A stretch of 64,000 bases of DNA, taken from positions 124,001 through 188,000 of the forward strand of contig NZ_LR027857.1 in assembly GCF_900607235.1 (NCBI RefSeq), in the 5' to 3' direction. The DNA is from Olivibacter jilunii (lineage in GTDB: Bacteria; Bacteroidota; Bacteroidia; Sphingobacteriales; Sphingobacteriaceae). The notes below the pieces were generated by a model. The model was not told the DNA's origin, did no database searches, and worked only from the letters and a program-made list of their open reading frames with translations. This document shows positions 1-64,000 of this stretch, piece after piece (positions within the stretch are counted from its first letter, which is position 1; each line of letters begins with the position of its first letter). Position numbers and translations under genes: made by a program.

Positions 1-1047
1 CCGCGTTTCAATTCGCGTTGCTTTCTTCCCTGACGCTAGGATTCGGAGTGCTACTGTCCTATTATCCAACCCCCAAGTTAGCGTTGTAGGCGCCCAAGCA
101 CCTTCTACCAAGCGTTTATAACTATTAATGGTCGGCGCTAACAATGGCAGCATATGGGGCAGACAGAACAATTGTCCCGCAACATATTGCTTCATCAATT
201 CGCTCATTTTGTTTACTTCTGATTTGTCGTAAAACAAATTTTCCTGTCCATCTTCATCCCACAGGCTTTGATGTACATGACCACTACAGCCAGGCAAATC
301 CGCTTTCCATTTAGCCATAAAAGAAGCAATGATACCATGTCGATAAGCAATTTCTTTTACTGCCGTTTTGAACAATATAGCCCGATCAGCCGCTTCCAAC
401 GCATTTGCATAGGTGATTGCTGCCTCATAAACTCCTGGACCTGTCTCCGTATGCAAGCCTTCCAAGGGTACACCAAACTTAGTTAGCGATTCAAAAAGAT
501 CATGAAAAAAATCATTTTTTAACGAGCTTCTTAAAATAGAATAGCCGAACATTCCCGGTGTTAGCGGTATTGGGTTTTGAAAGGCTTTCTGCTCTAAACT
601 TCGCGGTGTCTCTTCAAAATTAAACCATTCGAACTCCTGCGAAAAAAAAGGCTTGTATCCCAATTGCATGCATTCATTAATAATCCGCTTCAGCAATTGC
701 CGCGGGCAAACGACCGCCCCCGTTCCCCGCTCGTCAAAAAAGTCGCCCAGGAAAAAGGGCACATTCGCTTCCCATGGCACCTTTCTAAAAGTATTCAAAT
801 CGATCTTTAACGGCATATCAGGATACCCCGAATGCCAACCGGTAAATTTACTGTTATCATAAGCGACATCATGCGCATCCCAACCAAATACTACATCACA
901 AAAACCAAGCTCACCCTTTAAGACCGCAAGAAATTTATCTACTGAAATGTACTTCCCTCGGAGAATACCATCGATATCCGATGCGGCAATTTTGACCCGA
1001 CCGCCGGGATGCTGTTTAACATATTCTTCTATTTCTTGTGTCGTCAT
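1..1047 (-). CDS. Glutamine-synthetase-family ligase (PuuA/GlnT type), partial
   Basis: The frame is open from ATG at 1047 to the window edge (349 codons; the end of the gene is missing). The protein is a glutamine-synthetase-fold, ATP-dependent gamma-glutamyl ligase. Visible family marks are the N-terminal DIDGILRGKY segment, the active-site stretch LHTETGPGVYEAAI, the SGHVHQSLWD nucleotide/glutamate motif and NSYKRLVEGAWAPTT followed by WGLDNR near the cut end. The N-terminal RGK pattern fits the PuuA/GlnT branch that joins glutamate to amines better than housekeeping GlnA; that branch assignment is family knowledge, not proof. Its ATG overlaps the TGA of the upstream permease (ATGA, 1044-1047), so the two are translationally coupled and the substrate is probably what the permease imports, perhaps ethanolamine. 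A plain glutamine synthetase remains possible. Confidence 0.9.
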   Translation of the reverse strand, partial: MTTQEIEEYVKQHPGGRVKIAASDIDGILRGKYISVDKFLAVLKGELGFCDVVFGWDAHDVAYDNSKFTGWHSGYPDMPLKIDLNTFRKVPWEANVPFFLGDFFDERGTGAVVCPRQLLKRIINECMQLGYKPFFSQEFEWFNFEETPRSLEQKAFQNPIPLTPGMFGYSILRSSLKNDFFHDLFESLTKFGVPLEGLHTETGPGVYEAAITYANALEAADRAILFKTAVKEIAYRHGIIASFMAKWKADLPGCSGHVHQSLWDEDGQENLFYDKSEVNKMSELMKQYVAGQLFCLPHMLPLLAPTINSYKRLVEGAWAPTTLTWGLDNRTVALRILASGKKATRIETR

Positions 1048-2345
1048 TTTTTGAATACTTTAAATAGTGCATAAGATAATAACATAATGAGCAAGTACAC
1101 CAATCCTATTTTCACATTGTACACAAACATGGCAAGCAAGGAAATACCACCAATGACTAAAACCATGAGGGGAAAAATCGGATACAAGGGGACTCTAAAG
1201 GGGCGGTACAATTCGGGTTGAACACGCCTTAACTTGATAAGCGCTATCATTGACACAACATATAGGGTTAATGCCCCAAAAACGGAGAGGGTAATGATTT
1301 CTGCTGTTTTTCCGGAAAGGAGCGCCAATATTCCCAGTATCATGTTTAAGATCAATGCATAGCTTGGTGTTCGGTATTTGCTTGAAATTTTACCAAGAAA
1401 AGGAGGAAAATTGTTTGCTTTTCCCATTTCATAGGTCGATCGCCCTGCGGCCAAGATTAATCCGTGAAAAGAGGCTACCAATCCGAATAGGCCTACCGTT
1501 ATCAGTAAATGATATAAAATATGGTTATCTCCTGTAATGTGCGATAGCGCAAGAGGCAATGGCGAATCAGAAGTTTCCCCATTTACACCATTCCTAAAAA
1601 CAATAGCTTCCCAACCTGCCACGCCTACAGAGGAAACGAATACGAGCACACAAAGCATCACAAGCGTCAAGATTGCCCAACCGAAACCCTTTTTAATATC
1701 CCGTTGCGGATTTTTAGTTTCTTCGGCTACATTTGCAATTCCCTCGATACCGAGAAAAAACCAGATAGCAAAAGGGATGGCAGCAAAGGCGCCCGACCAG
1801 TTATGCGGTAAGGGATTTTGTACAAAACCGGCTGCATTGAAATGAGGTGCAGCAATTCCAACGAAGATCAATAACTCACTGACAGCAAGAATAGTAATGA
1901 CTAATTCAAAAGTGGCAGCGGCTTTAATCCCTATGATATTTAGTGTAGTAAAAAGTACGTAGGCAATAATAGCTGTTTGTAGAATAGGAGCTTCCGGAAA
2001 GAAGGCATTAAAATAGGCACCGATAGCAAAGGCAATGGCTGGCGGTGCAAACACAAATTCAACCGTTTGTGCGATACCGGCAAGAAAAGCAATATCCTTT
2101 CCCAACGCAGCTCCTGCATAATCAAAAACGCCACCGGCTTTTGGAATGGCACAGGCAAGTTCGCTATAACTAAAAGTAAAAGCGATATACATCAACATCA
2201 CGATCAGCGTGGCCAGGGCCATTCCTAGGGTGCCGCCTTTTTCCAAACCTAAATTCCAGCCGAAATACATACCTGAAATAACATAGCCAACTCCCAAAGC
2301 CCATAGAGAGAAAGGTGTAAGTGTTTTTTTTAATGTATTAGTCAT
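1044..2345 (-). CDS. Ethanolamine-type amino-acid/polyamine permease (APC superfamily)
   Basis: A 433-residue inner-membrane transporter with about 12 hydrophobic segments. The start GVGYVISGMYFGWNLGL and the AIPKAGGVFDYAGAALG segment are typical of the APC superfamily and specifically resemble the ethanolamine permease branch. It should import a small amine or amino acid with protons. It overlaps the glutamine-synthetase-like ligase by four bases, so import and gamma-glutamylation of the same amine is the likely joint role (inference). It starts 309 bases after the stop of the SusD gene, so it may have its own promoter or be the tail of locus 1. The substrate cannot be read from the sequence; GABA, putrescine or another amine are alternatives. 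Confidence 0.88.
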   Translation of the reverse strand: MTNTLKKTLTPFSLWALGVGYVISGMYFGWNLGLEKGGTLGMALATLIVMLMYIAFTFSYSELACAIPKAGGVFDYAGAALGKDIAFLAGIAQTVEFVFAPPAIAFAIGAYFNAFFPEAPILQTAIIAYVLFTTLNIIGIKAAATFELVITILAVSELLIFVGIAAPHFNAAGFVQNPLPHNWSGAFAAIPFAIWFFLGIEGIANVAEETKNPQRDIKKGFGWAILTLVMLCVLVFVSSVGVAGWEAIVFRNGVNGETSDSPLPLALSHITGDNHILYHLLITVGLFGLVASFHGLILAAGRSTYEMGKANNFPPFLGKISSKYRTPSYALILNMILGILALLSGKTAEIITLSVFGALTLYVVSMIALIKLRRVQPELYRPFRVPLYPIFPLMVLVIGGISLLAMFVYNVKIGLVYLLIMLLSYALFKVFKK

Positions 2346-2654
2346 CCAATTTTGGCTTCAATGTAAAAAATGCGACCCCACGGCTTATTCCTTCAGTTAT
2401 TATTGGTTTAGGACCGTCTAAAAAGTATTCCTTAATAATTGCATCACCATTTGCGCTAAAAAACTTTTTAGACGGCCTTCTTTATTACAATTTCATTCCA
2501 TCCACGATCCTGATTTTGGTGGCCCTATACGAAACCCGTCTAAATACCGGATGGTTAAATATAGGATAAAAACATCAAAATCAGCACGTAACAATATAAT
2601 AATGCGCTCTATAAGATATGTATTGGAGCTGGTCCTTTTTACACCGTTCCATAT
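2346..2654. other. Gene-free gap between SusD and permease
   Basis: This 309-base gap has no plausible reading frame. It holds a separated inverted repeat (listed on its own) and a further CCGTCTAAATA word near 2538 that echoes its arms. AT-rich stretches are present, but I could not place a convincing promoter for the permease. Confidence 0.6.
2414..2475. repeat. 62-base segment with 13-base perfect terminal inverted repeats
   Basis: CCGTCTAAAAAGT at 2414-2426 is the exact reverse complement of ACTTTTTAGACGG at 2463-2475, with 36 bases between. The loop is too long for a standard intrinsic terminator and there is no clean T-run on the exit side. It may be a degenerate miniature element, a folded RNA end, or a pair of regulator sites. 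Confidence 0.6.
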
Positions 2655-4196
2655 TTATTTCAGCACCCACATTTCTTGATTGACGTTATCATTGCCTCCA
2701 AATTGCCTTTGAATGGCGGCAGCAACATTTTCTCCGTTGTAATTTAGTTCGTCAGCAGGATATAGCCATCTTTTGGGAAAGGAAGTAGTCGGATCATTTA
2801 GATTAGTTGCGGGGTTCAAAATAAAAGTAGGGTACCCTGTTCTGCGATTTTCGAACCAGGCAAAATAATCACAATCTTGAAGAAAGCCTGCTACATATTT
2901 TTGGGTGATGATTTGTTCCAGCTGCTGCTCCATTGCTCCCTTTAACGGGTTAGCATTTAGGTAGGTCTGAATATAGCCGTCTGTAATCTGCATATTATGG
3001 TGGTACTTCTCATTGTCGGGCGTGTGACTAGCCAAGAATTGCATGGAGGCTGTAATACCCTCATTATAATAATTCACAGCCGAGTTACTGACCCAACCCC
3101 GTAAACTTGCTTCAGCGAGAATAAATTGTAAATCCCAATAAGTAAACTGTCCTACGGGTTCCGCATTAAATAGATCGGCGTATCGATCATTCAAATCGGT
3201 AAAATCCTTGGAAGCCCGTATTCCTTGTAAGCTATTGAAAGAAGCAGATGCTTCAACAGAGGGGTATGCATCCCAATCCGAGACCTCAAGTCCTGCAGCA
3301 AGCTTAACCGATGATGGCTTTGCATAGTAAAACAAGCGCCTATCCTGCATCGCTTTCAATGGTTCCAATAAATTAGCCGTAAGCATGGGGTATATTGTAA
3401 ACGGATTGGAGCTATTGATATTCACCCAAGGATATTTTTGACCATCCTTATCCAAATAAGTTAAAGCGAAGTTATCATTATAATTGCGCATCAGTGGCCT
3501 GGAATTGACAATATCCTGAAAACGTGAAATTACCGACAAGTCGGGGTCATCCGTTTTCTTATATAAGTTTAGCAGTACGTATAATTCAAAGCTATTAACC
3601 AGACGCTGCCATTGATCCTTACTCCCTTGGTAGATCGGATCTCCTTCAAAGTCGACCCCCTGTCCAAAAAGCTTATGTGCTTCATCCAACTCATTAAGAA
3701 TACCTAGAAACACTTCTTTTTGCGTATCATATTTCGGTTTTATAATTCCTTCCGTTTCGCCTTTAGTCGCCTCAGAAAAGGGTATATCGCCCATTTGCAT
3801 GGTTAAAATAAAGGACTGCCAAGCTCGGATAAAATGTCCGAGGGCGGTATATGAATTTTTCAGTTCCGGAGTTTGAGCATAAGCGATCATGGGTTCAATA
3901 TTGCGCAATAGGCTGAGTCGGCCAAAGCTTCCCCGGGTAATTCGGTTATATTGAAAAGACTCCTGCCCTTCTTGCCAAGTCACATACTTAGCCAATATAA
4001 ACGGCTGCATAAAAGATTTTTGTGTACTGATATCCGATCGGGTAATATCGAGGATCATATTGCTGGCTAGCATACCGGCCGTTACTTGATCAGTAGCGTT
4101 TGGATTGGTATTAATTTCTTCAAACTTGGAGCAGGAAAATAAGAAGGTAGCCAATATTCCTACCAAACTCATATATTTTATCATAGTTGTTTTCAT
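2655..4196 (-). CDS. SusD/RagB-family outer-membrane lipoprotein (locus 1)
   Basis: A 513-residue surface lipoprotein that binds substrate and lids the SusC channel. The N-terminus has a hydrophobic signal ending in the lipobox FLFSC (Cys about residue 22), followed by EEINTNPNATDQ, a hallmark of the SusD-like-2 group, which often pairs with transporters for peptides or unknown ligands and not only for starch-like glycans. The alpha-helical TPR-like core is implied by family. It lies 33 bases behind the SusC gene in the same direction, so the pair is co-transcribed with FecR and the sigma factor. No enzyme gene for a glycan follows directly, so the ligand is unknown. Confidence 0.93.
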   Translation of the reverse strand: MKTTMIKYMSLVGILATFLFSCSKFEEINTNPNATDQVTAGMLASNMILDITRSDISTQKSFMQPFILAKYVTWQEGQESFQYNRITRGSFGRLSLLRNIEPMIAYAQTPELKNSYTALGHFIRAWQSFILTMQMGDIPFSEATKGETEGIIKPKYDTQKEVFLGILNELDEAHKLFGQGVDFEGDPIYQGSKDQWQRLVNSFELYVLLNLYKKTDDPDLSVISRFQDIVNSRPLMRNYNDNFALTYLDKDGQKYPWVNINSSNPFTIYPMLTANLLEPLKAMQDRRLFYYAKPSSVKLAAGLEVSDWDAYPSVEASASFNSLQGIRASKDFTDLNDRYADLFNAEPVGQFTYWDLQFILAEASLRGWVSNSAVNYYNEGITASMQFLASHTPDNEKYHHNMQITDGYIQTYLNANPLKGAMEQQLEQIITQKYVAGFLQDCDYFAWFENRRTGYPTFILNPATNLNDPTTSFPKRWLYPADELNYNGENVAAAIQRQFGGNDNVNQEMWVLK

Positions 4197-4229
4197 TGCA
4201 ATCTACTTTTATGGTACAACGAGTATATA

Positions 4230-7200
4230 TTAAAAACCAAGACGTATATTCAAGCCCAACATTCGTTGTGAGGGAGAATTTAGATTCTCTGTAAAGACGT
4301 CAGGGTCTGAAAATTTAAACTTAGTGAATAACAGCACATTTTGACCGGTCAATGAGACCGAAGCACTCTTAATACGAGTCTTAGCTAAAAGTTTAGCAGG
4401 GAAGTTGTATCCTAACGATATTTCGCGGAGTTTTACAAAAGACTGATTTTGTACACCGTGTTCTTTATCGCCTCCACTTAACGACTGTGCATAGTCCTGA
4501 TAATTCACCTGTACATCATTTGCAGTATAGACGCGGGTATCGCTGGTAATTCGTCCATACTTATCGTAGGTAGCCTCGCCTGAAACTACTTTCACCCCCT
4601 GCCCCACGTAATTTGATAAACCATTCACGACCGCATCGTAGCGATACTGGTTATCTGTCTCAGGGTTCGCTCCTGTATCAAACATTTTATCCCAGATATA
4701 GTTATACATAAGGCCACCAATACGTCCATCGATGGTAATACCTAGATTAAAATTTCCCAAGCGGAAATTATTGATAAAGCCGAACATGAAATCCGGATCG
4801 CCATACCCCATTTTGCTCTGATAATCACTTTTTTTCGGAATACCATTTACGTGGATAATATTTCCTTCCGGGTCGCGTTCCCATTTGTTTTTAAGATAAA
4901 CATCTTTTCTTGCGCCTTTTTTGGTCCACAAATCATCGGAGGAATAAACCGGATCTAGGTTCACATAGTATTGGTGGTTATTTGACCAGTTGATTGCGGT
5001 ATTCCATTCAAAATTGCTATTTCTAATCGGTGTTCCGCTCAAAGTAATTTCGAGGCCCCTTCGCTCATACGTTTCATCGGTATTGATCAGTGTTTTGGTA
5101 AACCCCGAAGCAGAAGAAATGGTAACTTCCTCCTGTTGGTTATAGTAATATTTATTAAAATAAGTAATATCTAATCCGATTCTCTTCTGAAGCAACGCAA
5201 TGTTTCCCCCAAATTCATACGTTCGATGCGCATTTGCCAGCAAGCTTTTTCCCAATAAATTACTTGGATAGCCGGCCGTGTTTTGGTTGTCCCAAGCGCC
5301 TGGTGTAACCGTATATGTACGGTTATTCGCATAAACATCTAATGGCGACTTATCCACTGCCCAAGATCCTCTTAATTTAATCATATCAAATGCCTGTGGC
5401 AATTTCAGGTATTCAGAGAGAATAAAGCTTGCTGCTATGGACGGATAGAAATAGGATCGCTGATTTTTTGATTGCGTGGAACTCCAGTCATTACGCCCGG
5501 TTACGTCAATAAAAACGGCATCATCCCAAGAGAAGCTGGCCTTACCAAAGACACTGTTGATTTGTCTTCGATATTCAGTCTCGGCCACCAGCGCTTTATC
5601 CACAGATGCGGCCAGCGAATACCATCCAGGGACGCTTAACCCGTTCTGTGTGGCTGCATCTAAACTACGGTCATTATAGTAATAGATTGTCCCACCCCCA
5701 AGCGCATTCAAGCCAAATTTACCCCAACTGTTATTATACGTTACGATAAAATCGTTATTGGTGCTAAAGCCCCAATCTTTGTTGATACCATAAGTCCCAA
5801 GTGAATTGAATGAGATGTAACTACTTCCGACATAAAAATTACTTCTTGTTGAATTGATACCAATCGGATTCCGGATTGTCTCTTGATTGCTATAGAAATC
5901 ATAACCGGTACGAAATAAAATGTTCAGATTTTTGTTGACCTGATAATTGGCATTAAAACTGGCATACAGTTTATTCTGTGTGATACCGTTTAACTTTTCA
6001 TAAGCAATGAGATAAGGATTATCATACCAGGCATCGTAAAGCCAGTTCTGTTGCTGATGAGGGGTAATCCAATAATCTCGATATTGACGGATATCATAGT
6101 CGGGGCCGGTCCACATCAGGATCTGATAGAGATAGCCCTGGTTGCCATAACCCGTACCCCATATTTGTGGGGCGTTTTGCCGCGTATAACCCGTTTGTGC
6201 ACCGATGGTAACTTTATCTCCCAACTTCATTTCACCGCTGTTTGTAAAGTTGATAATATTCAACTTGGTGTTAGGGTATTGTCCTTTATTGAGAATATGA
6301 TTCAAACTGGTTCTGAAAAAACCATGCTCTCCGGTTTGCGTAATACTTACGTTATTATTAGTGATAATACCTCTTTCCAGAAAGTTTTTTAGATTATCTT
6401 TTCCGCTGGATACTAAAGGCATATCCTCGTATTGTTTCGTCAATGGATTCCATTGTTCAGCAGTTTGCCCTATATCCAACTTCGGTCCCCACACATAGTC
6501 GTCCGCAATAGCACCGTTGATACCATGACCGTAAGAAGTTTGCACTTTCGGAATGGCCAGAAATCCCATTTGAGTCATCGTATTGCTGTTTACATCGATG
6601 GAGAATCCTTTAGCCTTACCTTTTTTGGTAGTAATAATAATCGCACCGCTTCCTCCCCTGGAACCATATAAAGCAGAGGCTGTTGCTCCTTTTAAGATAT
6701 TCATATCGGCAATATCATCGGTGGGGATATCGCGTAAGGTCATATTCCCATAAGGCACCCCATCAATTACGATAATTGGCGTTTCGCCACGGAGCTCAAT
6801 CGTTGGACGTGCATTGAATTCGGTTGAATTTTTTACTACTAGCCCTGAAACCTTGCCACTTAAAGAAGTTCCTACATCGACGCCCTTCACAGTTTGTAGC
6901 TCCTCACCTGATACTTTCTGTACCGCATAACCCAACGACTTCTCTTCTCTTTTTATTCCTAATGCTGTTACCACCACCTCTTCTAGTTGACTTTCACTTC
7001 GACGTAAACTAACATGGATGAGCTGTCGCTTTCCAATTGGTTCTTCTATGGTTTGATAGCCCATATAAGAAAAGACAATAATAGCATCATCCGGAACATC
7101 CCTCAATACAAACCTTCCGGAAGCATCCGTTATCGTCCCCCTGTCCATCCCTTTCACAAGCACACTAACCCCTGGAAGCAAGGAATCGTCCGTCGCATCC

Positions 7201-7595
7201 TTTACCGTGCCGGCAACCTCTTCTTGAACTGTTTTCATATGATGATTGCTGATCACTGTATGTTCAGTGTTCTCTTTATTTTCAATTTTTACCGGCTTTA
7301 CCACATATAACATTTCGTCAATTTTTTCAATATTGACTTTACCTGCCGCCAGATTCTCTAGAAATGTAATTAGATTGGCTTTCTTTACTTTACTCATATC
7401 CGGGCGTTCAACCATCGTCGGACCTATTAAATCGGCGCTGTAATTGAACCGTACATTAAATTTTTGCTCTAAAGAGCTTAATAAATCCCGAAAGGGAATC
7501 CGTTGCTCTTCAGTATTTGCCATGGATAATTTTCCAAAAATCAGGGCAATAAGGAGCACTGTAGGCATTTTTATGCCTAGTAAAAATTGTTTCAT
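4230..7595 (-). CDS. SusC/RagA-family TonB-dependent outer-membrane transporter with STN domain (locus 1)
   Basis: A 1121-residue beta-barrel importer driven by TonB. Order: signal peptide (about 1-27), STN secretin/TonB N-terminal domain (about 30-110) that relays signal to the FecR anti-sigma factor, a carboxypeptidase-regulatory-like domain (about 128-200, GTVKDATDDSLLPGVSVLVKG), the SusC mark LEEVVVTALGIKREEKSLGYAV, a plug domain with ILKGATASALYGSRGGSGAI, then the barrel ending in LGLNIRLGF with a C-terminal Phe, typical of outer-membrane barrels. FecR ends 11 bases upstream and SusD begins 33 bases downstream. The STN domain plus adjacent sigma/FecR pair means uptake activity is likely to induce its own expression. 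Confidence 0.95.
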   Translation of the reverse strand: MKQFLLGIKMPTVLLIALIFGKLSMANTEEQRIPFRDLLSSLEQKFNVRFNYSADLIGPTMVERPDMSKVKKANLITFLENLAAGKVNIEKIDEMLYVVKPVKIENKENTEHTVISNHHMKTVQEEVAGTVKDATDDSLLPGVSVLVKGMDRGTITDASGRFVLRDVPDDAIIVFSYMGYQTIEEPIGKRQLIHVSLRRSESQLEEVVVTALGIKREEKSLGYAVQKVSGEELQTVKGVDVGTSLSGKVSGLVVKNSTEFNARPTIELRGETPIIVIDGVPYGNMTLRDIPTDDIADMNILKGATASALYGSRGGSGAIIITTKKGKAKGFSIDVNSNTMTQMGFLAIPKVQTSYGHGINGAIADDYVWGPKLDIGQTAEQWNPLTKQYEDMPLVSSGKDNLKNFLERGIITNNNVSITQTGEHGFFRTSLNHILNKGQYPNTKLNIINFTNSGEMKLGDKVTIGAQTGYTRQNAPQIWGTGYGNQGYLYQILMWTGPDYDIRQYRDYWITPHQQQNWLYDAWYDNPYLIAYEKLNGITQNKLYASFNANYQVNKNLNILFRTGYDFYSNQETIRNPIGINSTRSNFYVGSSYISFNSLGTYGINKDWGFSTNNDFIVTYNNSWGKFGLNALGGGTIYYYNDRSLDAATQNGLSVPGWYSLAASVDKALVAETEYRRQINSVFGKASFSWDDAVFIDVTGRNDWSSTQSKNQRSYFYPSIAASFILSEYLKLPQAFDMIKLRGSWAVDKSPLDVYANNRTYTVTPGAWDNQNTAGYPSNLLGKSLLANAHRTYEFGGNIALLQKRIGLDITYFNKYYYNQQEEVTISSASGFTKTLINTDETYERRGLEITLSGTPIRNSNFEWNTAINWSNNHQYYVNLDPVYSSDDLWTKKGARKDVYLKNKWERDPEGNIIHVNGIPKKSDYQSKMGYGDPDFMFGFINNFRLGNFNLGITIDGRIGGLMYNYIWDKMFDTGANPETDNQYRYDAVVNGLSNYVGQGVKVVSGEATYDKYGRITSDTRVYTANDVQVNYQDYAQSLSGGDKEHGVQNQSFVKLREISLGYNFPAKLLAKTRIKSASVSLTGQNVLLFTKFKFSDPDVFTENLNSPSQRMLGLNIRLGF

Positions 7596-7606
7596 ACCTC
7601 TCCGTT

Positions 7607-8593
7607 TTAGTTAATTAATCTTTTGGTTGATATTATTATTTTGTCGTTTTCTTTATTGATTGTACAATCAAGTGCAGCTGCCAACGTCTTTATTGCCTTA
7701 TTAATATCGTTGGTAGGTAAGGCCCCCGTAAAATGCATGTTTTTTAAGGTCTCTTCGGTAAAATCAATACGGTAACCATAAATATCCTGCATACTGGCAG
7801 CGACATTTCTCAACTGCTCATTCTTGAAAGATTGAAGATTATATTGCCAGGCAGAAAAATACATCGTATCCGTGACACTTTTGACCACTCTTGCTTCCTC
7901 TGCATGAAAATGCGCGATCTCACCTGGCACTAATAGTTGAGCTTTATCCTGCTGTGCCTCCGGAAATACCTTTACACTCCCCCTATTGAGTACGAGATGT
8001 GTTTCGGTTGATCTTGCCTTTAAATTGAAAGTTGTTCCCAATACATAAACATCCATCCCGGTATTTGTATGCACAACAAAGGGCTTATTTTTATTTTGAG
8101 CAACGTCAAAATAAGCTTCGCCCGAGATCCACACCTCACGTTCCTTATCGGTCAAAAAGGTCTCATTAATTTCAATAGTTGTATTAGCGTTGAGCAATAG
8201 TTTGGTACCATCCGGTAATTGGTACTTCTCTTTTTTTGCAAAATCTGTTTGGTATATGATTTTACTAGGTTTTGAAAGGTAGAATACAAAATTGGCTAAA
8301 ATAAGGAGCGAAATGATAGCTGCAGCGATCAACCAATTCGTTTGACGCTTTTTTGTTCTTTCAACATCAGTAACTAGACTGTTCTGGAAGAGGACCGCAT
8401 TAAAAATACGATCACTGGACGCATCTGCTAATGATTCCTGTTGTGGTAGCGTCTGTTCCACCTCTTCTAAGCTTGGCAAACCTTCCACATCATCAACCGA
8501 TTGCAAAAGTTCTATCAACAACTCTATCTCAGCGGGTGTACACTCGCCTTTCATAAATTTTAAATAGAGACTCTTGACCTGCTGATTGCTCAT
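7607..8593 (-). CDS. FecR-family anti-sigma factor (locus 1)
   Basis: A 328-residue inner-membrane signal relay. The cytoplasmic N-terminus (about 1-85) would hold the ECF sigma factor, one transmembrane segment lies at about 86-108 (NWLIAAAIISLLILANFVFY), and the periplasmic part carries the FecR core (LPDGTKLLLNANTTIEI, then REVWISGEAYFDVAQ) and a C-terminal DUF4974-like domain that contacts the STN domain of SusC. It lies 80 bases after the sigma-factor gene and 11 before SusC, the standard Bacteroidetes cell-surface-signalling order. Confidence 0.95.
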   Translation of the reverse strand: MSNQQVKSLYLKFMKGECTPAEIELLIELLQSVDDVEGLPSLEEVEQTLPQQESLADASSDRIFNAVLFQNSLVTDVERTKKRQTNWLIAAAIISLLILANFVFYLSKPSKIIYQTDFAKKEKYQLPDGTKLLLNANTTIEINETFLTDKEREVWISGEAYFDVAQNKNKPFVVHTNTGMDVYVLGTTFNLKARSTETHLVLNRGSVKVFPEAQQDKAQLLVPGEIAHFHAEEARVVKSVTDTMYFSAWQYNLQSFKNEQLRNVAASMQDIYGYRIDFTEETLKNMHFTGALPTNDINKAIKTLAAALDCTINKENDKIIISTKRLIN

Positions 8594-8673
8594 ATACTTC
8601 TTTTATCATCTCATACAAAGAAGTGAAGGAGAAGGACGATTCAAGGTGAAAATTTTTTAGTTTATTTTAGAAA

Positions 8674-9249
8674 TCATGTATTCATCAGAAACAAGGCACC
8701 AATAAGCCCCATTGTGAACTCCGTATGGGCTAGCATATATTGTTTAATAAACTTAAGCGCTTTCACGATCTGATCTTTTACCGTATTTTTAGATATAGCC
8801 AGTTGATCCGCTATTTCTTCGTGAGAAAGAAATTCAATACGACTCATTCGAAAAATTAGTTGGCGCTGCGGCGGTAATTTACTAATCGCTTCCTCATATA
8901 GTTGTTGAAGCTCCTTATAGTCCAAAGAGTCTTCTACCGCCTCGTGACTTACTGCATGACTATAAAAAACATGGTTGATGTACTCTTCATGGCGTACGAT
9001 TTCCTTCAATTTATTATAGATCAAGTTTCTCGCAATGCGATAGGTATACGCTTTTGCACTTTGTGTTGGATCGAGTGTGGCCCGGTGTTTCCATATTTGC
9101 ATGAATACTTCTTGCACGATTTCTTCAGCAAGTATAGCAGATCGAAAGAAACGGAAAGCGTAATTATATATAGGATGCTTTAAGTCGTCATAAAACAACC
9201 GAAAAGCTTTTTGATTCCCTGCGCGTATCGCTATTATTCGAGTATCCAT
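8674..9249 (-). CDS. ECF RNA polymerase sigma factor (locus 1)
   Basis: A 191-residue sigma-70 of the extracytoplasmic-function class. Region 2 is seen at about residues 25-90 (AEEIVQEVFMQIWKHR) and region 4 helix-turn-helix at about 125-170 (HEEIADQLAISKNTVKDQI). The last 15 residues are hydrophobic, a tail often seen in SusC-linked sigma factors of this phylum. It is released by FecR and should direct transcription of the SusC/SusD genes behind it. A LacI-type operator lies 211 bases upstream, so the gene itself may be carbon-source controlled. A TAGGTTTG box (minus strand, 9267-9274) fits the Bacteroidetes -7 consensus but has no clear -33 partner. Confidence 0.95.
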   Translation of the reverse strand: MDTRIIAIRAGNQKAFRLFYDDLKHPIYNYAFRFFRSAILAEEIVQEVFMQIWKHRATLDPTQSAKAYTYRIARNLIYNKLKEIVRHEEYINHVFYSHAVSHEAVEDSLDYKELQQLYEEAISKLPPQRQLIFRMSRIEFLSHEEIADQLAISKNTVKDQIVKALKFIKQYMLAHTEFTMGLIGALFLMNT

Positions 9250-9459
9250 TGTATCAAATTAGTTGGCAAACCTAACACGGGTATGTTTAATCTGGTTTAA
9301 GTTCCTATCAACTTAATAAGAATTTTCTCACTTCCATATTAAAAACATTGCTTCAAAGGAACAGGTTATCTCCCTTTCAGTTTATATGATATTTATTGGT
9401 TAGTACGATAATATAGACAATATTAAAATTCGATTAGCGCTTTTCAAAATACCAAATAA

Positions 9460-9475
9460 ACGCAATCGATTGCGT
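9460..9475. promoter_or_regulatory. LacI-family-type operator palindrome upstream of locus 1 sigma factor
   Basis: ACGCAATCGATTGCGT is a perfect 16-base palindrome with the AANCGNTT core typical of LacI/GalR-family operators. It lies 211 bases upstream of the locus 1 sigma-factor start and 49 bases beyond the stop of the DUF5107 gene. A near copy lies at 24870-24885 upstream of the other sigma factor. No LacI-type regulator gene is in the window. Confidence 0.65.
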
Positions 9476-9523
9476 AGAATAAACATGTTAACTTATGTAA
9501 CAAGTTGAACCAATCAATCACCT

Positions 9524-12500
9524 TTAAAACAGTCGCTCATCGCTTTTATTGAAGATGAGGTTGATAAGCAATAACACATTAGCTTCTCCTCCTAACGCAT
9601 TTTTCACTAATTTTTCATCAATTGCTTCCAGCTTTTCACGCTTTCTTTTTGTGGTCCACAACTGCATCAACCGAGCCGCTTCTGTTTTTCTTCCCAATTT
9701 TACAAGGGCAGCAACCTGTAACAATGAGACGGGATATGACAGCACACCCTTGCTCGCCGCCATCATTTCCAAGATACGTCTACAGGAATCTGGTTTTTGC
9801 ATTTTCCTGTAAACCTCTGCAGCGATCCAATCCGCGATACGTTCGTCTTTCTCCTCTAAGTAAGGTTCACCGGCACCTAAATTAACAGGCCATAACTTAG
9901 CCTCCTGTACCTTTTTCAGTGTTAGATCAAATTTCCTATTATTGAATGCTTCTAATGCCAGTAATAGTTTAGTTTGCTCATATAACTTCCGCCCATCGGT
10001 AGCTCCTTCAAAAGGCAAAATGCGAATTTCTTGCAAGACTTTTTCGGCCTCTTTCAGTCTTTTGTTCAATAAAAGCGCACGTACATAATCTAAACCTATG
10101 ACATAGTTTTCGGGATTTTTTTCATAATAGTTTCGCAACACTTTTTCCGAGGCGATATACTGTCGATCCGCCAGTAAATACTTTGCCATTAATTGTCCAT
10201 AACGCCATTCGTTTTTGTCAATTTCAATTGCTTTTCTTATGTTAACCAAGACATCACTAGACTGCGTGGAGTCGGAAAGCAGCGCCTTTAAAACATAAAA
10301 GGGCGCAAAATCAACCGGCTCATTTACCTCCTGGACTAAACGCCGCGCTACCGAAGGATTATTTCTAAATTGTTGGAGCAAAGCCATCAAATAGAACCCT
10401 TGCCAAGAAGGATGTTCTTTTATTACCCAATCAAATATAGCTGCACTTTCTTCCCTAAAGGGAAAGTTACGCATTAAATCAGCTTGACCTACTTGCTTCA
10501 ACCAGGCCTCACTTTCTGTAGGATTGTTCCTATTCAACCAGGCCAGCCAGTATAATATTTCTGCATTTTTCGGAGCTAACTCCAGCACTTCGCATGCCTC
10601 TTCTTTTAATTGGAGATTAGCATACCATATAGCGAGCTCCAAATAAGTCTCTACGGGCAGTTCATTACGTATTAAAGACACAAAAGCCTCGCGAGTGGTA
10701 TCTGACCTTTCGGCAAAATATTGTTCGAAACGCAAAAAGTGATTGAGGGGATCTAAGTCAGCTAACCGTCGTTTTACCGTATCGCACAATGCCTTTCGTT
10801 GGCATAATCTTGCGCCTATATATTGCAGTTGAAGCGCAAACACATTATCTTGATTGCACTTCAATGCTTTTCCCGCGTATTCCAAGGATTTTGAAAATTC
10901 TTTCCTTCTTATATATAGCGCACTGAGCTGCGTATAAGCTGCATTTTTCCATGCAGGATCAAGCGAGGCCACTTCGAAAGCATCTAGCGCATCGTACACT
11001 TTGTCCAAATGCGCTGCGGCTAAGCCATAATAATAATTGGCTTCTCCATGATAAGTATCCACACTTAATGCCTTCTGTGCGTATATATAGGCGGAGTCAT
11101 ACTCGAGATGGAAAATTTTTAACTTTGCCATTTCAACCAACGCGGGTAACAAGAAGGGTTCACGCATTAAAGATTCCCTAATCTTTGGGAAAGCCTCACG
11201 ATAACTTCTAAAACGCATTAAGTCCCTTCCCTGCAAGTATAATCCATAAGCTGAACTGCTATCCAACGCAACCGGTTTTCTCGATGGTCTGTTGAGTACA
11301 TTTTGCTTTTCCTGCTCCGCCAAATCAAATATTTCTCCTTGCAACTTTACTTTCGCGACAGAGGTTAAAGAGGGAGAGGGGATATCCCGCTCGAGCGTTT
11401 CTCCGGTGTTCAGCTCAACAAAGCAAGAAGTGATCGTTTCATCCGCTTCATTGTATACAATCAAACTATCACGAATTGGACTATTTGCCAGCAGTCGCAG
11501 TCGTATACTATTATTTTTACTACTTATATTCAGCGTAGCTAAAGGACGACTGGTGGACGGTTTTCCTATTCCTTGATAAGGGTACCAGTATTCTAGCCAC
11601 TGGTCAGTCTGATAAGGAGCAAATCCTAATTGTTTAAAAGGTGTAAAGCTACTTTTAAACATATTTTGATTGAAGAGACGTCCACTTTGAATCTCAACAT
11701 ATTGCCCACTCTTGTCTGTTAATAGCTGCTCCCACATTTTACCCTCCCCCGATTGCGCCCACAGAAAAATTTTCTTTCCTAATTTTTCTTCTCTATTAGC
11801 ATAATGAATCATGCCATAATCGCTATTTTTCCAGTAGGCACTAAAATAATTGCTATGGACGCCTAACACGTGATACGACTTAGAACCCCCGAAATCGTTT
11901 TCTTTGTAAAATGACAGGTCCCTACCGGCTGTATCAATAGGCCAAGGATGACTTTCCCCATCGTGCCCAATATAGTGTGATCCCGGGTAGAGAAACTGTA
12001 GGTCCGTACCCGCCGGTATCCCCAAGTTCATCCACGTGTAATAAGCTTGCTCCAGCGGTGTTGAATTTGTCCAAAAAGATCGCGTGGAGAAATAAGCCTT
12101 GTCCTTTTCCAATTTTATTTCAATAGTCCATCTCGTTCTCGTTAACAAATCCAAGGTGCTGATAAAGCAGCTGACACTACCATCTTTATTCTCCCGCGTA
12201 AGGTAGTCTACGGGGGTAGAGGTGTTGGGTGTATGTCCGATAATTCCGTAATTGGCTTCAATTCCCCCGCTTGTCCAAGGGCCACGCATGGCAATGTCCC
12301 GAAATTTTACAACGCCATTATTATACAGGAAATCCCGCTTGTTCTTTTTATCATAGGCAGTCCAAATTTTTCCTCCTATCTCTGGCATAATCTGTATTTT
12401 CAGAAACTCATTTTCCAGCTCTACCACCTTCCATTCTTTGGATACAGCTTGATCAGTAAAACCGTCAAATCGGAAATATGGATAGATCTTTTCAGAAGGA

Positions 12501-12625
12501 ATAGGGTCAGGGTCCGAAAAAGGGTAGGTTATGTAAATCTTTTTGAGTTCTCTTATGCTTGCTTCTCCTTGTGCTCTTGTTAGCAATGGAAGCAAACCGA
12601 ATAATACGATATAGATACGCTTCAT
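9524..12625 (-). CDS. Secreted DUF5107 / TPR protein (end of locus 2)
   Basis: A 1033-residue protein with a signal peptide (about 1-19, MKRIYIVLFGLLPLLTRAQG). The first half (about 55-360) is a DUF5107 domain, a galactose-mutarotase-like sugar-binding fold, with PEIGGKIWTAYDKKNKRDFLY and GGIEANYGIIGHTPN as recognisable stretches. The second half (about 450-1000) is made of helical TPR-type repeats such as LDAFEVASLDPAWKNAAYTQ. The exact reaction is unknown; the fold suggests recognition or modification of a sugar in the periplasm or at the surface. It begins 22 bases after the glycoside-hydrolase-like gene and closes the locus 2 transcription unit. Confidence 0.9.
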   Translation of the reverse strand: MKRIYIVLFGLLPLLTRAQGEASIRELKKIYITYPFSDPDPIPSEKIYPYFRFDGFTDQAVSKEWKVVELENEFLKIQIMPEIGGKIWTAYDKKNKRDFLYNNGVVKFRDIAMRGPWTSGGIEANYGIIGHTPNTSTPVDYLTRENKDGSVSCFISTLDLLTRTRWTIEIKLEKDKAYFSTRSFWTNSTPLEQAYYTWMNLGIPAGTDLQFLYPGSHYIGHDGESHPWPIDTAGRDLSFYKENDFGGSKSYHVLGVHSNYFSAYWKNSDYGMIHYANREEKLGKKIFLWAQSGEGKMWEQLLTDKSGQYVEIQSGRLFNQNMFKSSFTPFKQLGFAPYQTDQWLEYWYPYQGIGKPSTSRPLATLNISSKNNSIRLRLLANSPIRDSLIVYNEADETITSCFVELNTGETLERDIPSPSLTSVAKVKLQGEIFDLAEQEKQNVLNRPSRKPVALDSSSAYGLYLQGRDLMRFRSYREAFPKIRESLMREPFLLPALVEMAKLKIFHLEYDSAYIYAQKALSVDTYHGEANYYYGLAAAHLDKVYDALDAFEVASLDPAWKNAAYTQLSALYIRRKEFSKSLEYAGKALKCNQDNVFALQLQYIGARLCQRKALCDTVKRRLADLDPLNHFLRFEQYFAERSDTTREAFVSLIRNELPVETYLELAIWYANLQLKEEACEVLELAPKNAEILYWLAWLNRNNPTESEAWLKQVGQADLMRNFPFREESAAIFDWVIKEHPSWQGFYLMALLQQFRNNPSVARRLVQEVNEPVDFAPFYVLKALLSDSTQSSDVLVNIRKAIEIDKNEWRYGQLMAKYLLADRQYIASEKVLRNYYEKNPENYVIGLDYVRALLLNKRLKEAEKVLQEIRILPFEGATDGRKLYEQTKLLLALEAFNNRKFDLTLKKVQEAKLWPVNLGAGEPYLEEKDERIADWIAAEVYRKMQKPDSCRRILEMMAASKGVLSYPVSLLQVAALVKLGRKTEAARLMQLWTTKRKREKLEAIDEKLVKNALGGEANVLLLINLIFNKSDERLF

Positions 12626-12647
12626 GAGTTCGTCAATAATAGATTCA

Positions 12648-15635
12648 TTATTCGATGATCAACAGCCAACCTTGATTCTGATTGACCGGGATTTTGTCGC
12701 CTATCTTGAAAATTCGCATCGCTTGAAAACCATCAATCTGAGGTGCCCGAATTAGTGCCTTGGCAGGATCAATTCCTAAACTTTCCCAATTAATCACCAA
12801 GTCAACCAGAACGTTTTTATTTTCCCAACTGGCTAAGGCAATCATTGCCTTTTTCTCCTTTTTGTAAACGGTAGCTAAAACTTGCGGACTACTCGTTTTT
12901 ACCGGATTAGTTTCAACCCAGTAACCAATCATTCGAGACCCCTTAATTCCAAAATCATCCCAAGCTTTCCAAAGTGCCTGCGGGCCACTTTTTTGATAGG
13001 GTAACCGATTAGTCATGCCATAAATCATACCGCGCCAGGGATTGCCCCCATCTTGCAACATCTCCCCCATTAACCCGAAAGGAATGCCACTCACTTCTGT
13101 TAGAAAAAAATCCGGCTTGTTATTTTCATAATCAAAATACTCGCCGAACCAAAGCCTATTGATATAGGGAAAATGTTCAAGATAGAGATTCGCACTATTG
13201 TTAAAGCCATCACGCTCGTTATACTGATTCGCTGAATGCAGATCAATTAAACCGGGATGGCCATTTTTAGTCATAACCCGCTTAATGCGCTTCATGGTTA
13301 CGCGATCGAAAGCCACATCATCCAAGTAAATACCATCTATACCGATCCGATCAACCAACCAATTCATCCCCTCCACATAATAGTTATGCCAACGATTCAT
13401 ACCACTATTAATAATAGCCGCATCTTTATACAAAGGTACAAACCAAGCCGCAATATAATCGTCATGTAAATGCTCTTGTAGCCAGGAGTAGCCTTTCCCC
13501 GGGCCAGGAGAAAACACTTCGTGTCCCAAACTACGGAAGGGGTAGAGCTCATACATCCGATTGGACACTTCTCGCACCGTATTGTAAATTTTCACTTTAA
13601 GTCCTACGCGATGAGCCGAATCAATATAAGCCTTCATTGCTTTCGTGGCAATAAAGGGATAGTTAATGTAGGGGTTCAAGGCATTGCCATGATGAATATT
13701 GATCACATTCGCCCCACTTTGCTTCACCGTATCAACCGGTTTATAAGCATGGAAATAACGTTCATTCCATTGCGCCTCCGTATTGAGTGGATGAAAAGGT
13801 GTAAGTAATAAGGTAAAATTATAGTAAAGCGTATCGCCGGCACGCATAGTTCGCTCTCCGCTATAGTTATTCACTAACACGGAAGCTCCCTTCATACTTA
13901 TATCAATACCTCCCTTGTCGTTATTACCCCACGACTTTGGGAGTAATAGAGGCTTTTGCAAATAAAAATTTGTATTCAGCGGCCTTGTATAGTTCTCATC
14001 CCGTAGCGAAAACTGCATCCCCGCGTTTACATTACCAATCCAGGCGCCATCTTGGTTCTTTTTAGCGACATCCCACTTCCAAACAACCTGTTCCGGTCTA
14101 TATCCGCCTTTCATCCCAAGTCCCATCATATAGGAAGCCATTTCCGGTTTATAAGGTATGTGCATTGCAATGTCCTGCAAGGTTATATTTTTCCTTGCAA
14201 TAAGCCCGACTGTATAACTGACAAAACCATCAAACTCTAAGGAACCTTGTACCTCCATTCGCAGTTCGTTCGAAACGTGATGGCTTTCCCAGCTTACAAT
14301 TCCAGCCTGCTTTTCTTTAAAAGAAAGTCCCTGAGTCTTGAATGCTATATCTTTGCCGTCTACCTTACGTTTCACATGAAAATGAATGGGCTCGGTTAAC
14401 AAGCTTGTCGAGGTTTTACCGACACTCGTCATCTCCGGTGTAAAATAGCTTATCAATTGTTTCGGGAACCCGGTTCGATCGAGAATAAGCTTCCTTCCTA
14501 AAAGGGAGATAGCAGTGTCACCCGATACCACAAGGGGGATATAGGGCTTTATCACCGTGTTTTCCTGTGCTAAAGTGGAGTTCAGCCAAGGCAGTCGTGT
14601 CATTTTCCAGGGTTCATCTATCCCTTTGTTACGAGCCACGGTCGGCCCAACCTTAAGGCTGAGGGCTACCCTTTTCTCCGGTGCGTTGGCAGGACGAACG
14701 TATACAAAGCCTTGATAAGTCCCGGGTTTAATATCTTCAGGAATGTGAACCCCACACCAGAGCGCCTGAACTTTTGACAAGGGAACGTTAACTGTAGCAG
14801 AGAAGGGCTTCCCTTTATAACTCGTTCCTTCTGTATTGATGCAATCAAATGCTTCTGCCGGCAATGTTGTTCCCATTTCGCTTTCTAAGGATGAAAACCG
14901 GACCGTTACGTTTTTCAAATCGGTTTTTGCCGACCATATACCTAGCTGAAAAGCGTAATAGCATCCTCGCTCCGTTTCGCCCTTTAGAGCCGCCACCAGG
15001 TTCGTCTCCATCCACTTCTTCGGCACATGTGATCGCATCTTAATCGGATGCGTGTACAGTTCGGGAAAGATAAAATAGTTTTCATTTGTGTACTTTTTCA
15101 AGTAAGCTTGGATTTCCGCTTTCGTAGCGATGAGTTCCATGGGATCGTTCCGATTAAATTCATCTACTGATTCGAATCGAAGAAATTTCGCTTCATTATT
15201 GGTTTTGATCTTTGCCCATGCCTGATCGTCAGGAGGCTGGCTGAGATATATCGCGTCGGGATAATATCGGCTTCTACCACCTAGCTGATAAGGTAAATAA
15301 TAGACATAGTAAATCCCCGAACCTGATGTCGCTTCAAAAGCAAAGTCGCCTCCCTCCTCAGACATCGGGCCATAAACTATAGGTTTCACCAGTTGGTTGT
15401 TTGTGCTATCAACGATTATCAGGCCTTGATTTGCCTTCACCTGTCGGTTTCTCCATGCTATGGAGGCTTTCACGAGTTTATCCCCTCCGTCAACCCGCAG
15501 TACCGCTCGTTGATTACCCAATGAATCAGCGTTCCATTTAGCTTTCTCCGGTGGATAGGGATGCTGGCCCCAAGCTATTAAACCGCGGATTAATAAGCAA
15601 ACAGTAATTGTCAGTCGCATTGTTTTAGTATCCAT
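12648..15635 (-). CDS. Large secreted glycoside-hydrolase-like protein (DUF6067/GH123-like)
   Basis: A 995-residue exported protein. I start it at ATG 15635, just after the upstream stop, because a signal peptide then follows at once (MRLTITVCLLIRGLIAWGQ region) and the longer reading would run back into the arylsulfotransferase gene. The middle has beta-sandwich-like segments (KVGPTVARNKGIDEPWKMTRLPWLNS) and the C-terminal third resembles a TIM-barrel glycosidase: LKVKIYNTVREVSNRMYE, then DRIGIDGIYLDDVAFDR with the paired Asp residues expected at an active site, and HSANQYNERDGFNNSANLY. It matches uncharacterised DUF6067/GH123-like proteins as far as I can recall. Its place in a SusC/D locus supports glycan or glycoside cleavage; bond and substrate are unknown. 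Confidence 0.82.
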   Translation of the reverse strand: MDTKTMRLTITVCLLIRGLIAWGQHPYPPEKAKWNADSLGNQRAVLRVDGGDKLVKASIAWRNRQVKANQGLIIVDSTNNQLVKPIVYGPMSEEGGDFAFEATSGSGIYYVYYLPYQLGGRSRYYPDAIYLSQPPDDQAWAKIKTNNEAKFLRFESVDEFNRNDPMELIATKAEIQAYLKKYTNENYFIFPELYTHPIKMRSHVPKKWMETNLVAALKGETERGCYYAFQLGIWSAKTDLKNVTVRFSSLESEMGTTLPAEAFDCINTEGTSYKGKPFSATVNVPLSKVQALWCGVHIPEDIKPGTYQGFVYVRPANAPEKRVALSLKVGPTVARNKGIDEPWKMTRLPWLNSTLAQENTVIKPYIPLVVSGDTAISLLGRKLILDRTGFPKQLISYFTPEMTSVGKTSTSLLTEPIHFHVKRKVDGKDIAFKTQGLSFKEKQAGIVSWESHHVSNELRMEVQGSLEFDGFVSYTVGLIARKNITLQDIAMHIPYKPEMASYMMGLGMKGGYRPEQVVWKWDVAKKNQDGAWIGNVNAGMQFSLRDENYTRPLNTNFYLQKPLLLPKSWGNNDKGGIDISMKGASVLVNNYSGERTMRAGDTLYYNFTLLLTPFHPLNTEAQWNERYFHAYKPVDTVKQSGANVINIHHGNALNPYINYPFIATKAMKAYIDSAHRVGLKVKIYNTVREVSNRMYELYPFRSLGHEVFSPGPGKGYSWLQEHLHDDYIAAWFVPLYKDAAIINSGMNRWHNYYVEGMNWLVDRIGIDGIYLDDVAFDRVTMKRIKRVMTKNGHPGLIDLHSANQYNERDGFNNSANLYLEHFPYINRLWFGEYFDYENNKPDFFLTEVSGIPFGLMGEMLQDGGNPWRGMIYGMTNRLPYQKSGPQALWKAWDDFGIKGSRMIGYWVETNPVKTSSPQVLATVYKKEKKAMIALASWENKNVLVDLVINWESLGIDPAKALIRAPQIDGFQAMRIFKIGDKIPVNQNQGWLLIIE

Positions 15636-15646
15636 TTTAGGCTTTT

Positions 15647-17140
15647 TTAATCCGGCTTCATTTTTACATAATCCTGCCAAAATTTGGCCGGCACATACTC
15701 CGCGCGATAAGGTATAAAATAGGTATTCAACTCCCATAGCACTTTCCCTTGTTTATCGGATATTAAAACGCTCCCTGTCTTTGAACTGGTTTGCAGCACG
15801 TTCCCGTTAGGCAGTAAATAAGCACTTCCCATTCTTGCTGTGTATTGTTTGCCAGGCAGCGGAACATCCAATTTTTTTGATGCTGTTTTCCTTTTCTCAT
15901 CCAGGGAAAAAGATAAAGCTCTGGATTTCTTATTTGCGGTAGAAGAGTCCCGAGGAGAAAAATCGCCGTTATCGAAGAGCATTAAATCACCGTCTTTATT
16001 GATATGCGGCGCGTGTTGAAAATAGAAAAAGTCGGAAGCATCTAATTGAAAGTCCCCGCCCTGTCCCAATCGCCACATGGTTTTTCCTGTTTGAGCGTTG
16101 ATTTTCCATACTTGATTCTCGATAGGAGACGACACCAGGTAATTGCTGTCTTTGTCGAAAGAGATGGTATTAATATGAAATCGATCATGTTTTAAGCTGT
16201 CTAACCGTCTATCTTTTGCCAAATCCCAATGATCCCATGTCGACCATTTTTTTAATACCTTCCCGGTCGTATCCATTACGACGATACCATCACCCCATAA
16301 GGTATCGATAGATTTTCCCGTCTGTTTTTCCGGCAAGATATAATCCCGAACAACCGCCACAATGTGATTGGCCTTATCCATACGTAAATCGTGGTGCACA
16401 ATTAATCCAAGCTTATCTACATTCAATCGCCAACGCACCCGCCCGGTGAGATCAATTTCAGCGAGCTCCGTTCCGCCCATATAACCCATTTTACCAGTCC
16501 GTAAGCTGTATCCCATACCACTTTTTACAAAAGCTTTGTTAGGTTCCGGCTTATAGAATTCGTCCTTCCCTACCGGCGCTAAGAGCGCCAATATAGTACC
16601 ACGGGGAGTAAGCGAAGCGATCCGTACCCCCATCTTTTCGTCTTGCCAGTACCACTTGATTGCTCCCTTTCCATCAACCATGGCAATGTATCCCGGAAAC
16701 TCCCGATAGCAAAGCATCGTTAACCCATCGCCCATTGCCCGAGGATCATGGGGATGTTCCTCTTTAATCCAGTCATGCACCATCCAAGGCGATTGCTTTC
16801 GCGTTTTAAAACGCATGACTTTCGATTTTACCGGAATCAACCGATCGAGCACAATACGGTAGTGATAGTCGGTATCGGCATCCAACATCAAGAGATTGAA
16901 GATATGGTCTTTTTTCTCGCCTTTTACGGGGGTATAATAGTGCTCGCCATTCGCGCTCCAATATTCTACATAGGCCGCCGCTGGTCTATTCAATTTTACA
17001 TGAATATCCTCCTTGATGGCAGAGTTATCCGGCGAAGACAACTGAATGTTAACTAGCTGAACATATTGACTATAAAAATAGTAGCAGGCATACAAGACGG
17101 CTATTACAAGGGCTCCGATAACAATTTTGAGTATACGCAT
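15647..17140 (-). CDS. Arylsulfotransferase (ASST)-like beta-propeller protein
   Basis: A 497-residue protein anchored or exported by an N-terminal hydrophobic segment (about 5-24). Residues 30-110 look like a fibronectin-like entry domain, and the rest is a six-bladed propeller with repeated tryptophan/aspartate strands. ASST-family marks are VHHDLRMDKANHIVAVV and QHAPHINKDGDLMLFDNGD, which carry the conserved histidines. Known ASST enzymes move sulfate between phenolic groups without PAPS; here a role in handling sulfated or aryl-linked glycosides is only inferred from the locus. It lies 12 bases behind SusD and 11 before the hydrolase-like gene. Many distant ASST relatives have no proven activity. 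Confidence 0.85.
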   Translation of the reverse strand: MRILKIVIGALVIAVLYACYYFYSQYVQLVNIQLSSPDNSAIKEDIHVKLNRPAAAYVEYWSANGEHYYTPVKGEKKDHIFNLLMLDADTDYHYRIVLDRLIPVKSKVMRFKTRKQSPWMVHDWIKEEHPHDPRAMGDGLTMLCYREFPGYIAMVDGKGAIKWYWQDEKMGVRIASLTPRGTILALLAPVGKDEFYKPEPNKAFVKSGMGYSLRTGKMGYMGGTELAEIDLTGRVRWRLNVDKLGLIVHHDLRMDKANHIVAVVRDYILPEKQTGKSIDTLWGDGIVVMDTTGKVLKKWSTWDHWDLAKDRRLDSLKHDRFHINTISFDKDSNYLVSSPIENQVWKINAQTGKTMWRLGQGGDFQLDASDFFYFQHAPHINKDGDLMLFDNGDFSPRDSSTANKKSRALSFSLDEKRKTASKKLDVPLPGKQYTARMGSAYLLPNGNVLQTSSKTGSVLISDKQGKVLWELNTYFIPYRAEYVPAKFWQDYVKMKPD

Positions 17141-17152
17141 ACTAAAAAAGTG

Positions 17153-18706
17153 CTAGGGTAAACGTTGGGCGTTGGCTGCTGCCATTTCAGGATGCAGGTT
17201 CGCTTCATCTAAGGGATATGGAAAATAGCGAAGCTTTTCGGTAACCTTCGGCGTCATGCCACGGGCTTTTAGATAAGCATTGCATACTTCTTCATATTTA
17301 CCTAATCGCACCAAATCTGCTTTACGCTTGTACTCAAAAACGAGCTCGAAACCACGCTCGTCAACCAGTGCGTTAACAAACTCCTCCTTCGTTGCAGGAG
17401 CTGGAAAATCGGCACTTTCGCCTAAAAGTGGAGCCCCTGCTCTTTTTCTGATTTCATTGATGTAGGGTAGACCCGCTGATGGGCCTGATAATGCATTCTC
17501 GATTTCAGCTTTGCACAAGATTACATCGGCTATACGAAATACCTGGATGGTTCGTCCGTCCAAGTACGAACTGTTCACCATTTCATAAGAGTACTTCTTA
17601 GTCGCTACGTTCTGCAATAATTTTGTGGTATCATTGGGCGCGGTGGTTTGTCCAGGGTTTGGAATCGTATAGTAAAACCCGTGTGTAGTAGACCCGTCTC
17701 TTGCCGCTTTTCCTTCATAATTATAGTAGAAGAACTGCTTTCGTGGGTCGCGGTCATCAAACTTACGCCAGAATTGTAAAGAAACCCCGTAATACTGCCA
17801 ACGGTCAGTCACCTCTTGGTGATCAGTAGGACCGAAATGGTTGGCAATTTCACCACCATTGAGTGATGATTCATGTAAAATACCGAATATCATACCTTTA
17901 TCCATTTTGTTTGATTCGGACCATTCGTTTTTAAAATCGGGATTTAAGGTATAAACGCCCTTATCACGTAGCGCAAGCACTTGATCGATGTATACTTTTG
18001 CCTGCTCATAGTTATGGGCGCGCATATAGTTTTTACCTAAAAGTGTTAGCGCTGCACCTTTAGTTGCGCGTGCTAAGCCTAGCTCACTCGTCCAGCTTTC
18101 CGGGAGCACCTCCGCTGCGAAAAGGCAGTCCGCATGAATTAAAGAATCTACCTGTTCAACGGCAGATAAAGGTGTATTATAACTTTCCGCTGGATTTTTT
18201 GTGGAAGTGATCAAAGGTACCGGCCCCCAAGCATCCGTTAGGTCATTATAGGCCAATGCCCTTAGAAAACGAGCTTGTCCTATCACAAGGTTTTTATTTT
18301 CATCGCTCATCCCTGATACAGCGGTAATATTATCAATCAACAGATTGGCATTCGCTATAACCTGATACATATTTTGCCAGTTATTCTTAAAATAGCGATT
18401 GTTTTCGTCGTAAGAAAAATTGCTCAAATGGGTCGGATTACCAGCCGCAGTAGAGAAACCCATATCGGTTGCGTAATCGGTAATCATCACCAAATAGCCC
18501 GCGTAGTAAAGATAGGCATCACCCGGGTAAGGCCCTAGACTCGCATAAGTACCAGTTAATGCCGCGTTTATATCACTCTCCGAGGAATACGCATTTTCGG
18601 TAGTCAAATCGCTGTATAGCTCAGGTTCCAATTTTGTACAAGCACTAATCGTAGCCCATATTGTTGCGAGGCATAAAAAACGGTGGCTTAATTTTATGAA
18701 GTTCAT
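17153..18706 (-). CDS. SusD/RagB-family outer-membrane lipoprotein (locus 2)
   Basis: A 517-residue substrate-binding lipoprotein. The start at 18706 is chosen because it gives a lipoprotein signal, MNFIKLSHRFLCLATIWATI followed by SAC (Cys about residue 22), and lies 10 bases after the SusC stop; a longer reading overlaps SusC. Family marks are TTENAYSSESDINAALTGTY, ALAYNDLTDAWGPVPLIT and the C-terminal IRKRAGAPLLG plus ERGFELVFEYKRKADLVRLG, which define classical RagB/SusD proteins. It should cap the SusC barrel and bind the ligand that the downstream enzymes act on. Confidence 0.95.
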   Translation of the reverse strand: MNFIKLSHRFLCLATIWATISACTKLEPELYSDLTTENAYSSESDINAALTGTYASLGPYPGDAYLYYAGYLVMITDYATDMGFSTAAGNPTHLSNFSYDENNRYFKNNWQNMYQVIANANLLIDNITAVSGMSDENKNLVIGQARFLRALAYNDLTDAWGPVPLITSTKNPAESYNTPLSAVEQVDSLIHADCLFAAEVLPESWTSELGLARATKGAALTLLGKNYMRAHNYEQAKVYIDQVLALRDKGVYTLNPDFKNEWSESNKMDKGMIFGILHESSLNGGEIANHFGPTDHQEVTDRWQYYGVSLQFWRKFDDRDPRKQFFYYNYEGKAARDGSTTHGFYYTIPNPGQTTAPNDTTKLLQNVATKKYSYEMVNSSYLDGRTIQVFRIADVILCKAEIENALSGPSAGLPYINEIRKRAGAPLLGESADFPAPATKEEFVNALVDERGFELVFEYKRKADLVRLGKYEEVCNAYLKARGMTPKVTEKLRYFPYPLDEANLHPEMAAANAQRLP

Positions 18707-18716
18707 TTTTTTTTCT

Positions 18717-21700
18717 TTAAAAGTTAACATTAACACCAAAAGTAAAGGCACGCATGCTAGGATAAGAGTTAAAGTCCAAACCAGCACCCGCGTTAGCCGT
18801 TTGCGCATTGGAACTATATTTAATCAGCGCATCATTTTCATAGCCTTTCGTGTCGACCTCTGGATCCCAGCCTGAATAACCACTGATTGTAAACAGATTT
18901 TCAGCCATTACATATATGCGTAATGATTGCATCGCTTTGGTTTTTAGGGGTACTGTGTAGCCTAATGTTAAATTTTTTAACCGCAAAAAGGAGGCGTCTT
19001 CCACAAAATGATCATTCACATACCCCCCATATTCTGTATAATAGAATCCATTTCGAGGCAAGTCGGTGTTGGTATTTTCGGGTGTCCAGCGATTCAATGC
19101 ATCTGTAGAACGATTCCATTCCAAATTCATGCGCGTCATATTTAGCAGGTCGTTACCCAAATTCCCATAAATGAAAACAGATAAGTCGAAATTTTTGTAA
19201 GCGAAGGTATTGGTGATTCCATAGGTAAGCTTTGGATAAGCAGATCCGATGATTGTTCTATCCGCAGCGGTAATAATACCATCTCCATTGACATCGGCAA
19301 ATTTCGGATCGCCGGCTTTCGAATTAGGTTGTGCCGCGTAGGCTTCTCCCTGCTGAATAACGCCAATATATTTGTATCCAAAAAGCGAACCGAGCGGCTC
19401 TCCTTCGCGAATAATGGCATAAGCCTCTTCAGAAACGGTTCCCATTGGCTTGGAAGAAGTAATAAAGATATCGTTATCGCCACCAAGATCAAGCACTTTA
19501 TTGCGGTTCATGGCAAAATTCAATTTCGTGTCCCAGGTGAAAGCTCCGGTTAAATTTTTTGTAGCGATAGCGAACTCAAATCCCTTATTGGAAACAGAAC
19601 CAACATTACTTTGACCAGAGGAATATCCGGAGTACAGAGGTAAATTCAATTTAATCAAGAGGTCGCTTGTCTTTTTATAGTAAGCGTCCATGGTAACGGC
19701 AATACGATCATTCAACAAAGCGAAGTCTATTCCGGCATCGTACTGGCTGGTCGTCTCCCATTTAAGTCTTGTATTAGCAGGTGATGAGCTATTTAAATAG
19801 GTACCACTGGTATTATTGATTCCATCAAAGGTATAATTGGCATTGCTCATTAATCCGTAAGAAGCATAATTCCCAATCCGTTCATTCCCGGTTTTACCAT
19901 AACCCAGACGCAACTTAAGATCGGAGAACAATTGTTGGTTTCGCATAAAAGATTCGTTGATCAACTTCCAGGCGAAAGATCCGGAAGGAAAGGTGCCCCA
20001 TTTGTTGTCGGAGCCAAAGCGCGAAGAACCATCGTGCCTTACGGTGAAAGTAAACAGGTATTTATCATCAAAAGAATAATTTGCCCGACCGAAAAATGAA
20101 ATCAGCATATTTTCCGATTTATAAGAATTGACACCCGAGATGGTAGATGCCGCACCCAGGTTGTTATAACCATACAAGTCTGTTGAGAATCCATACACAT
20201 TGATTCCCTTATTACTATTTGTAAATTTTTCATAAGAGTAACCGCCCATTAGATTTAGGTGATGCTTGCCGAAACCTTTATCGTAGGTAATAAACATGTC
20301 CGCTAAATTGTGGGTCAGGTTATAATCCGACTGGGAGGCTACTCCCTTATCGATACTACCTTGATAAGAGTCTTGCGACAAGTAAGTACCCAATTGATCA
20401 TGCAGAATTTCGGTGCCCGCGTCAAACCGTGCAGTTAGGCCTTCAAATGGTTTTATCTCCAAATAAACGTTCCCATTAAGCTTATCCTTTTGTACATCGT
20501 TCTGACGAGCCATTAAATTTGCAAGTGGGTTGTCTCCTCTTCCTCCGGGAGGACGGCCAAAGGCACCATTCGCATCATATACCGGAACGGTGGGATCATA
20601 AGTCAGCACACTGTAGAGCACATTGGAATTCAAGATATTTCCATCATATATTTGGTAGTTGGAATTTTCTCTTTGACCAAAGATGGAAGCACCTGCACGT
20701 ACATAATCATTAATAGTTTGATCGATGTTGACTCTTCCGGATACACGTTTGAAGTCGGTAGTTTTTAGAATCCCCTTTTGATCGAAGTAACCCACACTGC
20801 TTAATACCTTCGTCTTCTCACTCCCACCTGTAAATTGTAGATTATGATTTTGTACGGTAGCGGTTCGAGTAGCTTCTTTCACCCAATCTGTGTTGATGGT
20901 TGAATTCAATTGCGATTGCGTATAAACACCATTCTCAATTCCTTCCTGTCCGTTGATTTCTTTATACAACTCATTAGCAAGCAACATATAGGATTTACCG
21001 TCCAGCAAATGATAAGGATTGATTGCCTTTTGCGTTCCGATATATCCGTTGTAAGCGACATTGCTTTGCCCAGCTTTACCCCGTTTTGTGGTAATCATCA
21101 CCACACCGTTAGCACCCCGTGAGCCATAAATAGCCGTAGCGGATGCATCTTTTAAAATTTCCATAGACGCAATGTCGTCTGGATTAATGTTGACCCCATT
21201 ATTGCTGGGGAAACCGTCAATGACATAAAGCGGTTCATTACTGCTACTTACTGAGTTGGAGCCACGTATGCGAATAGACATACTTCCACCTGGGGCTTTT
21301 GAGTTTTGTGTGACTACTACACCGGATGCACGTCCCTGAATAGCCTGCGCGACATTACTGATCGCGCCTCCTTTTGTTAAGTCATCGGCACTTAGCGAAG
21401 CGATTGAGCCCGTCAAATCTCCTTTCTTTTGTGTACCATAACCAACAACTACCACTTCATCTAGTCGCGATTCGATATTGCTCAAAACAACATCAATAGT
21501 TCCGGCGTTTGTTACGGGAACCTCCTTTTCGGCATAACCGATAAATCGGAAGACTAGGGTAGCCCCCTCAGGCACTTTTAACTGATACTGCCCATTCGCA
21601 TTAGTCGTGGTACCGTTAGATGCCCTGCCCTTCACAAATACCGAAACACCCGTCAATGCCGCTACCGAATCTCGGACCGTACCGCGTATATCCAGGTCCT

Positions 21701-22094
21701 GTTGCTGCATCATTTCGCGGCTTGAGCTTAGAGCTGAAACAGGAGCAATCGTGATGGTGGTGTTATGTCTCTTATATTGCAATTTTTTGCTATTTAAAGC
21801 CTTTTGCAAAACTTCCTCCACCGGCACGTTATGTAGCTTTAAGGAAACAGTACCTGCCGCCTTCAGCTGTTCCTCGTTGTAAAGGAAACGATAGTGTGTC
21901 TGTCTTTTCAGTGCTTGCAATACCTCTTTCAGTGGCGCATTCTCTAGCGATATGCTGACCTGTTGCGCCTTCCCTGCTGCATAGACACCCCACGAAAAGA
22001 CAAAGACCATCAGCCATGTTAATTTCATAATCCTTACAATTTGTAAGTAAAGCGTCTTCCTTCCCGACGCTTTCTCTCGAGATAAACGATTCAT
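18717..22094 (-). CDS. SusC/RagA-family TonB-dependent outer-membrane transporter with STN domain (locus 2)
   Basis: A 1125-residue TonB-dependent importer. It has a long N-terminal leader common in this group, with the hydrophobic signal at about 23-43, an STN domain (about 45-115, VSISLENAPLKEVLQALKRQ), a carboxypeptidase-like domain (about 133-210), the SusC motif LDEVVVVGYGTQKKGDLTGS, the plug mark IRGSNSVSSSNEPLYVIDGF with ILKDASATAIYGSRGANGV, and a barrel ending FTFGVNVNF. An internal ATG at 22028 is an alternative start. FecR ends 226 bases upstream, a wider gap than in locus 1, so a sigma-dependent promoter probably lies in 22095-22320. Confidence 0.95.
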   Translation of the reverse strand: MNRLSREKASGRKTLYLQIVRIMKLTWLMVFVFSWGVYAAGKAQQVSISLENAPLKEVLQALKRQTHYRFLYNEEQLKAAGTVSLKLHNVPVEEVLQKALNSKKLQYKRHNTTITIAPVSALSSSREMMQQQDLDIRGTVRDSVAALTGVSVFVKGRASNGTTTNANGQYQLKVPEGATLVFRFIGYAEKEVPVTNAGTIDVVLSNIESRLDEVVVVGYGTQKKGDLTGSIASLSADDLTKGGAISNVAQAIQGRASGVVVTQNSKAPGGSMSIRIRGSNSVSSSNEPLYVIDGFPSNNGVNINPDDIASMEILKDASATAIYGSRGANGVVMITTKRGKAGQSNVAYNGYIGTQKAINPYHLLDGKSYMLLANELYKEINGQEGIENGVYTQSQLNSTINTDWVKEATRTATVQNHNLQFTGGSEKTKVLSSVGYFDQKGILKTTDFKRVSGRVNIDQTINDYVRAGASIFGQRENSNYQIYDGNILNSNVLYSVLTYDPTVPVYDANGAFGRPPGGRGDNPLANLMARQNDVQKDKLNGNVYLEIKPFEGLTARFDAGTEILHDQLGTYLSQDSYQGSIDKGVASQSDYNLTHNLADMFITYDKGFGKHHLNLMGGYSYEKFTNSNKGINVYGFSTDLYGYNNLGAASTISGVNSYKSENMLISFFGRANYSFDDKYLFTFTVRHDGSSRFGSDNKWGTFPSGSFAWKLINESFMRNQQLFSDLKLRLGYGKTGNERIGNYASYGLMSNANYTFDGINNTSGTYLNSSSPANTRLKWETTSQYDAGIDFALLNDRIAVTMDAYYKKTSDLLIKLNLPLYSGYSSGQSNVGSVSNKGFEFAIATKNLTGAFTWDTKLNFAMNRNKVLDLGGDNDIFITSSKPMGTVSEEAYAIIREGEPLGSLFGYKYIGVIQQGEAYAAQPNSKAGDPKFADVNGDGIITAADRTIIGSAYPKLTYGITNTFAYKNFDLSVFIYGNLGNDLLNMTRMNLEWNRSTDALNRWTPENTNTDLPRNGFYYTEYGGYVNDHFVEDASFLRLKNLTLGYTVPLKTKAMQSLRIYVMAENLFTISGYSGWDPEVDTKGYENDALIKYSSNAQTANAGAGLDFNSYPSMRAFTFGVNVNF

Positions 22095-22320
22095 ATCTGT
22101 TTTGCTGCTACGTCCATATGGAATATTCGGTCTAATTTATTCACATTTGTAGTGCTTATACTACCTGGATATTTCATACTTTCGTATAGTTAGGGTTTGG
22201 TTATTATATCCTTCAATCATAATACGAGTGCCTTAACTTTTACCGGGAGTGTTGGCCCACTCCCGGTATTCGTTTGACGTTTTTACTAACTATTAGGTTG
22301 GTTTTGATTTCAAGTTCATT

Positions 22321-23481
22321 TCAACTAGGATTTGCTATAATTTGGAGCTTTCGTCCGTTCACATTAAAATTCAATCCGCTTACTTCTTTCAGCATTTCGA
22401 GTACTTCGCTTAACCTCTCTTTTCGACTGATACTGCCACCAATATGGATATCGGGAAGTTTTCCTTTGTATGATAGTTCGAGATCATACCAGCGAGCAAC
22501 TTCCTCTAAAATAGGTTTGATGGCATCTTCATTGAATAAAAAGTGTCCTTCTTTCCACGCAAGAGCTTTTTCAATATCAGCAGTTCCTATGTTAAGATCA
22601 TTACCATCAGCGACGGCACATTGCCCCGGTTTTAGATCATATAGGCTGCTGCCGTAATGAACTTTTACCGCGCCACTAACGAGGGTTGTCATGCTTTCCT
22701 TTTCATAGGATCGTGCGTTAAAGCTTGTCCCTAAAACAGTAATTTTTGTATCATTCATTGTGACTTTAAAAGGGCGCTTTTTGTCCCTTGCCACTTCAAA
22801 ATAGGCCTCACCTTCCAAGGTAACTAGCCTTTCATTATTAGCAAAACTGACCGGAAAAACAAGTTTTGATGCGGCATTAAGCCAAACCTTTGTTCCGTCA
22901 GGTAAGGTAAGACGGTAGTTACCCCCGGGAGGAACAAAAAGTGTATTATAGATTAACCGGGCCGCGCTTGCCTTTTCTCCTCGATAGATCAGTTCTTCTT
23001 TAGTTCCCTGCATATTCGTCCCATCATGTTCATTAAGCGCCACCGATTTGCTACCAAGGTGAATGGCACTACCGTCGGAAAGCACTAATTTCGCCTTACT
23101 TTCACCAGGTAACACATCATTCGCATAGCGATGGGAACTGTCAGGAATTACCTTATTGTCTCGGTGATTAAAGTGCTTGAGCGTAAAGGTTAAGAATAAA
23201 GCGATGCCCGCAGCGATACTTATCCAAAAGGAATTTATTCGGCGCCTGGATCCCTTATTTGCTTTTTCTTTAAAGCGATTCCAAGCCTTTTCGGTATCCC
23301 TTTCTTTTAAAGTCTTTATACGACTTGCTATCGTTGGTGTGTCCTTATACATTTCCAACAGATCTTGCAGGTTTTTGTCTCGCTCCAGTAAATCTAAAAA
23401 TTGAGACTCCTCCTGCTCAGAAAGTGTACCTTGAATGTACCCGGCTATCAATCGAGCCTTTTCCAGTGGGTCGTCGTACAT
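22321..23481 (-). CDS. FecR-family anti-sigma factor (locus 2)
   Basis: A 386-residue membrane relay. The cytoplasmic part (about 1-80) is followed by a transmembrane segment near 82-101 (INSFWISIAAGIALFLTFTL), a periplasmic FecR domain (LPDGTKVWLNAASKLVFPV, GEAYFEVARDKKRPFKV, LGTSFNARSYEKE) and a DUF4974-like tail ending GLNFNVNGRKLQIIANPS. It should hold the sigma factor at 24162-24722 until SusC signals ligand uptake. Unlike locus 1, where 80 bases separate the pair, 680 bases lie between this gene and its sigma factor. Confidence 0.95.
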   Translation of the reverse strand: MYDDPLEKARLIAGYIQGTLSEQEESQFLDLLERDKNLQDLLEMYKDTPTIASRIKTLKERDTEKAWNRFKEKANKGSRRRINSFWISIAAGIALFLTFTLKHFNHRDNKVIPDSSHRYANDVLPGESKAKLVLSDGSAIHLGSKSVALNEHDGTNMQGTKEELIYRGEKASAARLIYNTLFVPPGGNYRLTLPDGTKVWLNAASKLVFPVSFANNERLVTLEGEAYFEVARDKKRPFKVTMNDTKITVLGTSFNARSYEKESMTTLVSGAVKVHYGSSLYDLKPGQCAVADGNDLNIGTADIEKALAWKEGHFLFNEDAIKPILEEVARWYDLELSYKGKLPDIHIGGSISRKERLSEVLEMLKEVSGLNFNVNGRKLQIIANPS

Positions 23482-23615
23482 ACCTCTTCGTTATATACTG
23501 CTAAAGCACCTTCGGATAAAAAAAGTATGGAAGAAAATGAAAAAAATTATGAAGAAAATACAGGTTGCTCAGGAAAAGCAACTGCCTAATGAAATCAAAG
23601 GTTTATTTTATACAT

Positions 23616-23639
23616 CCCACTTGGACGCACCCAAGTGGG
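23616..23639. repeat. Hairpin near the left end of the GC-rich block
   Basis: CCCACTTGG (23616-23624) and CCAAGTGGG (23631-23639) form a perfect 9-base stem with a 6-base loop. No T-run follows on either strand, so it is not a standard terminator. It lies 15 bases inside the left direct repeat. Confidence 0.7.
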
Positions 23640-24034
23640 GCAAGGTGCTTCGGCTTGTCTATTCCGTTGCAACCCGTGGTCAAGATGCCCATCCGTGAAT
23701 CGGAGCCACCCTCTTACACAATGGCATGTCCTTCGTTCGTCGATTCACTGATTACCGTCTGCTTCGCATAATAATGGTGAAGGGGCATCTTTGACTGCCG
23801 GTTGCTGCCTCCACAGACTAGGCCATTGACGTCCTTCGGAACGGCTATGCGTCTGGGTGATGGCGCAGGGTAAAACGGCCTTCCAGGGTGAGCGTAAAGA
23901 AAATTCGGTTAGCAGGGCGGGCTAAAGTGCTATGCGAAAAAGCGAAGGGAAGGAATTGTGAATAGGGGCGGCTCCGCAGAACAGAGGGATAGGAACCGAA
24001 TTTTTAGCGAGAACTGGACAGCCTTGATGTTTGC

Positions 24035-24061
24035 CTCACTTTGCATCGAAGGTAAAGTGAG
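24035..24061. repeat. Hairpin at the right end of the GC-rich block
   Basis: CTCACTTT (24035-24042) and AAAGTGAG (24054-24061) form a perfect 8-base stem with an 11-base loop. Its last base directly abuts the right-hand 12-base direct repeat at 24062. Confidence 0.7.
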
Positions 24062-24161
24062 ATGAAATTAAAGAGAATAAAAATATGACTAAAATAATCC
24101 TTCTTTTAATCTAAGCGCTATTACGAAGTATATGCGATTGAATACTCGTGGTACTGCAAGC

Positions 24162-24722
24162 TTATTTTAACAAGGTGACAAGAAGCACCGTAAAAAGCTC
24201 GGGCTTCAATTGCTCTTTGAGTAGATGAAGGGCTCGCTGTTTTTGACTTTTTACAGTATGGATACTTATACCTAAAAGCTCAGCAATTTGCGGGTTCTTT
24301 AGTCCTTCCAAGTATCCCATCCTGCATATCATGGCACAGCCTCCCGGAAGCTTATCTAAGGCGGCCATTAATTCCCCGAGAACTTCTGCATGAATTAAAA
24401 AGTTATCGATCTGAAAATCTTCTAATAATTGGTCCGGATGCTGTTTTTGATATTTTTCGACCACCTTATGGTGTCTAAATCGATTGAACGCATCATGTTT
24501 AATGGTTGTATACAAATATGATTTAATGGCATGTTCGCTCCAAAGCGTACCATTTGTCTGTTCACAGAAGACAACGAAAGCGTCCTGCACCAAATCTTCC
24601 GCTTCCTCCTCATTGCCCGAAAGCTTATACGCGAATTCAAACAAACGCAGATAATACTTTTTGAATAAGTCTTCAACTGACAAACGATTCGGTTGGTCCA
24701 TGTAATTGGGTTCATTCATCAT
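24162..24722 (-). CDS. ECF RNA polymerase sigma factor (locus 2)
   Basis: A 186-residue ECF sigma factor. Region 2 is at about 15-80 (LFKKYYLRLFEFAYKLSG, EEEAEDLVQDAFVVFCEQ) and region 4 at about 120-175 (LEGLKNPQIAELLGISIHTV), followed by a hydrophobic tail. ATG at 24722 or the next codon (24719) can start it. It heads locus 2 and should transcribe SusC, SusD and the enzymes once FecR lets it go. A LacI-type operator lies 148 bases upstream of the start, parallel to the locus 1 sigma gene. Confidence 0.95.
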   Translation of the reverse strand: MMNEPNYMDQPNRLSVEDLFKKYYLRLFEFAYKLSGNEEEAEDLVQDAFVVFCEQTNGTLWSEHAIKSYLYTTIKHDAFNRFRHHKVVEKYQKQHPDQLLEDFQIDNFLIHAEVLGELMAALDKLPGGCAMICRMGYLEGLKNPQIAELLGISIHTVKSQKQRALHLLKEQLKPELFTVLLVTLLK

Positions 24723-24869
24723 AAAGCACCTATGTATTAGATAATCAATATCTAGTAAATACCCTGCTTAGTATTGGTTAATATAATTGAACTAGCGATT
24801 CTTATCAGAAAGATTGATTGTATCGATCAAGTGTAGAAACTTTTTAGATGAAATGCAAATCCTTTGCAA

Positions 24870-24885
24870 ACGCAACCGATTGCGT
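24870..24885. promoter_or_regulatory. LacI-family-type operator upstream of locus 2 sigma factor
   Basis: ACGCAACCGATTGCGT differs from the perfect palindrome at 9460-9475 at a single position and keeps the AANCGNTT core of LacI/GalR operators. It lies 148 bases upstream of the sigma-factor start. The shared site suggests that both SusC/D loci answer to one regulator encoded elsewhere. Confidence 0.65.
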
Positions 24886-24903
24886 GTTTTGATATCAGCT
24901 GTC

Positions 24904-24917
24904 GGTCGGTACCGACC
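24904..24917. promoter_or_regulatory. 14-base perfect palindrome next to the operator
   Basis: GGTCGGTACCGACC is a perfect palindrome 18 bases beyond the LacI-type operator. It may be a second protein-binding site; no family consensus is recognised. Confidence 0.4.
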
Positions 24918-25061
24918 AAGCTGTAGGTATAAGGTTTAGGTATTAGCTTTCAGCTATCGGATCGGATGTCGGCTTTCGACTGTAACTATGGACAATAAGC
25001 GTTGAACTCATGACAAGGCACTCATTACTCCTCACTCAATGCGCATATACTCTATTACTTC

Positions 25062-26120
25062 TCATCGTCCCAATAACTTAATTTCAAATAGTTTATCCCA
25101 GTTTTTGCCTGTTACGTAGAGATGTTTACCCTGCTGATCATAAGCGATCCCATTGAGTACATTGGTATCTTCGGTCACATCTTTCTGAGGCAACAAGCCA
25201 ATAAGATTAATCTCAGCCTCCACTTGTCCTGAATGTGGATCGATTACCACGACGACATCAGAGTAATAAACGTTGGCATAGATTTTTCCATCAATGTACT
25301 CCAATTCGTTCAACTTATCAACAGGACCTTTGTGGTTATATACTTCGATAAAGCCTTCCTCTTTAAAATTATCTTTATTTAGGAAATAAAGACGGTTGCT
25401 ACCATCTGATTTGATCAGACGCTGTCCGTCAAAGCATAATCCCCAACCCTCTTTGCTTGCTTGGTAAGGAAATTCTCCCACCTTTTCGAAAGAGTTTCTA
25501 TCATACACAAATCCAACGCCTTCTTCCCAGGTTAACTGAACAATTTTATCACCGACAAAGGTCATTCCTTCTCCAAAATATTTGGAGGGGAGATCGATTT
25601 TCTTTACAACCTTACCGGTTTTTAACTCCACTTTCCGCAGGGTTGATTGTCCGCGCTGTCCAGTGCTTTCATACAGAAAGCCATCATGATATTCTAGACC
25701 CTGCGTATAAGCGTGAGCATCGTGCGGATACGTATTAACCACCGTAAAACTGTATTGTTCAGGAAGTTTGGATGCTACAACAACAATATTCGTACTAGCG
25801 CTTTCTGACTGCCCTGCCTTAAAGACATTAGCAGTGATAAGCTGACTTCCCATACCCAAACTATCTGTCTTTAACCAAACGGCGCCACTGTCTTTTACCG
25901 TTACATAAGGCTTATCATTTAATGAATAAGCAATTGAATCAAAAGAAAGGTCTGCCGGTAAACTGAGTTGCAGAGAAACACTGTCGCCTTTGTTGATCAA
26001 AGATCCTGGTTCAACAGCGCTAAAGCTCAACGATTTATTGGATGAATTATTCGATTTTTCTCGATCACAAGCCGCCACACTACATAAGGCAGTCAATGCC
26101 AGAAGCAAAAATTTGTTCAT
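25062..26120 (-). CDS. Glutaminyl-peptide cyclotransferase, plant-type beta-propeller lipoprotein
   Basis: A 352-residue lipoprotein starting at ATG 26120, which gives the signal MNKFLLLALTALCSVAAC with the lipobox Cys at about 18; the longer reading adds 11 residues that spoil it. The C-terminal 240 residues are a five-bladed propeller of the glutamine cyclotransferase family: HDAHAYTQGLEYHDGFLYES, LNELEYIDGKIYANVYYSD and NGIAYDQQGKHLYVTGKNWD. The family cyclises N-terminal glutamine to pyroglutamate. Residues 20-120 form an extra N-terminal domain. A TATATTTG box (minus strand, 26124-26131) fits a -7 element just ahead of the start. It stands alone between locus 2 and repeat DNA. Confidence 0.9.
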   Translation of the reverse strand: MNKFLLLALTALCSVAACDREKSNNSSNKSLSFSAVEPGSLINKGDSVSLQLSLPADLSFDSIAYSLNDKPYVTVKDSGAVWLKTDSLGMGSQLITANVFKAGQSESASTNIVVVASKLPEQYSFTVVNTYPHDAHAYTQGLEYHDGFLYESTGQRGQSTLRKVELKTGKVVKKIDLPSKYFGEGMTFVGDKIVQLTWEEGVGFVYDRNSFEKVGEFPYQASKEGWGLCFDGQRLIKSDGSNRLYFLNKDNFKEEGFIEVYNHKGPVDKLNELEYIDGKIYANVYYSDVVVVIDPHSGQVEAEINLIGLLPQKDVTEDTNVLNGIAYDQQGKHLYVTGKNWDKLFEIKLLGR

Positions 26121-26214
26121 ACACAAATATAGAAGATGTAGTGTATATGACATAATTTATTCCTATGATACAAACTTAGAGAATAGTAATATTTTAGGTA
26201 TAGTTAATTGTTGA

Positions 26215-26475
26215 GTAGTTGAGACGTTAAGTAGTGATGAGTGTTGCCTGCCTGCCGGTAGGCAGGAATCATGAGTGATGAATCTCTTTTCTACTTATCC
26301 TGATACCTACGTCTTGATACCTGATACTTACCTGCCTGCCGGCAGGCAGGTGTCCTGATACTAAACCTGTCCTCACAAAAGTACGTCATAACCAGACACC
26401 AATAACTAATAACTAATAACAACTAACCAATAACTAATAACAAATAACGAATAACAAATAACCAATAACCAATAA
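26215..26475. repeat. Composite intergenic repeat block between yraN and the cyclotransferase
   Basis: The 355-base gap 26121-26475 is mostly low-complexity repeat words: TTGAGTAGTTGAGACGTTAA, an imperfect 20-base CCTGCC/GGCAGG palindrome (26247-26266), GATACCTGATACTTACC, a perfect 22-base palindrome (26330-26351) and an AATAACTAATAACCAATAAC run (26398-26478) that reaches into the yraN stop codon. No coding potential. Confidence 0.8.
26330..26351. repeat. Perfect 22-base CCTGCC/GGCAGG palindrome
   Basis: A perfect palindrome centred at 26340/26341, built of two CCTGCCTGCC-type arms. An identical copy lies at 28938-28959, and shorter or imperfect copies at 26247-26266 and 56675-56692. It would form a strong hairpin in RNA or a cruciform in DNA and behaves like a REP-type element. 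Confidence 0.8.
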
Positions 26476-26844
26476 CTAAGAATACCTAGGCCAAAAGGCG
26501 TCTTTGATATGTCGGATATTATATTTTTTATCTTTATTTGCAAAAATAGAAACGATATCGAAACGGATCTCACCCGCATAGTGATGTTGACGAATATAAA
26601 TGGTTGCCGCTTGTGATAGCTTACGTTGTTTTTGCCAATTAACGGCTTCGTAAGGAAGTCCAAAACCGCTACTAGACCGGGTTTTTACTTCAACAAAGAC
26701 CAATTGAGTCCCATCTTTCATGATCAAGTCGACCTCTAGATGCTTATAGCGCCAATTCTGCTTCACCAAATAATAGCCCTGATGCAATAAATACTGCAGT
26801 GCGGCCCGTTCTCCATCCGAACCGGTTATCTGATGCGTAGCCAT
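26476..26844 (-). CDS. yraN: YraN family (UPF0102) endonuclease-like protein
   Basis: A 122-residue cytoplasmic protein of the YraN/UPF0102 family, which has a restriction-endonuclease-like fold. Visible core: GSDGERAALQYLLHQGYYLV, LEVDLIMKDGTQLVFVEVKTR with the D-x(n)-E-x-K nuclease-type residues, and VNWQKQRKLSQAATIYI. The family role is unproven. It starts 8 bases after the dnaG stop, so it is the second gene of a dnaG operon. Its TAG stop (26476-26478) lies inside the AATAACTAA repeat run. Confidence 0.93.
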   Translation of the reverse strand: MATHQITGSDGERAALQYLLHQGYYLVKQNWRYKHLEVDLIMKDGTQLVFVEVKTRSSSGFGLPYEAVNWQKQRKLSQAATIYIRQHHYAGEIRFDIVSIFANKDKKYNIRHIKDAFWPRYS

Positions 26845-26852
26845 TCATTGAA

Positions 26853-28829
26853 TTATTTAACAATCACAGTTCCCAAGTAACCTGTCAACTCCTTTTCCAT
26901 CATCTTTAGCTTTTGATATTTGTCGATAAGGATTTCCAAATTCGCTTCATTATGCTCTATTTTCAAGGCCTCTCTAACTTCCTGCATATTTTGTTCTACC
27001 TTCCGTTTCTTTATACGATAAAGCGCTCCCAATACTGCATTTTTTAAATTATCTGTTTCTTGAGATACATAAATCTTTCGTTTCTCATCGTTCCAATTAG
27101 GGCTTAGGCTATACGGCGATGAAAGCAGGGAAATAGCCAAATCTGCAATTTCGCGATCTGCATGACTAATAAAATAGCGTTCGTCCGGTAATTCCTCGCG
27201 TTCAATAAATTCCAAGTAAATGGTTATGATCTTTTGACACAAAGGATCTGCAAACTCAATGTCTTGCAAACCTGCAAATAACACGAAGGCAATGGGGTAG
27301 TCCTGTTCCCATTTCGCGGGTATTTGTCCATAATTAATGAGCAAGCGGATAATCTCACGCTCCTGTAAAGCGATAGATTGCGATAGTGCGGGCTGCAGTT
27401 CCTCCTGCGAGCGTGTTTCCGCCATATCCCGCGGGTCCATAAACAGGTCAGGAGGTGGCTCATCTCCACCAAAGGGAGCGTTTGCAGCAGCAGATGAATC
27501 CGAAGACTTTTGATTTTTCTTGATTGCTTGCAGCTTTTGTTTGTTTAATTCTGCGATCAACAAACGTTCTTCAATATCCAACAATCGGCTACATTCTCGT
27601 ATAAATACAGAAGCCTTAATATCATCGGGAATAAGCGCGATACTGTCTACCACATCATGAATAACACCCGCACGTTTTACGGGGTCATTCCCGGCATCTT
27701 TGAGTAGAATGTCGGTCTTGTAAAAAATAAAATCCTTACTGTTTTCCGCTATATATTGTTTGAATTGCATTGCGCCATGTTTCATGGCAAAAGAATCCGG
27801 ATCGTCTCCGTCGGGAAAAAGGAGCACTTTAACGTTCATCCCTTCTTCTAACAACATATCCATTCCCCTTAACGATGCTTTGATACCCGCAGCATCGCCA
27901 TCGTATAAAATGGTTACATTTCGCGTAAATCTTGAAATCAGTCGGATTTGACCAGTGGTCAATGAAGTTCCTGAGGAGGCAACCACGTTTTCGACGCCCG
28001 CCTGGTGCATGGAAATCACATCCGCATAACCTTCCACGAGAAAACAATTATCCTGGTCCGTTATTGCCTTCTTGGCAAAGTATAAACCGTAAAGAACATC
28101 GGATTTATGATAAATTAAGCTCTCAGGTGAGTTAACATATTTCGGCGTCTTCTTATCTGTTTTGAGCGTTCTTCCTCCAAAACCCAAGACACGTCCTGTC
28201 AGGTTATGTATAGGAAACATCACCCGCCCTCGGAACCGATCATAACGTTTCCCGTCATCTCTACGAATTATCAAGCCTGTTTCGTCCAAGAATTCTTCGC
28301 TGAAGCCACCCTTTACGGCTTCTTCATATAAAGCTGCCCATGCTTCGGGGGAATAACCCAGTTCGAACTTTTTAATGATATCATCCCGATAACCCCGTTC
28401 GCGAAAATAACTCAGACCGATAGCCTGACCGTCCTCTGTATCCCAGAGGCTTTCACGGAAAAATTTAGCCGCCCAATTGGTAATGATCAATAGGCTTTCG
28501 CGCTTGTCGCTTGCCGCCGCCTGCTCCGGAGATAGTTCAACCTCCTCAACTTCTATATTATATTTCTGCGCCAAGTAGCGTAACGCTTCCGGGTAGGAAT
28601 ATTTCTCAAGCTCCATAACAAAGCGTACTGAATCCCCTCCAGCGCCACAACCAAAACACTTATAAATACCCTTGCTTACAGAAACATGAAAAGAAGGTGT
28701 CTTTTCATTATGGAATGGGCAAACACCAATTAAGCTCGTTCCCCGTTTCTTTAAGTCCACAAAGTCACCCACCACTTCTTCGATACGAGCGGCATCCAAA
28801 ATTTTCCCGATTGTTTCCTGCTTAATCAT
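26853..28829 (-). CDS. dnaG: DNA primase
   Basis: A 658-residue replication primase that lays RNA primers for both strands. The CHC2-type zinc-binding domain is at about 35-100 (VCPFHNEKTPSFHV, KCFGCGAGGDSVRF), the catalytic core at 120-240 (FGFGGRTL region, NSPESLIYHKSDVLYGLYFA) and TOPRIM at about 255-340 (FLVEGYADVISMHQAGVENV, ILYDGDAAGIKASLRG with the DGD acidic pair). A C-terminal helicase-binding region follows from about 480. Length is normal. A TATCTTTA box only a few bases ahead of the ATG resembles a -7 element. Upstream sequence is repeat DNA. Confidence 0.98.
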   Translation of the reverse strand: MIKQETIGKILDAARIEEVVGDFVDLKKRGTSLIGVCPFHNEKTPSFHVSVSKGIYKCFGCGAGGDSVRFVMELEKYSYPEALRYLAQKYNIEVEEVELSPEQAAASDKRESLLIITNWAAKFFRESLWDTEDGQAIGLSYFRERGYRDDIIKKFELGYSPEAWAALYEEAVKGGFSEEFLDETGLIIRRDDGKRYDRFRGRVMFPIHNLTGRVLGFGGRTLKTDKKTPKYVNSPESLIYHKSDVLYGLYFAKKAITDQDNCFLVEGYADVISMHQAGVENVVASSGTSLTTGQIRLISRFTRNVTILYDGDAAGIKASLRGMDMLLEEGMNVKVLLFPDGDDPDSFAMKHGAMQFKQYIAENSKDFIFYKTDILLKDAGNDPVKRAGVIHDVVDSIALIPDDIKASVFIRECSRLLDIEERLLIAELNKQKLQAIKKNQKSSDSSAAANAPFGGDEPPPDLFMDPRDMAETRSQEELQPALSQSIALQEREIIRLLINYGQIPAKWEQDYPIAFVLFAGLQDIEFADPLCQKIITIYLEFIEREELPDERYFISHADREIADLAISLLSSPYSLSPNWNDEKRKIYVSQETDNLKNAVLGALYRIKKRKVEQNMQEVREALKIEHNEANLEILIDKYQKLKMMEKELTGYLGTVIVK

Positions 28830-28937
28830 TCTTGGTAAAGATAGTAATTTTCGTTATTGGTTAGTGGTTGTTGGTTGCTAGTTATTAGTTGTTGGTTGCT
28901 AGTTATTAGTTGCGAGTGCAGAATTTGGTAGCAAGAC

Positions 28938-28959
28938 ACCTGCCTGCCGGCAGGCAGGT
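28938..28959. repeat. Perfect 22-base CCTGCC/GGCAGG palindrome, second copy
   Basis: Identical over all 22 bases to the copy at 26330-26351, and flanked like it by GTATCAGGA-type words. The flanks AGAATTTGGTAGCAAGACAC also resemble those of the shorter copy at 56675-56692, which shows that the palindrome travels as part of a longer module. Confidence 0.8.
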
Positions 28960-28981
28960 AGGTATCAGGATAAGTAACAAG

Positions 28982-29222
28982 CCCGAAGGGCTCATTGATA
29001 CCTTAAAAAACTAACAAAGCATCAATAACCCCGAAGGGCTCATTGACACCTTAAAAAAACTAACAAAGCATCAATAACCCCGAAGGGCTCATTGATACCT
29101 TAAAAAAACTAACAAAGCATCAATAACCCCGAAGGGCTCATTGATACCTTAAAAAAACTAACAAAGCATCAATAACCCCGAAGGGCTCATTGATACCTTA
29201 AAGAACTAACAAAGCATCAATA
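28982..29222. repeat. Tandem array of five 48-49-base hairpin units
   Basis: The word CCCGAAGGG recurs at 28982, 29030, 29079, 29128 and 29177, a period of 48, 49, 49 and 49 bases. Each unit reads GCATCAATAACCCCGAAGGG, CTCATTGATACC, then an A-rich stretch and CTAACAAA. ATCAAT and ATTGAT pair around an inner CCC/GGG stem, so every unit can fold into one hairpin. Copies are nearly identical, which indicates recent expansion. There are no unique spacers. Confidence 0.88.
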
Positions 29223-29357
29223 ATTCAAAAGCCTACCGGAGGGATGGCCTGCCTCATGGAGGGACAGTAAAAAAGCCTATTCGCATATCACTTGTTTCCG
29301 CTTTCGCTACTGCTACTCCTCATTCATCACTCCTCACTCATCACTCCTCACTCATCA

Positions 29358-30686
29358 CTACTTAATACCTAGCTTTTCATTCTTTACTTCTGGTCCATTG
29401 GCAAATTTGATTCCGAAGGCATCGTTCCCGGAAGTTCGCTCGAAAATTTGCAATCCGAAATATGGTACTGCTGCTATTAAATGATCAAAAATATCAGCCA
29501 TTATATATTCATATTCGGCCCACTTGGTTGTATTGGTAAAAGCATATAACTCCAAAGGCAAGCCATTTTCAGTTGGCGCCAATTGCCTAACCATCAACGT
29601 CATGCCCTTATGAAGCCCTGGATGATTATTCAGATACCAATCAATATATTTTCTGTAAAGTCCGAAGTTCGTAAAGTTTCGCCCATTCAATGCAACGGTC
29701 CTGTCTGCTCCTATTTTTTCGTTGTGCTTTTTAATCACTTCTCCGCGCTCGTCAATATAATCACGAATTCCTTGTATTTTTTGGAAACGAGGAAGCTCTT
29801 CGTCACCCACAAAGCGAATGCTGCCCTGTTTAATAATGATTGCCCTTTTAATGCGACGCCCACCGGATTCTTGCATTCCGCGCCAATTCTGAAATGAATC
29901 GGATATAAGGGTATAGGTAGGAATAGTGGTAATCGTTTTATCGAAATTACGCACTTTTACGGTTGTTAGGTTAATTTCTTCCACGTCGCCATCTGCGCCG
30001 TATTTAGGCATGGTGATCCAGTCGCCGATACGAACCATATCATTGGTTGTTACCTGAATGCTGGCCACAAACCCCATGATGGTATCTTTAAACATGAGTA
30101 ATAGAATCGCCGAAGCAGCGCCCATAGCGGCAAAGAAAGCCGTCGGGGATTGACCGGTTATACTGGAAAAAATAGCTACGGCACCAAATAGAAAGAAAAC
30201 CATCCGAATAACCTGTAGATAACTCTCCATTGGTTTAGCTGAAAATTCGGGTTTTTCTCGTAATACGTCGGCACCCGACCTTATAATGGCCATCACAATG
30301 GATATGATCATAAAAACCATGTAAACTTCCATGGCGATGTCCAAGGGATTTATTAAATGCGGGAAGTCATTAAATACAACCGGTATCGAATTTTTCACCA
30401 GGCTGAATGGTGCTATCAGTGCAAGAAAATGAGGAAAGCGGTTTTTTAACAGATAATCGAAAAACCGAAGTTGCGTACTATTGTAAATTTTAGTAAAAGC
30501 GATTTTCAGTGCTTTTCTCACAACATGTTGTACGGCATAAACTAGAAATACCAAAATTGCGAGCAGAACAAAGACATTCACATAAGTAGCCACTTCTTTG
30601 TTTATGCCGAGATCAATGAGTTTGTGATAGGTGAATTCACTAATAAAATTGGAGGATTTCTCTAAGCTGCTTTCTAAATTGTCCAT
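29358..30686 (-). CDS. MscS-family mechanosensitive ion channel
   Basis: A 442-residue inner-membrane channel that would open on membrane stretch to release solutes. The start at 30686 (MDNLESSLEKSSNF) follows the likely promoter and precedes the first membrane segment (NVFVLLAILVFLVYAVQHVV, about 33-52); ATG 30710 is possible. Four or five membrane segments follow, with the pore region FFAAMGAASAILLLMFKDTI and the beta domain VRIGDWITMPKYGADGDVEE, both typical of MscS. The long C-terminal cytoplasmic part resembles the YbdG/YnaI branch. The TAG stop lies in repeat DNA. Confidence 0.93.
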   Translation of the reverse strand: MDNLESSLEKSSNFISEFTYHKLIDLGINKEVATYVNVFVLLAILVFLVYAVQHVVRKALKIAFTKIYNSTQLRFFDYLLKNRFPHFLALIAPFSLVKNSIPVVFNDFPHLINPLDIAMEVYMVFMIISIVMAIIRSGADVLREKPEFSAKPMESYLQVIRMVFFLFGAVAIFSSITGQSPTAFFAAMGAASAILLLMFKDTIMGFVASIQVTTNDMVRIGDWITMPKYGADGDVEEINLTTVKVRNFDKTITTIPTYTLISDSFQNWRGMQESGGRRIKRAIIIKQGSIRFVGDEELPRFQKIQGIRDYIDERGEVIKKHNEKIGADRTVALNGRNFTNFGLYRKYIDWYLNNHPGLHKGMTLMVRQLAPTENGLPLELYAFTNTTKWAEYEYIMADIFDHLIAAVPYFGLQIFERTSGNDAFGIKFANGPEVKNEKLGIK

Positions 30687-30818
30687 TGTGGAATAGGTTT
30701 TAAATATCATCCAAACCCGTAGGCCGGATAAGTTAAAATAAAAACACGATGTTAAAGCTCGGAAAAACAGAAGATATCTGTTAGAGCCAATAGATTCATA
30801 AGCCAAAGGCCTTATTAG

Positions 30819-30826
30819 CAAAGATA
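30819..30826 (-). promoter_or_regulatory. Candidate -7 box (TATCTTTG) for the MscS gene
   Basis: On the minus strand this reads TATCTTTG, an exact match to the Bacteroidetes TAnnTTTG -7 consensus. It lies in the 151-base gap after the M20 peptidase stop and would give a leader of about 125 bases to the chosen start. No -33 TTTG partner is obvious. Confidence 0.4.
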
Positions 30827-30837
30827 CGATTTTTCAG

Positions 30838-32022
30838 CTAGTTTCCTAGACGTTTGAGAGCAATATAGGCCATTAAGCCCGTACTTATGGATAATGCTTT
30901 TTCATCGACATCAAAATCAGGGGTGTGTACCGATGCCGTGATTCCTTTTTCTTCATTACGCGTACCTAAGCGATAAAAACAAGCATCCGTTACCTGCGAA
31001 TAGAAAGCGAAATCTTCTCCCGCCATCCAAAGATCTAGATCCAGTACATTTTCCTGTCCAAGGTATTCAACGGCATAGCCACGAGCTTCCTTGGTTAGCG
31101 CTTCATTATTCACAAGATAGGGGTAACCGTGGCGTACTTCAAAATCACAGGATCCGCCCATGCTTTCTGCGATGCCTTCGGCCATTTTTTTCATTTTTTT
31201 ATGCGCCTCTTTGCGCCATTCTTCATCAAATGTGCGAAATGTTCCCTCCAGCTTAACCTCATTCGGAATTACATTCGTAGCGCCTTCCGCATTAATTTTA
31301 CCGAACGACAAGACGGTAGGCATCTTGGGGTCGGCTACACGACTTACGATCTGCTGCAAAGCCGTAATAATATGTGCGGTAATAACAATAGGGTCTATAT
31401 TTTGTTGTGGTTGTGCCCCGTGGCCCCCCTTTCCTTTCACCGTTACATAGAGTTCATCAGTAGATGCCATGTACTTCCCCGCCCTAAATCCAACTTTACC
31501 TGCATCGATCAGCGGCATGACATGTTGACCGATAATAGCTTGTGGTTTGGGGTTTTCAAGCGCTCCCTCTTTTATCATAATACTTGCCCCTCCAGGAAGC
31601 TTTTCTTCTCCAGGTTGAAAGATTAACTTAACAGTTCCTGCAAATTGATTTTTCAAGGAAGCTAGTATTTTAGCTGTTCCCAATAAGGAAGAAGTATGCA
31701 CATCATGACCACAAGCATGCATAACACCTATATTTTTAGATCCATAAGTTCTTCCTTCTACTTCTTTAATTGGTAAAGCATCCATATCCGCCCTTAAAGC
31801 TATCACCCCATCCCCGACTTGTTCTCCCTTAATGAGGGCAACGATTCCAGTATTCGCCATTTCTTCCCAAGCGATACCCAAAGCATCCAATTTCTCTTTG
31901 ACAAATACCGAGGTATTGTATTCTTGAAAAGACAATTCCGGGTTGGCGTGAAGATGACGGCGCGTATCTACTATCTCAGAGAAAATGGTTTGAGCTAATG
32001 CTTGGATAGATTCTTTTAACAT
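30838..32022 (-). CDS. M20 family amidohydrolase/peptidase
   Basis: A 394-residue cytoplasmic zinc hydrolase of the M20D group (hippurate hydrolase, N-acyl amino-acid or N-acetyl-diaminopimelate deacylase type). Metal and catalytic marks are VMHACGHDVHTSSLLG (about 102), the PGEEKLPGGASIMIKEG segment and VTVKGKGGHGAQPQQNIDPI from the dimerisation lid domain, then GEDFAFYSQ near the end. It removes acyl groups from amino acids or small peptides; the exact substrate cannot be read. It begins one base after the stop of the SPOR protein gene, so the two are co-transcribed. Confidence 0.94.
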   Translation of the reverse strand: MLKESIQALAQTIFSEIVDTRRHLHANPELSFQEYNTSVFVKEKLDALGIAWEEMANTGIVALIKGEQVGDGVIALRADMDALPIKEVEGRTYGSKNIGVMHACGHDVHTSSLLGTAKILASLKNQFAGTVKLIFQPGEEKLPGGASIMIKEGALENPKPQAIIGQHVMPLIDAGKVGFRAGKYMASTDELYVTVKGKGGHGAQPQQNIDPIVITAHIITALQQIVSRVADPKMPTVLSFGKINAEGATNVIPNEVKLEGTFRTFDEEWRKEAHKKMKKMAEGIAESMGGSCDFEVRHGYPYLVNNEALTKEARGYAVEYLGQENVLDLDLWMAGEDFAFYSQVTDACFYRLGTRNEEKGITASVHTPDFDVDEKALSISTGLMAYIALKRLGN

Positions 32023-32023
32023 G

Positions 32024-32506
32024 TTAGTTTTCTATGTTAATCGTTTCGGTAAATATAAAGACAGAACTGAAATCCCGCTTAAGCTGATTCATAAGTGCTT
32101 GTGCCTGGCTCCGACTCGTAAAATCACCTACCTTCACCCGATAGTTAGGCTGCTGATAGCCGACATAGGTATTAAGATCTTTATAAATTTGCTTAAACCT
32201 TGCCTGCGCGCTGTAAGCTTCGTTACGATTGCTTCCAGAGTAAATCTGTACCCGATAACCGCGTGCCGTAACTTTTCTACCGGTCTTCAGCGGCACACCG
32301 GGTTTGCTGGATTCATCTGCTGGAGACAAAACCGTGTTACTACCCAGTAACATACGCTCTTTCTGTAGACGTTCAATTAAGATACTTTTATGTTCTTCTA
32401 CTATCCCCTTCTCATCCTGAGCAATTGCCTTTCCTATAAAACAGAAAAGCAATAGACCTAGAGCGATAAAAATTTGTTTAAGGCAAGATGTTATTAACAT
32501 ATTCAA
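32024..32506 (-). CDS. SPOR-domain exported protein
   Basis: A 160-residue exported protein with a signal peptide (about 1-29, ending IGKAIAQ). Residues 75-158 form a SPOR domain (GYRVQIYSGSNRNEAYSAQA, NYRVKVGDFTSRSQAQALMN), which in known cases binds stripped peptidoglycan at the division septum. ATG 32500 is an alternative start. It sits between secA and the M20 peptidase, with the peptidase following after one base. Confidence 0.9.
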   Translation of the reverse strand: MNMLITSCLKQIFIALGLLLFCFIGKAIAQDEKGIVEEHKSILIERLQKERMLLGSNTVLSPADESSKPGVPLKTGRKVTARGYRVQIYSGSNRNEAYSAQARFKQIYKDLNTYVGYQQPNYRVKVGDFTSRSQAQALMNQLKRDFSSVFIFTETINIEN

Positions 32507-32529
32507 ACGGTTATTCGTTGTTTGTTATT

Positions 32530-32566
32530 GTTCTTAGTAAATGAGTAAATGACAACAACTAAGAAC
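32530..32566 (-). terminator. Hairpin in the secA to SPOR gap
   Basis: GTTCTTAGT (32530-32538) and ACTAAGAAC (32558-32566) form a 9-base stem, and the word CTAAGAAC recurs at 32573-32580 at the secA stop. It could weaken read-through from secA, but there is no strong T-run, so it may equally be another intergenic repeat. Confidence 0.35.
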
Positions 32567-32579
32567 GAACAGCTAAGAA

Positions 32580-35500
32580 CTAAACTTGTCCTATACCGTG
32601 ACAATTTTTATATTTTTTCCCACTACCACAAGGGCAAGGATCATTTCTTCCTATTTTATTATCATTTCTGACAGGTTGCGTCTTTTGCACTTCCCTGGTA
32701 TCCTCCACGGGCAGACCACCTCCTGACGTTGCTGCGGCCAATTCCGGCTTAGATACTTGCATTTTGGGTTCCTGAACAGGCCGGCGTGCTTCCCGCACTT
32801 CTTGTGGCTGCTGATGCGGAATTTCTCCTTTAAACAAGAAAGCCACAATATCTTTATTCATGGTTACCAACATCTCCTTGAAAAGGTTAAAGGCTTCCAT
32901 TTTATAAATAATGATAGGATCCTTTTGTTCGTAAACTGCATTTTGCACCGATTGTTTCAAATCGTCCATCTCACGCAAATGCTCTTTCCAAGCCTCATCT
33001 ATTAAGGATAAAACAACCCCTTTTTCGAAGGCCTTAAATACTTCCTTTCCATTTGTTTCAACCGCTTTCTTTAGGTTAGCTGCGACCTGCAATCCACGAA
33101 GACCATCAGTAAATGGCACGACAATATTTTCAATCTGTTCACCACGTGTTGCATACACGTCTTTCAAAACCGGTAAGGTCTGATTTGCAATATGCTCCGC
33201 TTTGCGGTGGTAGAAATCGATTACCCGGCTAAATAAGGTATCTGTTAAGCCGGCAATGTTGCCACTTAAAAAAGCATCTTGATTCAACTCAGGATCAACG
33301 GAAAAAACACGGATAAATTCCAATTGAAAATCCTCATAGGTTCCCGTTTCCTTATATTCAGTAACCAAGTCTTCAACCACATCATAAATGGTATTATTCA
33401 GATCAACATCCAAACGTTCCCCAAATAGTGCATTTCTACGTTTCGCATAGATCACGGTACGCTGTGAGTTCATCACATCATCGTATTCCAGCAAACGCTT
33501 ACGGATACCGAAGTTGTTCTCTTCCACTTTCTTCTGTGCTCGTTCGATCGATTTGGTGATCATCGAATGCTGAATAACCTCTCCTTCTTCAATGCCCATA
33601 CGTACCATGATGTTGGAAATACGTTCGGAACCGAATAAGCGCATTAAATTGTCTTCCAAGGAAACGAAAAACTGCGAAGAACCGGGGTCACCTTGGCGAC
33701 CGGCACGACCGCGCAACTGACGGTCAACGCGGCGAGATTCATGTCGTTCTGTACCAACAATAGCTAAACCACCAGCCTCTTTAACACCAGGTCCTAACTT
33801 GATGTCGGTACCACGACCCGCCATGTTCGTCGCGATGGTCACGGTACCCGCCTGCCCTGCTTCCGCCACTATGTCGGCTTCCCTTTGGTGAAGTTTAGCA
33901 TTCAATACATTGTGTTTGATACCGCGTAACTTCAACATACGGCTCAACAATTCTGATATTTCCACCGAGGTCGTACCTACCAATACCGGGCGACCAGCCT
34001 CGGTTAACTTTTGGATTTCCTCAGCAACTGCATTATATTTTTCACGAGCCGTACGATAAACCAAGTCCTCCCGATCATCACGTTGTATTGGGATATTGGT
34101 TGGTATTTCTACCACATCCAACTTATAGATTTGCCACAGCTCACCCGCCTCCGTCACCGCCGTACCCGTCATACCTGCTAGCTTGTGGTACATTCTAAAA
34201 TAATTCTGTAAAGTTATCGTCGCGTAGGTTTGTGTAGCATCTTCTACCTTTACATTTTCTTTCGCCTCAATTGCTTGATGTAACCCATCCGAGTAACGGC
34301 GACCTTCCATGATACGCCCCGTCTGCTCATCGACAATCTTAACCTTACCCTCATCTATGATATATTCTACATCCTTTTCAAACAAGGTATAAGCTTTTAA
34401 TAGCTGGTTAACGGAGTGAATACGTTCAGATTTAATAGAAAAATCACGCATCAGTTCATCTTTCTTCTGCGCCTTTTCTTCGGCAGAGATCGCTAACTTT
34501 TCAATCTCAGCAATTTCAGTCCCTACATCAGGCATGACAAAAAAGTGAGGATCTTCGCCTGAGCTTGTGATTAGCTCAATTCCTTTTTCTGTCAACTCTA
34601 CTTGATTATTTTTCTCATCTATTACAAAGAACAATTCGGCATCCACTTTTGGCATATTTTTGCTTTGTTCCTGCAGGTAATAGTTCTCTGTTTTCGTAAG
34701 CACCTGGCGATTACTCCCTTCGCTCAGAAATTTAATGAGCGCCTTATTCTTAGGTAAGCCTCTATGTGCACGTAATAAGGCCATACCAGCACCTTCTACA
34801 TCGGTATTACCACTTGAAATTCCTTTCTTCGCTTCGTTCAACACCGTATTGATATACGCTTTTTGTGCATTTACCAGACGCTCGATTCGCGGTTTCAAAT
34901 CATAGAATTCATGTTCATCGCCACGGGGAATTGGGCCGGATATAATTAAAGGTGTACGTGCATCATCAATGAGTACAGAGTCAACCTCATCCACCATAGC
35001 AAAATGTAATTTACGTTGCACCAAGCCTTCCGGTGCTTGCGCCATATTATCTCGTAGATAATCGAAACCAAATTCATTGTTTGTACCGAAAACAATATCA
35101 GCGGCATAAGCGTTGCGGCGAGCCGCAGAGTTTGGCTGATGTTTGTCGATACAATCTACGCGAAGACCATGGAATTCAAATAAAGGCCCATTCCATTCGG
35201 AGTCACGTCGTGCCAAATAATCGTTCACCGTCACGATATGAACACCTTGTCCGGATAAAGCGTTTAAATAAGCGGGTAAAGTACCTACCAATGTTTTACC
35301 TTCACCCGTTGCCATTTCAGCAATTTTACCTTCGTGCAGAACAATACCACCGATTAACTGTACATCATAATGCACCATATTCCAGGTAACCTGATTCCCG
35401 GCAGCAATCCATGTGTTATGCCAAATAGCTTTATCGCCCTTGATTTCGACATTTGGCTTTTTCGCTGCCAGATCACGATCGAACTCACTAGCTGTCACTT

Positions 35501-35882
35501 CTAACGTCGTGTTTTCAGTAAATCGGCGTGCCGTTTCTTTCACAACAGCGAATGCCTCCGGAAGTATTTCCATTAATACTTCCTCTAATTTTTTATCGCG
35601 ATCTTTAATCAGTTTATCTACTTTGTCATAAATGGCATTTTTTTCTGCCATTTCTACCTGTGGTTCCTCAGCATCTGTTTTCAACTGGTTGATTTCACCA
35701 TCAATATCCGCTAAATAGTCGGAAATCCGTCGCTTAAAATCAAGCGTCTTTGCACGAAGTTCATCATGACTTAATCCCTCCAGTTTGGCAAATTCTTCCT
35801 TGATTTTATCTACTAACGGACGAATATGTTTTATATCACGATCAGATTTACTGCCAAAAATTTTACTTAAGAATCCTAACAT
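32580..35882 (-). CDS. secA: Preprotein translocase ATPase SecA
   Basis: A 1100-residue motor that pushes unfolded proteins through SecYEG. I start at ATG 35882 ([20 protein letters not shown]), the typical Bacteroidetes N-terminus, not at the longer reading. Walker A is [20 protein letters not shown] (about 190), the DEAD-like box is [17 protein letters not shown], and motif VI lies in [20 protein letters not shown]. The C-terminus ends with the zinc-binding tail [17 protein letters not shown] that contacts SecB/ribosome. The length and the roughly 100-residue insertion in the nucleotide-binding region are usual for this phylum. The TAG stop lies in a repeat word (AACTAAAC). Confidence 0.98.
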
Positions 35883-36456
35883 GTTCAATAATAATCTAAA
35901 ATATATGCTATTGGTGTCAACAAATGCGCCAAATCCCATGTTGCGTCATATTGACATCAATACAATTGTCAAAGTTAGTGATTTTTTGTTAATAGTAATC
36001 AGCTTTCGGAGATTGGCATTCAGCCGTTTGTTAATTGTTCGCTGTTGGTTATTAGTTATTAGTTATTAGTTATTGGTTATTGGTTATTAGTTATTGGTTA
36101 TTAGTTATTGGTTATTAGTTATTGGGTGTTGGTTATTGGTTATTGGTTATTGGTTATTGGTTGGCGAGCGCACATTCATTGGCTAGGAAAGGCTTAGGCT
36201 GTAGTTAAGCAATAAGCAGATGGCATTAGGCAGTAAGCTTTAAAGTACCTCCCTATCGGAAGGCAGGCAGGTCCCAAACCATTATCACATCGGCTAATTA
36301 TCACATCGGCTAATTGGCTCATCGGCTAATTATTTCAGCTATCAGCAGTCGGCCTTCAGTCGCACGAATCCTTCTCACTATTCCCTACTCAATAACTTAA
36401 CTACTCAACTACTTAACTATTTCCCTACTCAACTACTTAACCATTTCCCTACTTAA
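35883..36456. repeat. Repeat-filled gap upstream of secA (composite block R1)
   Basis: This 574-base gap has no gene. The first 100 bases may hold the secA promoter. 36044-36165 is a run of about 16 TTATTGG/TTATTAG heptamers. 36166-36456 is a composite repeat that appears inverted at 40620-40875 and 42585-42935: words GCGAGCGCACATTCATTGGC, ACCTCCCTATCGGAAGGCAG, TTATCACATCGGCTAA, TTTCAGCTATCAGCAGTCGG and AACTACTTAACTATTTCCC. The block ends exactly in the stop codon of the sugar dehydrogenase gene. Confidence 0.85.
36325..36389 (-). repeat. 65-base inverted repeat, left copy
   Basis: The reverse complement of 36325-36389 is identical at all 65 positions to 40696-40760. The two copies flank the sugar dehydrogenase, pgi and the TPR membrane protein, a segment of about 4.3 kb that could in principle invert by recombination. 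Confidence 0.9.
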
Positions 36457-37713
36457 CTATTGTGGAAGCACGGCCCAAATGGTATTTCCTGCGTCATCGG
36501 CGACCAGCATATATCCTTGTTTGGCAAATGCGATGCCTACCGGTCGGCCGTATACTTCAGCCTCCGCGTCATTTGCTATAAAGCCCGTCAAAAAATCTTT
36601 ATATTCACCTATAGGCGTTCCATTTTCAAAAGGAATAAAGAGCACTTTGTATCCGACCAATTGCGAGCGATTCCAAGATCCGTGTTGCCCTACATAAGCG
36701 CCACCTGCGAACTTACCTGAAGCTCCGAAAGCTAAGCCTAGTGAAGCCGTATGTGACCCCACTGCAAAATCGGGAACGATGGATTCAGCCACCAAATCCT
36801 CTCTTTTTCCCTTCAACCGAGGGTCTGGGTTTTTGCCCCAATAAGCATATGGCCAGCCATAGAAGCCATTTTCTTCCACAGATGTTATATAATCGGGAAC
36901 GATTTGGTCTCCCAACTCATCACGCTCATTCACTGCGGTCCATAATTTACCGGTATGAGGCTCCCATGCCATGCCGACCGGATTTCGAAGTCCTGCTGCA
37001 AAAATGCGTTCTCCACTTCCATCGGGGTTAATCTCCAAAATGTTTGCTCTCCGTCTTTCATTCTCCATCCCATGTTCACCAACGTTACTTCCCGACCCGA
37101 CGCTAATATATATTTTTGAGCTATCCGGTTTCATCAATAAATTTCGAGTCCAATGATTGTTGTATCCGCCTGCGGGCAACGACAAAATTTTCTCGCCCTT
37201 TCCACTAACTTTAGCTTCTCCTATCTTATACGGATACTTTAAAATACCATCGGTATTAGCGACATAGAAACTGTTATCCATGATCAACATGCCAAAGGGT
37301 TTATTAAGCCCTTCCAAGAAAGGGGATTTGCTATCGGCTACGCCATCTCCGTTGGTATCCTTGAACATAGTAATTCTATTCGCACCTGCTCCTTGTGTCT
37401 GCGATTCGGCCACGAAAATGTCTCCATTCGGGGCGACATAGATCCAACGGGGATTTTGCAAACCATCGGCAAATTTGACAACCTTGTAGCCCGCGGCCAC
37501 AATCGGTGTTTTCCCTGTTGGCCATCCGATTACCTTTGAGTTTTTAGTACTGGATGGCGTTGCCAATGGCTCAGCTAAGGTAATGTTTAGTCCGTACTCA
37601 CCTACCGAATCCGTTGGGGCTTCCGGCGTCTCTTCTTGGTTTTGCCCATTTCCTTTGCAGGCATTGATCAAAACCAAAAAAGAAAAAAAAAGACAATAAG
37701 TATATCGATTCAT
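36457..37713 (-). CDS. PQQ-type sorbosone/glucose dehydrogenase-like lipoprotein
   Basis: A 418-residue exported lipoprotein. The start at 37713 (MNRYTYCLFFSFLVLINAC) gives a good lipobox with Cys at about 19; ATG 37734 is also possible. The rest is a six-bladed propeller of the soluble glucose/sorbosone dehydrogenase family: GLQNPRWIYVAPNGDIFVAE, NNHWTRNLLMKPDSSKIYIS, GSGSNVGEHGMENERRRANI and NEENGFYGWPYAYWGK-like residues around VEENGFYGWPYAYW. Relatives oxidise sugars with PQQ in the periplasm; cofactor use is not shown here. It follows pgi by 56 bases. Its TAG stop lies in the repeat block. Confidence 0.88.
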   Translation of the reverse strand: MNRYTYCLFFSFLVLINACKGNGQNQEETPEAPTDSVGEYGLNITLAEPLATPSSTKNSKVIGWPTGKTPIVAAGYKVVKFADGLQNPRWIYVAPNGDIFVAESQTQGAGANRITMFKDTNGDGVADSKSPFLEGLNKPFGMLIMDNSFYVANTDGILKYPYKIGEAKVSGKGEKILSLPAGGYNNHWTRNLLMKPDSSKIYISVGSGSNVGEHGMENERRRANILEINPDGSGERIFAAGLRNPVGMAWEPHTGKLWTAVNERDELGDQIVPDYITSVEENGFYGWPYAYWGKNPDPRLKGKREDLVAESIVPDFAVGSHTASLGLAFGASGKFAGGAYVGQHGSWNRSQLVGYKVLFIPFENGTPIGEYKDFLTGFIANDAEAEVYGRPVGIAFAKQGYMLVADDAGNTIWAVLPQ

Positions 37714-37769
37714 TTTGGATGACGTTTTATTCATGTTAAAGGAACACCAAGCCATCCAAAATGTTTGTT

Positions 37770-39899
<2,130 letters not shown>

Positions 39900-40607
39900 A
39901 TGACTGATGTAAATTATGACAATATTGAGCGTTATCTATCTGGAAGTATGACAGATAAGGAGCGTCATCATTTCGAGGCCGAGCTTGACGAAAACGAAGA
40001 CTTGGCTCAGGAACTTCATTTTTACATGTACGTAAATCAAAGCATCTCGGAATGTCTTTATCATACCCCTATTGAAGAACTATCCTTCGGCAAGGCCAAA
40101 AACAAACGATACCAAGATATGAACAGACTTAAATGGATGGCATTAACAGCTATTGGCGTCATTTTCGTAACAATCCTTTTATGGTCACCGTGGAAAATAT
40201 ATCGAGAGATTGATGCATCATCTGTTCAAATGGGCACCGTTAACGCAGAGGGCTTACCTGTTGGTAATAAATATGCCGATATTATCGAGCTTTTTAATGC
40301 AGGCAAATACGAAGAAGCCTTGCCTCTTTTAAACGGGGCATTAACGGAACAACCCAATGATTTGTATATTCGGTATTATAGAGGCCTTACTTTCTTAAAT
40401 TTAAAATACCTCGGATCTGCCCGTCGAGATTTACTGAAGATTTACACCGAAAACGCACCGCAAATGTATGACGCGGCTTACTATATCGCCTTATCCTATC
40501 TAGAAGAAGAGGACGATTATAAAGAAAGTGCTCGTAATTGGCTGGATAAAATCCCTCAAGAAGCCCCCATTCATTCGAAAGCCGAAGCACTTAGGAAATT
40601 ACTGTAA
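39900..40607 (+). CDS. Membrane-anchored TPR protein with anti-sigma-like N-terminus
   Basis: A 235-residue protein. Residues 1-60 (YDNIERYLSGSMTDKERHHF) resemble the cytoplasmic N-terminal part of anti-sigma/FecR-type proteins, but without zinc ligands. One transmembrane segment lies at about 77-98 (WMALTAIGVIFVTILLWSPW). The periplasmic part (about 115-235) has TPR-like helices (IELFNAGKYEEALPLLNGAL, YYRGLTFLNLKYLGSARRDL, AAYYIALSYLEEEDDYKESA). It may bind a partner protein on each side of the membrane. No sigma gene lies next to it. Function is not known. Confidence 0.85.
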   Translation: MTDVNYDNIERYLSGSMTDKERHHFEAELDENEDLAQELHFYMYVNQSISECLYHTPIEELSFGKAKNKRYQDMNRLKWMALTAIGVIFVTILLWSPWKIYREIDASSVQMGTVNAEGLPVGNKYADIIELFNAGKYEEALPLLNGALTEQPNDLYIRYYRGLTFLNLKYLGSARRDLLKIYTENAPQMYDAAYYIALSYLEEEDDYKESARNWLDKIPQEAPIHSKAEALRKLL

Positions 40608-40898
40608 AATAACCGTTTAGTTGAGCAGTTGTATTGTTAAATTGTTGAGTAGGGAAATGGTTAAGTAGTTGAGTAGTTAAGTAGTTGAGTAGTTAAGTAG
40701 GGAATAGTGAGAAGGATTCGTGCGACTGAAGGCCGACTGCTGATAGCTGAAATAATTAGCTGATGAGCCAATGTGATGATTAGCCAATGTGATAATGTTT
40801 TGGGACTTGCCTGCCTTCCGATAGGGAAGTACTTTAAAGCTTATTGCCCAATGCCTACAGCCTAAAGCTTATTACTTAAAACTTATAACTTAAAATCC
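40608..40898. repeat. Composite repeat block R2 upstream of prfB
   Basis: The gap holds AGTAGTTGAGTAGTTAAGTA runs (40640-40700), the 65-base repeat (40696-40760), AATGTGATGATTAGCCAATG, GACTTGCCTGCCTTCCGATA, GTACTTTAAAGCTTATTGC and AAAACTTATAACTTAAAA. Read in the opposite direction it matches block R1 (36166-36456) almost end to end. There is no coding potential. Confidence 0.85.
40696..40760 (+). repeat. 65-base inverted repeat, right copy
   Basis: Identical at all 65 positions to the reverse complement of 36325-36389. Part of the same word order recurs, less perfectly, in block R3 at 42585-42935. Confidence 0.9.
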
Positions 40899-40906
40899 TA
40901 CCTTTG
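40899..40906 (+). promoter_or_regulatory. Candidate -7 box (TACCTTTG) for prfB
   Basis: TACCTTTG fits the Bacteroidetes TAnnTTTG -7 consensus and lies four bases before the prfB ATG, so the transcript would be nearly leaderless. No clear -33 box is seen in the repeat DNA upstream. Confidence 0.4.
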
Positions 40907-40910
40907 TTCT

Positions 40911-41997
40911 ATGACGAAAGAAAACATTCAAGAATTAAGGGATAGAGCAGCTTCCCTGAGGAGGCATCTTTGACATTGATGCAAAACAAAAAGAAATAAA
41001 CCAAGAGCAAGAAATAACCCTAAAACCAGACTTTTGGGATCATCCAAAAGAAGCGGAAAAAGTATTGCAGTCGATCAAGAGCAAAAAAGTTTGGACAGAT
41101 AGCTTTGACGAGCTACTGCAAGCCATTGACGATGCTTCTGTCATGTTCGACTTTTATCAGAGTGGCGACGCCAGTGAGCAGGAAGCCGATGAACTTTTTC
41201 AAGAAGCGCTGAAACGGGTTGAAGAGCTCGAATTTAAAAATATGCTTAGTGCCGAAGAAGATCAGTTAACGGCTATTTTACAAATTACTGCCGGCGCTGG
41301 AGGCACTGAGAGTTGTGATTGGGCGGCTATGTTGATGCGTATGTATATTATGTGGGGAGAAAAGAATGGCTATAAGGTAACGGAGCAAGACTTCCTCGAA
41401 GGCGATGTTGCAGGTGTAAAATCAGTGACACTTCAATTTGACGGCAATTTCGCTTATGGATATTTAAAGGGAGAAAACGGCGTGCATCGCTTAGTGCGAA
41501 TTTCTCCGTTCGACTCCAATGCGAAACGGCATACTTCGTTCGCCTCCGTATACGTCTATCCACTGGTGGACGATACAATTGAGATTGAGGTAAAAGATTC
41601 GGATATTGAATGGGACACGTTCCGTTCAGGAGGCGCTGGTGGACAGAACGTCAATAAGGTAGAAACAGCCGTTAGGCTGCACCACAAGCCCTCAGGAATT
41701 GTTATCAAGAACCAGGAGTCGCGTTCACAACTCCAAAATAAGGATAACGCTATGCGTCTCTTAAAATCGCAGCTTTATGAAATTGAGATGCGTAAGCGTA
41801 TGGAAACGACAGCGGCTATTGAAGGCAGCAAGAAAAAAATAGAATGGGGTTCGCAAATACGTAATTATGTTTTACATCCTTATAAGCTGGTAAAAGATTT
41901 AAGGACAGGTCACGAAACATCCAATACCCAAGCGGTATTAGACGGTGAATTGGATGAATTTCTAAAATCTTATCTGATGGAATTTGGTGGAAACTAA
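40911..41997 (+). CDS. prfB: Peptide chain release factor 2 with programmed +1 frameshift
   Basis: RF2 ends translation at TGA and TAA codons. The gene starts at ATG 40911 ([20 protein letters not shown], 20 codons) and meets an in-frame TGA at 40971-40973. The standard recoding site is intact: AGGAGG (40959-40964), three bases, then CTT TGA C. A +1 shift skips T40971 and continues as [13 protein letters not shown] to TAA 41995-41997, giving 361 residues. Marks are the stop-codon anticodon-like SPF ([17 protein letters not shown]) and the catalytic GGQ ([13 protein letters not shown]). RF2 shortage favours the shift, so the factor regulates itself. The gene is not broken. Its stop overlaps that of dcd. 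Confidence 0.97.
40959..40974 (+). promoter_or_regulatory. Programmed +1 ribosomal frameshift site of prfB
   Basis: An internal Shine-Dalgarno-like AGGAGG, a three-base spacer (CAT) and the slippery CTT TGA C match the arrangement known from other bacterial RF2 genes. The strong purine motif stands out because ordinary genes here lack such sites. Confidence 0.95.
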
Positions 41998-42530
41998 AAT
42001 TCATTTTTCCACATCATGGATTCAACGGGTCGCGTTGTCTTTCTATTGTATTTCGCATTCCCTTTTGTGTTGTACATGGTGTGGATATCTCCCTCTACCG
42101 TAAAATAAATCAACTGCCCAATGGGCATGCCAGCATATACACGTACCGGTTGAGCCACGGATATTTCAAGTGTCCAGGTATTACAAAATCCGACATCTCC
42201 CTTTCCGGCAGTGGCATGAATATCAATACCTAAACGTCCTGTGCTGCTTTTACCTTCCAGGAAAGGTACATGGTTATGGGTTTCTGTATATTCTAATGTC
42301 ACTCCCAAATACAAGGTGTTTGGTTCAAGCACATAACCAGCTTTCGGAATTTCAAAGTGAACAATTTCATTATGAACCTTAGCATCTAATACCCGATCTT
42401 TATAAGTAGCCAAGTATTTCCCTAAATGAACGTCATATGAGTTCGTCCCCAAACATTCACGCTTAAATGGTTCAATAATAATAGAGCCTTTATCGATTTC
42501 CTCTAAAATCCTTTTGTCTGAAAGTATCAT
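41994..42530 (-). CDS. dcd: dCTP deaminase
   Basis: A 178-residue cytoplasmic enzyme converting dCTP to dUTP for thymidylate synthesis. The start at 42530 ([20 protein letters not shown]) is the family N-terminus; nine further upstream codons are not conserved in look. Motifs are [34 protein letters not shown] and [15 protein letters not shown], where the Glu of TLE is the catalytic residue. It converges on prfB and the two stop codons overlap by four bases (CTAA, 41994-41997). Confidence 0.96.
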
Positions 42531-42961
42531 AGTGTTTTTAGTGCAGGATACAAACATAAGGAATAATTAATCAATTTGTGAATGAGTTGAGTTGTTGAGT
42601 AGGGAAATAGTTAAGTAGTTGAATCGTTAAGTAGTTAAGTAGTTGATGAACCAATGTGATGATAGCCGACATGATTAGAACGGCCAGCGCGTCCGAAGCT
42701 GATAGCTGAAATAATTAGCCGATGAGCCAATTAGCCAATGTGATGATGAGCCGATGCGATAATTAGCCGATGTGATAATGGTTTGGGCTGTCTTCCGATA
42801 GGGAGGTACTTTAAAGCTTACGGCCTAATGCCATCTGCTTATTGCTTAACGCCTACAGCTTTTCATAGCCAATGAATGTGCGCTCGCTAACCAATAACTA
42901 ATAACCAATAACTAATAACAAACAACTAACCAAACAGCCGAAAGCCGATCGCTGAAAGCTG
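42531..42961. repeat. Composite repeat block R3 between dcd and the phosphopantetheinyl transferase
   Basis: The 464-base gap 42531-42994 is mostly repeat. 42585-42935 holds GTTGAGTAGGGAAATAGTTA, AGAACGGCCAGCGCGTCCGA, GCTGATAGCTGAAATAATTA, ATTAGCCGATGTGATAATGG, TTCCGATAGGGAGGTACTTT, AAGCTTACGGCCTAATGCCA, CCAATGAATGTGCGCTCGCT and AATAACTAATAACC. It is the same module order as block R1 read on the other strand, extended by the heptamer run. The end (GCTGAAAGCTGATGG) touches the next gene region. Confidence 0.85.
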
Positions 42962-42994
42962 ATGGCTATTGATAAAAATTTACTACTTTTATTC

Positions 42995-43639
42995 ATGGGT
43001 TTAGTATATCTTAAGGAAGTTAATCCGCACACACGTTTTGCCATTTGGAAAATTGAAGAAACAGCTGAAGAGCTATTGGCTAAATTACAGCTAAACAGAA
43101 GTGAAAAGGCTTTTTTGGAGCGACTTAACAAGGGTAAAAGGACATTAAATTGGTTGGGAACACGTGTTTTGCTCCGCACCATGTTAGATACCCCGGGTTA
43201 TATTGATTGCCCTTCTGACGAGAATGGCAAACCTTATTTAGTTAATTTTCCGCATAAAATATCACTCAGTCATTCCTTTGATTATGCTGCTTGCATGCTT
43301 AGTACACGATACGAGGTAGGAATCGACATGGAGTTGGTCAAACCTAAAATAGAAGTCATTGCCAGTAAATTCATGAAACCCGAAGAGCTGGCACAGCTTC
43401 AGCCTGAACACCGCTATGTAGAACAGCTTTTAACTTGCTGGACAGCTAAAGAAGCGGTCTATAAGTTACAAGGAAAAAAAGGAGTTTCTTTTAAAGACAA
43501 TATTTATATCGAACCCTTTACGTATCAAGAACAGGGGAGCAGTATTGTTGCCCATCTTCAAGGCCCGCATCAACATGCGATCTATACCGTTTACTACGAG
43601 CGTTTTCGGGAGTTTATGTTAGGATATGTGATGGGATAG
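42995..43639 (+). CDS. 4'-phosphopantetheinyl transferase superfamily protein
   Basis: A 214-residue cytoplasmic enzyme that would attach phosphopantetheine from coenzyme A to a carrier protein. I choose ATG 42995 (MGLVYLKEVNPHTRFAIWKI) because the earlier ATG at 42962 falls in repeat DNA. Motifs are KISLSHSFDYAACM, GIDMELVKPKIEVIASKFM (metal-binding Asp and Glu) and LLTCWTAKEAVYKLQGKKG, which define the Sfp/AcpS superfamily. The small size fits Bacteroidetes housekeeping versions. Its carrier-protein partner is not in the window. lipB follows 50 bases on. Confidence 0.92.
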   Translation: MGLVYLKEVNPHTRFAIWKIEETAEELLAKLQLNRSEKAFLERLNKGKRTLNWLGTRVLLRTMLDTPGYIDCPSDENGKPYLVNFPHKISLSHSFDYAACMLSTRYEVGIDMELVKPKIEVIASKFMKPEELAQLQPEHRYVEQLLTCWTAKEAVYKLQGKKGVSFKDNIYIEPFTYQEQGSSIVAHLQGPHQHAIYTVYYERFREFMLGYVMG

Positions 43640-43660
43640 GTGCTTTTCTTCCTATTTCCG

Positions 43661-43668
43661 TAACTTTG
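43661..43668 (+). promoter_or_regulatory. Candidate -7 box (TAACTTTG) for lipB
   Basis: TAACTTTG matches the TAnnTTTG consensus and sits in the 50-base gap after the transferase stop, giving a leader of about 15 bases to the lipB ATG at 43690. A T-rich stretch lies about 20 bases upstream, but not an exact TTTG. Confidence 0.5.
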
Positions 43669-43689
43669 CATTCCTTATTAGGATTACAC

Positions 43690-44406
43690 ATGAATAAAAA
43701 CGTTTATTTCCAAGACTGGGGCAGGGTTGACTATCAAGAAGCGTGGGATCGGCAAGAACTTATTTTCGCGCAGGTAGTTCAACAGAAAACGGGCAACCGG
43801 GTTAATGGCACCAATCATCCTACAGACAACTATTTAATTTTCGTAGAACATCCGCATGTTTATACACTGGGTAAGAGCGGTAAGCCCGAAAACTTATTAT
43901 TAGATGAACAGGGGCTACACGATAAGCAAGCAACCTATTACAAGATAAACCGTGGAGGAGATATTACTTATCATGGCCCTGGCCAACTAGTTGGTTATCC
44001 TATATTGGATCTTGATAATTTTTTTACTGACATCCATCTATACATGCGTACGATTGAAGAGGCCGTGATTCGTACATTAGCCGATTATGAGATTGAGGCT
44101 GGCAGGTACCCGGGTTATACCGGCGTATGGTTGGATCCGGACAATGAAAAAGCCCGGAAAATTTGCGCTATCGGTGTTCGAGCCAGTAGGTGGGTTACCA
44201 TGCATGGTTTTGCATTTAACGTCAACACGGACCTAAATTATTTCAACCATATTGTGCCCTGTGGTATAGACGATAAAGCCGTAGCTTCTTTACAAGGTGA
44301 ACTAGGACGGGAAGTAGACATGGAAGAAGTAAAAGAACACTTAAAAAAACATTTTGCTGATTTGTTCAAAATGAATTTAATAAGCGCTGCATTGACTGCG
44401 TTCTAA
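43690..44406 (+). CDS. lipB: Lipoyl(octanoyl) transferase
   Basis: A 238-residue cytoplasmic enzyme moving octanoyl groups from acyl carrier protein to lipoyl domains. The start at 43690 (MNKNVYFQDWGRVDYQEAWD) is the usual N-terminus. Motifs are IFVEHPHVYTLGKSGKPENL, NRGGDITYHGPGQLVGYPIL, and KICAIGVRASRWVTMHGFA with the active-site Lys, followed by the catalytic Cys in FNHIVPCGID. Its TAA stop overlaps the TAG of the convergent DUF6266 gene (CTAA, 44403-44406). Confidence 0.96.
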   Translation: MNKNVYFQDWGRVDYQEAWDRQELIFAQVVQQKTGNRVNGTNHPTDNYLIFVEHPHVYTLGKSGKPENLLLDEQGLHDKQATYYKINRGGDITYHGPGQLVGYPILDLDNFFTDIHLYMRTIEEAVIRTLADYEIEAGRYPGYTGVWLDPDNEKARKICAIGVRASRWVTMHGFAFNVNTDLNYFNHIVPCGIDDKAVASLQGELGREVDMEEVKEHLKKHFADLFKMNLISAALTAF

Positions 44407-45029
44407 ATCACTCCACAGTACACACTATCGGAAAGCGTATCATGATAGGTATCCCGGAAGGAGGCATATACATGTATTGGCTTCTCAGCAAAGGCTAAGG
44501 TGCTATTCTCCCAGCTGTCCGTCTGTGCGACCCTTTCTGCGCCGATTTCTCTAAAATGACGAAATAAGTCGCCATCATATAGCAAAACCACTAAACGATC
44601 CCCTTTCCATCCACCTAATGATTCCCATGACAACGTAATACGAGTCCCATTTCGTTCAACGGAGCAGTTATGCGGCGGAATTATTGGGCCTTTACTTATC
44701 AAAACCTTTTCCGGGTTGATATAGGGTTCACCATTTTCGTCGATCTCTACGGCGTATTTACGGGTGTATGACTGTACCATCTGAAAAGGTCCCACCCTAC
44801 TCCCAGGCGGAACTGCATTCCTAAAACCGAATAGGACAAAAGGCTTTATCGGTGTCAAAAATTTAGATACAGCTTTCATTTTAGCCTGATTCAATAATTC
44901 CTTGGGAGAGAAAGGTTTGGTACGGCGCCCAATCGTACGAACAATCAGTTGACCATTTAATTCATACGTCGTTAAATCCCCCGTCCTTCCATTAATAGGG
45001 CCATGAAGACCATTCTTTGCAATTGCCAT
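44403..45029 (-). CDS. DUF6266 family protein
   Basis: A 208-residue protein of the Bacteroidetes DUF6266 family; function unknown. The N-terminus MAIAKNGLHGPINGRTGDLT and the RRTKPFSPKELLNQAKMKAV segment are the conserved part, and the rest looks like beta-strand-rich domains (HNCSVERNGTRITLSWESLG, IHVYASFRDTYHDTLSDSVY). There is no signal peptide or membrane segment. It stands alone between lipB and a strong hairpin at 45133-45179. Its stop overlaps that of lipB. Confidence 0.82.
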   Translation of the reverse strand: MAIAKNGLHGPINGRTGDLTTYELNGQLIVRTIGRRTKPFSPKELLNQAKMKAVSKFLTPIKPFVLFGFRNAVPPGSRVGPFQMVQSYTRKYAVEIDENGEPYINPEKVLISKGPIIPPHNCSVERNGTRITLSWESLGGWKGDRLVVLLYDGDLFRHFREIGAERVAQTDSWENSTLAFAEKPIHVYASFRDTYHDTLSDSVYCGVI

Positions 45030-45132
45030 GTTAAAAGCCTTTGGTTTATATATCTGCTAGTCGAAGCTGGTTTACTGCTGCTTCCACTCAAATATATCAT
45101 AAAAAAAGAATTTATAAAGTTTTAAAGAAGAA

Positions 45133-45179
45133 TTTATAAAGGGTTAATAAGGGTGATACCCTTATTAACCCTTTATAAA
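45133..45179. repeat. Perfect 22-base-stem hairpin upstream of DUF6266
   Basis: 45133-45154 is the exact reverse complement of 45158-45179, with GAT as the loop. The arms read TTTATAAAGGGTTAATAAGG plus two bases. Part of the arm (GAATTTATAAAG) is also repeated just upstream at about 45109-45120, and CCTTACTAACACTTTGTTAA-type words follow. It lies about 104 bases ahead of the DUF6266 start and 95 bases past the sdaA stop, both minus strand. It may be a terminator of sdaA, a regulator site or a mobile remnant. Confidence 0.85.
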
Positions 45180-45273
45180 CCCCTTACTAACACTTTGTTA
45201 ACACCCTATTAATGGTAAAGGAAACGCGAATGAAATTCAACTTAATCCCGAACGATTAGCGACGGACAACCCG

Positions 45274-46701
45274 TTAACATTCGGGCAAACTCAACGGAAT
45301 GTTGGTTGCTAAACCACCATCAGAAGTTTCTTTATACTTAACATTCATATCCAAGGCTGTTTCCCACATGGTGTGCACTACGGCATCTAAACTTACTTTT
45401 GCCTTTTCGGGATTGGATTGTAAAGCGAGTTGCGATGCTGTAATGGCCTTAATAGCTCCCATGGTATTTCTTTCGATACAGGGTACCTGTACTAATCCGC
45501 CGATGGGATCGCATGTTAGTCCAAGGTGATGTTCCATGGCAATTTCAGCTGCCATCAGTACTTGGCGCTGGGATCCGCCCAAACACTCGGTTAATGCCGC
45601 CGCTGCCATCGCCGAAGACACACCAATCTCAGCCTGGCATCCACCCATTGCAGCCGATATCGTCGATCCTTTCTTGAAGATACTTCCTATCTCCGATGCC
45701 GTCGCTATAAATTGAATGATTTTTTCTTCATTGTAGCCATTGCAGAATATTAAAAAGTATTGAAGGACGGCTGGGATTACACCGGCAGCACCGTTTGTCG
45801 GAGCGGTAACGACCCGTCCGAATGAAGCATTCTCCTCGTTCACGGCCAAGGCAAAACAACTTACCCAATCTAACGTATACTGGAAACCACTCCCTCCTTC
45901 ACGGATAGCGTACATCCAGGTTTCAAAATCGGCATAATGACGGCCGTTCAATAATTTTTTATTTAATTTAGCGGCTCTTCTTTCCACATTTAAGCCTCCC
46001 GGCAAGGTACCCGTAGTGTGACAGCCTCGATAAATACAATCACGAATCGTATGAAAAATCTTTAAGATCCCCTTATTAGTTTCTTCTTCACTTCGCCATG
46101 CATGCTCATTTTCGAGCACCACCTCTGAAACTTTAAGGCCGGTACGCATACACCACATCAATAAATCCTTCGCATTTTGAACGGGGAAGGGTAGATCCAC
46201 CTCTTCTGTATCACCTGCCCGTTGATTTTCCTGGACTACAAAACCTCCACCAATAGAGAAGTAAGTTTCAGATAACGCCGTTCCATCTCTGAAAAAAGCT
46301 TGAAAGGTAACCGCATTTGGGTGATAGGGCAAACTTTCCGTCATCAGGAAAAGCAAGTCCTCTCCATAATTAAAAGGAATTACATACTGCCCGGCAAGAC
46401 ACAATTGGCAATCACCCTTAATCTGGTCAACTGTTGGTTGAATCCGACTAACCTCGAAAGTCACGGGGTCACCACCACTCAACCCTAAAAGGATTGCTAT
46501 ATCGGTTCCATGCCCCTTACCCGTCTTGGCCAAGGATCCGTAGAGTAAGATTTTAACTGCTTCTGTATCAGCAAGCCTCTTTTCTTGATCAAGCTTTTGG
46601 ATAAATCGTTGTGCTGCACGCCATGGCCCAAGGGTATGCGAGCTAGAAGGCCCGACACCGATTTTGAAAATATCAAAAATGGAAATCTGTTCTTTATTCA
46701 T
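45274..46701 (-). CDS. sdaA: L-serine dehydratase (iron-sulfur, single chain)
   Basis: A 475-residue cytoplasmic enzyme that deaminates L-serine to pyruvate and ammonia. The start at 46701 ([20 protein letters not shown]) fits the family. The beta domain comes first ([20 protein letters not shown]), and the catalytic alpha domain follows with [53 protein letters not shown] and [13 protein letters not shown]; the three Cys in GGCQ, LTCDP and VPCIE are the expected 4Fe-4S ligands. It is a single-gene unit. Confidence 0.96.
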
Positions 46702-46804
46702 AAAATAACGCATACGAAGTTAAGCCTAATAATTGTGATTTCCTTATCGGCTCATTTACCCGATATTGACATCATTTTAAAAATTTTAACCATCGGAAAA
46801 CATT

Positions 46805-46839
46805 TTTGTACGTTTTATCAGTTCCATATTTTATATTTG
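46805..46839 (+). promoter_or_regulatory. Candidate Bacteroidetes promoter for the DUF5684 gene
   Basis: TTTG at 46805-46808 and TATATTTG at 46832-46839 match the -33 and -7 boxes, with a 23-base spacer that is slightly longer than the usual 19-21. The leader to the ATG at 46956 would be about 110 bases. Confidence 0.35.
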
Positions 46840-46955
46840 TTTATTATAAGCCGAAAAAATTGATAATAAACTAATTTTCAATGCAGTTATTTACCTAAAA
46901 AAGTTAAAAGTCTTATAAAAACAACACCCCTGTTTTTCACTTAAATAAGAATCAT

Positions 46956-47435
46956 ATGAACAACTACGATTACAACGATTCAATGAGCTCCGGTTTATTT
47001 GCCGCCATGGGCATTGGCACAACACTTGTTTCGCTTGCTCTTAGTATTTTAGCGATCGCCGGTTTGTGGAAAATGTTCGAAAAGGCTGGCAAACCAGGCT
47101 GGGCAGCAATAATTCCTGTTTACAATCTCATTGTTATTCTTGAGATTGTTGGAAAACCTATTTGGTGGATATTTTTCTTTCTGATTCCCTGTGTAAACTT
47201 TGTAGTAATCATTTGGGTGCTGAATCTGTTGATGAAGAGCTTCGGAAAAGATTCAATATACACGGTACTGGCGTTTTTCTTCTCTTTTATCATTTTTCCC
47301 ATGATTGGCTTCGGGAGCGATCGCTATTTGGGACCATCAGCTGCTGAAGCGAGAGGTGGCAACTCGTTTGATCAGTTTAAGAATTATAAGAATCCATTTG
47401 ATGATCCGAATGCACCTAGAGACCCAACAGCTTAA
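46956..47435 (+). CDS. DUF5684 small membrane protein
   Basis: A 159-residue inner-membrane protein with three or four hydrophobic segments (LVSLALSILAIAGLWKMFEK, WAAIIPVYNLIVILEIVGKP, WIFFFLIPCVNFVVIIWVLN, VLAFFFSFIIFPMIGFG). The KAGKPGWAAIIPVYN and WWIFFFLIPCVN pattern is typical of DUF5684 and related signal-peptidase-linked membrane proteins. The C-terminal tail (NPFDDPNAPRDPTA) is polar. It begins a two-gene unit with the DUF2752 gene six bases later. Function unknown. Confidence 0.85.
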   Translation: MNNYDYNDSMSSGLFAAMGIGTTLVSLALSILAIAGLWKMFEKAGKPGWAAIIPVYNLIVILEIVGKPIWWIFFFLIPCVNFVVIIWVLNLLMKSFGKDSIYTVLAFFFSFIIFPMIGFGSDRYLGPSAAEARGGNSFDQFKNYKNPFDDPNAPRDPTA

Positions 47436-47441
47436 TATGGT

Positions 47442-47762
47442 ATGAACTATTTGCTGTTTTTGATTTTCAGTAGCTGGTCCGGAATAGACTGGCTACAACA
47501 TCATCTTCTACCTTGCCCTTTTAAATGGTTAACCGGCATAGATTGCCCCGGCTGCGGTTTTCAAAGAGCATTATTGTTATTACTTCAGGGGCGATGGCAA
47601 GCCAGTATAGTACAATATCCACCAACCATTCCACTTTTATTATTAGGTTTATTTTTCCTGCTAAAAAACCGTTATTTTAAGAAAAATGAAAAACTTGCTA
47701 CCGTATTATCTTGCTTAGTGGGCTTTCTAATCATCACGTCCTATCTTAACAAGATGTTTTAA
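47442..47762 (+). CDS. DUF2752 small membrane protein
   Basis: A 106-residue membrane protein. The core LLPCPFKWLTGIDCPGCGFQ with its CPGCG motif defines DUF2752, and two further hydrophobic helices follow (PTIPLLLLGLFFLLKNRYF, VLSCLVGFLIITSYL). The cysteines may bind metal or form a disulfide; role unknown. It starts 6 bases after the DUF5684 gene and converges on the RDD gene. Confidence 0.85.
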   Translation: MNYLLFLIFSSWSGIDWLQHHLLPCPFKWLTGIDCPGCGFQRALLLLLQGRWQASIVQYPPTIPLLLLGLFFLLKNRYFKKNEKLATVLSCLVGFLIITSYLNKMF

Positions 47763-47781
47763 GCGCAGCTAATGGAGCCTT

Positions 47782-48516
47782 TTATTTCGTATTTGATGTC
47801 AGATACGAATAGTCGCGAACAATTTGTTTCAAAAACTCCCATTCATTCATCTCGTTAGGAATGTTCACTTGTAACACATCTTTTGCTTTCATAGCCATTT
47901 TATATACGAGCATATTATTGCCTGACTTACTGAAATTGGCCAACACATCATGAATGAGTGTTATGTCCTGATCGTTAAGACTTGTCACCTCCGGAAACAA
48001 GGGCTTATATAGTTCTTCGGTTGGAGGATGAAAGGCAATTGCTTCTAACTGCGTTCGGGGAACGGTTTTAATTAAAGTTGTGCCCGCCACAATATCGCCT
48101 ATTCGTTGCTTGTTTTCGGATAGTGCCACGCAGATCAATGCCCCTACTTGCATTGTTAGTGTAAAATCTACAAACCGGAATAACCACCTCAAAAAGTATT
48201 GACCTACACTAGGTTGATAACCGTCTAGGCTGACAACTTTAATTTTCAGTATGCGCTTGCCAACACTCTGCCCATTAAAAAAAATTTCACACAGCAAATC
48301 ATAAAACACAAACAGCGAACCATATAAAGCCAAAAGTATCAGATTACCGGTATTATCAAAAGCCAGTCCTAAGCCTGAAACGATCAATATAAATAAGAGA
48401 TAAATAAGAAAAAAGAGGAGCAGATCGATTATACGTGCAGCGATCCGCTCGCCCACGCCGGCGACATCATAATCGATCGATATATTTTGCGAAGTAATTA
48501 CCTTTACATGATTCAT
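47782..48516 (-). CDS. RDD family membrane protein
   Basis: A 244-residue protein. The start at 48516 (MNHVKVITSQNISIDYDVAG) is usual for Bacteroidetes RDD proteins. The RDD motif is GERIAARIIDLLLFFLIYLL (Arg-Asp pair), followed by FFNGQSVGKRILKIKVV and a second membrane segment. The C-terminal 90 residues are soluble. It is divergent from the SpoIIM gene with a shared 95-base promoter region, and in related genomes accompanies the same SpoIIM/MoxR/DUF58 cluster, so it probably shares that task. Confidence 0.9.
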   Translation of the reverse strand: MNHVKVITSQNISIDYDVAGVGERIAARIIDLLLFFLIYLLFILIVSGLGLAFDNTGNLILLALYGSLFVFYDLLCEIFFNGQSVGKRILKIKVVSLDGYQPSVGQYFLRWLFRFVDFTLTMQVGALICVALSENKQRIGDIVAGTTLIKTVPRTQLEAIAFHPPTEELYKPLFPEVTSLNDQDITLIHDVLANFSKSGNNMLVYKMAMKAKDVLQVNIPNEMNEWEFLKQIVRDYSYLTSNTK

Positions 48517-48611
48517 CAAAACGAATTTAGTGAAATCCATGGATATGGAAGCGTTTGATTTTTATTATCTTTATTTCGATTCAGGACTTATACTCAAATT
48601 ATTAATACCAT

Positions 48612-49553
48612 ATGCGGGAAGCACTGTTCGTCAAACAAAATAATGCAAAATGGGAAAGTTATGAAAAAATAAAGACAACCCATCCGGATGAGTTAGCAGC
48701 GCGTTTTATCGAAATCACGGACGATCTCGCCTATGCCAAAACCTTTTACCCAAAATCGAAAACCACCGCCTATCTTAATGGCTTGGCAGCTCGTCTACAC
48801 CAGTCGCTCTATATTAATAAAAAAGAAAAGGCAAGTCGTTTTCTGAGCTTTTGGAAAACGGAGCTTCCGATTATCTTTTTTCAGTATCGAAATCAGTTGG
48901 CCTATTCTGCTGTATTTTTCTTATTATTCACCTTTATCGGTGCATTCTCTGCCGCGAATGATGAAACATTTGTTCGGCTTGTTTTAGGTGACGACTATGT
49001 AAATATGACAAATACTAATATAGAAAAAGGAGATCCTTTTGGCGTATATAAACAATCGAATCCGTTGCTTATGTTTTTGATGATTGCGCTGAACAATATT
49101 CGAGTGTCGTGTATGGCATTCCTCTTGGGTATTTTATGCGCTGTTGGCACGGTCGTACTGCTTATGTATAATGGCATTATGTTGGGATCTTTTCAATATT
49201 ATTTTTTTACAAAAGGTTTAGGTTTTGAATCGGTATTAGTTATCTGGATACACGGCACATTGGAAATATCGGCGATTGTGTTGGCAGGAGCCGCGGGCTT
49301 GATATTGGGAAACAGTCTGCTGTTTCCCAAAACTTACAGTAGACTCACTTCGCTTAAACGGGGAGCGAAGGATGGTCTAAAAATCATTGTCGGATTGATC
49401 CCCATATTCATTATCGCTGCTTTATTGGAGTCTTTTGTAACAAGACATACAGCTATGCCCTTCTGGTTAAGCAGCGCTATATTGATAGCATCTTTTCTTT
49501 TTATCGTATGGTACGTGGTGATTTATCCCCGTAAGCTTTCCAAACTTATTTAG
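48612..49553 (+). CDS. Stage II sporulation protein M-like membrane protein (SpoIIM family)
   Basis: A 313-residue inner-membrane protein with about five or six membrane segments. The cytoplasmic start (MREALFVKQNNAKWESYEKI) and LAYSAVFFLLFTFIGAFSAA, SCMAFLLGILCAVGTVVLLM, YNGIMLGSFQYYFFTKG and WIHGTLEISAIVLAGAAGLI are the SpoIIM/DUF95 pattern. This organism does not sporulate as far as the family goes; the gene marks the conserved membrane cluster. The next gene starts two bases on. Confidence 0.92.
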   Translation: MREALFVKQNNAKWESYEKIKTTHPDELAARFIEITDDLAYAKTFYPKSKTTAYLNGLAARLHQSLYINKKEKASRFLSFWKTELPIIFFQYRNQLAYSAVFFLLFTFIGAFSAANDETFVRLVLGDDYVNMTNTNIEKGDPFGVYKQSNPLLMFLMIALNNIRVSCMAFLLGILCAVGTVVLLMYNGIMLGSFQYYFFTKGLGFESVLVIWIHGTLEISAIVLAGAAGLILGNSLLFPKTYSRLTSLKRGAKDGLKIIVGLIPIFIIAALLESFVTRHTAMPFWLSSAILIASFLFIVWYVVIYPRKLSKLI

Positions 49554-49555
49554 TT

Positions 49556-50464
49556 ATGAATTATTCCTCTGAAGAACCGATTGAATTAAGAAAGGTAAGA
49601 GATTTCAGTGAGACGATGAATGATAGCTTCAGCTTTATCAAACAACATTTCAAAAATCTTTTTAAACCCCTTTTATATATAAGTGGCTTTTTTATTATCG
49701 CCACAATAGCCAGTAGCGTTGCACAACAAATGAAAACTATCCGATTGGTTGGCTTGGCAAAAGCATCAACCTCAACCGTATTAGCCGAAAATATGACGGG
49801 ATACACATTTGGTTTAGCCTACTTTCTGTTACTTTTATTCAGTATCTTATCTGTTAGCGTAATTTATCTAGTTACCTATTGCTATATGAAACTCTATAAA
49901 GAACACCACCATACAATTCCATCCATGCAAGCCGTTTGGGACTTATTTAAAAGCCATATTATATCCTTTTTCATAGCGACCATTCTTTTAAGTATATTCA
50001 TCTTTATTGGTTTCCTCTTTTGTTTAGTTCCCGGTTTTTACCTGATTCCCATTATTAGCTTAACCTTGCCCATTATGATTATGGAAGACAAAGGCTTATT
50101 TGAAGCATTATCGCGCAGCATACAATTGATAAAAGACCACTGGTGGAAAACCTTCGCATTGATATTTCTAGCATCTATCATTGCCTATTTTAGCATGGGA
50201 ATACTGAGTCTTCCATCAGCATTTCTAAGTATCGGCGCCGTATTTGTTGAAGATTCTCCCACCTTGGTTCTCGCTGGTAGTATCTTTGGGTCTATTTTAA
50301 CGGGTTTAGCACAGCTATTTTATATCTTACCTGCAATTGTGAGTGCGCTGTGGTATTTTAGTCTTACAGAAGAGAAAGACGGATTAGGCCTTATGGAACG
50401 AATAGAAGGCTTTGGGTCCGGCGGAGTGAAGGCGTCCAACGATTGGCCAAAAGAAGAATATTAA
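49556..50464 (+). CDS. Multi-pass membrane protein of the SpoIIM/MoxR cluster
   Basis: A 302-residue protein with six hydrophobic segments (LYISGFFIIATIASSVAQQM, LAYFLLLLFSILSVSVIYLV, FFIATILLSIFIFIGFLFCL, YLIPIISLTLPIMIMED, ALIFLASIIAYFSMGIL, LAQLFYILPAIVSALWYFSL). The IMIMEDKGLFEALSRSIQLI stretch resembles membrane domains labelled glycerophosphodiester-phosphodiesterase-like or YciC-like, but there is no catalytic domain. The position, two bases after SpoIIM and ten before the DUF4129 gene, ties it to the cluster. Function unknown. Confidence 0.85.
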   Translation: MNYSSEEPIELRKVRDFSETMNDSFSFIKQHFKNLFKPLLYISGFFIIATIASSVAQQMKTIRLVGLAKASTSTVLAENMTGYTFGLAYFLLLLFSILSVSVIYLVTYCYMKLYKEHHHTIPSMQAVWDLFKSHIISFFIATILLSIFIFIGFLFCLVPGFYLIPIISLTLPIMIMEDKGLFEALSRSIQLIKDHWWKTFALIFLASIIAYFSMGILSLPSAFLSIGAVFVEDSPTLVLAGSIFGSILTGLAQLFYILPAIVSALWYFSLTEEKDGLGLMERIEGFGSGGVKASNDWPKEEY

Positions 50465-50474
50465 TTATTAATCG

Positions 50475-51209
50475 ATGCACCGTATCTGTCTCTTCCTATT
50501 GTGTTTGTTATCTTTTATACGCCCCCTCCAGGCCGTAAGCATAGACGCTGCTTTATCAAAAGGACAAGACAAACAGAAACAGATAAATATTGATACCGGG
50601 AAAATAATTTTACGCTCATTTGATGCTGCCAAGTTAGCAAGTTATAAAGAGGACGCAGCCTTCAAGTATGAGGAAGAACAGGTTCCTGTTGGATGGTGGC
50701 AACATTTTAAACAGTGGCTTTACAATCAGCTAGCCCGCATTTTTTCGAACGGACAATCCGGGTCAACTTTTAAATGGCTATTTATTATACTAGGGAGTGC
50801 CGCGCTCTTATTCCTTGTCTATAAAATTGCCGGTATGGATATACTGTACATATTCGGAAGAAGAAATCGGGTTAGTGGTGCAAGTTCCATTGCGGAAGAA
50901 GAGGACATACATCAAATCGATTTTGAAATGGAGCTCCAGACCGCTATTACAAACAAAAATTTCCGACAGGCGGTCCGTTTATCATATCTTCAATTGCTAA
51001 AAGAACTGACAGATCGGGCATTAATCGATTGGCAACCGGGAAAAACGAATCAAATCTATGTGCAGGAGTTAGGAAACAGACCATTCAGCAACGATTTTAG
51101 AAATTTGACAGGTCTGTTTGAAAAAGTATGGTATGGCGCCTTTCCGGTAAGAGAAAACGATTTTTTCGACTTTAGAAGAAGTTTCGCGAAATTAAAGGAT
51201 CGGATTTAG
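50475..51209 (+). CDS. DUF4129 domain membrane protein
   Basis: A 244-residue protein with a signal peptide (about 1-21), an extracytoplasmic linker, one membrane segment at about 99-120 (WLFIILGSAALLFLVYKIAG) and a cytoplasmic DUF4129 domain (about 155-240: FRQAVRLSYLQLLKELTDRA, IDWQPGKTNQIYVQELG, FEKVWYGAFPVRENDFFDF). DUF4129 is often linked with transglutaminase and DUF58/MoxR genes. It lies 12 bases before the DUF4350 gene. Confidence 0.9.
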   Translation: MHRICLFLLCLLSFIRPLQAVSIDAALSKGQDKQKQINIDTGKIILRSFDAAKLASYKEDAAFKYEEEQVPVGWWQHFKQWLYNQLARIFSNGQSGSTFKWLFIILGSAALLFLVYKIAGMDILYIFGRRNRVSGASSIAEEEDIHQIDFEMELQTAITNKNFRQAVRLSYLQLLKELTDRALIDWQPGKTNQIYVQELGNRPFSNDFRNLTGLFEKVWYGAFPVRENDFFDFRRSFAKLKDRI

Positions 51210-51221
51210 ATACAGTAACAT

Positions 51222-52433
51222 ATGAAAGATCTTAAGTTGTATCTTCTGCTAGGTTTTTTATTGTTGGGTATATATTTATTTATTGAATATAACCGTCCAG
51301 TGGCTGTTAATTGGTCGCCCACTTATCAGCGAAGCGACAAAATACCTTTCGGAACTTACATATGCTATCGCGAACTTCCGAAGCTTTTTAAAAGGGGTGT
51401 ATATAATAGTCGACAACCGCTCGAAGAAACACTTCCAAAGGCTAAAGGTGCCAATTTACTTATTATTTCCTCCAAGATTTCCTTGGGCAACGATGATTAT
51501 CAAAAGCTTTATACACATATCGAGAAAGGCAACGATGTTTTTCTCGCGGCGAGTGATTTCAATCAAATTCTTTTAGATTCACTTCATTTACAAATTCGTA
51601 CACGAGATGTTCTTTTTGCAAAAGACAGCTTACAATTTCATTTTCTGAATAAACACTTGGCTCCAGGTCGTTATTATCGGTTCAACAGAGGCATAGCTTC
51701 CCAATACTTTAGTAAAATAGACACACTGAAAGCTACTATATTAGGTACGAATAATAAAGGTGAAGCAAATTTTTTGCGTTATCATATCGGCAATGGTGAC
51801 TTATACTTGTTGGCTTCTCCCGATTTTTTCACCAACTACGCATTGTTAACTGAAGAAGGGGCTGCCTATGCCTCCAAAACACTTTCGTACTTAAATCCAA
51901 ATCGGCCCCTCATTTATGATGAATATCAATTACTTGGTATGGCAGGTGAGCGATCGCTCTTGCGATTTATTTTTAGCAATGCCTCACTTAAGTGGTCTTA
52001 TTACATTATGCTTGCATGCCTAATACTATTTGTTCTGTTCGAAATTAAACGGCGACAACGGATCATTCCAATAGAAGATCCAATGGCAAACACCAGCGTA
52101 GAATTTATAAAAGTGGTAAGTAGCGTTTATTTTCGACAGCGTGACAATAGCGATATCGCACAGAAAAAGGCTCAGTATCTTCTTCATTTTATTCGCGCTC
52201 ACTATCGAATTAAAACAAGCGATTTAAACGATGAGTTTTTAGCGTTACTTGCCGAACGCTCGGGTGTCACAGCGGATGTCGTTCAAAAGATATTTGAATA
52301 TATGGAAGCTGTTCACTTGGGGAAACAATTAAGTGATCAAGAATTGACAGATTTTAATAATTACGTGGAACGGTTTTACAATCAATCGAAGATACTATGG
52401 AACAAGAATTTTTCGAACAACGTGCCGATTTAG
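51222..52433 (+). CDS. DUF4350 domain membrane protein
   Basis: A 403-residue protein with an N-terminal membrane anchor (LYLLLGFLLLGIYLFIE), a periplasmic DUF4350 domain (about 35-230, similar to ABC-transporter-linked or GldG-type domains; KIPFGTYICYRELPKLFKRG, IISSKISLGNDDYQKLY) and a second membrane segment at about 265-284 (YYIMLACLILFVLFEI) with a helical cytoplasmic tail. The next gene, MoxR, starts 37 bases before this one ends, which supports tight coupling. Confidence 0.88.
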   Translation: MKDLKLYLLLGFLLLGIYLFIEYNRPVAVNWSPTYQRSDKIPFGTYICYRELPKLFKRGVYNSRQPLEETLPKAKGANLLIISSKISLGNDDYQKLYTHIEKGNDVFLAASDFNQILLDSLHLQIRTRDVLFAKDSLQFHFLNKHLAPGRYYRFNRGIASQYFSKIDTLKATILGTNNKGEANFLRYHIGNGDLYLLASPDFFTNYALLTEEGAAYASKTLSYLNPNRPLIYDEYQLLGMAGERSLLRFIFSNASLKWSYYIMLACLILFVLFEIKRRQRIIPIEDPMANTSVEFIKVVSSVYFRQRDNSDIAQKKAQYLLHFIRAHYRIKTSDLNDEFLALLAERSGVTADVVQKIFEYMEAVHLGKQLSDQELTDFNNYVERFYNQSKILWNKNFSNNVPI

Positions 52434-53374
52434 GTGAATTACAGCAAGCGGTTCAACAAATTAAAGACTCGATCGGTAGGGTTGTTGTTGGGCAGCAAAA
52501 CCTGGTTGAACTCTTAATTGCCGGAATTTTAGCTGATGGCCATGTACTGATAGAGGGGGTGCCGGGCATTGCTAAGACGTTGACCGCTAAATTAATTGCA
52601 AAATGTATTGACGCACAGTTTAGTCGCATTCAATTTACGCCAGACCTCATGCCTTCAGATGTTCTGGGTACATCCATTTTCAATCCAAAAAGTGTTGATT
52701 TTGAATTTAAAAAAGGGCCTATATTCGGAAACATCATTCTAGCTGATGAGATCAATCGAGCTCCCGCAAAGACGCAATCTGCCTTATTCGAAGTAATGGA
52801 AGAACGTCAAATGACCCTAGATGGTATCACACACCCAATGGAAGAGCCATTTATAGTGCTGGCGACCCAAAATCCAATAGAACAGGAAGGAACTTACCGT
52901 TTACCGGAAGCGCAACTCGACCGATTTTTGTTTAAGATCGAGGTGGGCTATCCCTCCCTGGTGGAAGAAACAGAGCTTTTGATCCGACACCATCAAGCGG
53001 ATCCTCTTGAAACAATCAAGCATATACAACCGGTCCTCTCGAGTGGACAAATTAAATCCCTACGGAATACGGTAAGGAAATTACATGTGGAAGATAAATT
53101 AATCGAGTTTGTAGCGAAGATCGTCTATCAAACAAGAAACCACAAGTCTTTATTCCTGGGAGCGTCGCCCCGAGCATCATTAGCCATCATGAATGGGGCA
53201 AAGGCTATTGCTGCCATGAATAGTCGTGACTTTGTCACGCCGGACGACATCATAGGCGTTACACCTGCCGTATTGCGCCATCGTATTGTTTTAACGCCTG
53301 ATCGAGAAATGGAAGGCATTACGCCTGATGAAGTTATCCATCAGCTCATTAAGAATATCGAGATTCCGAGGTGA
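52397..53374 (+). CDS. MoxR-family AAA+ ATPase
   Basis: A 325-residue cytoplasmic ATPase/chaperone. Walker A is EGVPGIAKTLTAKLIAKC (about 52-68), Walker B and sensor region ILADEINRAPAKTQSALFEV, then TQNPIEQEGTYRLPEAQLDR and ASPRASLAIMNGAKAIAAM. MoxR proteins mature or load metal into partner proteins that carry VWA/DUF58 domains; here the DUF58 gene follows. The ATG at 52397 lies inside the DUF4350 gene. Confidence 0.96.
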   Translation: MEQEFFEQRADLGELQQAVQQIKDSIGRVVVGQQNLVELLIAGILADGHVLIEGVPGIAKTLTAKLIAKCIDAQFSRIQFTPDLMPSDVLGTSIFNPKSVDFEFKKGPIFGNIILADEINRAPAKTQSALFEVMEERQMTLDGITHPMEEPFIVLATQNPIEQEGTYRLPEAQLDRFLFKIEVGYPSLVEETELLIRHHQADPLETIKHIQPVLSSGQIKSLRNTVRKLHVEDKLIEFVAKIVYQTRNHKSLFLGASPRASLAIMNGAKAIAAMNSRDFVTPDDIIGVTPAVLRHRIVLTPDREMEGITPDEVIHQLIKNIEIPR

Positions 53375-53382
53375 AGCTTATA

Positions 53383-53405
53383 GGGGATAGGGATTAGGGA
53401 TAGGG
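53383..53405 (+). other. G-quadruplex motif between moxR and the DUF58 gene
   Basis: Four G-runs, GGGG ATA GGG ATTA GGG ATA GGG, satisfy the G3+N1-7 rule and begin nine bases after the MoxR stop, within the 87-base gap to the DUF58 gene. A further GATAAGGG follows. A folded quadruplex on the coding strand of RNA could affect read-through or decay. Confidence 0.6.
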
Positions 53406-53461
53406 TGGAGATAAGGGTAAAGAGCGGGACTTAACAAAAAGCGTTTATTAAAGATTCTACG

Positions 53462-54811
53462 ATGCGTAATATCGTTCGATTATTTTATTTGGATCTATTT
53501 CTGAGTAAGCGATTTTTTATCGCTTGGGGAATAACGGCATTCTTATTTTTATTAGCTTATTTTTTCCCTTGGCTGGGATTTTTACCTTATATAGCTGCTC
53601 TTACAACGACGCTGATTTTATTAGCAGATATCGCATTACTATACGCTGTAAAAAATGGAGGGGTAGTCAGTACGCGTATTGCTCCTGCCCGCCTAAGCAA
53701 CAGTGATGATAACGAAATTTTTATTACAAGCAACAATCGTTATCCTTTTACTGTAAAAATAGGCATTATCGATGAAATACCTTATCAATTCCAAAAGCGC
53801 GATATTTGGTTCGAGCGAGCTCTGGAAGTTAAGGAACGGAGTACTTTTTCATACCAACTACGCCCTGTAAAACGAGGCCTTTACTCTTTCGGAAAACTAC
53901 GAACTTTTGTACAATCACCCATCGGTTTTATACAACGTAGATTTAATGAAGATGCAGAGGCTAATGTACCCGTATACCCTTCTTTTCTTCAAATGCGTAA
54001 ATACGAGATGTTAGCCATTTCTAATCGGTTAACGGATTACGGCTTGAAGAAGATCCGTCGTTTAGGCCATAGCATGGAATTTGAACAAATAAAGGCTTAT
54101 GTTCAGGGTGATGATTATCGGACGCTAAATTGGAAAGCTTCTGCTCGTCAAGGCAGTTTAATGGTCAATTCGTACATTGACGAGCGATCGCAACATATCT
54201 ATTGTATAATCGACAAATCAAGGGCAATGAAGATGCCCTTTCATGGCTTAAGTTTATTAGATTACGCCATTAATGCAAGTTTGGTATTGGCTAACATTGC
54301 GCTCAAAAAGGAAGATAAAGCCGGACTTATCACATTTGCCGAGCAAATTGGGACTGTTCTTCCTGCTGATAGGCGTTCTACACAACTTAATTATATTATG
54401 GAGGCCTTGTACAAAGAGAAGACACGTTATTTAGAGAGTAATTTGGAGATTTTATACTCGACTGTAAGGTATACGCTACGGCAAAGAAGCTTGATTATCT
54501 TATTTACGAATTTTGAAAGTGTATCTGCCTTAAATCGACAATTACCTTATTTGAAGAAAATTGCAAAATACCACTTATTGGTAGTAATCTTTTTTGAGAA
54601 CATCGAGGTGAAAAACTTAAGTCAAGAAAAAGCGGAAAGCATCGAAGGTATCTATTTGAAAACAATCGCAGAGAAATTTGTCTACGAAAAAAAACTACTT
54701 GTTCGAGAGCTTGCCAGGCATGGAATACAGTCTGTCTTGACGCCACCTGAACATTTGACTGTCAACACAATCAATAAGTATTTGGAAATTAAGGCTAAGC
54801 AGCGGATTTGA
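53462..54811 (+). CDS. DUF58 domain protein
   Basis: A 449-residue protein with two N-terminal membrane segments (about 15-60: FIAWGITAFLFLLAYFFPWL, GFLPYIAALTTTLILLADIA), a beta-sandwich region (SNDDNEIFITSNNRYPFTVK) and a C-terminal vWA-like domain with the DUF58 core YVQGDDYRTLNWKASARQGS followed by RSQHIYCIIDKSRAMKMPF (metal-site Asp and Ser). It is the usual MoxR partner. The ATG is 87 bases after the MoxR stop, across the quadruplex motif. Confidence 0.93.
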   Translation: MRNIVRLFYLDLFLSKRFFIAWGITAFLFLLAYFFPWLGFLPYIAALTTTLILLADIALLYAVKNGGVVSTRIAPARLSNSDDNEIFITSNNRYPFTVKIGIIDEIPYQFQKRDIWFERALEVKERSTFSYQLRPVKRGLYSFGKLRTFVQSPIGFIQRRFNEDAEANVPVYPSFLQMRKYEMLAISNRLTDYGLKKIRRLGHSMEFEQIKAYVQGDDYRTLNWKASARQGSLMVNSYIDERSQHIYCIIDKSRAMKMPFHGLSLLDYAINASLVLANIALKKEDKAGLITFAEQIGTVLPADRRSTQLNYIMEALYKEKTRYLESNLEILYSTVRYTLRQRSLIILFTNFESVSALNRQLPYLKKIAKYHLLVVIFFENIEVKNLSQEKAESIEGIYLKTIAEKFVYEKKLLVRELARHGIQSVLTPPEHLTVNTINKYLEIKAKQRI

Positions 54812-54824
54812 TGATTGTTACATT

Positions 54825-55041
54825 GCGAGTTATTAGTTGTTGGTTGTTGGTTATTAGTTGTTAGTGTTGGTAGTTAGTTGCGGGCAGATATCCATTGGCT
54901 ATGAAAGGCCTAGGTTCATCATCGCATCATCACATTGGCTTATCGGCTAATTAACTCATTAGCTAATTAACTTATCGGCTAACCGACCGTAGGGAGCTCA
55001 TGAGTGCCGAAAAAAGCAAGCACTTACGAATAGTTAACTAC
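54825..55041. repeat. Composite repeat block R4
   Basis: The 230-base gap between the DUF58 and GH3 genes is repeat DNA: AGTTATTAGTTGTTGGTTGT, GATATCCATTGGCTATGAAA, CATCATCACATTGGCTTATC, GGCTAATTAACTCATTAGCT and TTAACTACCTAACTATTTAA, which runs into the TAG stop of the GH3 gene. Confidence 0.75.
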
Positions 55042-56559
55042 CTAACTATTTAACAACGGCAAAATGCTGTCGAGATAATTTCGGTCATTTGCCAATCGTG
55101 GCACCTTATTTTGTCCTCCCAATTTATCTCGGTTTTTCATCCATCGGTAAAAGGTACCTGACGGAGCCATATGTATAATCGGCGCCTTCAGTGCCATGTT
55201 TTTAAACCGTTTCGCATCATAGTCTGAATTCACTTCTCGCAGTTTTTCATCCAACACGTTTTTGAATTCCGTAAAGTCGTCCGGCTCTTTTTCAAATTCT
55301 ATAATCCATTCGTGTGCGCCAGCCTCGTTATTATGGAAATAAACAGGCCCTGCTGTGTAATCGCGTACAATCGCATTGGTGATTTTACAGGCTTCTCTCA
55401 AACCATTATCGGCATTATCAACGATCAACTCTTCACCAAAAGTATTAATATATTGCTTGGTTCGGCCGGTAATCTGTATACGGTAAGGGTGTAAAGTAGT
55501 AAACTTAATCGTGTCTCCGATCATATACCGCCATAGACCGGCATTCGTCGAAATGATCAAAGCATAATTTTTACCAAGCTCAACCTGATCGAGCGTAAGC
55601 GTTAACGGGTGTTCGTCATACAAATTTTCAACAGGCAAAAATTCATAGTAAACCCCATAATCGAGCATAAGCAGTAAATCATCCGAATCTGACTGATCTT
55701 GAATTCCGAAATAACCTTCTGAGGCATTATAGTTTTCCAAATAGTACATATTATCAGAAGGGATAAGTCTCTTAAACTGCTCTTTATAGGGCTTAAAGCT
55801 CACTCCACCGTGCAGATACAGTTCCAAATTAGGCCATATCTCCAATAGATTATCTTTCCCTGTTAATTCAAGCACCCTTTTTGCCAATACTACGTTCCAC
55901 GTGGGTACCCCGGATAAATTGGTTACATTTTCATGAATTACCAGATTGGCGACCCGTTCGATTTTCTCCTCAAAATTGGGATTAAGAGTTGTCTCCAAAT
56001 CCGGTGTTCTATACATTTCGGCCCAAAAAGGCAGGTTTCGGATCAGAATGGCCGATAAATCACCGGAACTGGAATCTCCATTGCCAAGTTGATTTATTTT
56101 ATGACTTCCTCCCAGCACAACCCCCTTTCCTGTAAAAACTTTAGCATCGGGCCGATTATGGCAATAAATAGAAAGCAGATCTTTCCCCCCCTGAAAATGG
56201 CAATCCTCTAAAGCCTCCTCACTCACCGGTATAAACTTACTCCTATCAGAGGTTGTACCTGAAGATTTTGCAAACCATTTTATATCCGATGGCCACAACA
56301 AATTTTGCTCACCTGCAATCATTCTGTCAATATATGGTTTCAGGCTATTATAGTCTTGTATAGGCACACGTTCTTTAAAAGTTTCAAGATTACAAATCGA
56401 TTTATAGTCGAACTTCTTCCCCCACTCGGTTGCCTGCGCAGTGGTAATAAGGCTTTGAAACCACTCTTCCTGAACTTCATGAGGATATTTCATGAAAAGT
56501 TCAATTTGGTGGATTCGCTTTTTCATTATCCAATTAATAATTGAATTGACAATTGCCAT
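55042..56559 (-). CDS. GH3-family acyl-amido synthetase-like protein
   Basis: A 505-residue cytoplasmic member of the GH3 family, ATP-dependent enzymes of the ANL superfamily that in plants join auxin or jasmonate to amino acids. The adenylation motif AKSSGTTSDRSKFIPVSEEA (about 90), LYLHGGVSFKPYKEQFKR, YYLENYNASEGYFGIQDQSD, GLWRYMIGDTIKFT and ITGRTKQYINTFGEELIVDN are all present, so it should be active. The bacterial substrate is unknown. Its TAG stop lies in repeat block R4 and its upstream side in block R5. Confidence 0.92.
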   Translation of the reverse strand: MAIVNSIINWIMKKRIHQIELFMKYPHEVQEEWFQSLITTAQATEWGKKFDYKSICNLETFKERVPIQDYNSLKPYIDRMIAGEQNLLWPSDIKWFAKSSGTTSDRSKFIPVSEEALEDCHFQGGKDLLSIYCHNRPDAKVFTGKGVVLGGSHKINQLGNGDSSSGDLSAILIRNLPFWAEMYRTPDLETTLNPNFEEKIERVANLVIHENVTNLSGVPTWNVVLAKRVLELTGKDNLLEIWPNLELYLHGGVSFKPYKEQFKRLIPSDNMYYLENYNASEGYFGIQDQSDSDDLLLMLDYGVYYEFLPVENLYDEHPLTLTLDQVELGKNYALIISTNAGLWRYMIGDTIKFTTLHPYRIQITGRTKQYINTFGEELIVDNADNGLREACKITNAIVRDYTAGPVYFHNNEAGAHEWIIEFEKEPDDFTEFKNVLDEKLREVNSDYDAKRFKNMALKAPIIHMAPSGTFYRWMKNRDKLGGQNKVPRLANDRNYLDSILPLLNS

Positions 56560-56604
56560 TTTGTTATACTAGGATACTTGGTTTTAGCTACTAAAGTAGC
56601 AAAT

Positions 56605-57053
56605 TTATTGGTTATTTGTTGTTAGTTACTCGTTGTTGGTTATTAGTTGTTAGCACAGGATTTGGTACCAGGACACCTGCCGGCAGGCAGGTACGTATCA
56701 GGATTTCCTATCCTGCGTCCTATGTCTTATATCCTCTTTCAGCCATCAGCAGTCAGCTATCAGCTTTCGGGCGGCCTGGCCGTTCTAATCATGTCGGCTC
56801 ATCATCACATTGGCTAATTATTTCAGCTTTTAGCCATCAGCAGTCAGCTATCAGCTTTCAGTCGTGCTGGCCTTTCTAATCATGTCGGCTATCATCACAT
56901 TGGCTAATTATTTCAGCTCTTAGCCATCAGCAGTCAGCTATCAGCTTTCAGTCGTGCTGGCCTCTCTAATCATGTCGGCTATCATCACATTGGCTCATCA
57001 ACTACTTAACTACTTAACGATTCAACTACTTAACTATTTACCGGCTCAACTAA
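56605..57053. repeat. Composite repeat block R5 with a three-copy 90-base tandem
   Basis: The 494-base gap 56560-57053 has no gene. It holds TTATTTGTTGTTAGTTACTC words, AGGATTTGGTACCAGGACAC with a shortened CCTGCCGGCAGG palindrome (56675-56692), three direct copies of a 90-91-base unit starting at 56741, 56832 and 56922 (AGCCATCAGCAGTCAGCTAT, TCAGTCGTGCTGGCC, TCTAATCATGTCGGCT, ATCACATTGGCTAATTATTT), and AACTACTTAACTACTTAACG runs into the lptB stop codon. Confidence 0.85.
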
Positions 57054-57791
57054 CTATCCCAGTTTCTTCCTTCTCAACTCAAAATGACGCCCCAGATAAT
57101 AGGTTCTCGCCATTTCATTGACCGCTATCTCTTCAGGAGTGCCCGTCAACATGATTTTTCCCTCAGTAAGCAAATAAGCTCGGTCTGTAATGGACAAGGT
57201 TTCCTGTACATTATGATCGGTTATCAGAATCCCAATATTTCGATGTTTAAGCTTATGCACAATGGTCTGGATTTCCTCGACCGCAATAGGATCGACTCCC
57301 GCAAAGGGTTCATCTAACAGAATAAAATGAGGGCTTGCCGCTAGAGCACGAGCAATTTCCGTGCGCCGGCGCTCTCCTCCTGACAGCAAATCGCCTCTGT
57401 TTTTCCTGACTTTATGTAAACTGAACTCATTGATAAGCTCTTCCAGCTTTTCTTTTCTAACCGTCTTATCCTGGTGATGGATTTCCAACACCGCCATAAT
57501 GTTATCCTCAACAGATAGTTTTCTAAAAACCGAAGCCTCTTGCGCCAAATATCCAATTCCTTTTTGAGCTCTGCGATACATGGGATCTTCTGTAATATTA
57601 TCATCTTCCAGATAAACATTACCTTCATTCGGCTTGATCAATCCGACGATCATATAAAAAGACGTTGTTTTACCGGCACCGTTAGGTCCTAATAATCCAA
57701 CAATCTCTCCTTGCTCGACATGAAAAGACACATCGTTTACAACCGTACGCTGTTTATATTTCTTTACCAGATGTTCTGCCTTTAATATCAT
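57054..57791 (-). CDS. lptB: Lipopolysaccharide export ABC transporter ATPase
   Basis: A 245-residue ATPase of the Lpt machine that moves lipopolysaccharide to the outer membrane. Walker A is [20 protein letters not shown] (about 38), the Q-loop region [20 protein letters not shown], the signature [17 protein letters not shown], Walker [17 protein letters not shown] and switch His [14 protein letters not shown]. The [19 protein letters not shown] stretch is typical of LptB. It follows recJ by 41 bases across a hairpin. The membrane partners LptF/LptG are not in this window. TAG stop in repeat DNA. Confidence 0.95.
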
Positions 57792-57794
57792 ACT

Positions 57795-57833
57795 AGCTTT
57801 AAGCTTTTAGTCATCAGCTGCAAGCTTAAAGCT
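57795..57833 (-). terminator. Hairpin between recJ and lptB
   Basis: AGCTTTAAGCTT (57795-57806) and AAGCTTAAAGCT (57822-57833) form a perfect 12-base stem with a 15-base loop that takes in the first base of the recJ stop codon on its outer side. There is no T-run after it, and lptB starts four bases beyond, so it is an RNA processing or attenuation candidate more than a terminator. The AAGCTTAAAG word also occurs in blocks R1-R3. Confidence 0.4.
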
Positions 57834-59533
57834 TACATCAACCTAATTCCCTTTAAATTTAATTGAATATTTTTTTTATCTCGCCATACGTTCTCTTCAA
57901 TAGAGAAACATGCGGTAAAAGGTATTCCTTTATTAATATGTGTTATATATTCCCCTAAGCCAAATCCAATACAATCAAAGGCCGGAGCTCCTTCCTGTGT
58001 AATATACATCTTTAGGTGGTTCGCTCCTACCAACTGCGCCTCGCCTACAGAATACACATTTTTGGCAATAAAAACAGGTGCGTTGTTCTCGGGTCCGAAC
58101 GGTGCAAATTGTTTTAAAACACGAAAGAATTTTGGTGTAATATCCGCTAGATGGATTTTTGCATCAATTGAAATTTCAGGTTCCAACAATTCGGGAGCGA
58201 TACTTTGTGCCACTACCGCTTCAAATTTCGATTGCAATGCAGGCACATTTTCTGCTTTCATTGTTAGCCCCGCAGCATATTTATGTCCCCCAAACTGCTC
58301 TAATAGGTCACTACATTCAGATAGCGCCTCATATAAATCGAAGCCCGCCACAGATCGAGCAGATCCAGCTACATGACCGTTTGATTTCGTAAGTACAATT
58401 GTCGGACGGTAATACTTTTCTGTTAAACGTGAAGCAACGATACCAATAACGCCTTTATGCCAATCTTCCTGGTAGACGACGGTTGTTTTACGTTTAATAA
58501 GCGTTTCACTTTTTTGAATAATTTCGAGCGCTTCTGCTGTAATCCGCGCATCAAAATCCTTCCGTTGCATATTCTGTACGTCAATTAGCCCGCAACAGTT
58601 TTTTGCTTCTTCTAAACTTTTTGAAATCAATAGTTTTACCGCATCTTTTGCATGGTCGATTCTACCTGCGGCGTTGATCCGTGGGCCAATTTGAAAAATA
58701 ACATCTGTTAAATTCATTTCACCGGCCTTCGTGGAAAGGTCAACCAAAGCCCTTAGTCCAAAGCTTGGATTATTGTTCAATTTCTTTAATCCGTAATATG
58801 CCAACACCCGATTCTCTCCAGTTATCGGTACGATATCCGAAGCTATACTCACCGCAACAAGGTCGAGATATTGAAAAACTTCTGCTTCCTCTAACTGATT
58901 TGTCTTTGCAAAAGCATGAATAATTTTGAAAGCGATACCGCAACCTGATAGCTCCTTATATGGATAGTTACAATCTTTTCGCTTTGGATCCAAAACCGCT
59001 GTTGCCTTGGGCAATTCGTTCCCCGGCGTATGGTGATCACCAATGATAAAATCGATGCCCTTTTGTGCTGCATACTCAATTTTGTCGACTGATTTAATAC
59101 CACAGTCCAATGCAATAATTAGCGAATAGTTGTTCTCTGCTGCATAATCGATACCTTGGAAGGAAATACCGTAACCTTCTTTATACCGATCAGGGATATA
59201 ATATCCTATATGGTTATAAAACCGCTTCAAAAAGCTGTAAAGTACTGAAACTGCAGTTGTTCCGTCCACATCATAATCACCGTAGACCAAGATATTTTCC
59301 TTCATGCCGATAGCCTGTTCAATACGGCGAATAGCAAGGTCCATATCTTTCATCAAAAAGGGGCTATGGAGATCGTCGAGTGAAGGCCTAAAGAATTTCC
59401 GTGCCTGCTCAAAGTCGAATACGCCTCGCTGTACCAACAATCTTGCTAAGACCTTATGTATATTAAGAGCCTTTGATAAGGAAGTAACGACATCTGTATC
59501 AACTGTATTTCTTTCAACCCACCTTTTTTGCAT
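57833..59533 (-). CDS. recJ: Single-stranded-DNA-specific exonuclease RecJ
   Basis: A 566-residue 5'-3' exonuclease for recombination and mismatch repair. DHH phosphoesterase motifs are VYGDYDVDGTTAVSVLYSFL (about 82), LIIALDCGIKSVDKIEYA, FIIGDHHTPGNELPKATAVL (DHH) and YKELSGCGIAFKIIHAF; the DHHA1 domain carries GGHKYAAGLTMKAENV, and the C-terminal OB part follows. Length is normal. It is followed by lptB in the same direction, a pairing that seems incidental to function. Confidence 0.96.
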   Translation of the reverse strand: MQKRWVERNTVDTDVVTSLSKALNIHKVLARLLVQRGVFDFEQARKFFRPSLDDLHSPFLMKDMDLAIRRIEQAIGMKENILVYGDYDVDGTTAVSVLYSFLKRFYNHIGYYIPDRYKEGYGISFQGIDYAAENNYSLIIALDCGIKSVDKIEYAAQKGIDFIIGDHHTPGNELPKATAVLDPKRKDCNYPYKELSGCGIAFKIIHAFAKTNQLEEAEVFQYLDLVAVSIASDIVPITGENRVLAYYGLKKLNNNPSFGLRALVDLSTKAGEMNLTDVIFQIGPRINAAGRIDHAKDAVKLLISKSLEEAKNCCGLIDVQNMQRKDFDARITAEALEIIQKSETLIKRKTTVVYQEDWHKGVIGIVASRLTEKYYRPTIVLTKSNGHVAGSARSVAGFDLYEALSECSDLLEQFGGHKYAAGLTMKAENVPALQSKFEAVVAQSIAPELLEPEISIDAKIHLADITPKFFRVLKQFAPFGPENNAPVFIAKNVYSVGEAQLVGANHLKMYITQEGAPAFDCIGFGLGEYITHINKGIPFTACFSIEENVWRDKKNIQLNLKGIRLM

Positions 59534-59812
59534 ATACTTTTACCTATTAAACTGTATCTCTCAAAGGCTAATAAGAGAGTGACGGATACTTTGTACACGA
59601 TGTAGGCTGCATGCATCTGCATTCCTGTATGACAGAGGCCCGAACACGCAACGAACACTTGTGAAAAAAAAGCATTTTGTCTAAGTTTGCGCTAATCAAT
59701 GGGTAAATATACGCTTTTTTAGTTGTAAGTTTTAGGTTATACATTATACGTGGTCCAATCATTCACGGCAGTTTACTTATCACTTATAACTCATTACTTA
59801 TAACTTATTCGC

Positions 59813-60589
59813 ATGCAAGCATTCTCACTTTATGAAGGTTCCTATTCTGTTGATAGCAGCAAAAAATTTATCCCTTTCGATCCCTTAAAAGATGATCCGA
59901 AAGATCGAAAAGGCTCTTTGTTTATTCATATTCACCCCTTCCTCATCCAAACCGCTAAGGATCTGATTTTACTGGACACTGGATTAGGATATAAGGATGA
60001 TCTTGGCAATCTGGCACTACATAATAATATCAAGAAGGCAGGATTTGATCCTCGTGACGTAAGTTTTGTTTTGATGTCGCACCTACATCAAGACCATGCC
60101 GGTGGTATGGTTTTCGAGCACCAAGGCAAGTTACAACTGGCTTTTCCCGAAGCGGAGTATATTGTTTCACGTGGAGAGTGGGAAACTGGTTATAGCGGAA
60201 AGTCGGGTTCTTACAAAACCGCAATTTTTGATGTGCTGCAACGTAGCGGAAATCTAGAGTTAGTGGAAGGAAATGGGCGTATTAACGACACCATTACTTA
60301 CGAGCACAGTGGTGGCCATACAGAGTTCCATCAAGTATTTCATATCAGCGAGAACAATTCACATTATTTTTTTGGAGGAGACGAGCTTCCCGAACCGGAG
60401 CAGCTTCTCCGAAAGTTTGTTGCTAAATATGATTTTGACGGTAAGAAAGCTATGCAACTTCGGGAAGAATACGGAAACAAAGCAGCAGAAGAAGGATGGA
60501 TCTGTATGTTTTACCACTCGACGGGAGCCCCCTTTGGCAAGGTTTCCAAGGTAGCTGATAGCTTTCGAGTAGAGCCGTTGGATAGTTAA
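59813..60589 (+). CDS. Metallo-beta-lactamase-fold hydrolase
   Basis: A 258-residue hydrolase. The zinc motif is VLMSHLHQDHAGGMVFEHQG (HxHxDH), with further ligands in EHSGGHTEFHQVF, FGGDELPEPEQLL (bridging Asp) and FYHSTGAPFGKVSK. The early ILLDTGLGYKD is also typical. There is no signal peptide, so it acts in the cytoplasm; relatives include lactonases and glyoxalase-II-like enzymes, and the substrate is unknown. The TAA stop is followed immediately by repeat words (AAATAGGAAAATAGTTGAG). Confidence 0.9.
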   Translation: MQAFSLYEGSYSVDSSKKFIPFDPLKDDPKDRKGSLFIHIHPFLIQTAKDLILLDTGLGYKDDLGNLALHNNIKKAGFDPRDVSFVLMSHLHQDHAGGMVFEHQGKLQLAFPEAEYIVSRGEWETGYSGKSGSYKTAIFDVLQRSGNLELVEGNGRINDTITYEHSGGHTEFHQVFHISENNSHYFFGGDELPEPEQLLRKFVAKYDFDGKKAMQLREEYGNKAAEEGWICMFYHSTGAPFGKVSKVADSFRVEPLDS

Positions 60590-60679
60590 ATAGGAAAATA
60601 GTTGAGTAGAAGAAGTCGTTAGGTTGCAGAATTTGGAACTACTTAACCACTTACTATTCTACTACTGAACTATATGAAG
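60590..60679. repeat. Repeat-word gap between convergent genes
   Basis: The 90 bases between the hydrolase and regulator stop codons consist of AAATAGTTGAGTAGAAGAAG on one side and AACTACTTAACCACTTACTA, TTCTACTACTGAACTATAT on the other, the same words in opposite orientation, so the transcript ends can pair. Confidence 0.65.
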
Positions 60680-61315
60680 CTAGATCAGCTGATATTGCGT
60701 GGCTACGCGGATGAGGGCTGCCGCATTTGAAACTTCAAATTTCTGCATCAGATTTCTTCGATGGGTCTCTACCGTATGCGGGCTAATAAACAGTGTTTCG
60801 CCAATTTCCACCGTTGTTTTTCCCTCCGCAATACACCGAAGCACCTCCTGTTCGCGCCTGGTAAGTTTCGGTAAATTCATGGGATCATGCAAAGCTGCTT
60901 CGAACAAAGATTGCTGCACTTCCGGGCTGAAATAGAGCTTTTTGTTTACAACAGATTGGATCGCATTGATAATTTCTTCCGCGCTTGCATTTTTTAACAC
61001 ATAACCATTAGCTCCATTCTGCAGCATCTTGGTAATCATGCTTCGCTCATTATAATTGCTTATGCCGATAATATGAATATGCGGATGGAGCTGCTTAATC
61101 TGTTTACACAGATCAATACCACTGATATCCGGCAAATTAATATCGAGTAAAATTACATCGATATTGTTTTCTGCTAAAAACCGTAAAGCACTTTCGCCAT
61201 CATGACAGCAAGCTTTGACCGTTACCGATTCGTTATCAGACAATAAGGCCTTCATACCTTCAAGCACCACAGGATGATCGTCAACGATAAGTAGGGATAT
61301 ATGCTTTATTGACAT
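60680..61315 (-). CDS. LuxR/NarL-family two-component response regulator
   Basis: A 211-residue transcription regulator. The receiver domain (1-120) has LLIVDDHPVVLEGMKAL, phosphoacceptor Asp in DVILLDINLPDISGIDLC and the Lys of GYVLKNASAEEI. The LuxR helix-turn-helix (about 145-205) reads LTRREQEVLRCIAEGKTTVE, SPHTVETHRRNLMQKFEVS. It overlaps the kinase gene by 35 bases (61281-61315), so the two are made together. Targets are unknown. Confidence 0.95.
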   Translation of the reverse strand: MSIKHISLLIVDDHPVVLEGMKALLSDNESVTVKACCHDGESALRFLAENNIDVILLDINLPDISGIDLCKQIKQLHPHIHIIGISNYNERSMITKMLQNGANGYVLKNASAEEIINAIQSVVNKKLYFSPEVQQSLFEAALHDPMNLPKLTRREQEVLRCIAEGKTTVEIGETLFISPHTVETHRRNLMQKFEVSNAAALIRVATQYQLI

Positions 61316-63308
61316 TGAATTCTATATTAATTGTTGTTCCCACATTTTTTTCAGACTGAATATCCAACTGGCCATTCAAATAAGCTACCCTGTTCTTCAC
61401 GTTATGCAACCCCACTCCTTTTCCTTGTTGGTCGTCGGTATCAAAGCCACAGCCATCATCTTCTACGGTAATAAAAACCTTTCCGTCGTTTTGAATACAC
61501 TGCACCAGAATGGTGTTTGCTCCAGCGTGTCGCACGGCATTATTGATCAATTCCTGCAAAATACGATAAACCATAATTTGCCGATCTTTATCATCCTCTA
61601 AACTAAAACCATAGGTCTGTAAAGATATGTTTATCCCGGATCGCTCAAGATCTTCACAAAAATCGCGAAGTGCGGTTACTAAGCCAAAACGCAATAAAGT
61701 TTCCGGCATCATATTCCTAGCGATTCTTCTCAACTCGTTTACAGCTACATCGAGTTTATTAAGAATAATCCGGTGTTGCTCTTGTGCTTGCGGCTCGGGA
61801 CTTACACAGGGATTTTTAGATAAAAGCAATTTTACATTTGACAGCAATCCGCCTAAACCATCGTGTAAATCACTTGCCAGACGCTTTCTTTCTTGCTCCT
61901 GTCCTTGCAACATAGCATTAAAAAATCGTATTTGTTGCTCTTTCTGCATACGCTGAAGCTGTTCTTCATGCAAATCGCACTGCTGCTTTGCTAACCGTTG
62001 TTTGTTTCGATAGAGTAAGTATCCAAGCCCAAGCAATATCAATAGGCACCCCAACACAATACAGATAAAGACCAGCATCGTTTTATTGTATTTCAAGGCC
62101 GCTGAATTAAGCTCATTTTCGGCCTTTAGTGATACGATCTCCTTTTCTTTTTTTGCATCTTCATATTTCTTTTCTATTAGGTTTATCTTTACGTTAGTCT
62201 GCTTTTCGTTCACTGTGTCGGCCAGCGCAAGATACTCTTTCAAAAGCGCAAAAGCTTTAGCTTTATTGCCGACTGCCTCTTCTACATTTACAAGGTTCCT
62301 CAAGCTAATCAGTTTATTTCGGGATAAAGGGAAGGCTTTGTTTTCGTTGTAGACGCGATAAGCCATTTCCTTTGCCTTATCGTACTGCTGATTCTCGAAA
62401 TATAAATAATACTTACGGTTAAGGAGCTCGATGCGATTGTATGCTTCCTGGCGCTGGTTAGCGAAAGTGATTCCTTCGTTAAAGTTTTTCAGCGCGCGAT
62501 CGAAATTCTTTTCAACATATTGTTGGTACATTCCTGCGAGGACATAGTAGTTCGTCCAGGGATAGGCTTGCGGATAATCCTTTAATTGCTTATAAGCAAA
62601 ATTGAGATGTGCTTGCATTCGCTCCCGATTGGCGGGTGAAAAGTCTTCTTGATAAAGCAAGGCCTTCACGATACCTAAATGACTGTTAACAGCATCCGCA
62701 TATTCATGATGATCAGCGAAAATAAGCGCTGCACGTTGAAAATAGGAATATGCCTTGTCATATTGCTTAATGTCGGCAAAAACATTACCGATATCGTAAT
62801 AATTGTTTGCCAAGAGCAATGAATCACCTATTCTTTCGAGAATCGGACAGGCTTTTTCGATCAGCAATCTCAAAAAAGTCTCTGTATCGTCTTCGCGTTG
62901 ACTTATAGCACCTATATTATGCCATACCCGTGCAAGATAACGCTGTGCGTTGTGGGATGTATCTGTTTCCAGTAAAGCTTTGGCTTTTTCAAATGCTCGT
63001 CGCGCTTCAGACAGATTATAATGCTCCATGTAAACCCCTGCTACATAATAATGTGCAATGGCAAGCGTTAAAGGTTCTTTCAATCGAACACTTCTCTTGA
63101 AGGCATCTTGCGCAAAATCCATCGATTTTGCTGAATCGATGTAAAGCCAGTGATCGGATAAATCCTGAAGTGCACTTATCTTCTTTCGCTCGCTCGCATC
63201 ACTTTTTAGTACATTCTTCAAACTATCTTCATTAAACGCTAACCTTTGTTGCGCAAATAGCGAATAGCAGGGGAAGAACGATAAATAAAAAACTAAAAAG
63301 TAATGCAT
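61281..63308 (-). CDS. TPR-containing sensor histidine kinase (HisKA_3 type)
   Basis: A 675-residue sensor. I start at ATG 63308 (MHYFLVFYLSFFPCYSLFAQ) because it gives a clean signal peptide and lies 15 bases behind a likely transcription start. The periplasmic part (about 25-400) is TPR repeats (AIAHYYVAGVYMEHYNLSEA, ANNYYDIGNVFADIKQYDKA), then a membrane segment (LVFICIVLGCLLILLGLGYL), a coiled coil, the phosphoacceptor ERKRLASDLHDGLGGLLSNV, and the ATPase domain with ILQELINNAVRHAGANTI and VTVEDDGCGFD. It should phosphorylate the overlapping regulator in response to a periplasmic or TPR-bound signal. Confidence 0.93.
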   Translation of the reverse strand: MHYFLVFYLSFFPCYSLFAQQRLAFNEDSLKNVLKSDASERKKISALQDLSDHWLYIDSAKSMDFAQDAFKRSVRLKEPLTLAIAHYYVAGVYMEHYNLSEARRAFEKAKALLETDTSHNAQRYLARVWHNIGAISQREDDTETFLRLLIEKACPILERIGDSLLLANNYYDIGNVFADIKQYDKAYSYFQRAALIFADHHEYADAVNSHLGIVKALLYQEDFSPANRERMQAHLNFAYKQLKDYPQAYPWTNYYVLAGMYQQYVEKNFDRALKNFNEGITFANQRQEAYNRIELLNRKYYLYFENQQYDKAKEMAYRVYNENKAFPLSRNKLISLRNLVNVEEAVGNKAKAFALLKEYLALADTVNEKQTNVKINLIEKKYEDAKKEKEIVSLKAENELNSAALKYNKTMLVFICIVLGCLLILLGLGYLLYRNKQRLAKQQCDLHEEQLQRMQKEQQIRFFNAMLQGQEQERKRLASDLHDGLGGLLSNVKLLLSKNPCVSPEPQAQEQHRIILNKLDVAVNELRRIARNMMPETLLRFGLVTALRDFCEDLERSGINISLQTYGFSLEDDKDRQIMVYRILQELINNAVRHAGANTILVQCIQNDGKVFITVEDDGCGFDTDDQQGKGVGLHNVKNRVAYLNGQLDIQSEKNVGTTINIEFNVNKAYIPTYR

Positions 63309-63329
63309 AAGCAATGGGCGACTAACAAA

Positions 63330-63337
63330 CAAATTTA
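63330..63337 (-). promoter_or_regulatory. Candidate -7 box (TAAATTTG) for the kinase operon
   Basis: On the minus strand TAAATTTG matches TAnnTTTG and would put transcription start about 15 bases before the chosen kinase ATG (63308). No -33 TTTG partner is clear. Confidence 0.4.
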
Positions 63338-63481
63338 TCGATTCTCTCAAGCATAATTGTAAAGAAAACAAGAATATACCTGAAAACCATTAGAATAAAA
63401 TCCCGAATGTATAGGATAGCATAAAAGAAAATAAAGCTTCAATTTTGAGCCAATGGTTTTTCAAAAAATAATTCTAACTTA

Positions 63482-63958
63482 ATGATGAAACAATTTCTTT
63501 TCCTTTCAATCTTTTTAATGTTACTCGGGGCTCTGACCATAAAAACGGCTTCAGCCCAAAGCGGAGCTCCCTACAACACCGGTTTTGGTTTGTTTTTAGA
63601 TCTAGGAAACGGTGGCACTTATGTCGGTCCTCATGTAAAACATTTCTTCACGGAAAACAATGCCGGACAAGCTATGGTATTATTTGGTAACGATATAACT
63701 ATTCTAGGCGTAGAATACTCTTATAACAAACAAGTTCCTAATGCCGGGGGGCTTATGTGGAACGTAGGTATTGGTCCGCAGGTGTTATTTGGCGATGGCG
63801 ATACCGGATTTGCCTTCCGCCCACAGGCAGGTCTTGAATTTAAGGTTCCACAGGCTCCTTTAAGTGTTGGTTTCGACTGGCGTCCCTATTGGATAGTTTC
63901 GCCCGATTCGGAATTTGAGGCCGGTAGATTTGGGCTTACTTTTAAATACACGCTTTAA
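63482..63958 (+). CDS. Small secreted beta-strand protein, possible outer-membrane barrel
   Basis: A 158-residue protein with a signal peptide (about 1-26, ending IKTASAQ). The remainder is short glycine- and aromatic-rich strands (GFGLFLDLGNGGTYVGPHVK, GVEYSYNKQVPNAGGLMWNV, FAFRPQAGLEFKVPQAPLSV) ending FGLTFKYTL, a pattern of small outer-membrane barrels of about eight strands. The second codon is also ATG (63485). No specific family is recognised. It is divergent from the kinase gene. Confidence 0.75.
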   Translation: MMKQFLFLSIFLMLLGALTIKTASAQSGAPYNTGFGLFLDLGNGGTYVGPHVKHFFTENNAGQAMVLFGNDITILGVEYSYNKQVPNAGGLMWNVGIGPQVLFGDGDTGFAFRPQAGLEFKVPQAPLSVGFDWRPYWIVSPDSEFEAGRFGLTFKYTL

Positions 63959-64000
63959 AGGTGGAAGGTTTAGGGCTTAAGGGGTAAGGTGGAAAGTTTA

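Follow-up and report, generated by a model that had tools for sequence, protein, structure and literature searches.

A sigma/FecR-associated SusC/D locus of Olivibacter jilunii with an arylsulfotransferase-like protein and a PF19543 hydrolase: possible mechanism and substrates

What is imported and broken down by a SusC/D-type utilisation locus that carries no recognised standard glycoside hydrolase? Such a locus lies in the window analysed here, a 64,000-nucleotide stretch of contig NZ_LR027857.1 from Olivibacter jilunii. The first-pass annotation had described it in these terms, and the description is borne out by domain searches and by the presence of features by which a PUL is recognised, namely adjacent susC and susD homologues with a dedicated sigma/FecR regulator beside them. 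In open-access PMC we found no published description of the locus, judged by title and the start of the abstract, and no published test of a hydrolase of the PF19543 kind.

Gene order and recurrence of the cassette

The order sigma factor, FecR, SusC, SusD, ASST-like protein, hydrolase and DUF5107-TPR protein had been read correctly at first pass, with 7/7 genes on the minus strand at the positions in Table 1. The open reading frames of the hydrolase and of SusD are too long at the 5' end, internal starts preceding what, by eye, resembles a signal peptide. With these two starts corrected, the five genes from SusC to DUF5107-TPR are separated by gaps of 10, 12, 11 and 22 nt, and therefore probably form one operon. 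The earlier proposal that the accessory genes are joined to SusC/D is hence in agreement with their operon-like packing (gaps of 10-22 nt) and with their conserved order.

Table 1. Features of the locus, in window coordinates; hydrolase residues follow A1 numbering (ORF residue minus 35).
Feature	Position	Strand	Basis or remark
ECF sigma factor, 186 aa	24162..24722	-	TIGR02985 128.0 bits (cut-off 126.4)
680-nt gap between sigma factor and FecR, short ORFs only; resembles a dispersed repeat	23482..24161		own-genome search
FecR-type anti-sigma factor, 386 aa	22321..23481	-	domain profiles
Perfect 11-bp inverted repeat, FecR/SusC intergenic; possible terminator or boundary	22241..22268		listed on + strand
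SusC/RagA-type TonB-dependent transporter with STN domain, 1125 aa	18717..22094	-	TIGR04056 900.3 bits (cut-off 368.25)
SusD-type lipoprotein	17153..18808 (likely start near 18706)	-	domain profiles
ASST-superfamily protein, 497 aa	15647..17140	-	Arylsulfotrans PF05935 120.8 bits (cut-off 24.2)
PF19543 'GH123_N' glycoside-hydrolase-like protein, 1029-aa ORF	12648..15737 (likely start near 15635)	-	1447.8 bits
GH123-type beta-sandwich of hydrolase, about residues 215-340	14613..14990	-	structure and profile comparison
Predicted TIM barrel of hydrolase, about residues 612-910	12903..13799	-	model, alignments; candidate Asp771/Glu831
DUF5107-TPR protein, 1033 aa	9524..12625	-	DUF5107 PF17128 389.7 bits, and TPR
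DUF5107 domain, galactose-mutarotase fold, residues 21-353	11567..12565	-	structure comparison

The same genes are found together in related genomes. Among the best 80 of 528 relatives of the hydrolase, some of whose loci end at contig ends, the ASST-like gene is present in 43/80, the DUF5107-TPR gene in 41/80 and both in 39/80. All of these full cassettes (39/39), which span four families of Bacteroidota, have SusC, SusD, ASST, hydrolase and DUF5107-TPR in that order on one strand. Chance would not give a gene order that recurs in 39 of these 80. The counts are not independent, many loci coming from one genus. In 37/80 the flanks hold no ASST gene, and in one distant genome (L137) the hydrolase, which shares 44.5% identity with the closest of the 80, still adjoins DUF5107-TPR, though in reverse order. 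By SusC and ASST identity to those of the window, the ASST-bearing loci among the best 80 are of two types: the window's own (n=19; SusC 64-86%, ASST 53-79% identical) and a second one (n=24; SusC 39-43%, ASST 28-31%).

The hydrolase and its partner proteins

The hydrolase covers positions 2-969 of the 969 in the PF19543 profile, and was compared in an alignment retaining 57 of 81 sequences, the window's own counted. The Pfam name GH123_N would make it a GH123 beta-N-acetylgalactosaminidase, and its N-terminal beta-sandwich does match the solved GH123 enzymes 5l7v and 5fqe (hhalign 95.9 against GH123). What is missing is the GH123 catalytic domain: the hydrolase has no PF13320 match at E 0.001, the barrel none at E 1, and hhalign gives the barrel a probability of 0.2 against seven GH123 proteins. 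The Asp-Glu catalytic pair conserved in the GH123 family is likewise absent; no DE is invariant in the 57 sequences, and the only frequent one (position 545, 82%) lies outside the barrel. The organism's own genome, moreover, holds three separate PF13320 genes. Whatever its Pfam name suggests, the hydrolase thus falls outside GH123, its likeness to that family being confined to the beta-sandwich outside the barrel, and we consider the GH123 reading extremely improbable. The earlier label 'DUF6067/GH123-like' is hence correct only in part.

The rest of the hydrolase is a predicted TIM barrel whose sequence shows a faint relationship to GH66 and to DUF6259. Both families appear as sub-threshold Pfam matches in 10/10 barrel sequences, GH66 (PF13199) with a best score of 22.0 bits against a cut-off of 23.7 (10/10 below), and hhalign gives probabilities of 65.3 for GH66 and 89.3 for DUF6259. 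The likeness to GH66 dextranases and DUF6259 extends across a portion of the barrel, with about 100 columns aligned, and the hydrolase differs from GH66 in its GH123-type sandwich in front and in a candidate acid/base beyond the aligned stretch. GH101, GH31 and GH129 were not among the Pfam matches of the barrel at E 1, and a search by sequence for a solved relative gave one weak match, a carboxypeptidase (E 0.35). Foldseek places first an A-type blood group galactosaminidase (TMq 0.31), a GH36 enzyme, while VIA-align ranks GH13 amylases instead (Z 17.0); with different families ranked, structure alone indicates little beyond a TIM barrel and a C-terminal beta domain. Kinship with GH36 finds no support in sequence (hhalign 0.1 with five aligned GH36 proteins), although Foldseek ranks the galactosaminidase first.

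Two acidic residues, Asp771 and Glu831, are invariant in 57/57 hydrolases. Asp771 ends a predicted strand (767-771) at the strand 4 position, and hhalign aligns it with the Asp that is the GH66 nucleophile, at the end of strand 4; it is hence a candidate nucleophile. The acid/base of GH66 is a Glu at the end of strand 6. Glu831, our candidate for this role, lies 60 residues past Asp771, outside the GH66-aligned stretch and in the poorly modelled part of the barrel (10-residue mean pLDDT 42-81 over 681-890).

The ASST-like protein belongs to the same Pfam family as the arylsulfate sulfotransferases (EcAST, 3elq; the solved 'Sulfotransferase' 9kf4), from which it differs in sitting in a SusC/D operon. 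In an alignment retaining 34 of 44 proteins, the window's own counted, His249, His250, His322, Asn324 and His376 are invariant in 34/34. His376 corresponds to His436 of EcAST, the sulfated histidine, and, by weak local alignments, His250, His322 and Asn324 correspond to His252, His356 and Asn358, so that four of the five EcAST active-site residues tested are kept. The fifth, Arg374, is missing: its equivalent is Pro339 in the window, and Pro, Tyr or Phe in 34/34. The replacement of Arg374 would suit a propeller that acts as a binding or redox protein and not as a sulfotransferase, as would a cytochrome c gene that stands between ASST and hydrolase in 21/43 ASST loci, about half, among the best 80 of 528 relatives. 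However, all 21 cytochrome loci are of the second cassette type, the window's cassette has no cytochrome gene, and the equivalents of the sulfated histidine and of its three neighbours are invariant; we hence regard a non-sulfotransferase as rather unlikely. This question concerns the ASST-like protein alone, and either answer is compatible with GalNAc or with another substrate.

The DUF5107-TPR protein has a signal peptide apparent by eye, and its alignment retains 34 of 42 proteins, the window's own counted. By structure comparison, its DUF5107 domain has a galactose-mutarotase fold (Z 24.0, rmsd 3.1, 273 aligned against a B. subtilis galactose mutarotase). BDI_1685 of Parabacteroides distasonis (PDB 5cd6; E 4.6e-26) likewise joins a DUF5107-type beta domain to TPR, and the two superpose with Z 28.9 over 469 aligned residues at rmsd 18.0, so the domains match but are set differently. 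BDI_1685 is the shorter protein (575 residues solved), and the title of its entry names no function.

Neighbouring genes and the substrate

Among the best 80 of 528 relatives, GH109, APH kinase, M60 peptidase, GH35 or DUF3472 lies near the hydrolase in 32/80, and none of these in the fetched flanks of 48/80, including 20/39 full cassettes. GH109-type neighbours occur in 20/80 (L066, L060 and L025 assigned by Pfam, the other 17 by similarity), 10 similar to the own genome's strong form and 10 to a weaker form that possibly constitutes a differently acting subclass; L016, with no GH109_C domain in Pfam, was left out, which lowers this count from 21 to 20 and the overall count from 33 to 32. DUF3472 is found in 19 of the best 80, APH kinase in 9, GH35 in 6 and M60 peptidase in 5, three of the latter adjoining the hydrolase; M1-type peptidases occur in 11 and 8 relatives, and one neighbourhood (L058) holds one true GH123. 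Each of the other named neighbour clusters owes its name to one to three members, and a recount by profile returned the same loci as the clusters. None of GH109, M60, APH kinase, GH35 and DUF3472 is among the window's 37 ORFs of at least 200 aa.

Among the closest known systems is the BT4240-50 locus of B. thetaiotaomicron, a PUL for mucin O-glycoprotein and GalNAc that comprises SusC/D, GH109, an APH-type GalNAc kinase, an M60 O-glycopeptidase and a GH2 beta-galactosidase, as far as the available part of its description goes (PMC11992087). The window's cassette shares with it the sigma/anti-sigma and SusC/D genes, and some relatives share GH109, the APH-type kinase, M60 and a beta-galactosidase-type GH (GH35 in place of GH2). 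In contrast, the content given in that part of the description includes neither a PF19543 gene nor an ASST-like or DUF5107-TPR one, and the window holds none of the enzymes listed there for BT4240-50. By analogy, the genes around the cassette in some relatives suggest breakdown of GalNAc and O-glycoproteins. Because 32/80 neighbourhoods hold at least one of the five gene types named above, as in BT4240-50, we suggest, with caution and at rather less than even confidence, that the window encodes an uptake operon of SusC/D type under sigma/FecR control that serves a GalNAc-bearing glycoconjugate. This would most likely be an O-glycopeptide or an oligosaccharide released from glycoprotein.

To judge from its families, the SusC/D pair would import the fragment into the periplasm. 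The ASST-like propeller, by eye lipid- or membrane-anchored, would move a sulfuryl group off the glycan, or between glycan and acceptor, via a sulfo-histidine at His376, as conservation of 4/5 tested residues suggests. The PF19543 enzyme would then cleave a glycosidic bond as a retaining GH66-type hydrolase in which Asp771 would be the nucleophile and Glu831 the acid/base, roles assigned from alignment and invariance. From their folds, the mutarotase part of the DUF5107-TPR protein may bind or interconvert anomers of the released sugar and its TPR part may dock partners. The freed GalNAc would be processed by genes at other sites, for example the GH109, APH-family kinase and CBM9 genes found together on another contig of the own genome (L088).

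The same operon, with the same retaining GH66-like hydrolase, may instead serve a different soil, plant, algal or bacterial glycan, the GalNAc-type neighbours reflecting PUL shuffling or another substrate of the second cassette type. This alternative we find quite plausible, if still somewhat short of an even chance. The neighbours are missing in the window, in 48/80 of the best 80 of 528 relatives and in 18/19 loci of the window's own type (the exception being L025); with a GalNAc-type neighbour in only 1/19 of its own type, the substrate of the second type may not carry over. Many host genera are soil, plant or marine ones, and the barrel's kin by sequence, GH66, is an alpha-glucan family. 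However, GalNAc-type neighbours recur across families in several arrangements (upstream of SusC, directly downstream, divergent and convergent), and GH109 is present in 5/6 sampled genomes with full-length PF19543 against 52/192 without it (Fisher p 0.008, uncorrected for kinship, with one of the five, G025, having the weaker form), which argues for GalNAc. The first-pass annotation had wondered about a sulfated or aryl-linked glycoside. A sulfated substrate is possible, since the ASST-like protein keeps the sulfated histidine of EcAST and three other active-site residues, even with Arg374 missing in 34/34; for an aryl linkage we found no evidence. An aryl-linked or sulfated aryl glycoside, whose sulfated aryl part the ASST would act on, would suit the in vitro use of aryl sulfates as donors by the ASST family, described in PMC13426309, but no aromatic-metabolism gene is among the recurring neighbours that were named, and we deem this substrate very unlikely.

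A bolder form of the GalNAc proposal would have PF19543 be an undescribed retaining glycosidase family whose GH66-like barrel, behind a GH123-type sandwich, frees GalNAc from sulfated O-glycans or glycopeptides. Its ASST-like partner would transfer sulfuryl groups of glycans, and would be the first ASST-type enzyme independent of PAPS to have a natural glycan-catabolic role. All of this together is unlikely to hold. The GalNAc proposal, if right, would add a glycosidase family that now stands under a misleading Pfam name, and would provide a genetic context for testing the natural substrate of an ASST-type protein; with the cassette present in several Bacteroidota families, it would also aid substrate prediction at other loci. 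The GalNAc-glycoprotein genes beside some relatives indicate the first target to check for the hydrolase.

Intergenic repeats and regulatory-site scans

The gap between the sigma factor and FecR has 16 matches in the own genome, its own copy included, the best other copy being 92% identical over 117-552. It has no Rfam match, and an Rfam scan of 8000-27000 gave none at gathering score. A Bacteroidetes-type promoter pattern matched 3 times against 3.45 expected, and a sigma-70 promoter scan 41 times against 33.2. A scan for terminator-like sites, compatible with one transcript or with more, gave 23 against 13.4 expected. Some of these are minus-strand sites within the operon; the strongest, listed on the + strand, is the inverted repeat between FecR and SusC.

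A conserved, probable operon in several families of Bacteroidota

The cassette is a real, conserved utilisation locus and probably an operon. All seven genes were confirmed, on the minus strand, at the coordinates given in the first-pass annotation, and the domain assignments (ECF sigma, FecR, SusC, SusD, ASST-superfamily, PF19543 "GH123_N" and DUF5107-TPR) were borne out. Computed with internal start codons upstream of apparent signal peptides, as judged by eye, the gaps among the five structural genes are 10, 12, 11 and 22 nt. This close packing, together with the spacings of 274 nt to the next large downstream ORF and 226 nt between FecR and SusC, the latter containing a perfect 11-bp inverted repeat, makes it likely that the five genes form one transcript.

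One genome per species was scanned for hydrolase relatives. Among the best 80 of 528, the fetched flanks hold an ASST-like gene in 43 and a DUF5107-TPR gene in 41. The search of related genomes for the same gene set, proposed with the first-pass annotation, found both together in 39 of the 80, and in all 39 full cassettes the order is SusC, SusD, ASST, hydrolase, DUF5107-TPR on a single strand. Hosts include Sphingobacteriaceae (Olivibacter, Sphingobacterium, Mucilaginibacter), Flavobacteriaceae (Flavobacterium, Arenibacter, Salegentibacter), Cyclobacteriaceae (Echinicola) and Chitinophagaceae (Ilyomonas); for four of these genera the family placement comes from a look-up. The ASST loci are of two types, 19 near the window (SusC 64-86%, ASST 53-79% identity) and 24 more distant (39-43% and 28-31%). 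Of the 43 ASST loci, 21 (L060, L068 and 19 others), every one of them of the second type, have a gene for a c-type cytochrome inserted between ASST and hydrolase; a domain scan of one of these proteins showed SoxA/TsdA-type and cytochrome c domains.

The closest relative by hydrolase identity among the best 80 of 528 is that of O. sitiensis (76%), where no ASST gene was seen, an M60 peptidase directly precedes the hydrolase and SusC identity is 27%. Even in L137, a distant genome in which the hydrolase has 44.5% identity to the nearest of the 80, the hydrolase and DUF5107-TPR genes still adjoin, in reversed order. The family is patchy, since full-length PF19543 occurs in 6 of 198 sampled Bacteroidota genomes. 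Open-access PMC searches found no published description of the operon.

Coordinates of the features discussed (window positions unless a locus is named)
Feature	Position	Strand	Content
ECF sigma and FecR genes	22321-24722	-	
Region between sigma and FecR	23482-24161		No long ORFs; matches a dispersed repeat
Hydrolase	12648-15737	-	PF19543
Second sigma/FecR/SusC/SusD set	1-9249		Directly downstream of cassette; then amino-acid permease and glutamine-synthetase-type enzyme
Glutamine cyclotransferase-type protein	25062-26153		PF05096; adjoins sigma gene
Locus L088 (same genome, contig C8)	6973-10356		GH109, APH-family kinase and CBM9 protein side by side
Locus L138 (distant genome)	7836-9799		Hydrolase and DUF3472 genes, then GHMP (galactokinase-type) kinase and nucleotidyltransferase

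Counting the copy in the window, the dispersed repeat has 16 matches across the genome; the best of the others is 92% identical over positions 117-552. The permease and glutamine-synthetase-type neighbours suggest that the second SusC/D pair serves an amino-acid-related compound. The PF05096 protein is probably unrelated to the cassette.

The hydrolase and the GH123 label

When 57 relatives are combined into a profile, its matches to solved GH123 enzymes are confined to approximately positions 218-338, the N-terminal beta-sandwich; against GH123 proteins, hhalign gives the whole hydrolase a probability of 95.9, over the sandwich, and the barrel 0.2. The hydrolase thus shares its sandwich with GH123, but Pfam found no match in its barrel to the catalytic-domain signature PF13320, and the 57 aligned sequences have no invariant Asp-Glu pair there. 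On these grounds GH123 membership was rejected. Three PF13320 genes lie elsewhere in the genome. Because the 969-position PF19543 model spans the whole barrel, its name, "Glycoside hydrolase 123, N-terminal domain", misleads and will mislabel these proteins.

Barrel sequences from ten of ten members match GH66 and DUF6259 below Pfam cut-offs (hhalign barrel probabilities 65.3 and 89.3; GH36, 0.1). In the GH66 alignment one Asp of the template, which we take to be the nucleophile, coincides with Asp771 (ORF residue 806). Asp771 and Glu831 are invariant in all 57 hydrolases, but the C-terminal part has a further 15 acidic residues that never vary, and invariance alone therefore does not set the two apart. 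The AlphaFold2 model (mean pLDDT 80.2; weak over 681-890, with 10-residue means of 42-81) comprises beta domains, a TIM barrel and a C-terminal beta domain. Its top Foldseek match is an alpha-galactosaminidase (TMq 0.31, rmsd 10.4), VIA-align top-ranks GH13 enzymes (Z 17.0, rmsd 4.1, 333 aligned), and solved structures yielded no convincing sequence relative of the barrel. The protein is probably a retaining glycosidase from a family for which these comparisons found no characterised match.

The ASST-like and DUF5107-TPR proteins

The ASST-like protein exceeds the PF05935 and PF14269 cut-offs. PMC13426309 lists the active-site residues of arylsulfate sulfotransferase and states that such enzymes have no identified natural substrate. 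Aligned to EcAST (3elq, used as reference; 4p04 has a different letter at the His436 place), His376, His322, Asn324 and His250 correspond to His436, His356, Asn358 and His252, the alignments near His252 and His356 being weak taken alone, and are invariant in 34 of 34 ASST-like proteins, whereas Arg374 of EcAST is replaced by Pro, Tyr or Phe. Judged by sequence, this is a family member with an altered site, for which sulfuryl transfer would be plausible, and the cassette is a context in which an ASST-type protein can be put to the test. In Mucilaginibacter and Ilyomonas, the hydrolase has nearby genes of inositol-monophosphatase type (in our own reading CysQ-like) or for APS kinase or a PAPS-type sulfotransferase (L038, L039, L042, L045, L048, L049, L052, L056, L058), a hint that these loci may be tied to sulfate metabolism.

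In the DUF5107-TPR model (mean pLDDT 80.4), residues 21-353 match galactose mutarotases (3mwx; Z 24.0, rmsd 3.1, 273 aligned), with TPR proteins matching the remainder; the top structural match is BDI_1685 (5cd6; Z 28.9, rmsd 18.0, 469 aligned). From the predicted mutarotase fold only, it would follow that the protein binds or interconverts the released sugar.

Neighbouring genes and the substrate

Recurrent neighbours were named from representative members and recounted with profiles. GH109-type proteins occur in 20 of the 80 loci (10 resembling the strong GH109 of the Olivibacter jilunii genome; 10, all Flavobacterium, of a weaker form), DUF3472-DUF5077 in 19, APH-family kinase in 9, GH35 in 6, M60 peptidase in 5 and M1-type peptidases in 11 and 8; LacI regulators also recur. 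At least one of GH109, DUF3472, APH kinase, GH35 and M60 is present in 32 loci and none in 48. According to PMC11992087, the B. theta locus BT4240-50 acts on mucin O-glycoproteins and GalNAc. Its genes include GH109, GH2, an APH-type GalNAc kinase and an M60 O-glycopeptidase, a set that the neighbours in part of the relatives resemble.

The most specific reading, that the substrate is a GalNAc-bearing glycoconjugate, falls somewhat short of probable; another glycan is about equally likely. GH109 is present in 5 of the 6 sampled genomes with full-length PF19543 vs 52 of 192 others (p 0.008, ignoring kinship), and locus L088 is likely a GalNAc module away from the window. None of the five neighbour types is among the window's 37 ORFs of at least 200 aa or in the flanks of 20 of the 39 full cassettes, and the window's own cassette type has such neighbours in only 1 of 19 loci (L025). 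Among the relatives the strong GH109 takes four different arrangements. Nothing was found in favour of the aryl glycoside suggested by the first-pass annotation; its other suggestion, a sulfated substrate, is possible. In L058, a PF13320 GH123 gene lies between ASST and hydrolase, and the kinase and nucleotidyltransferase of L138 are arranged as they might be in sugar salvage.
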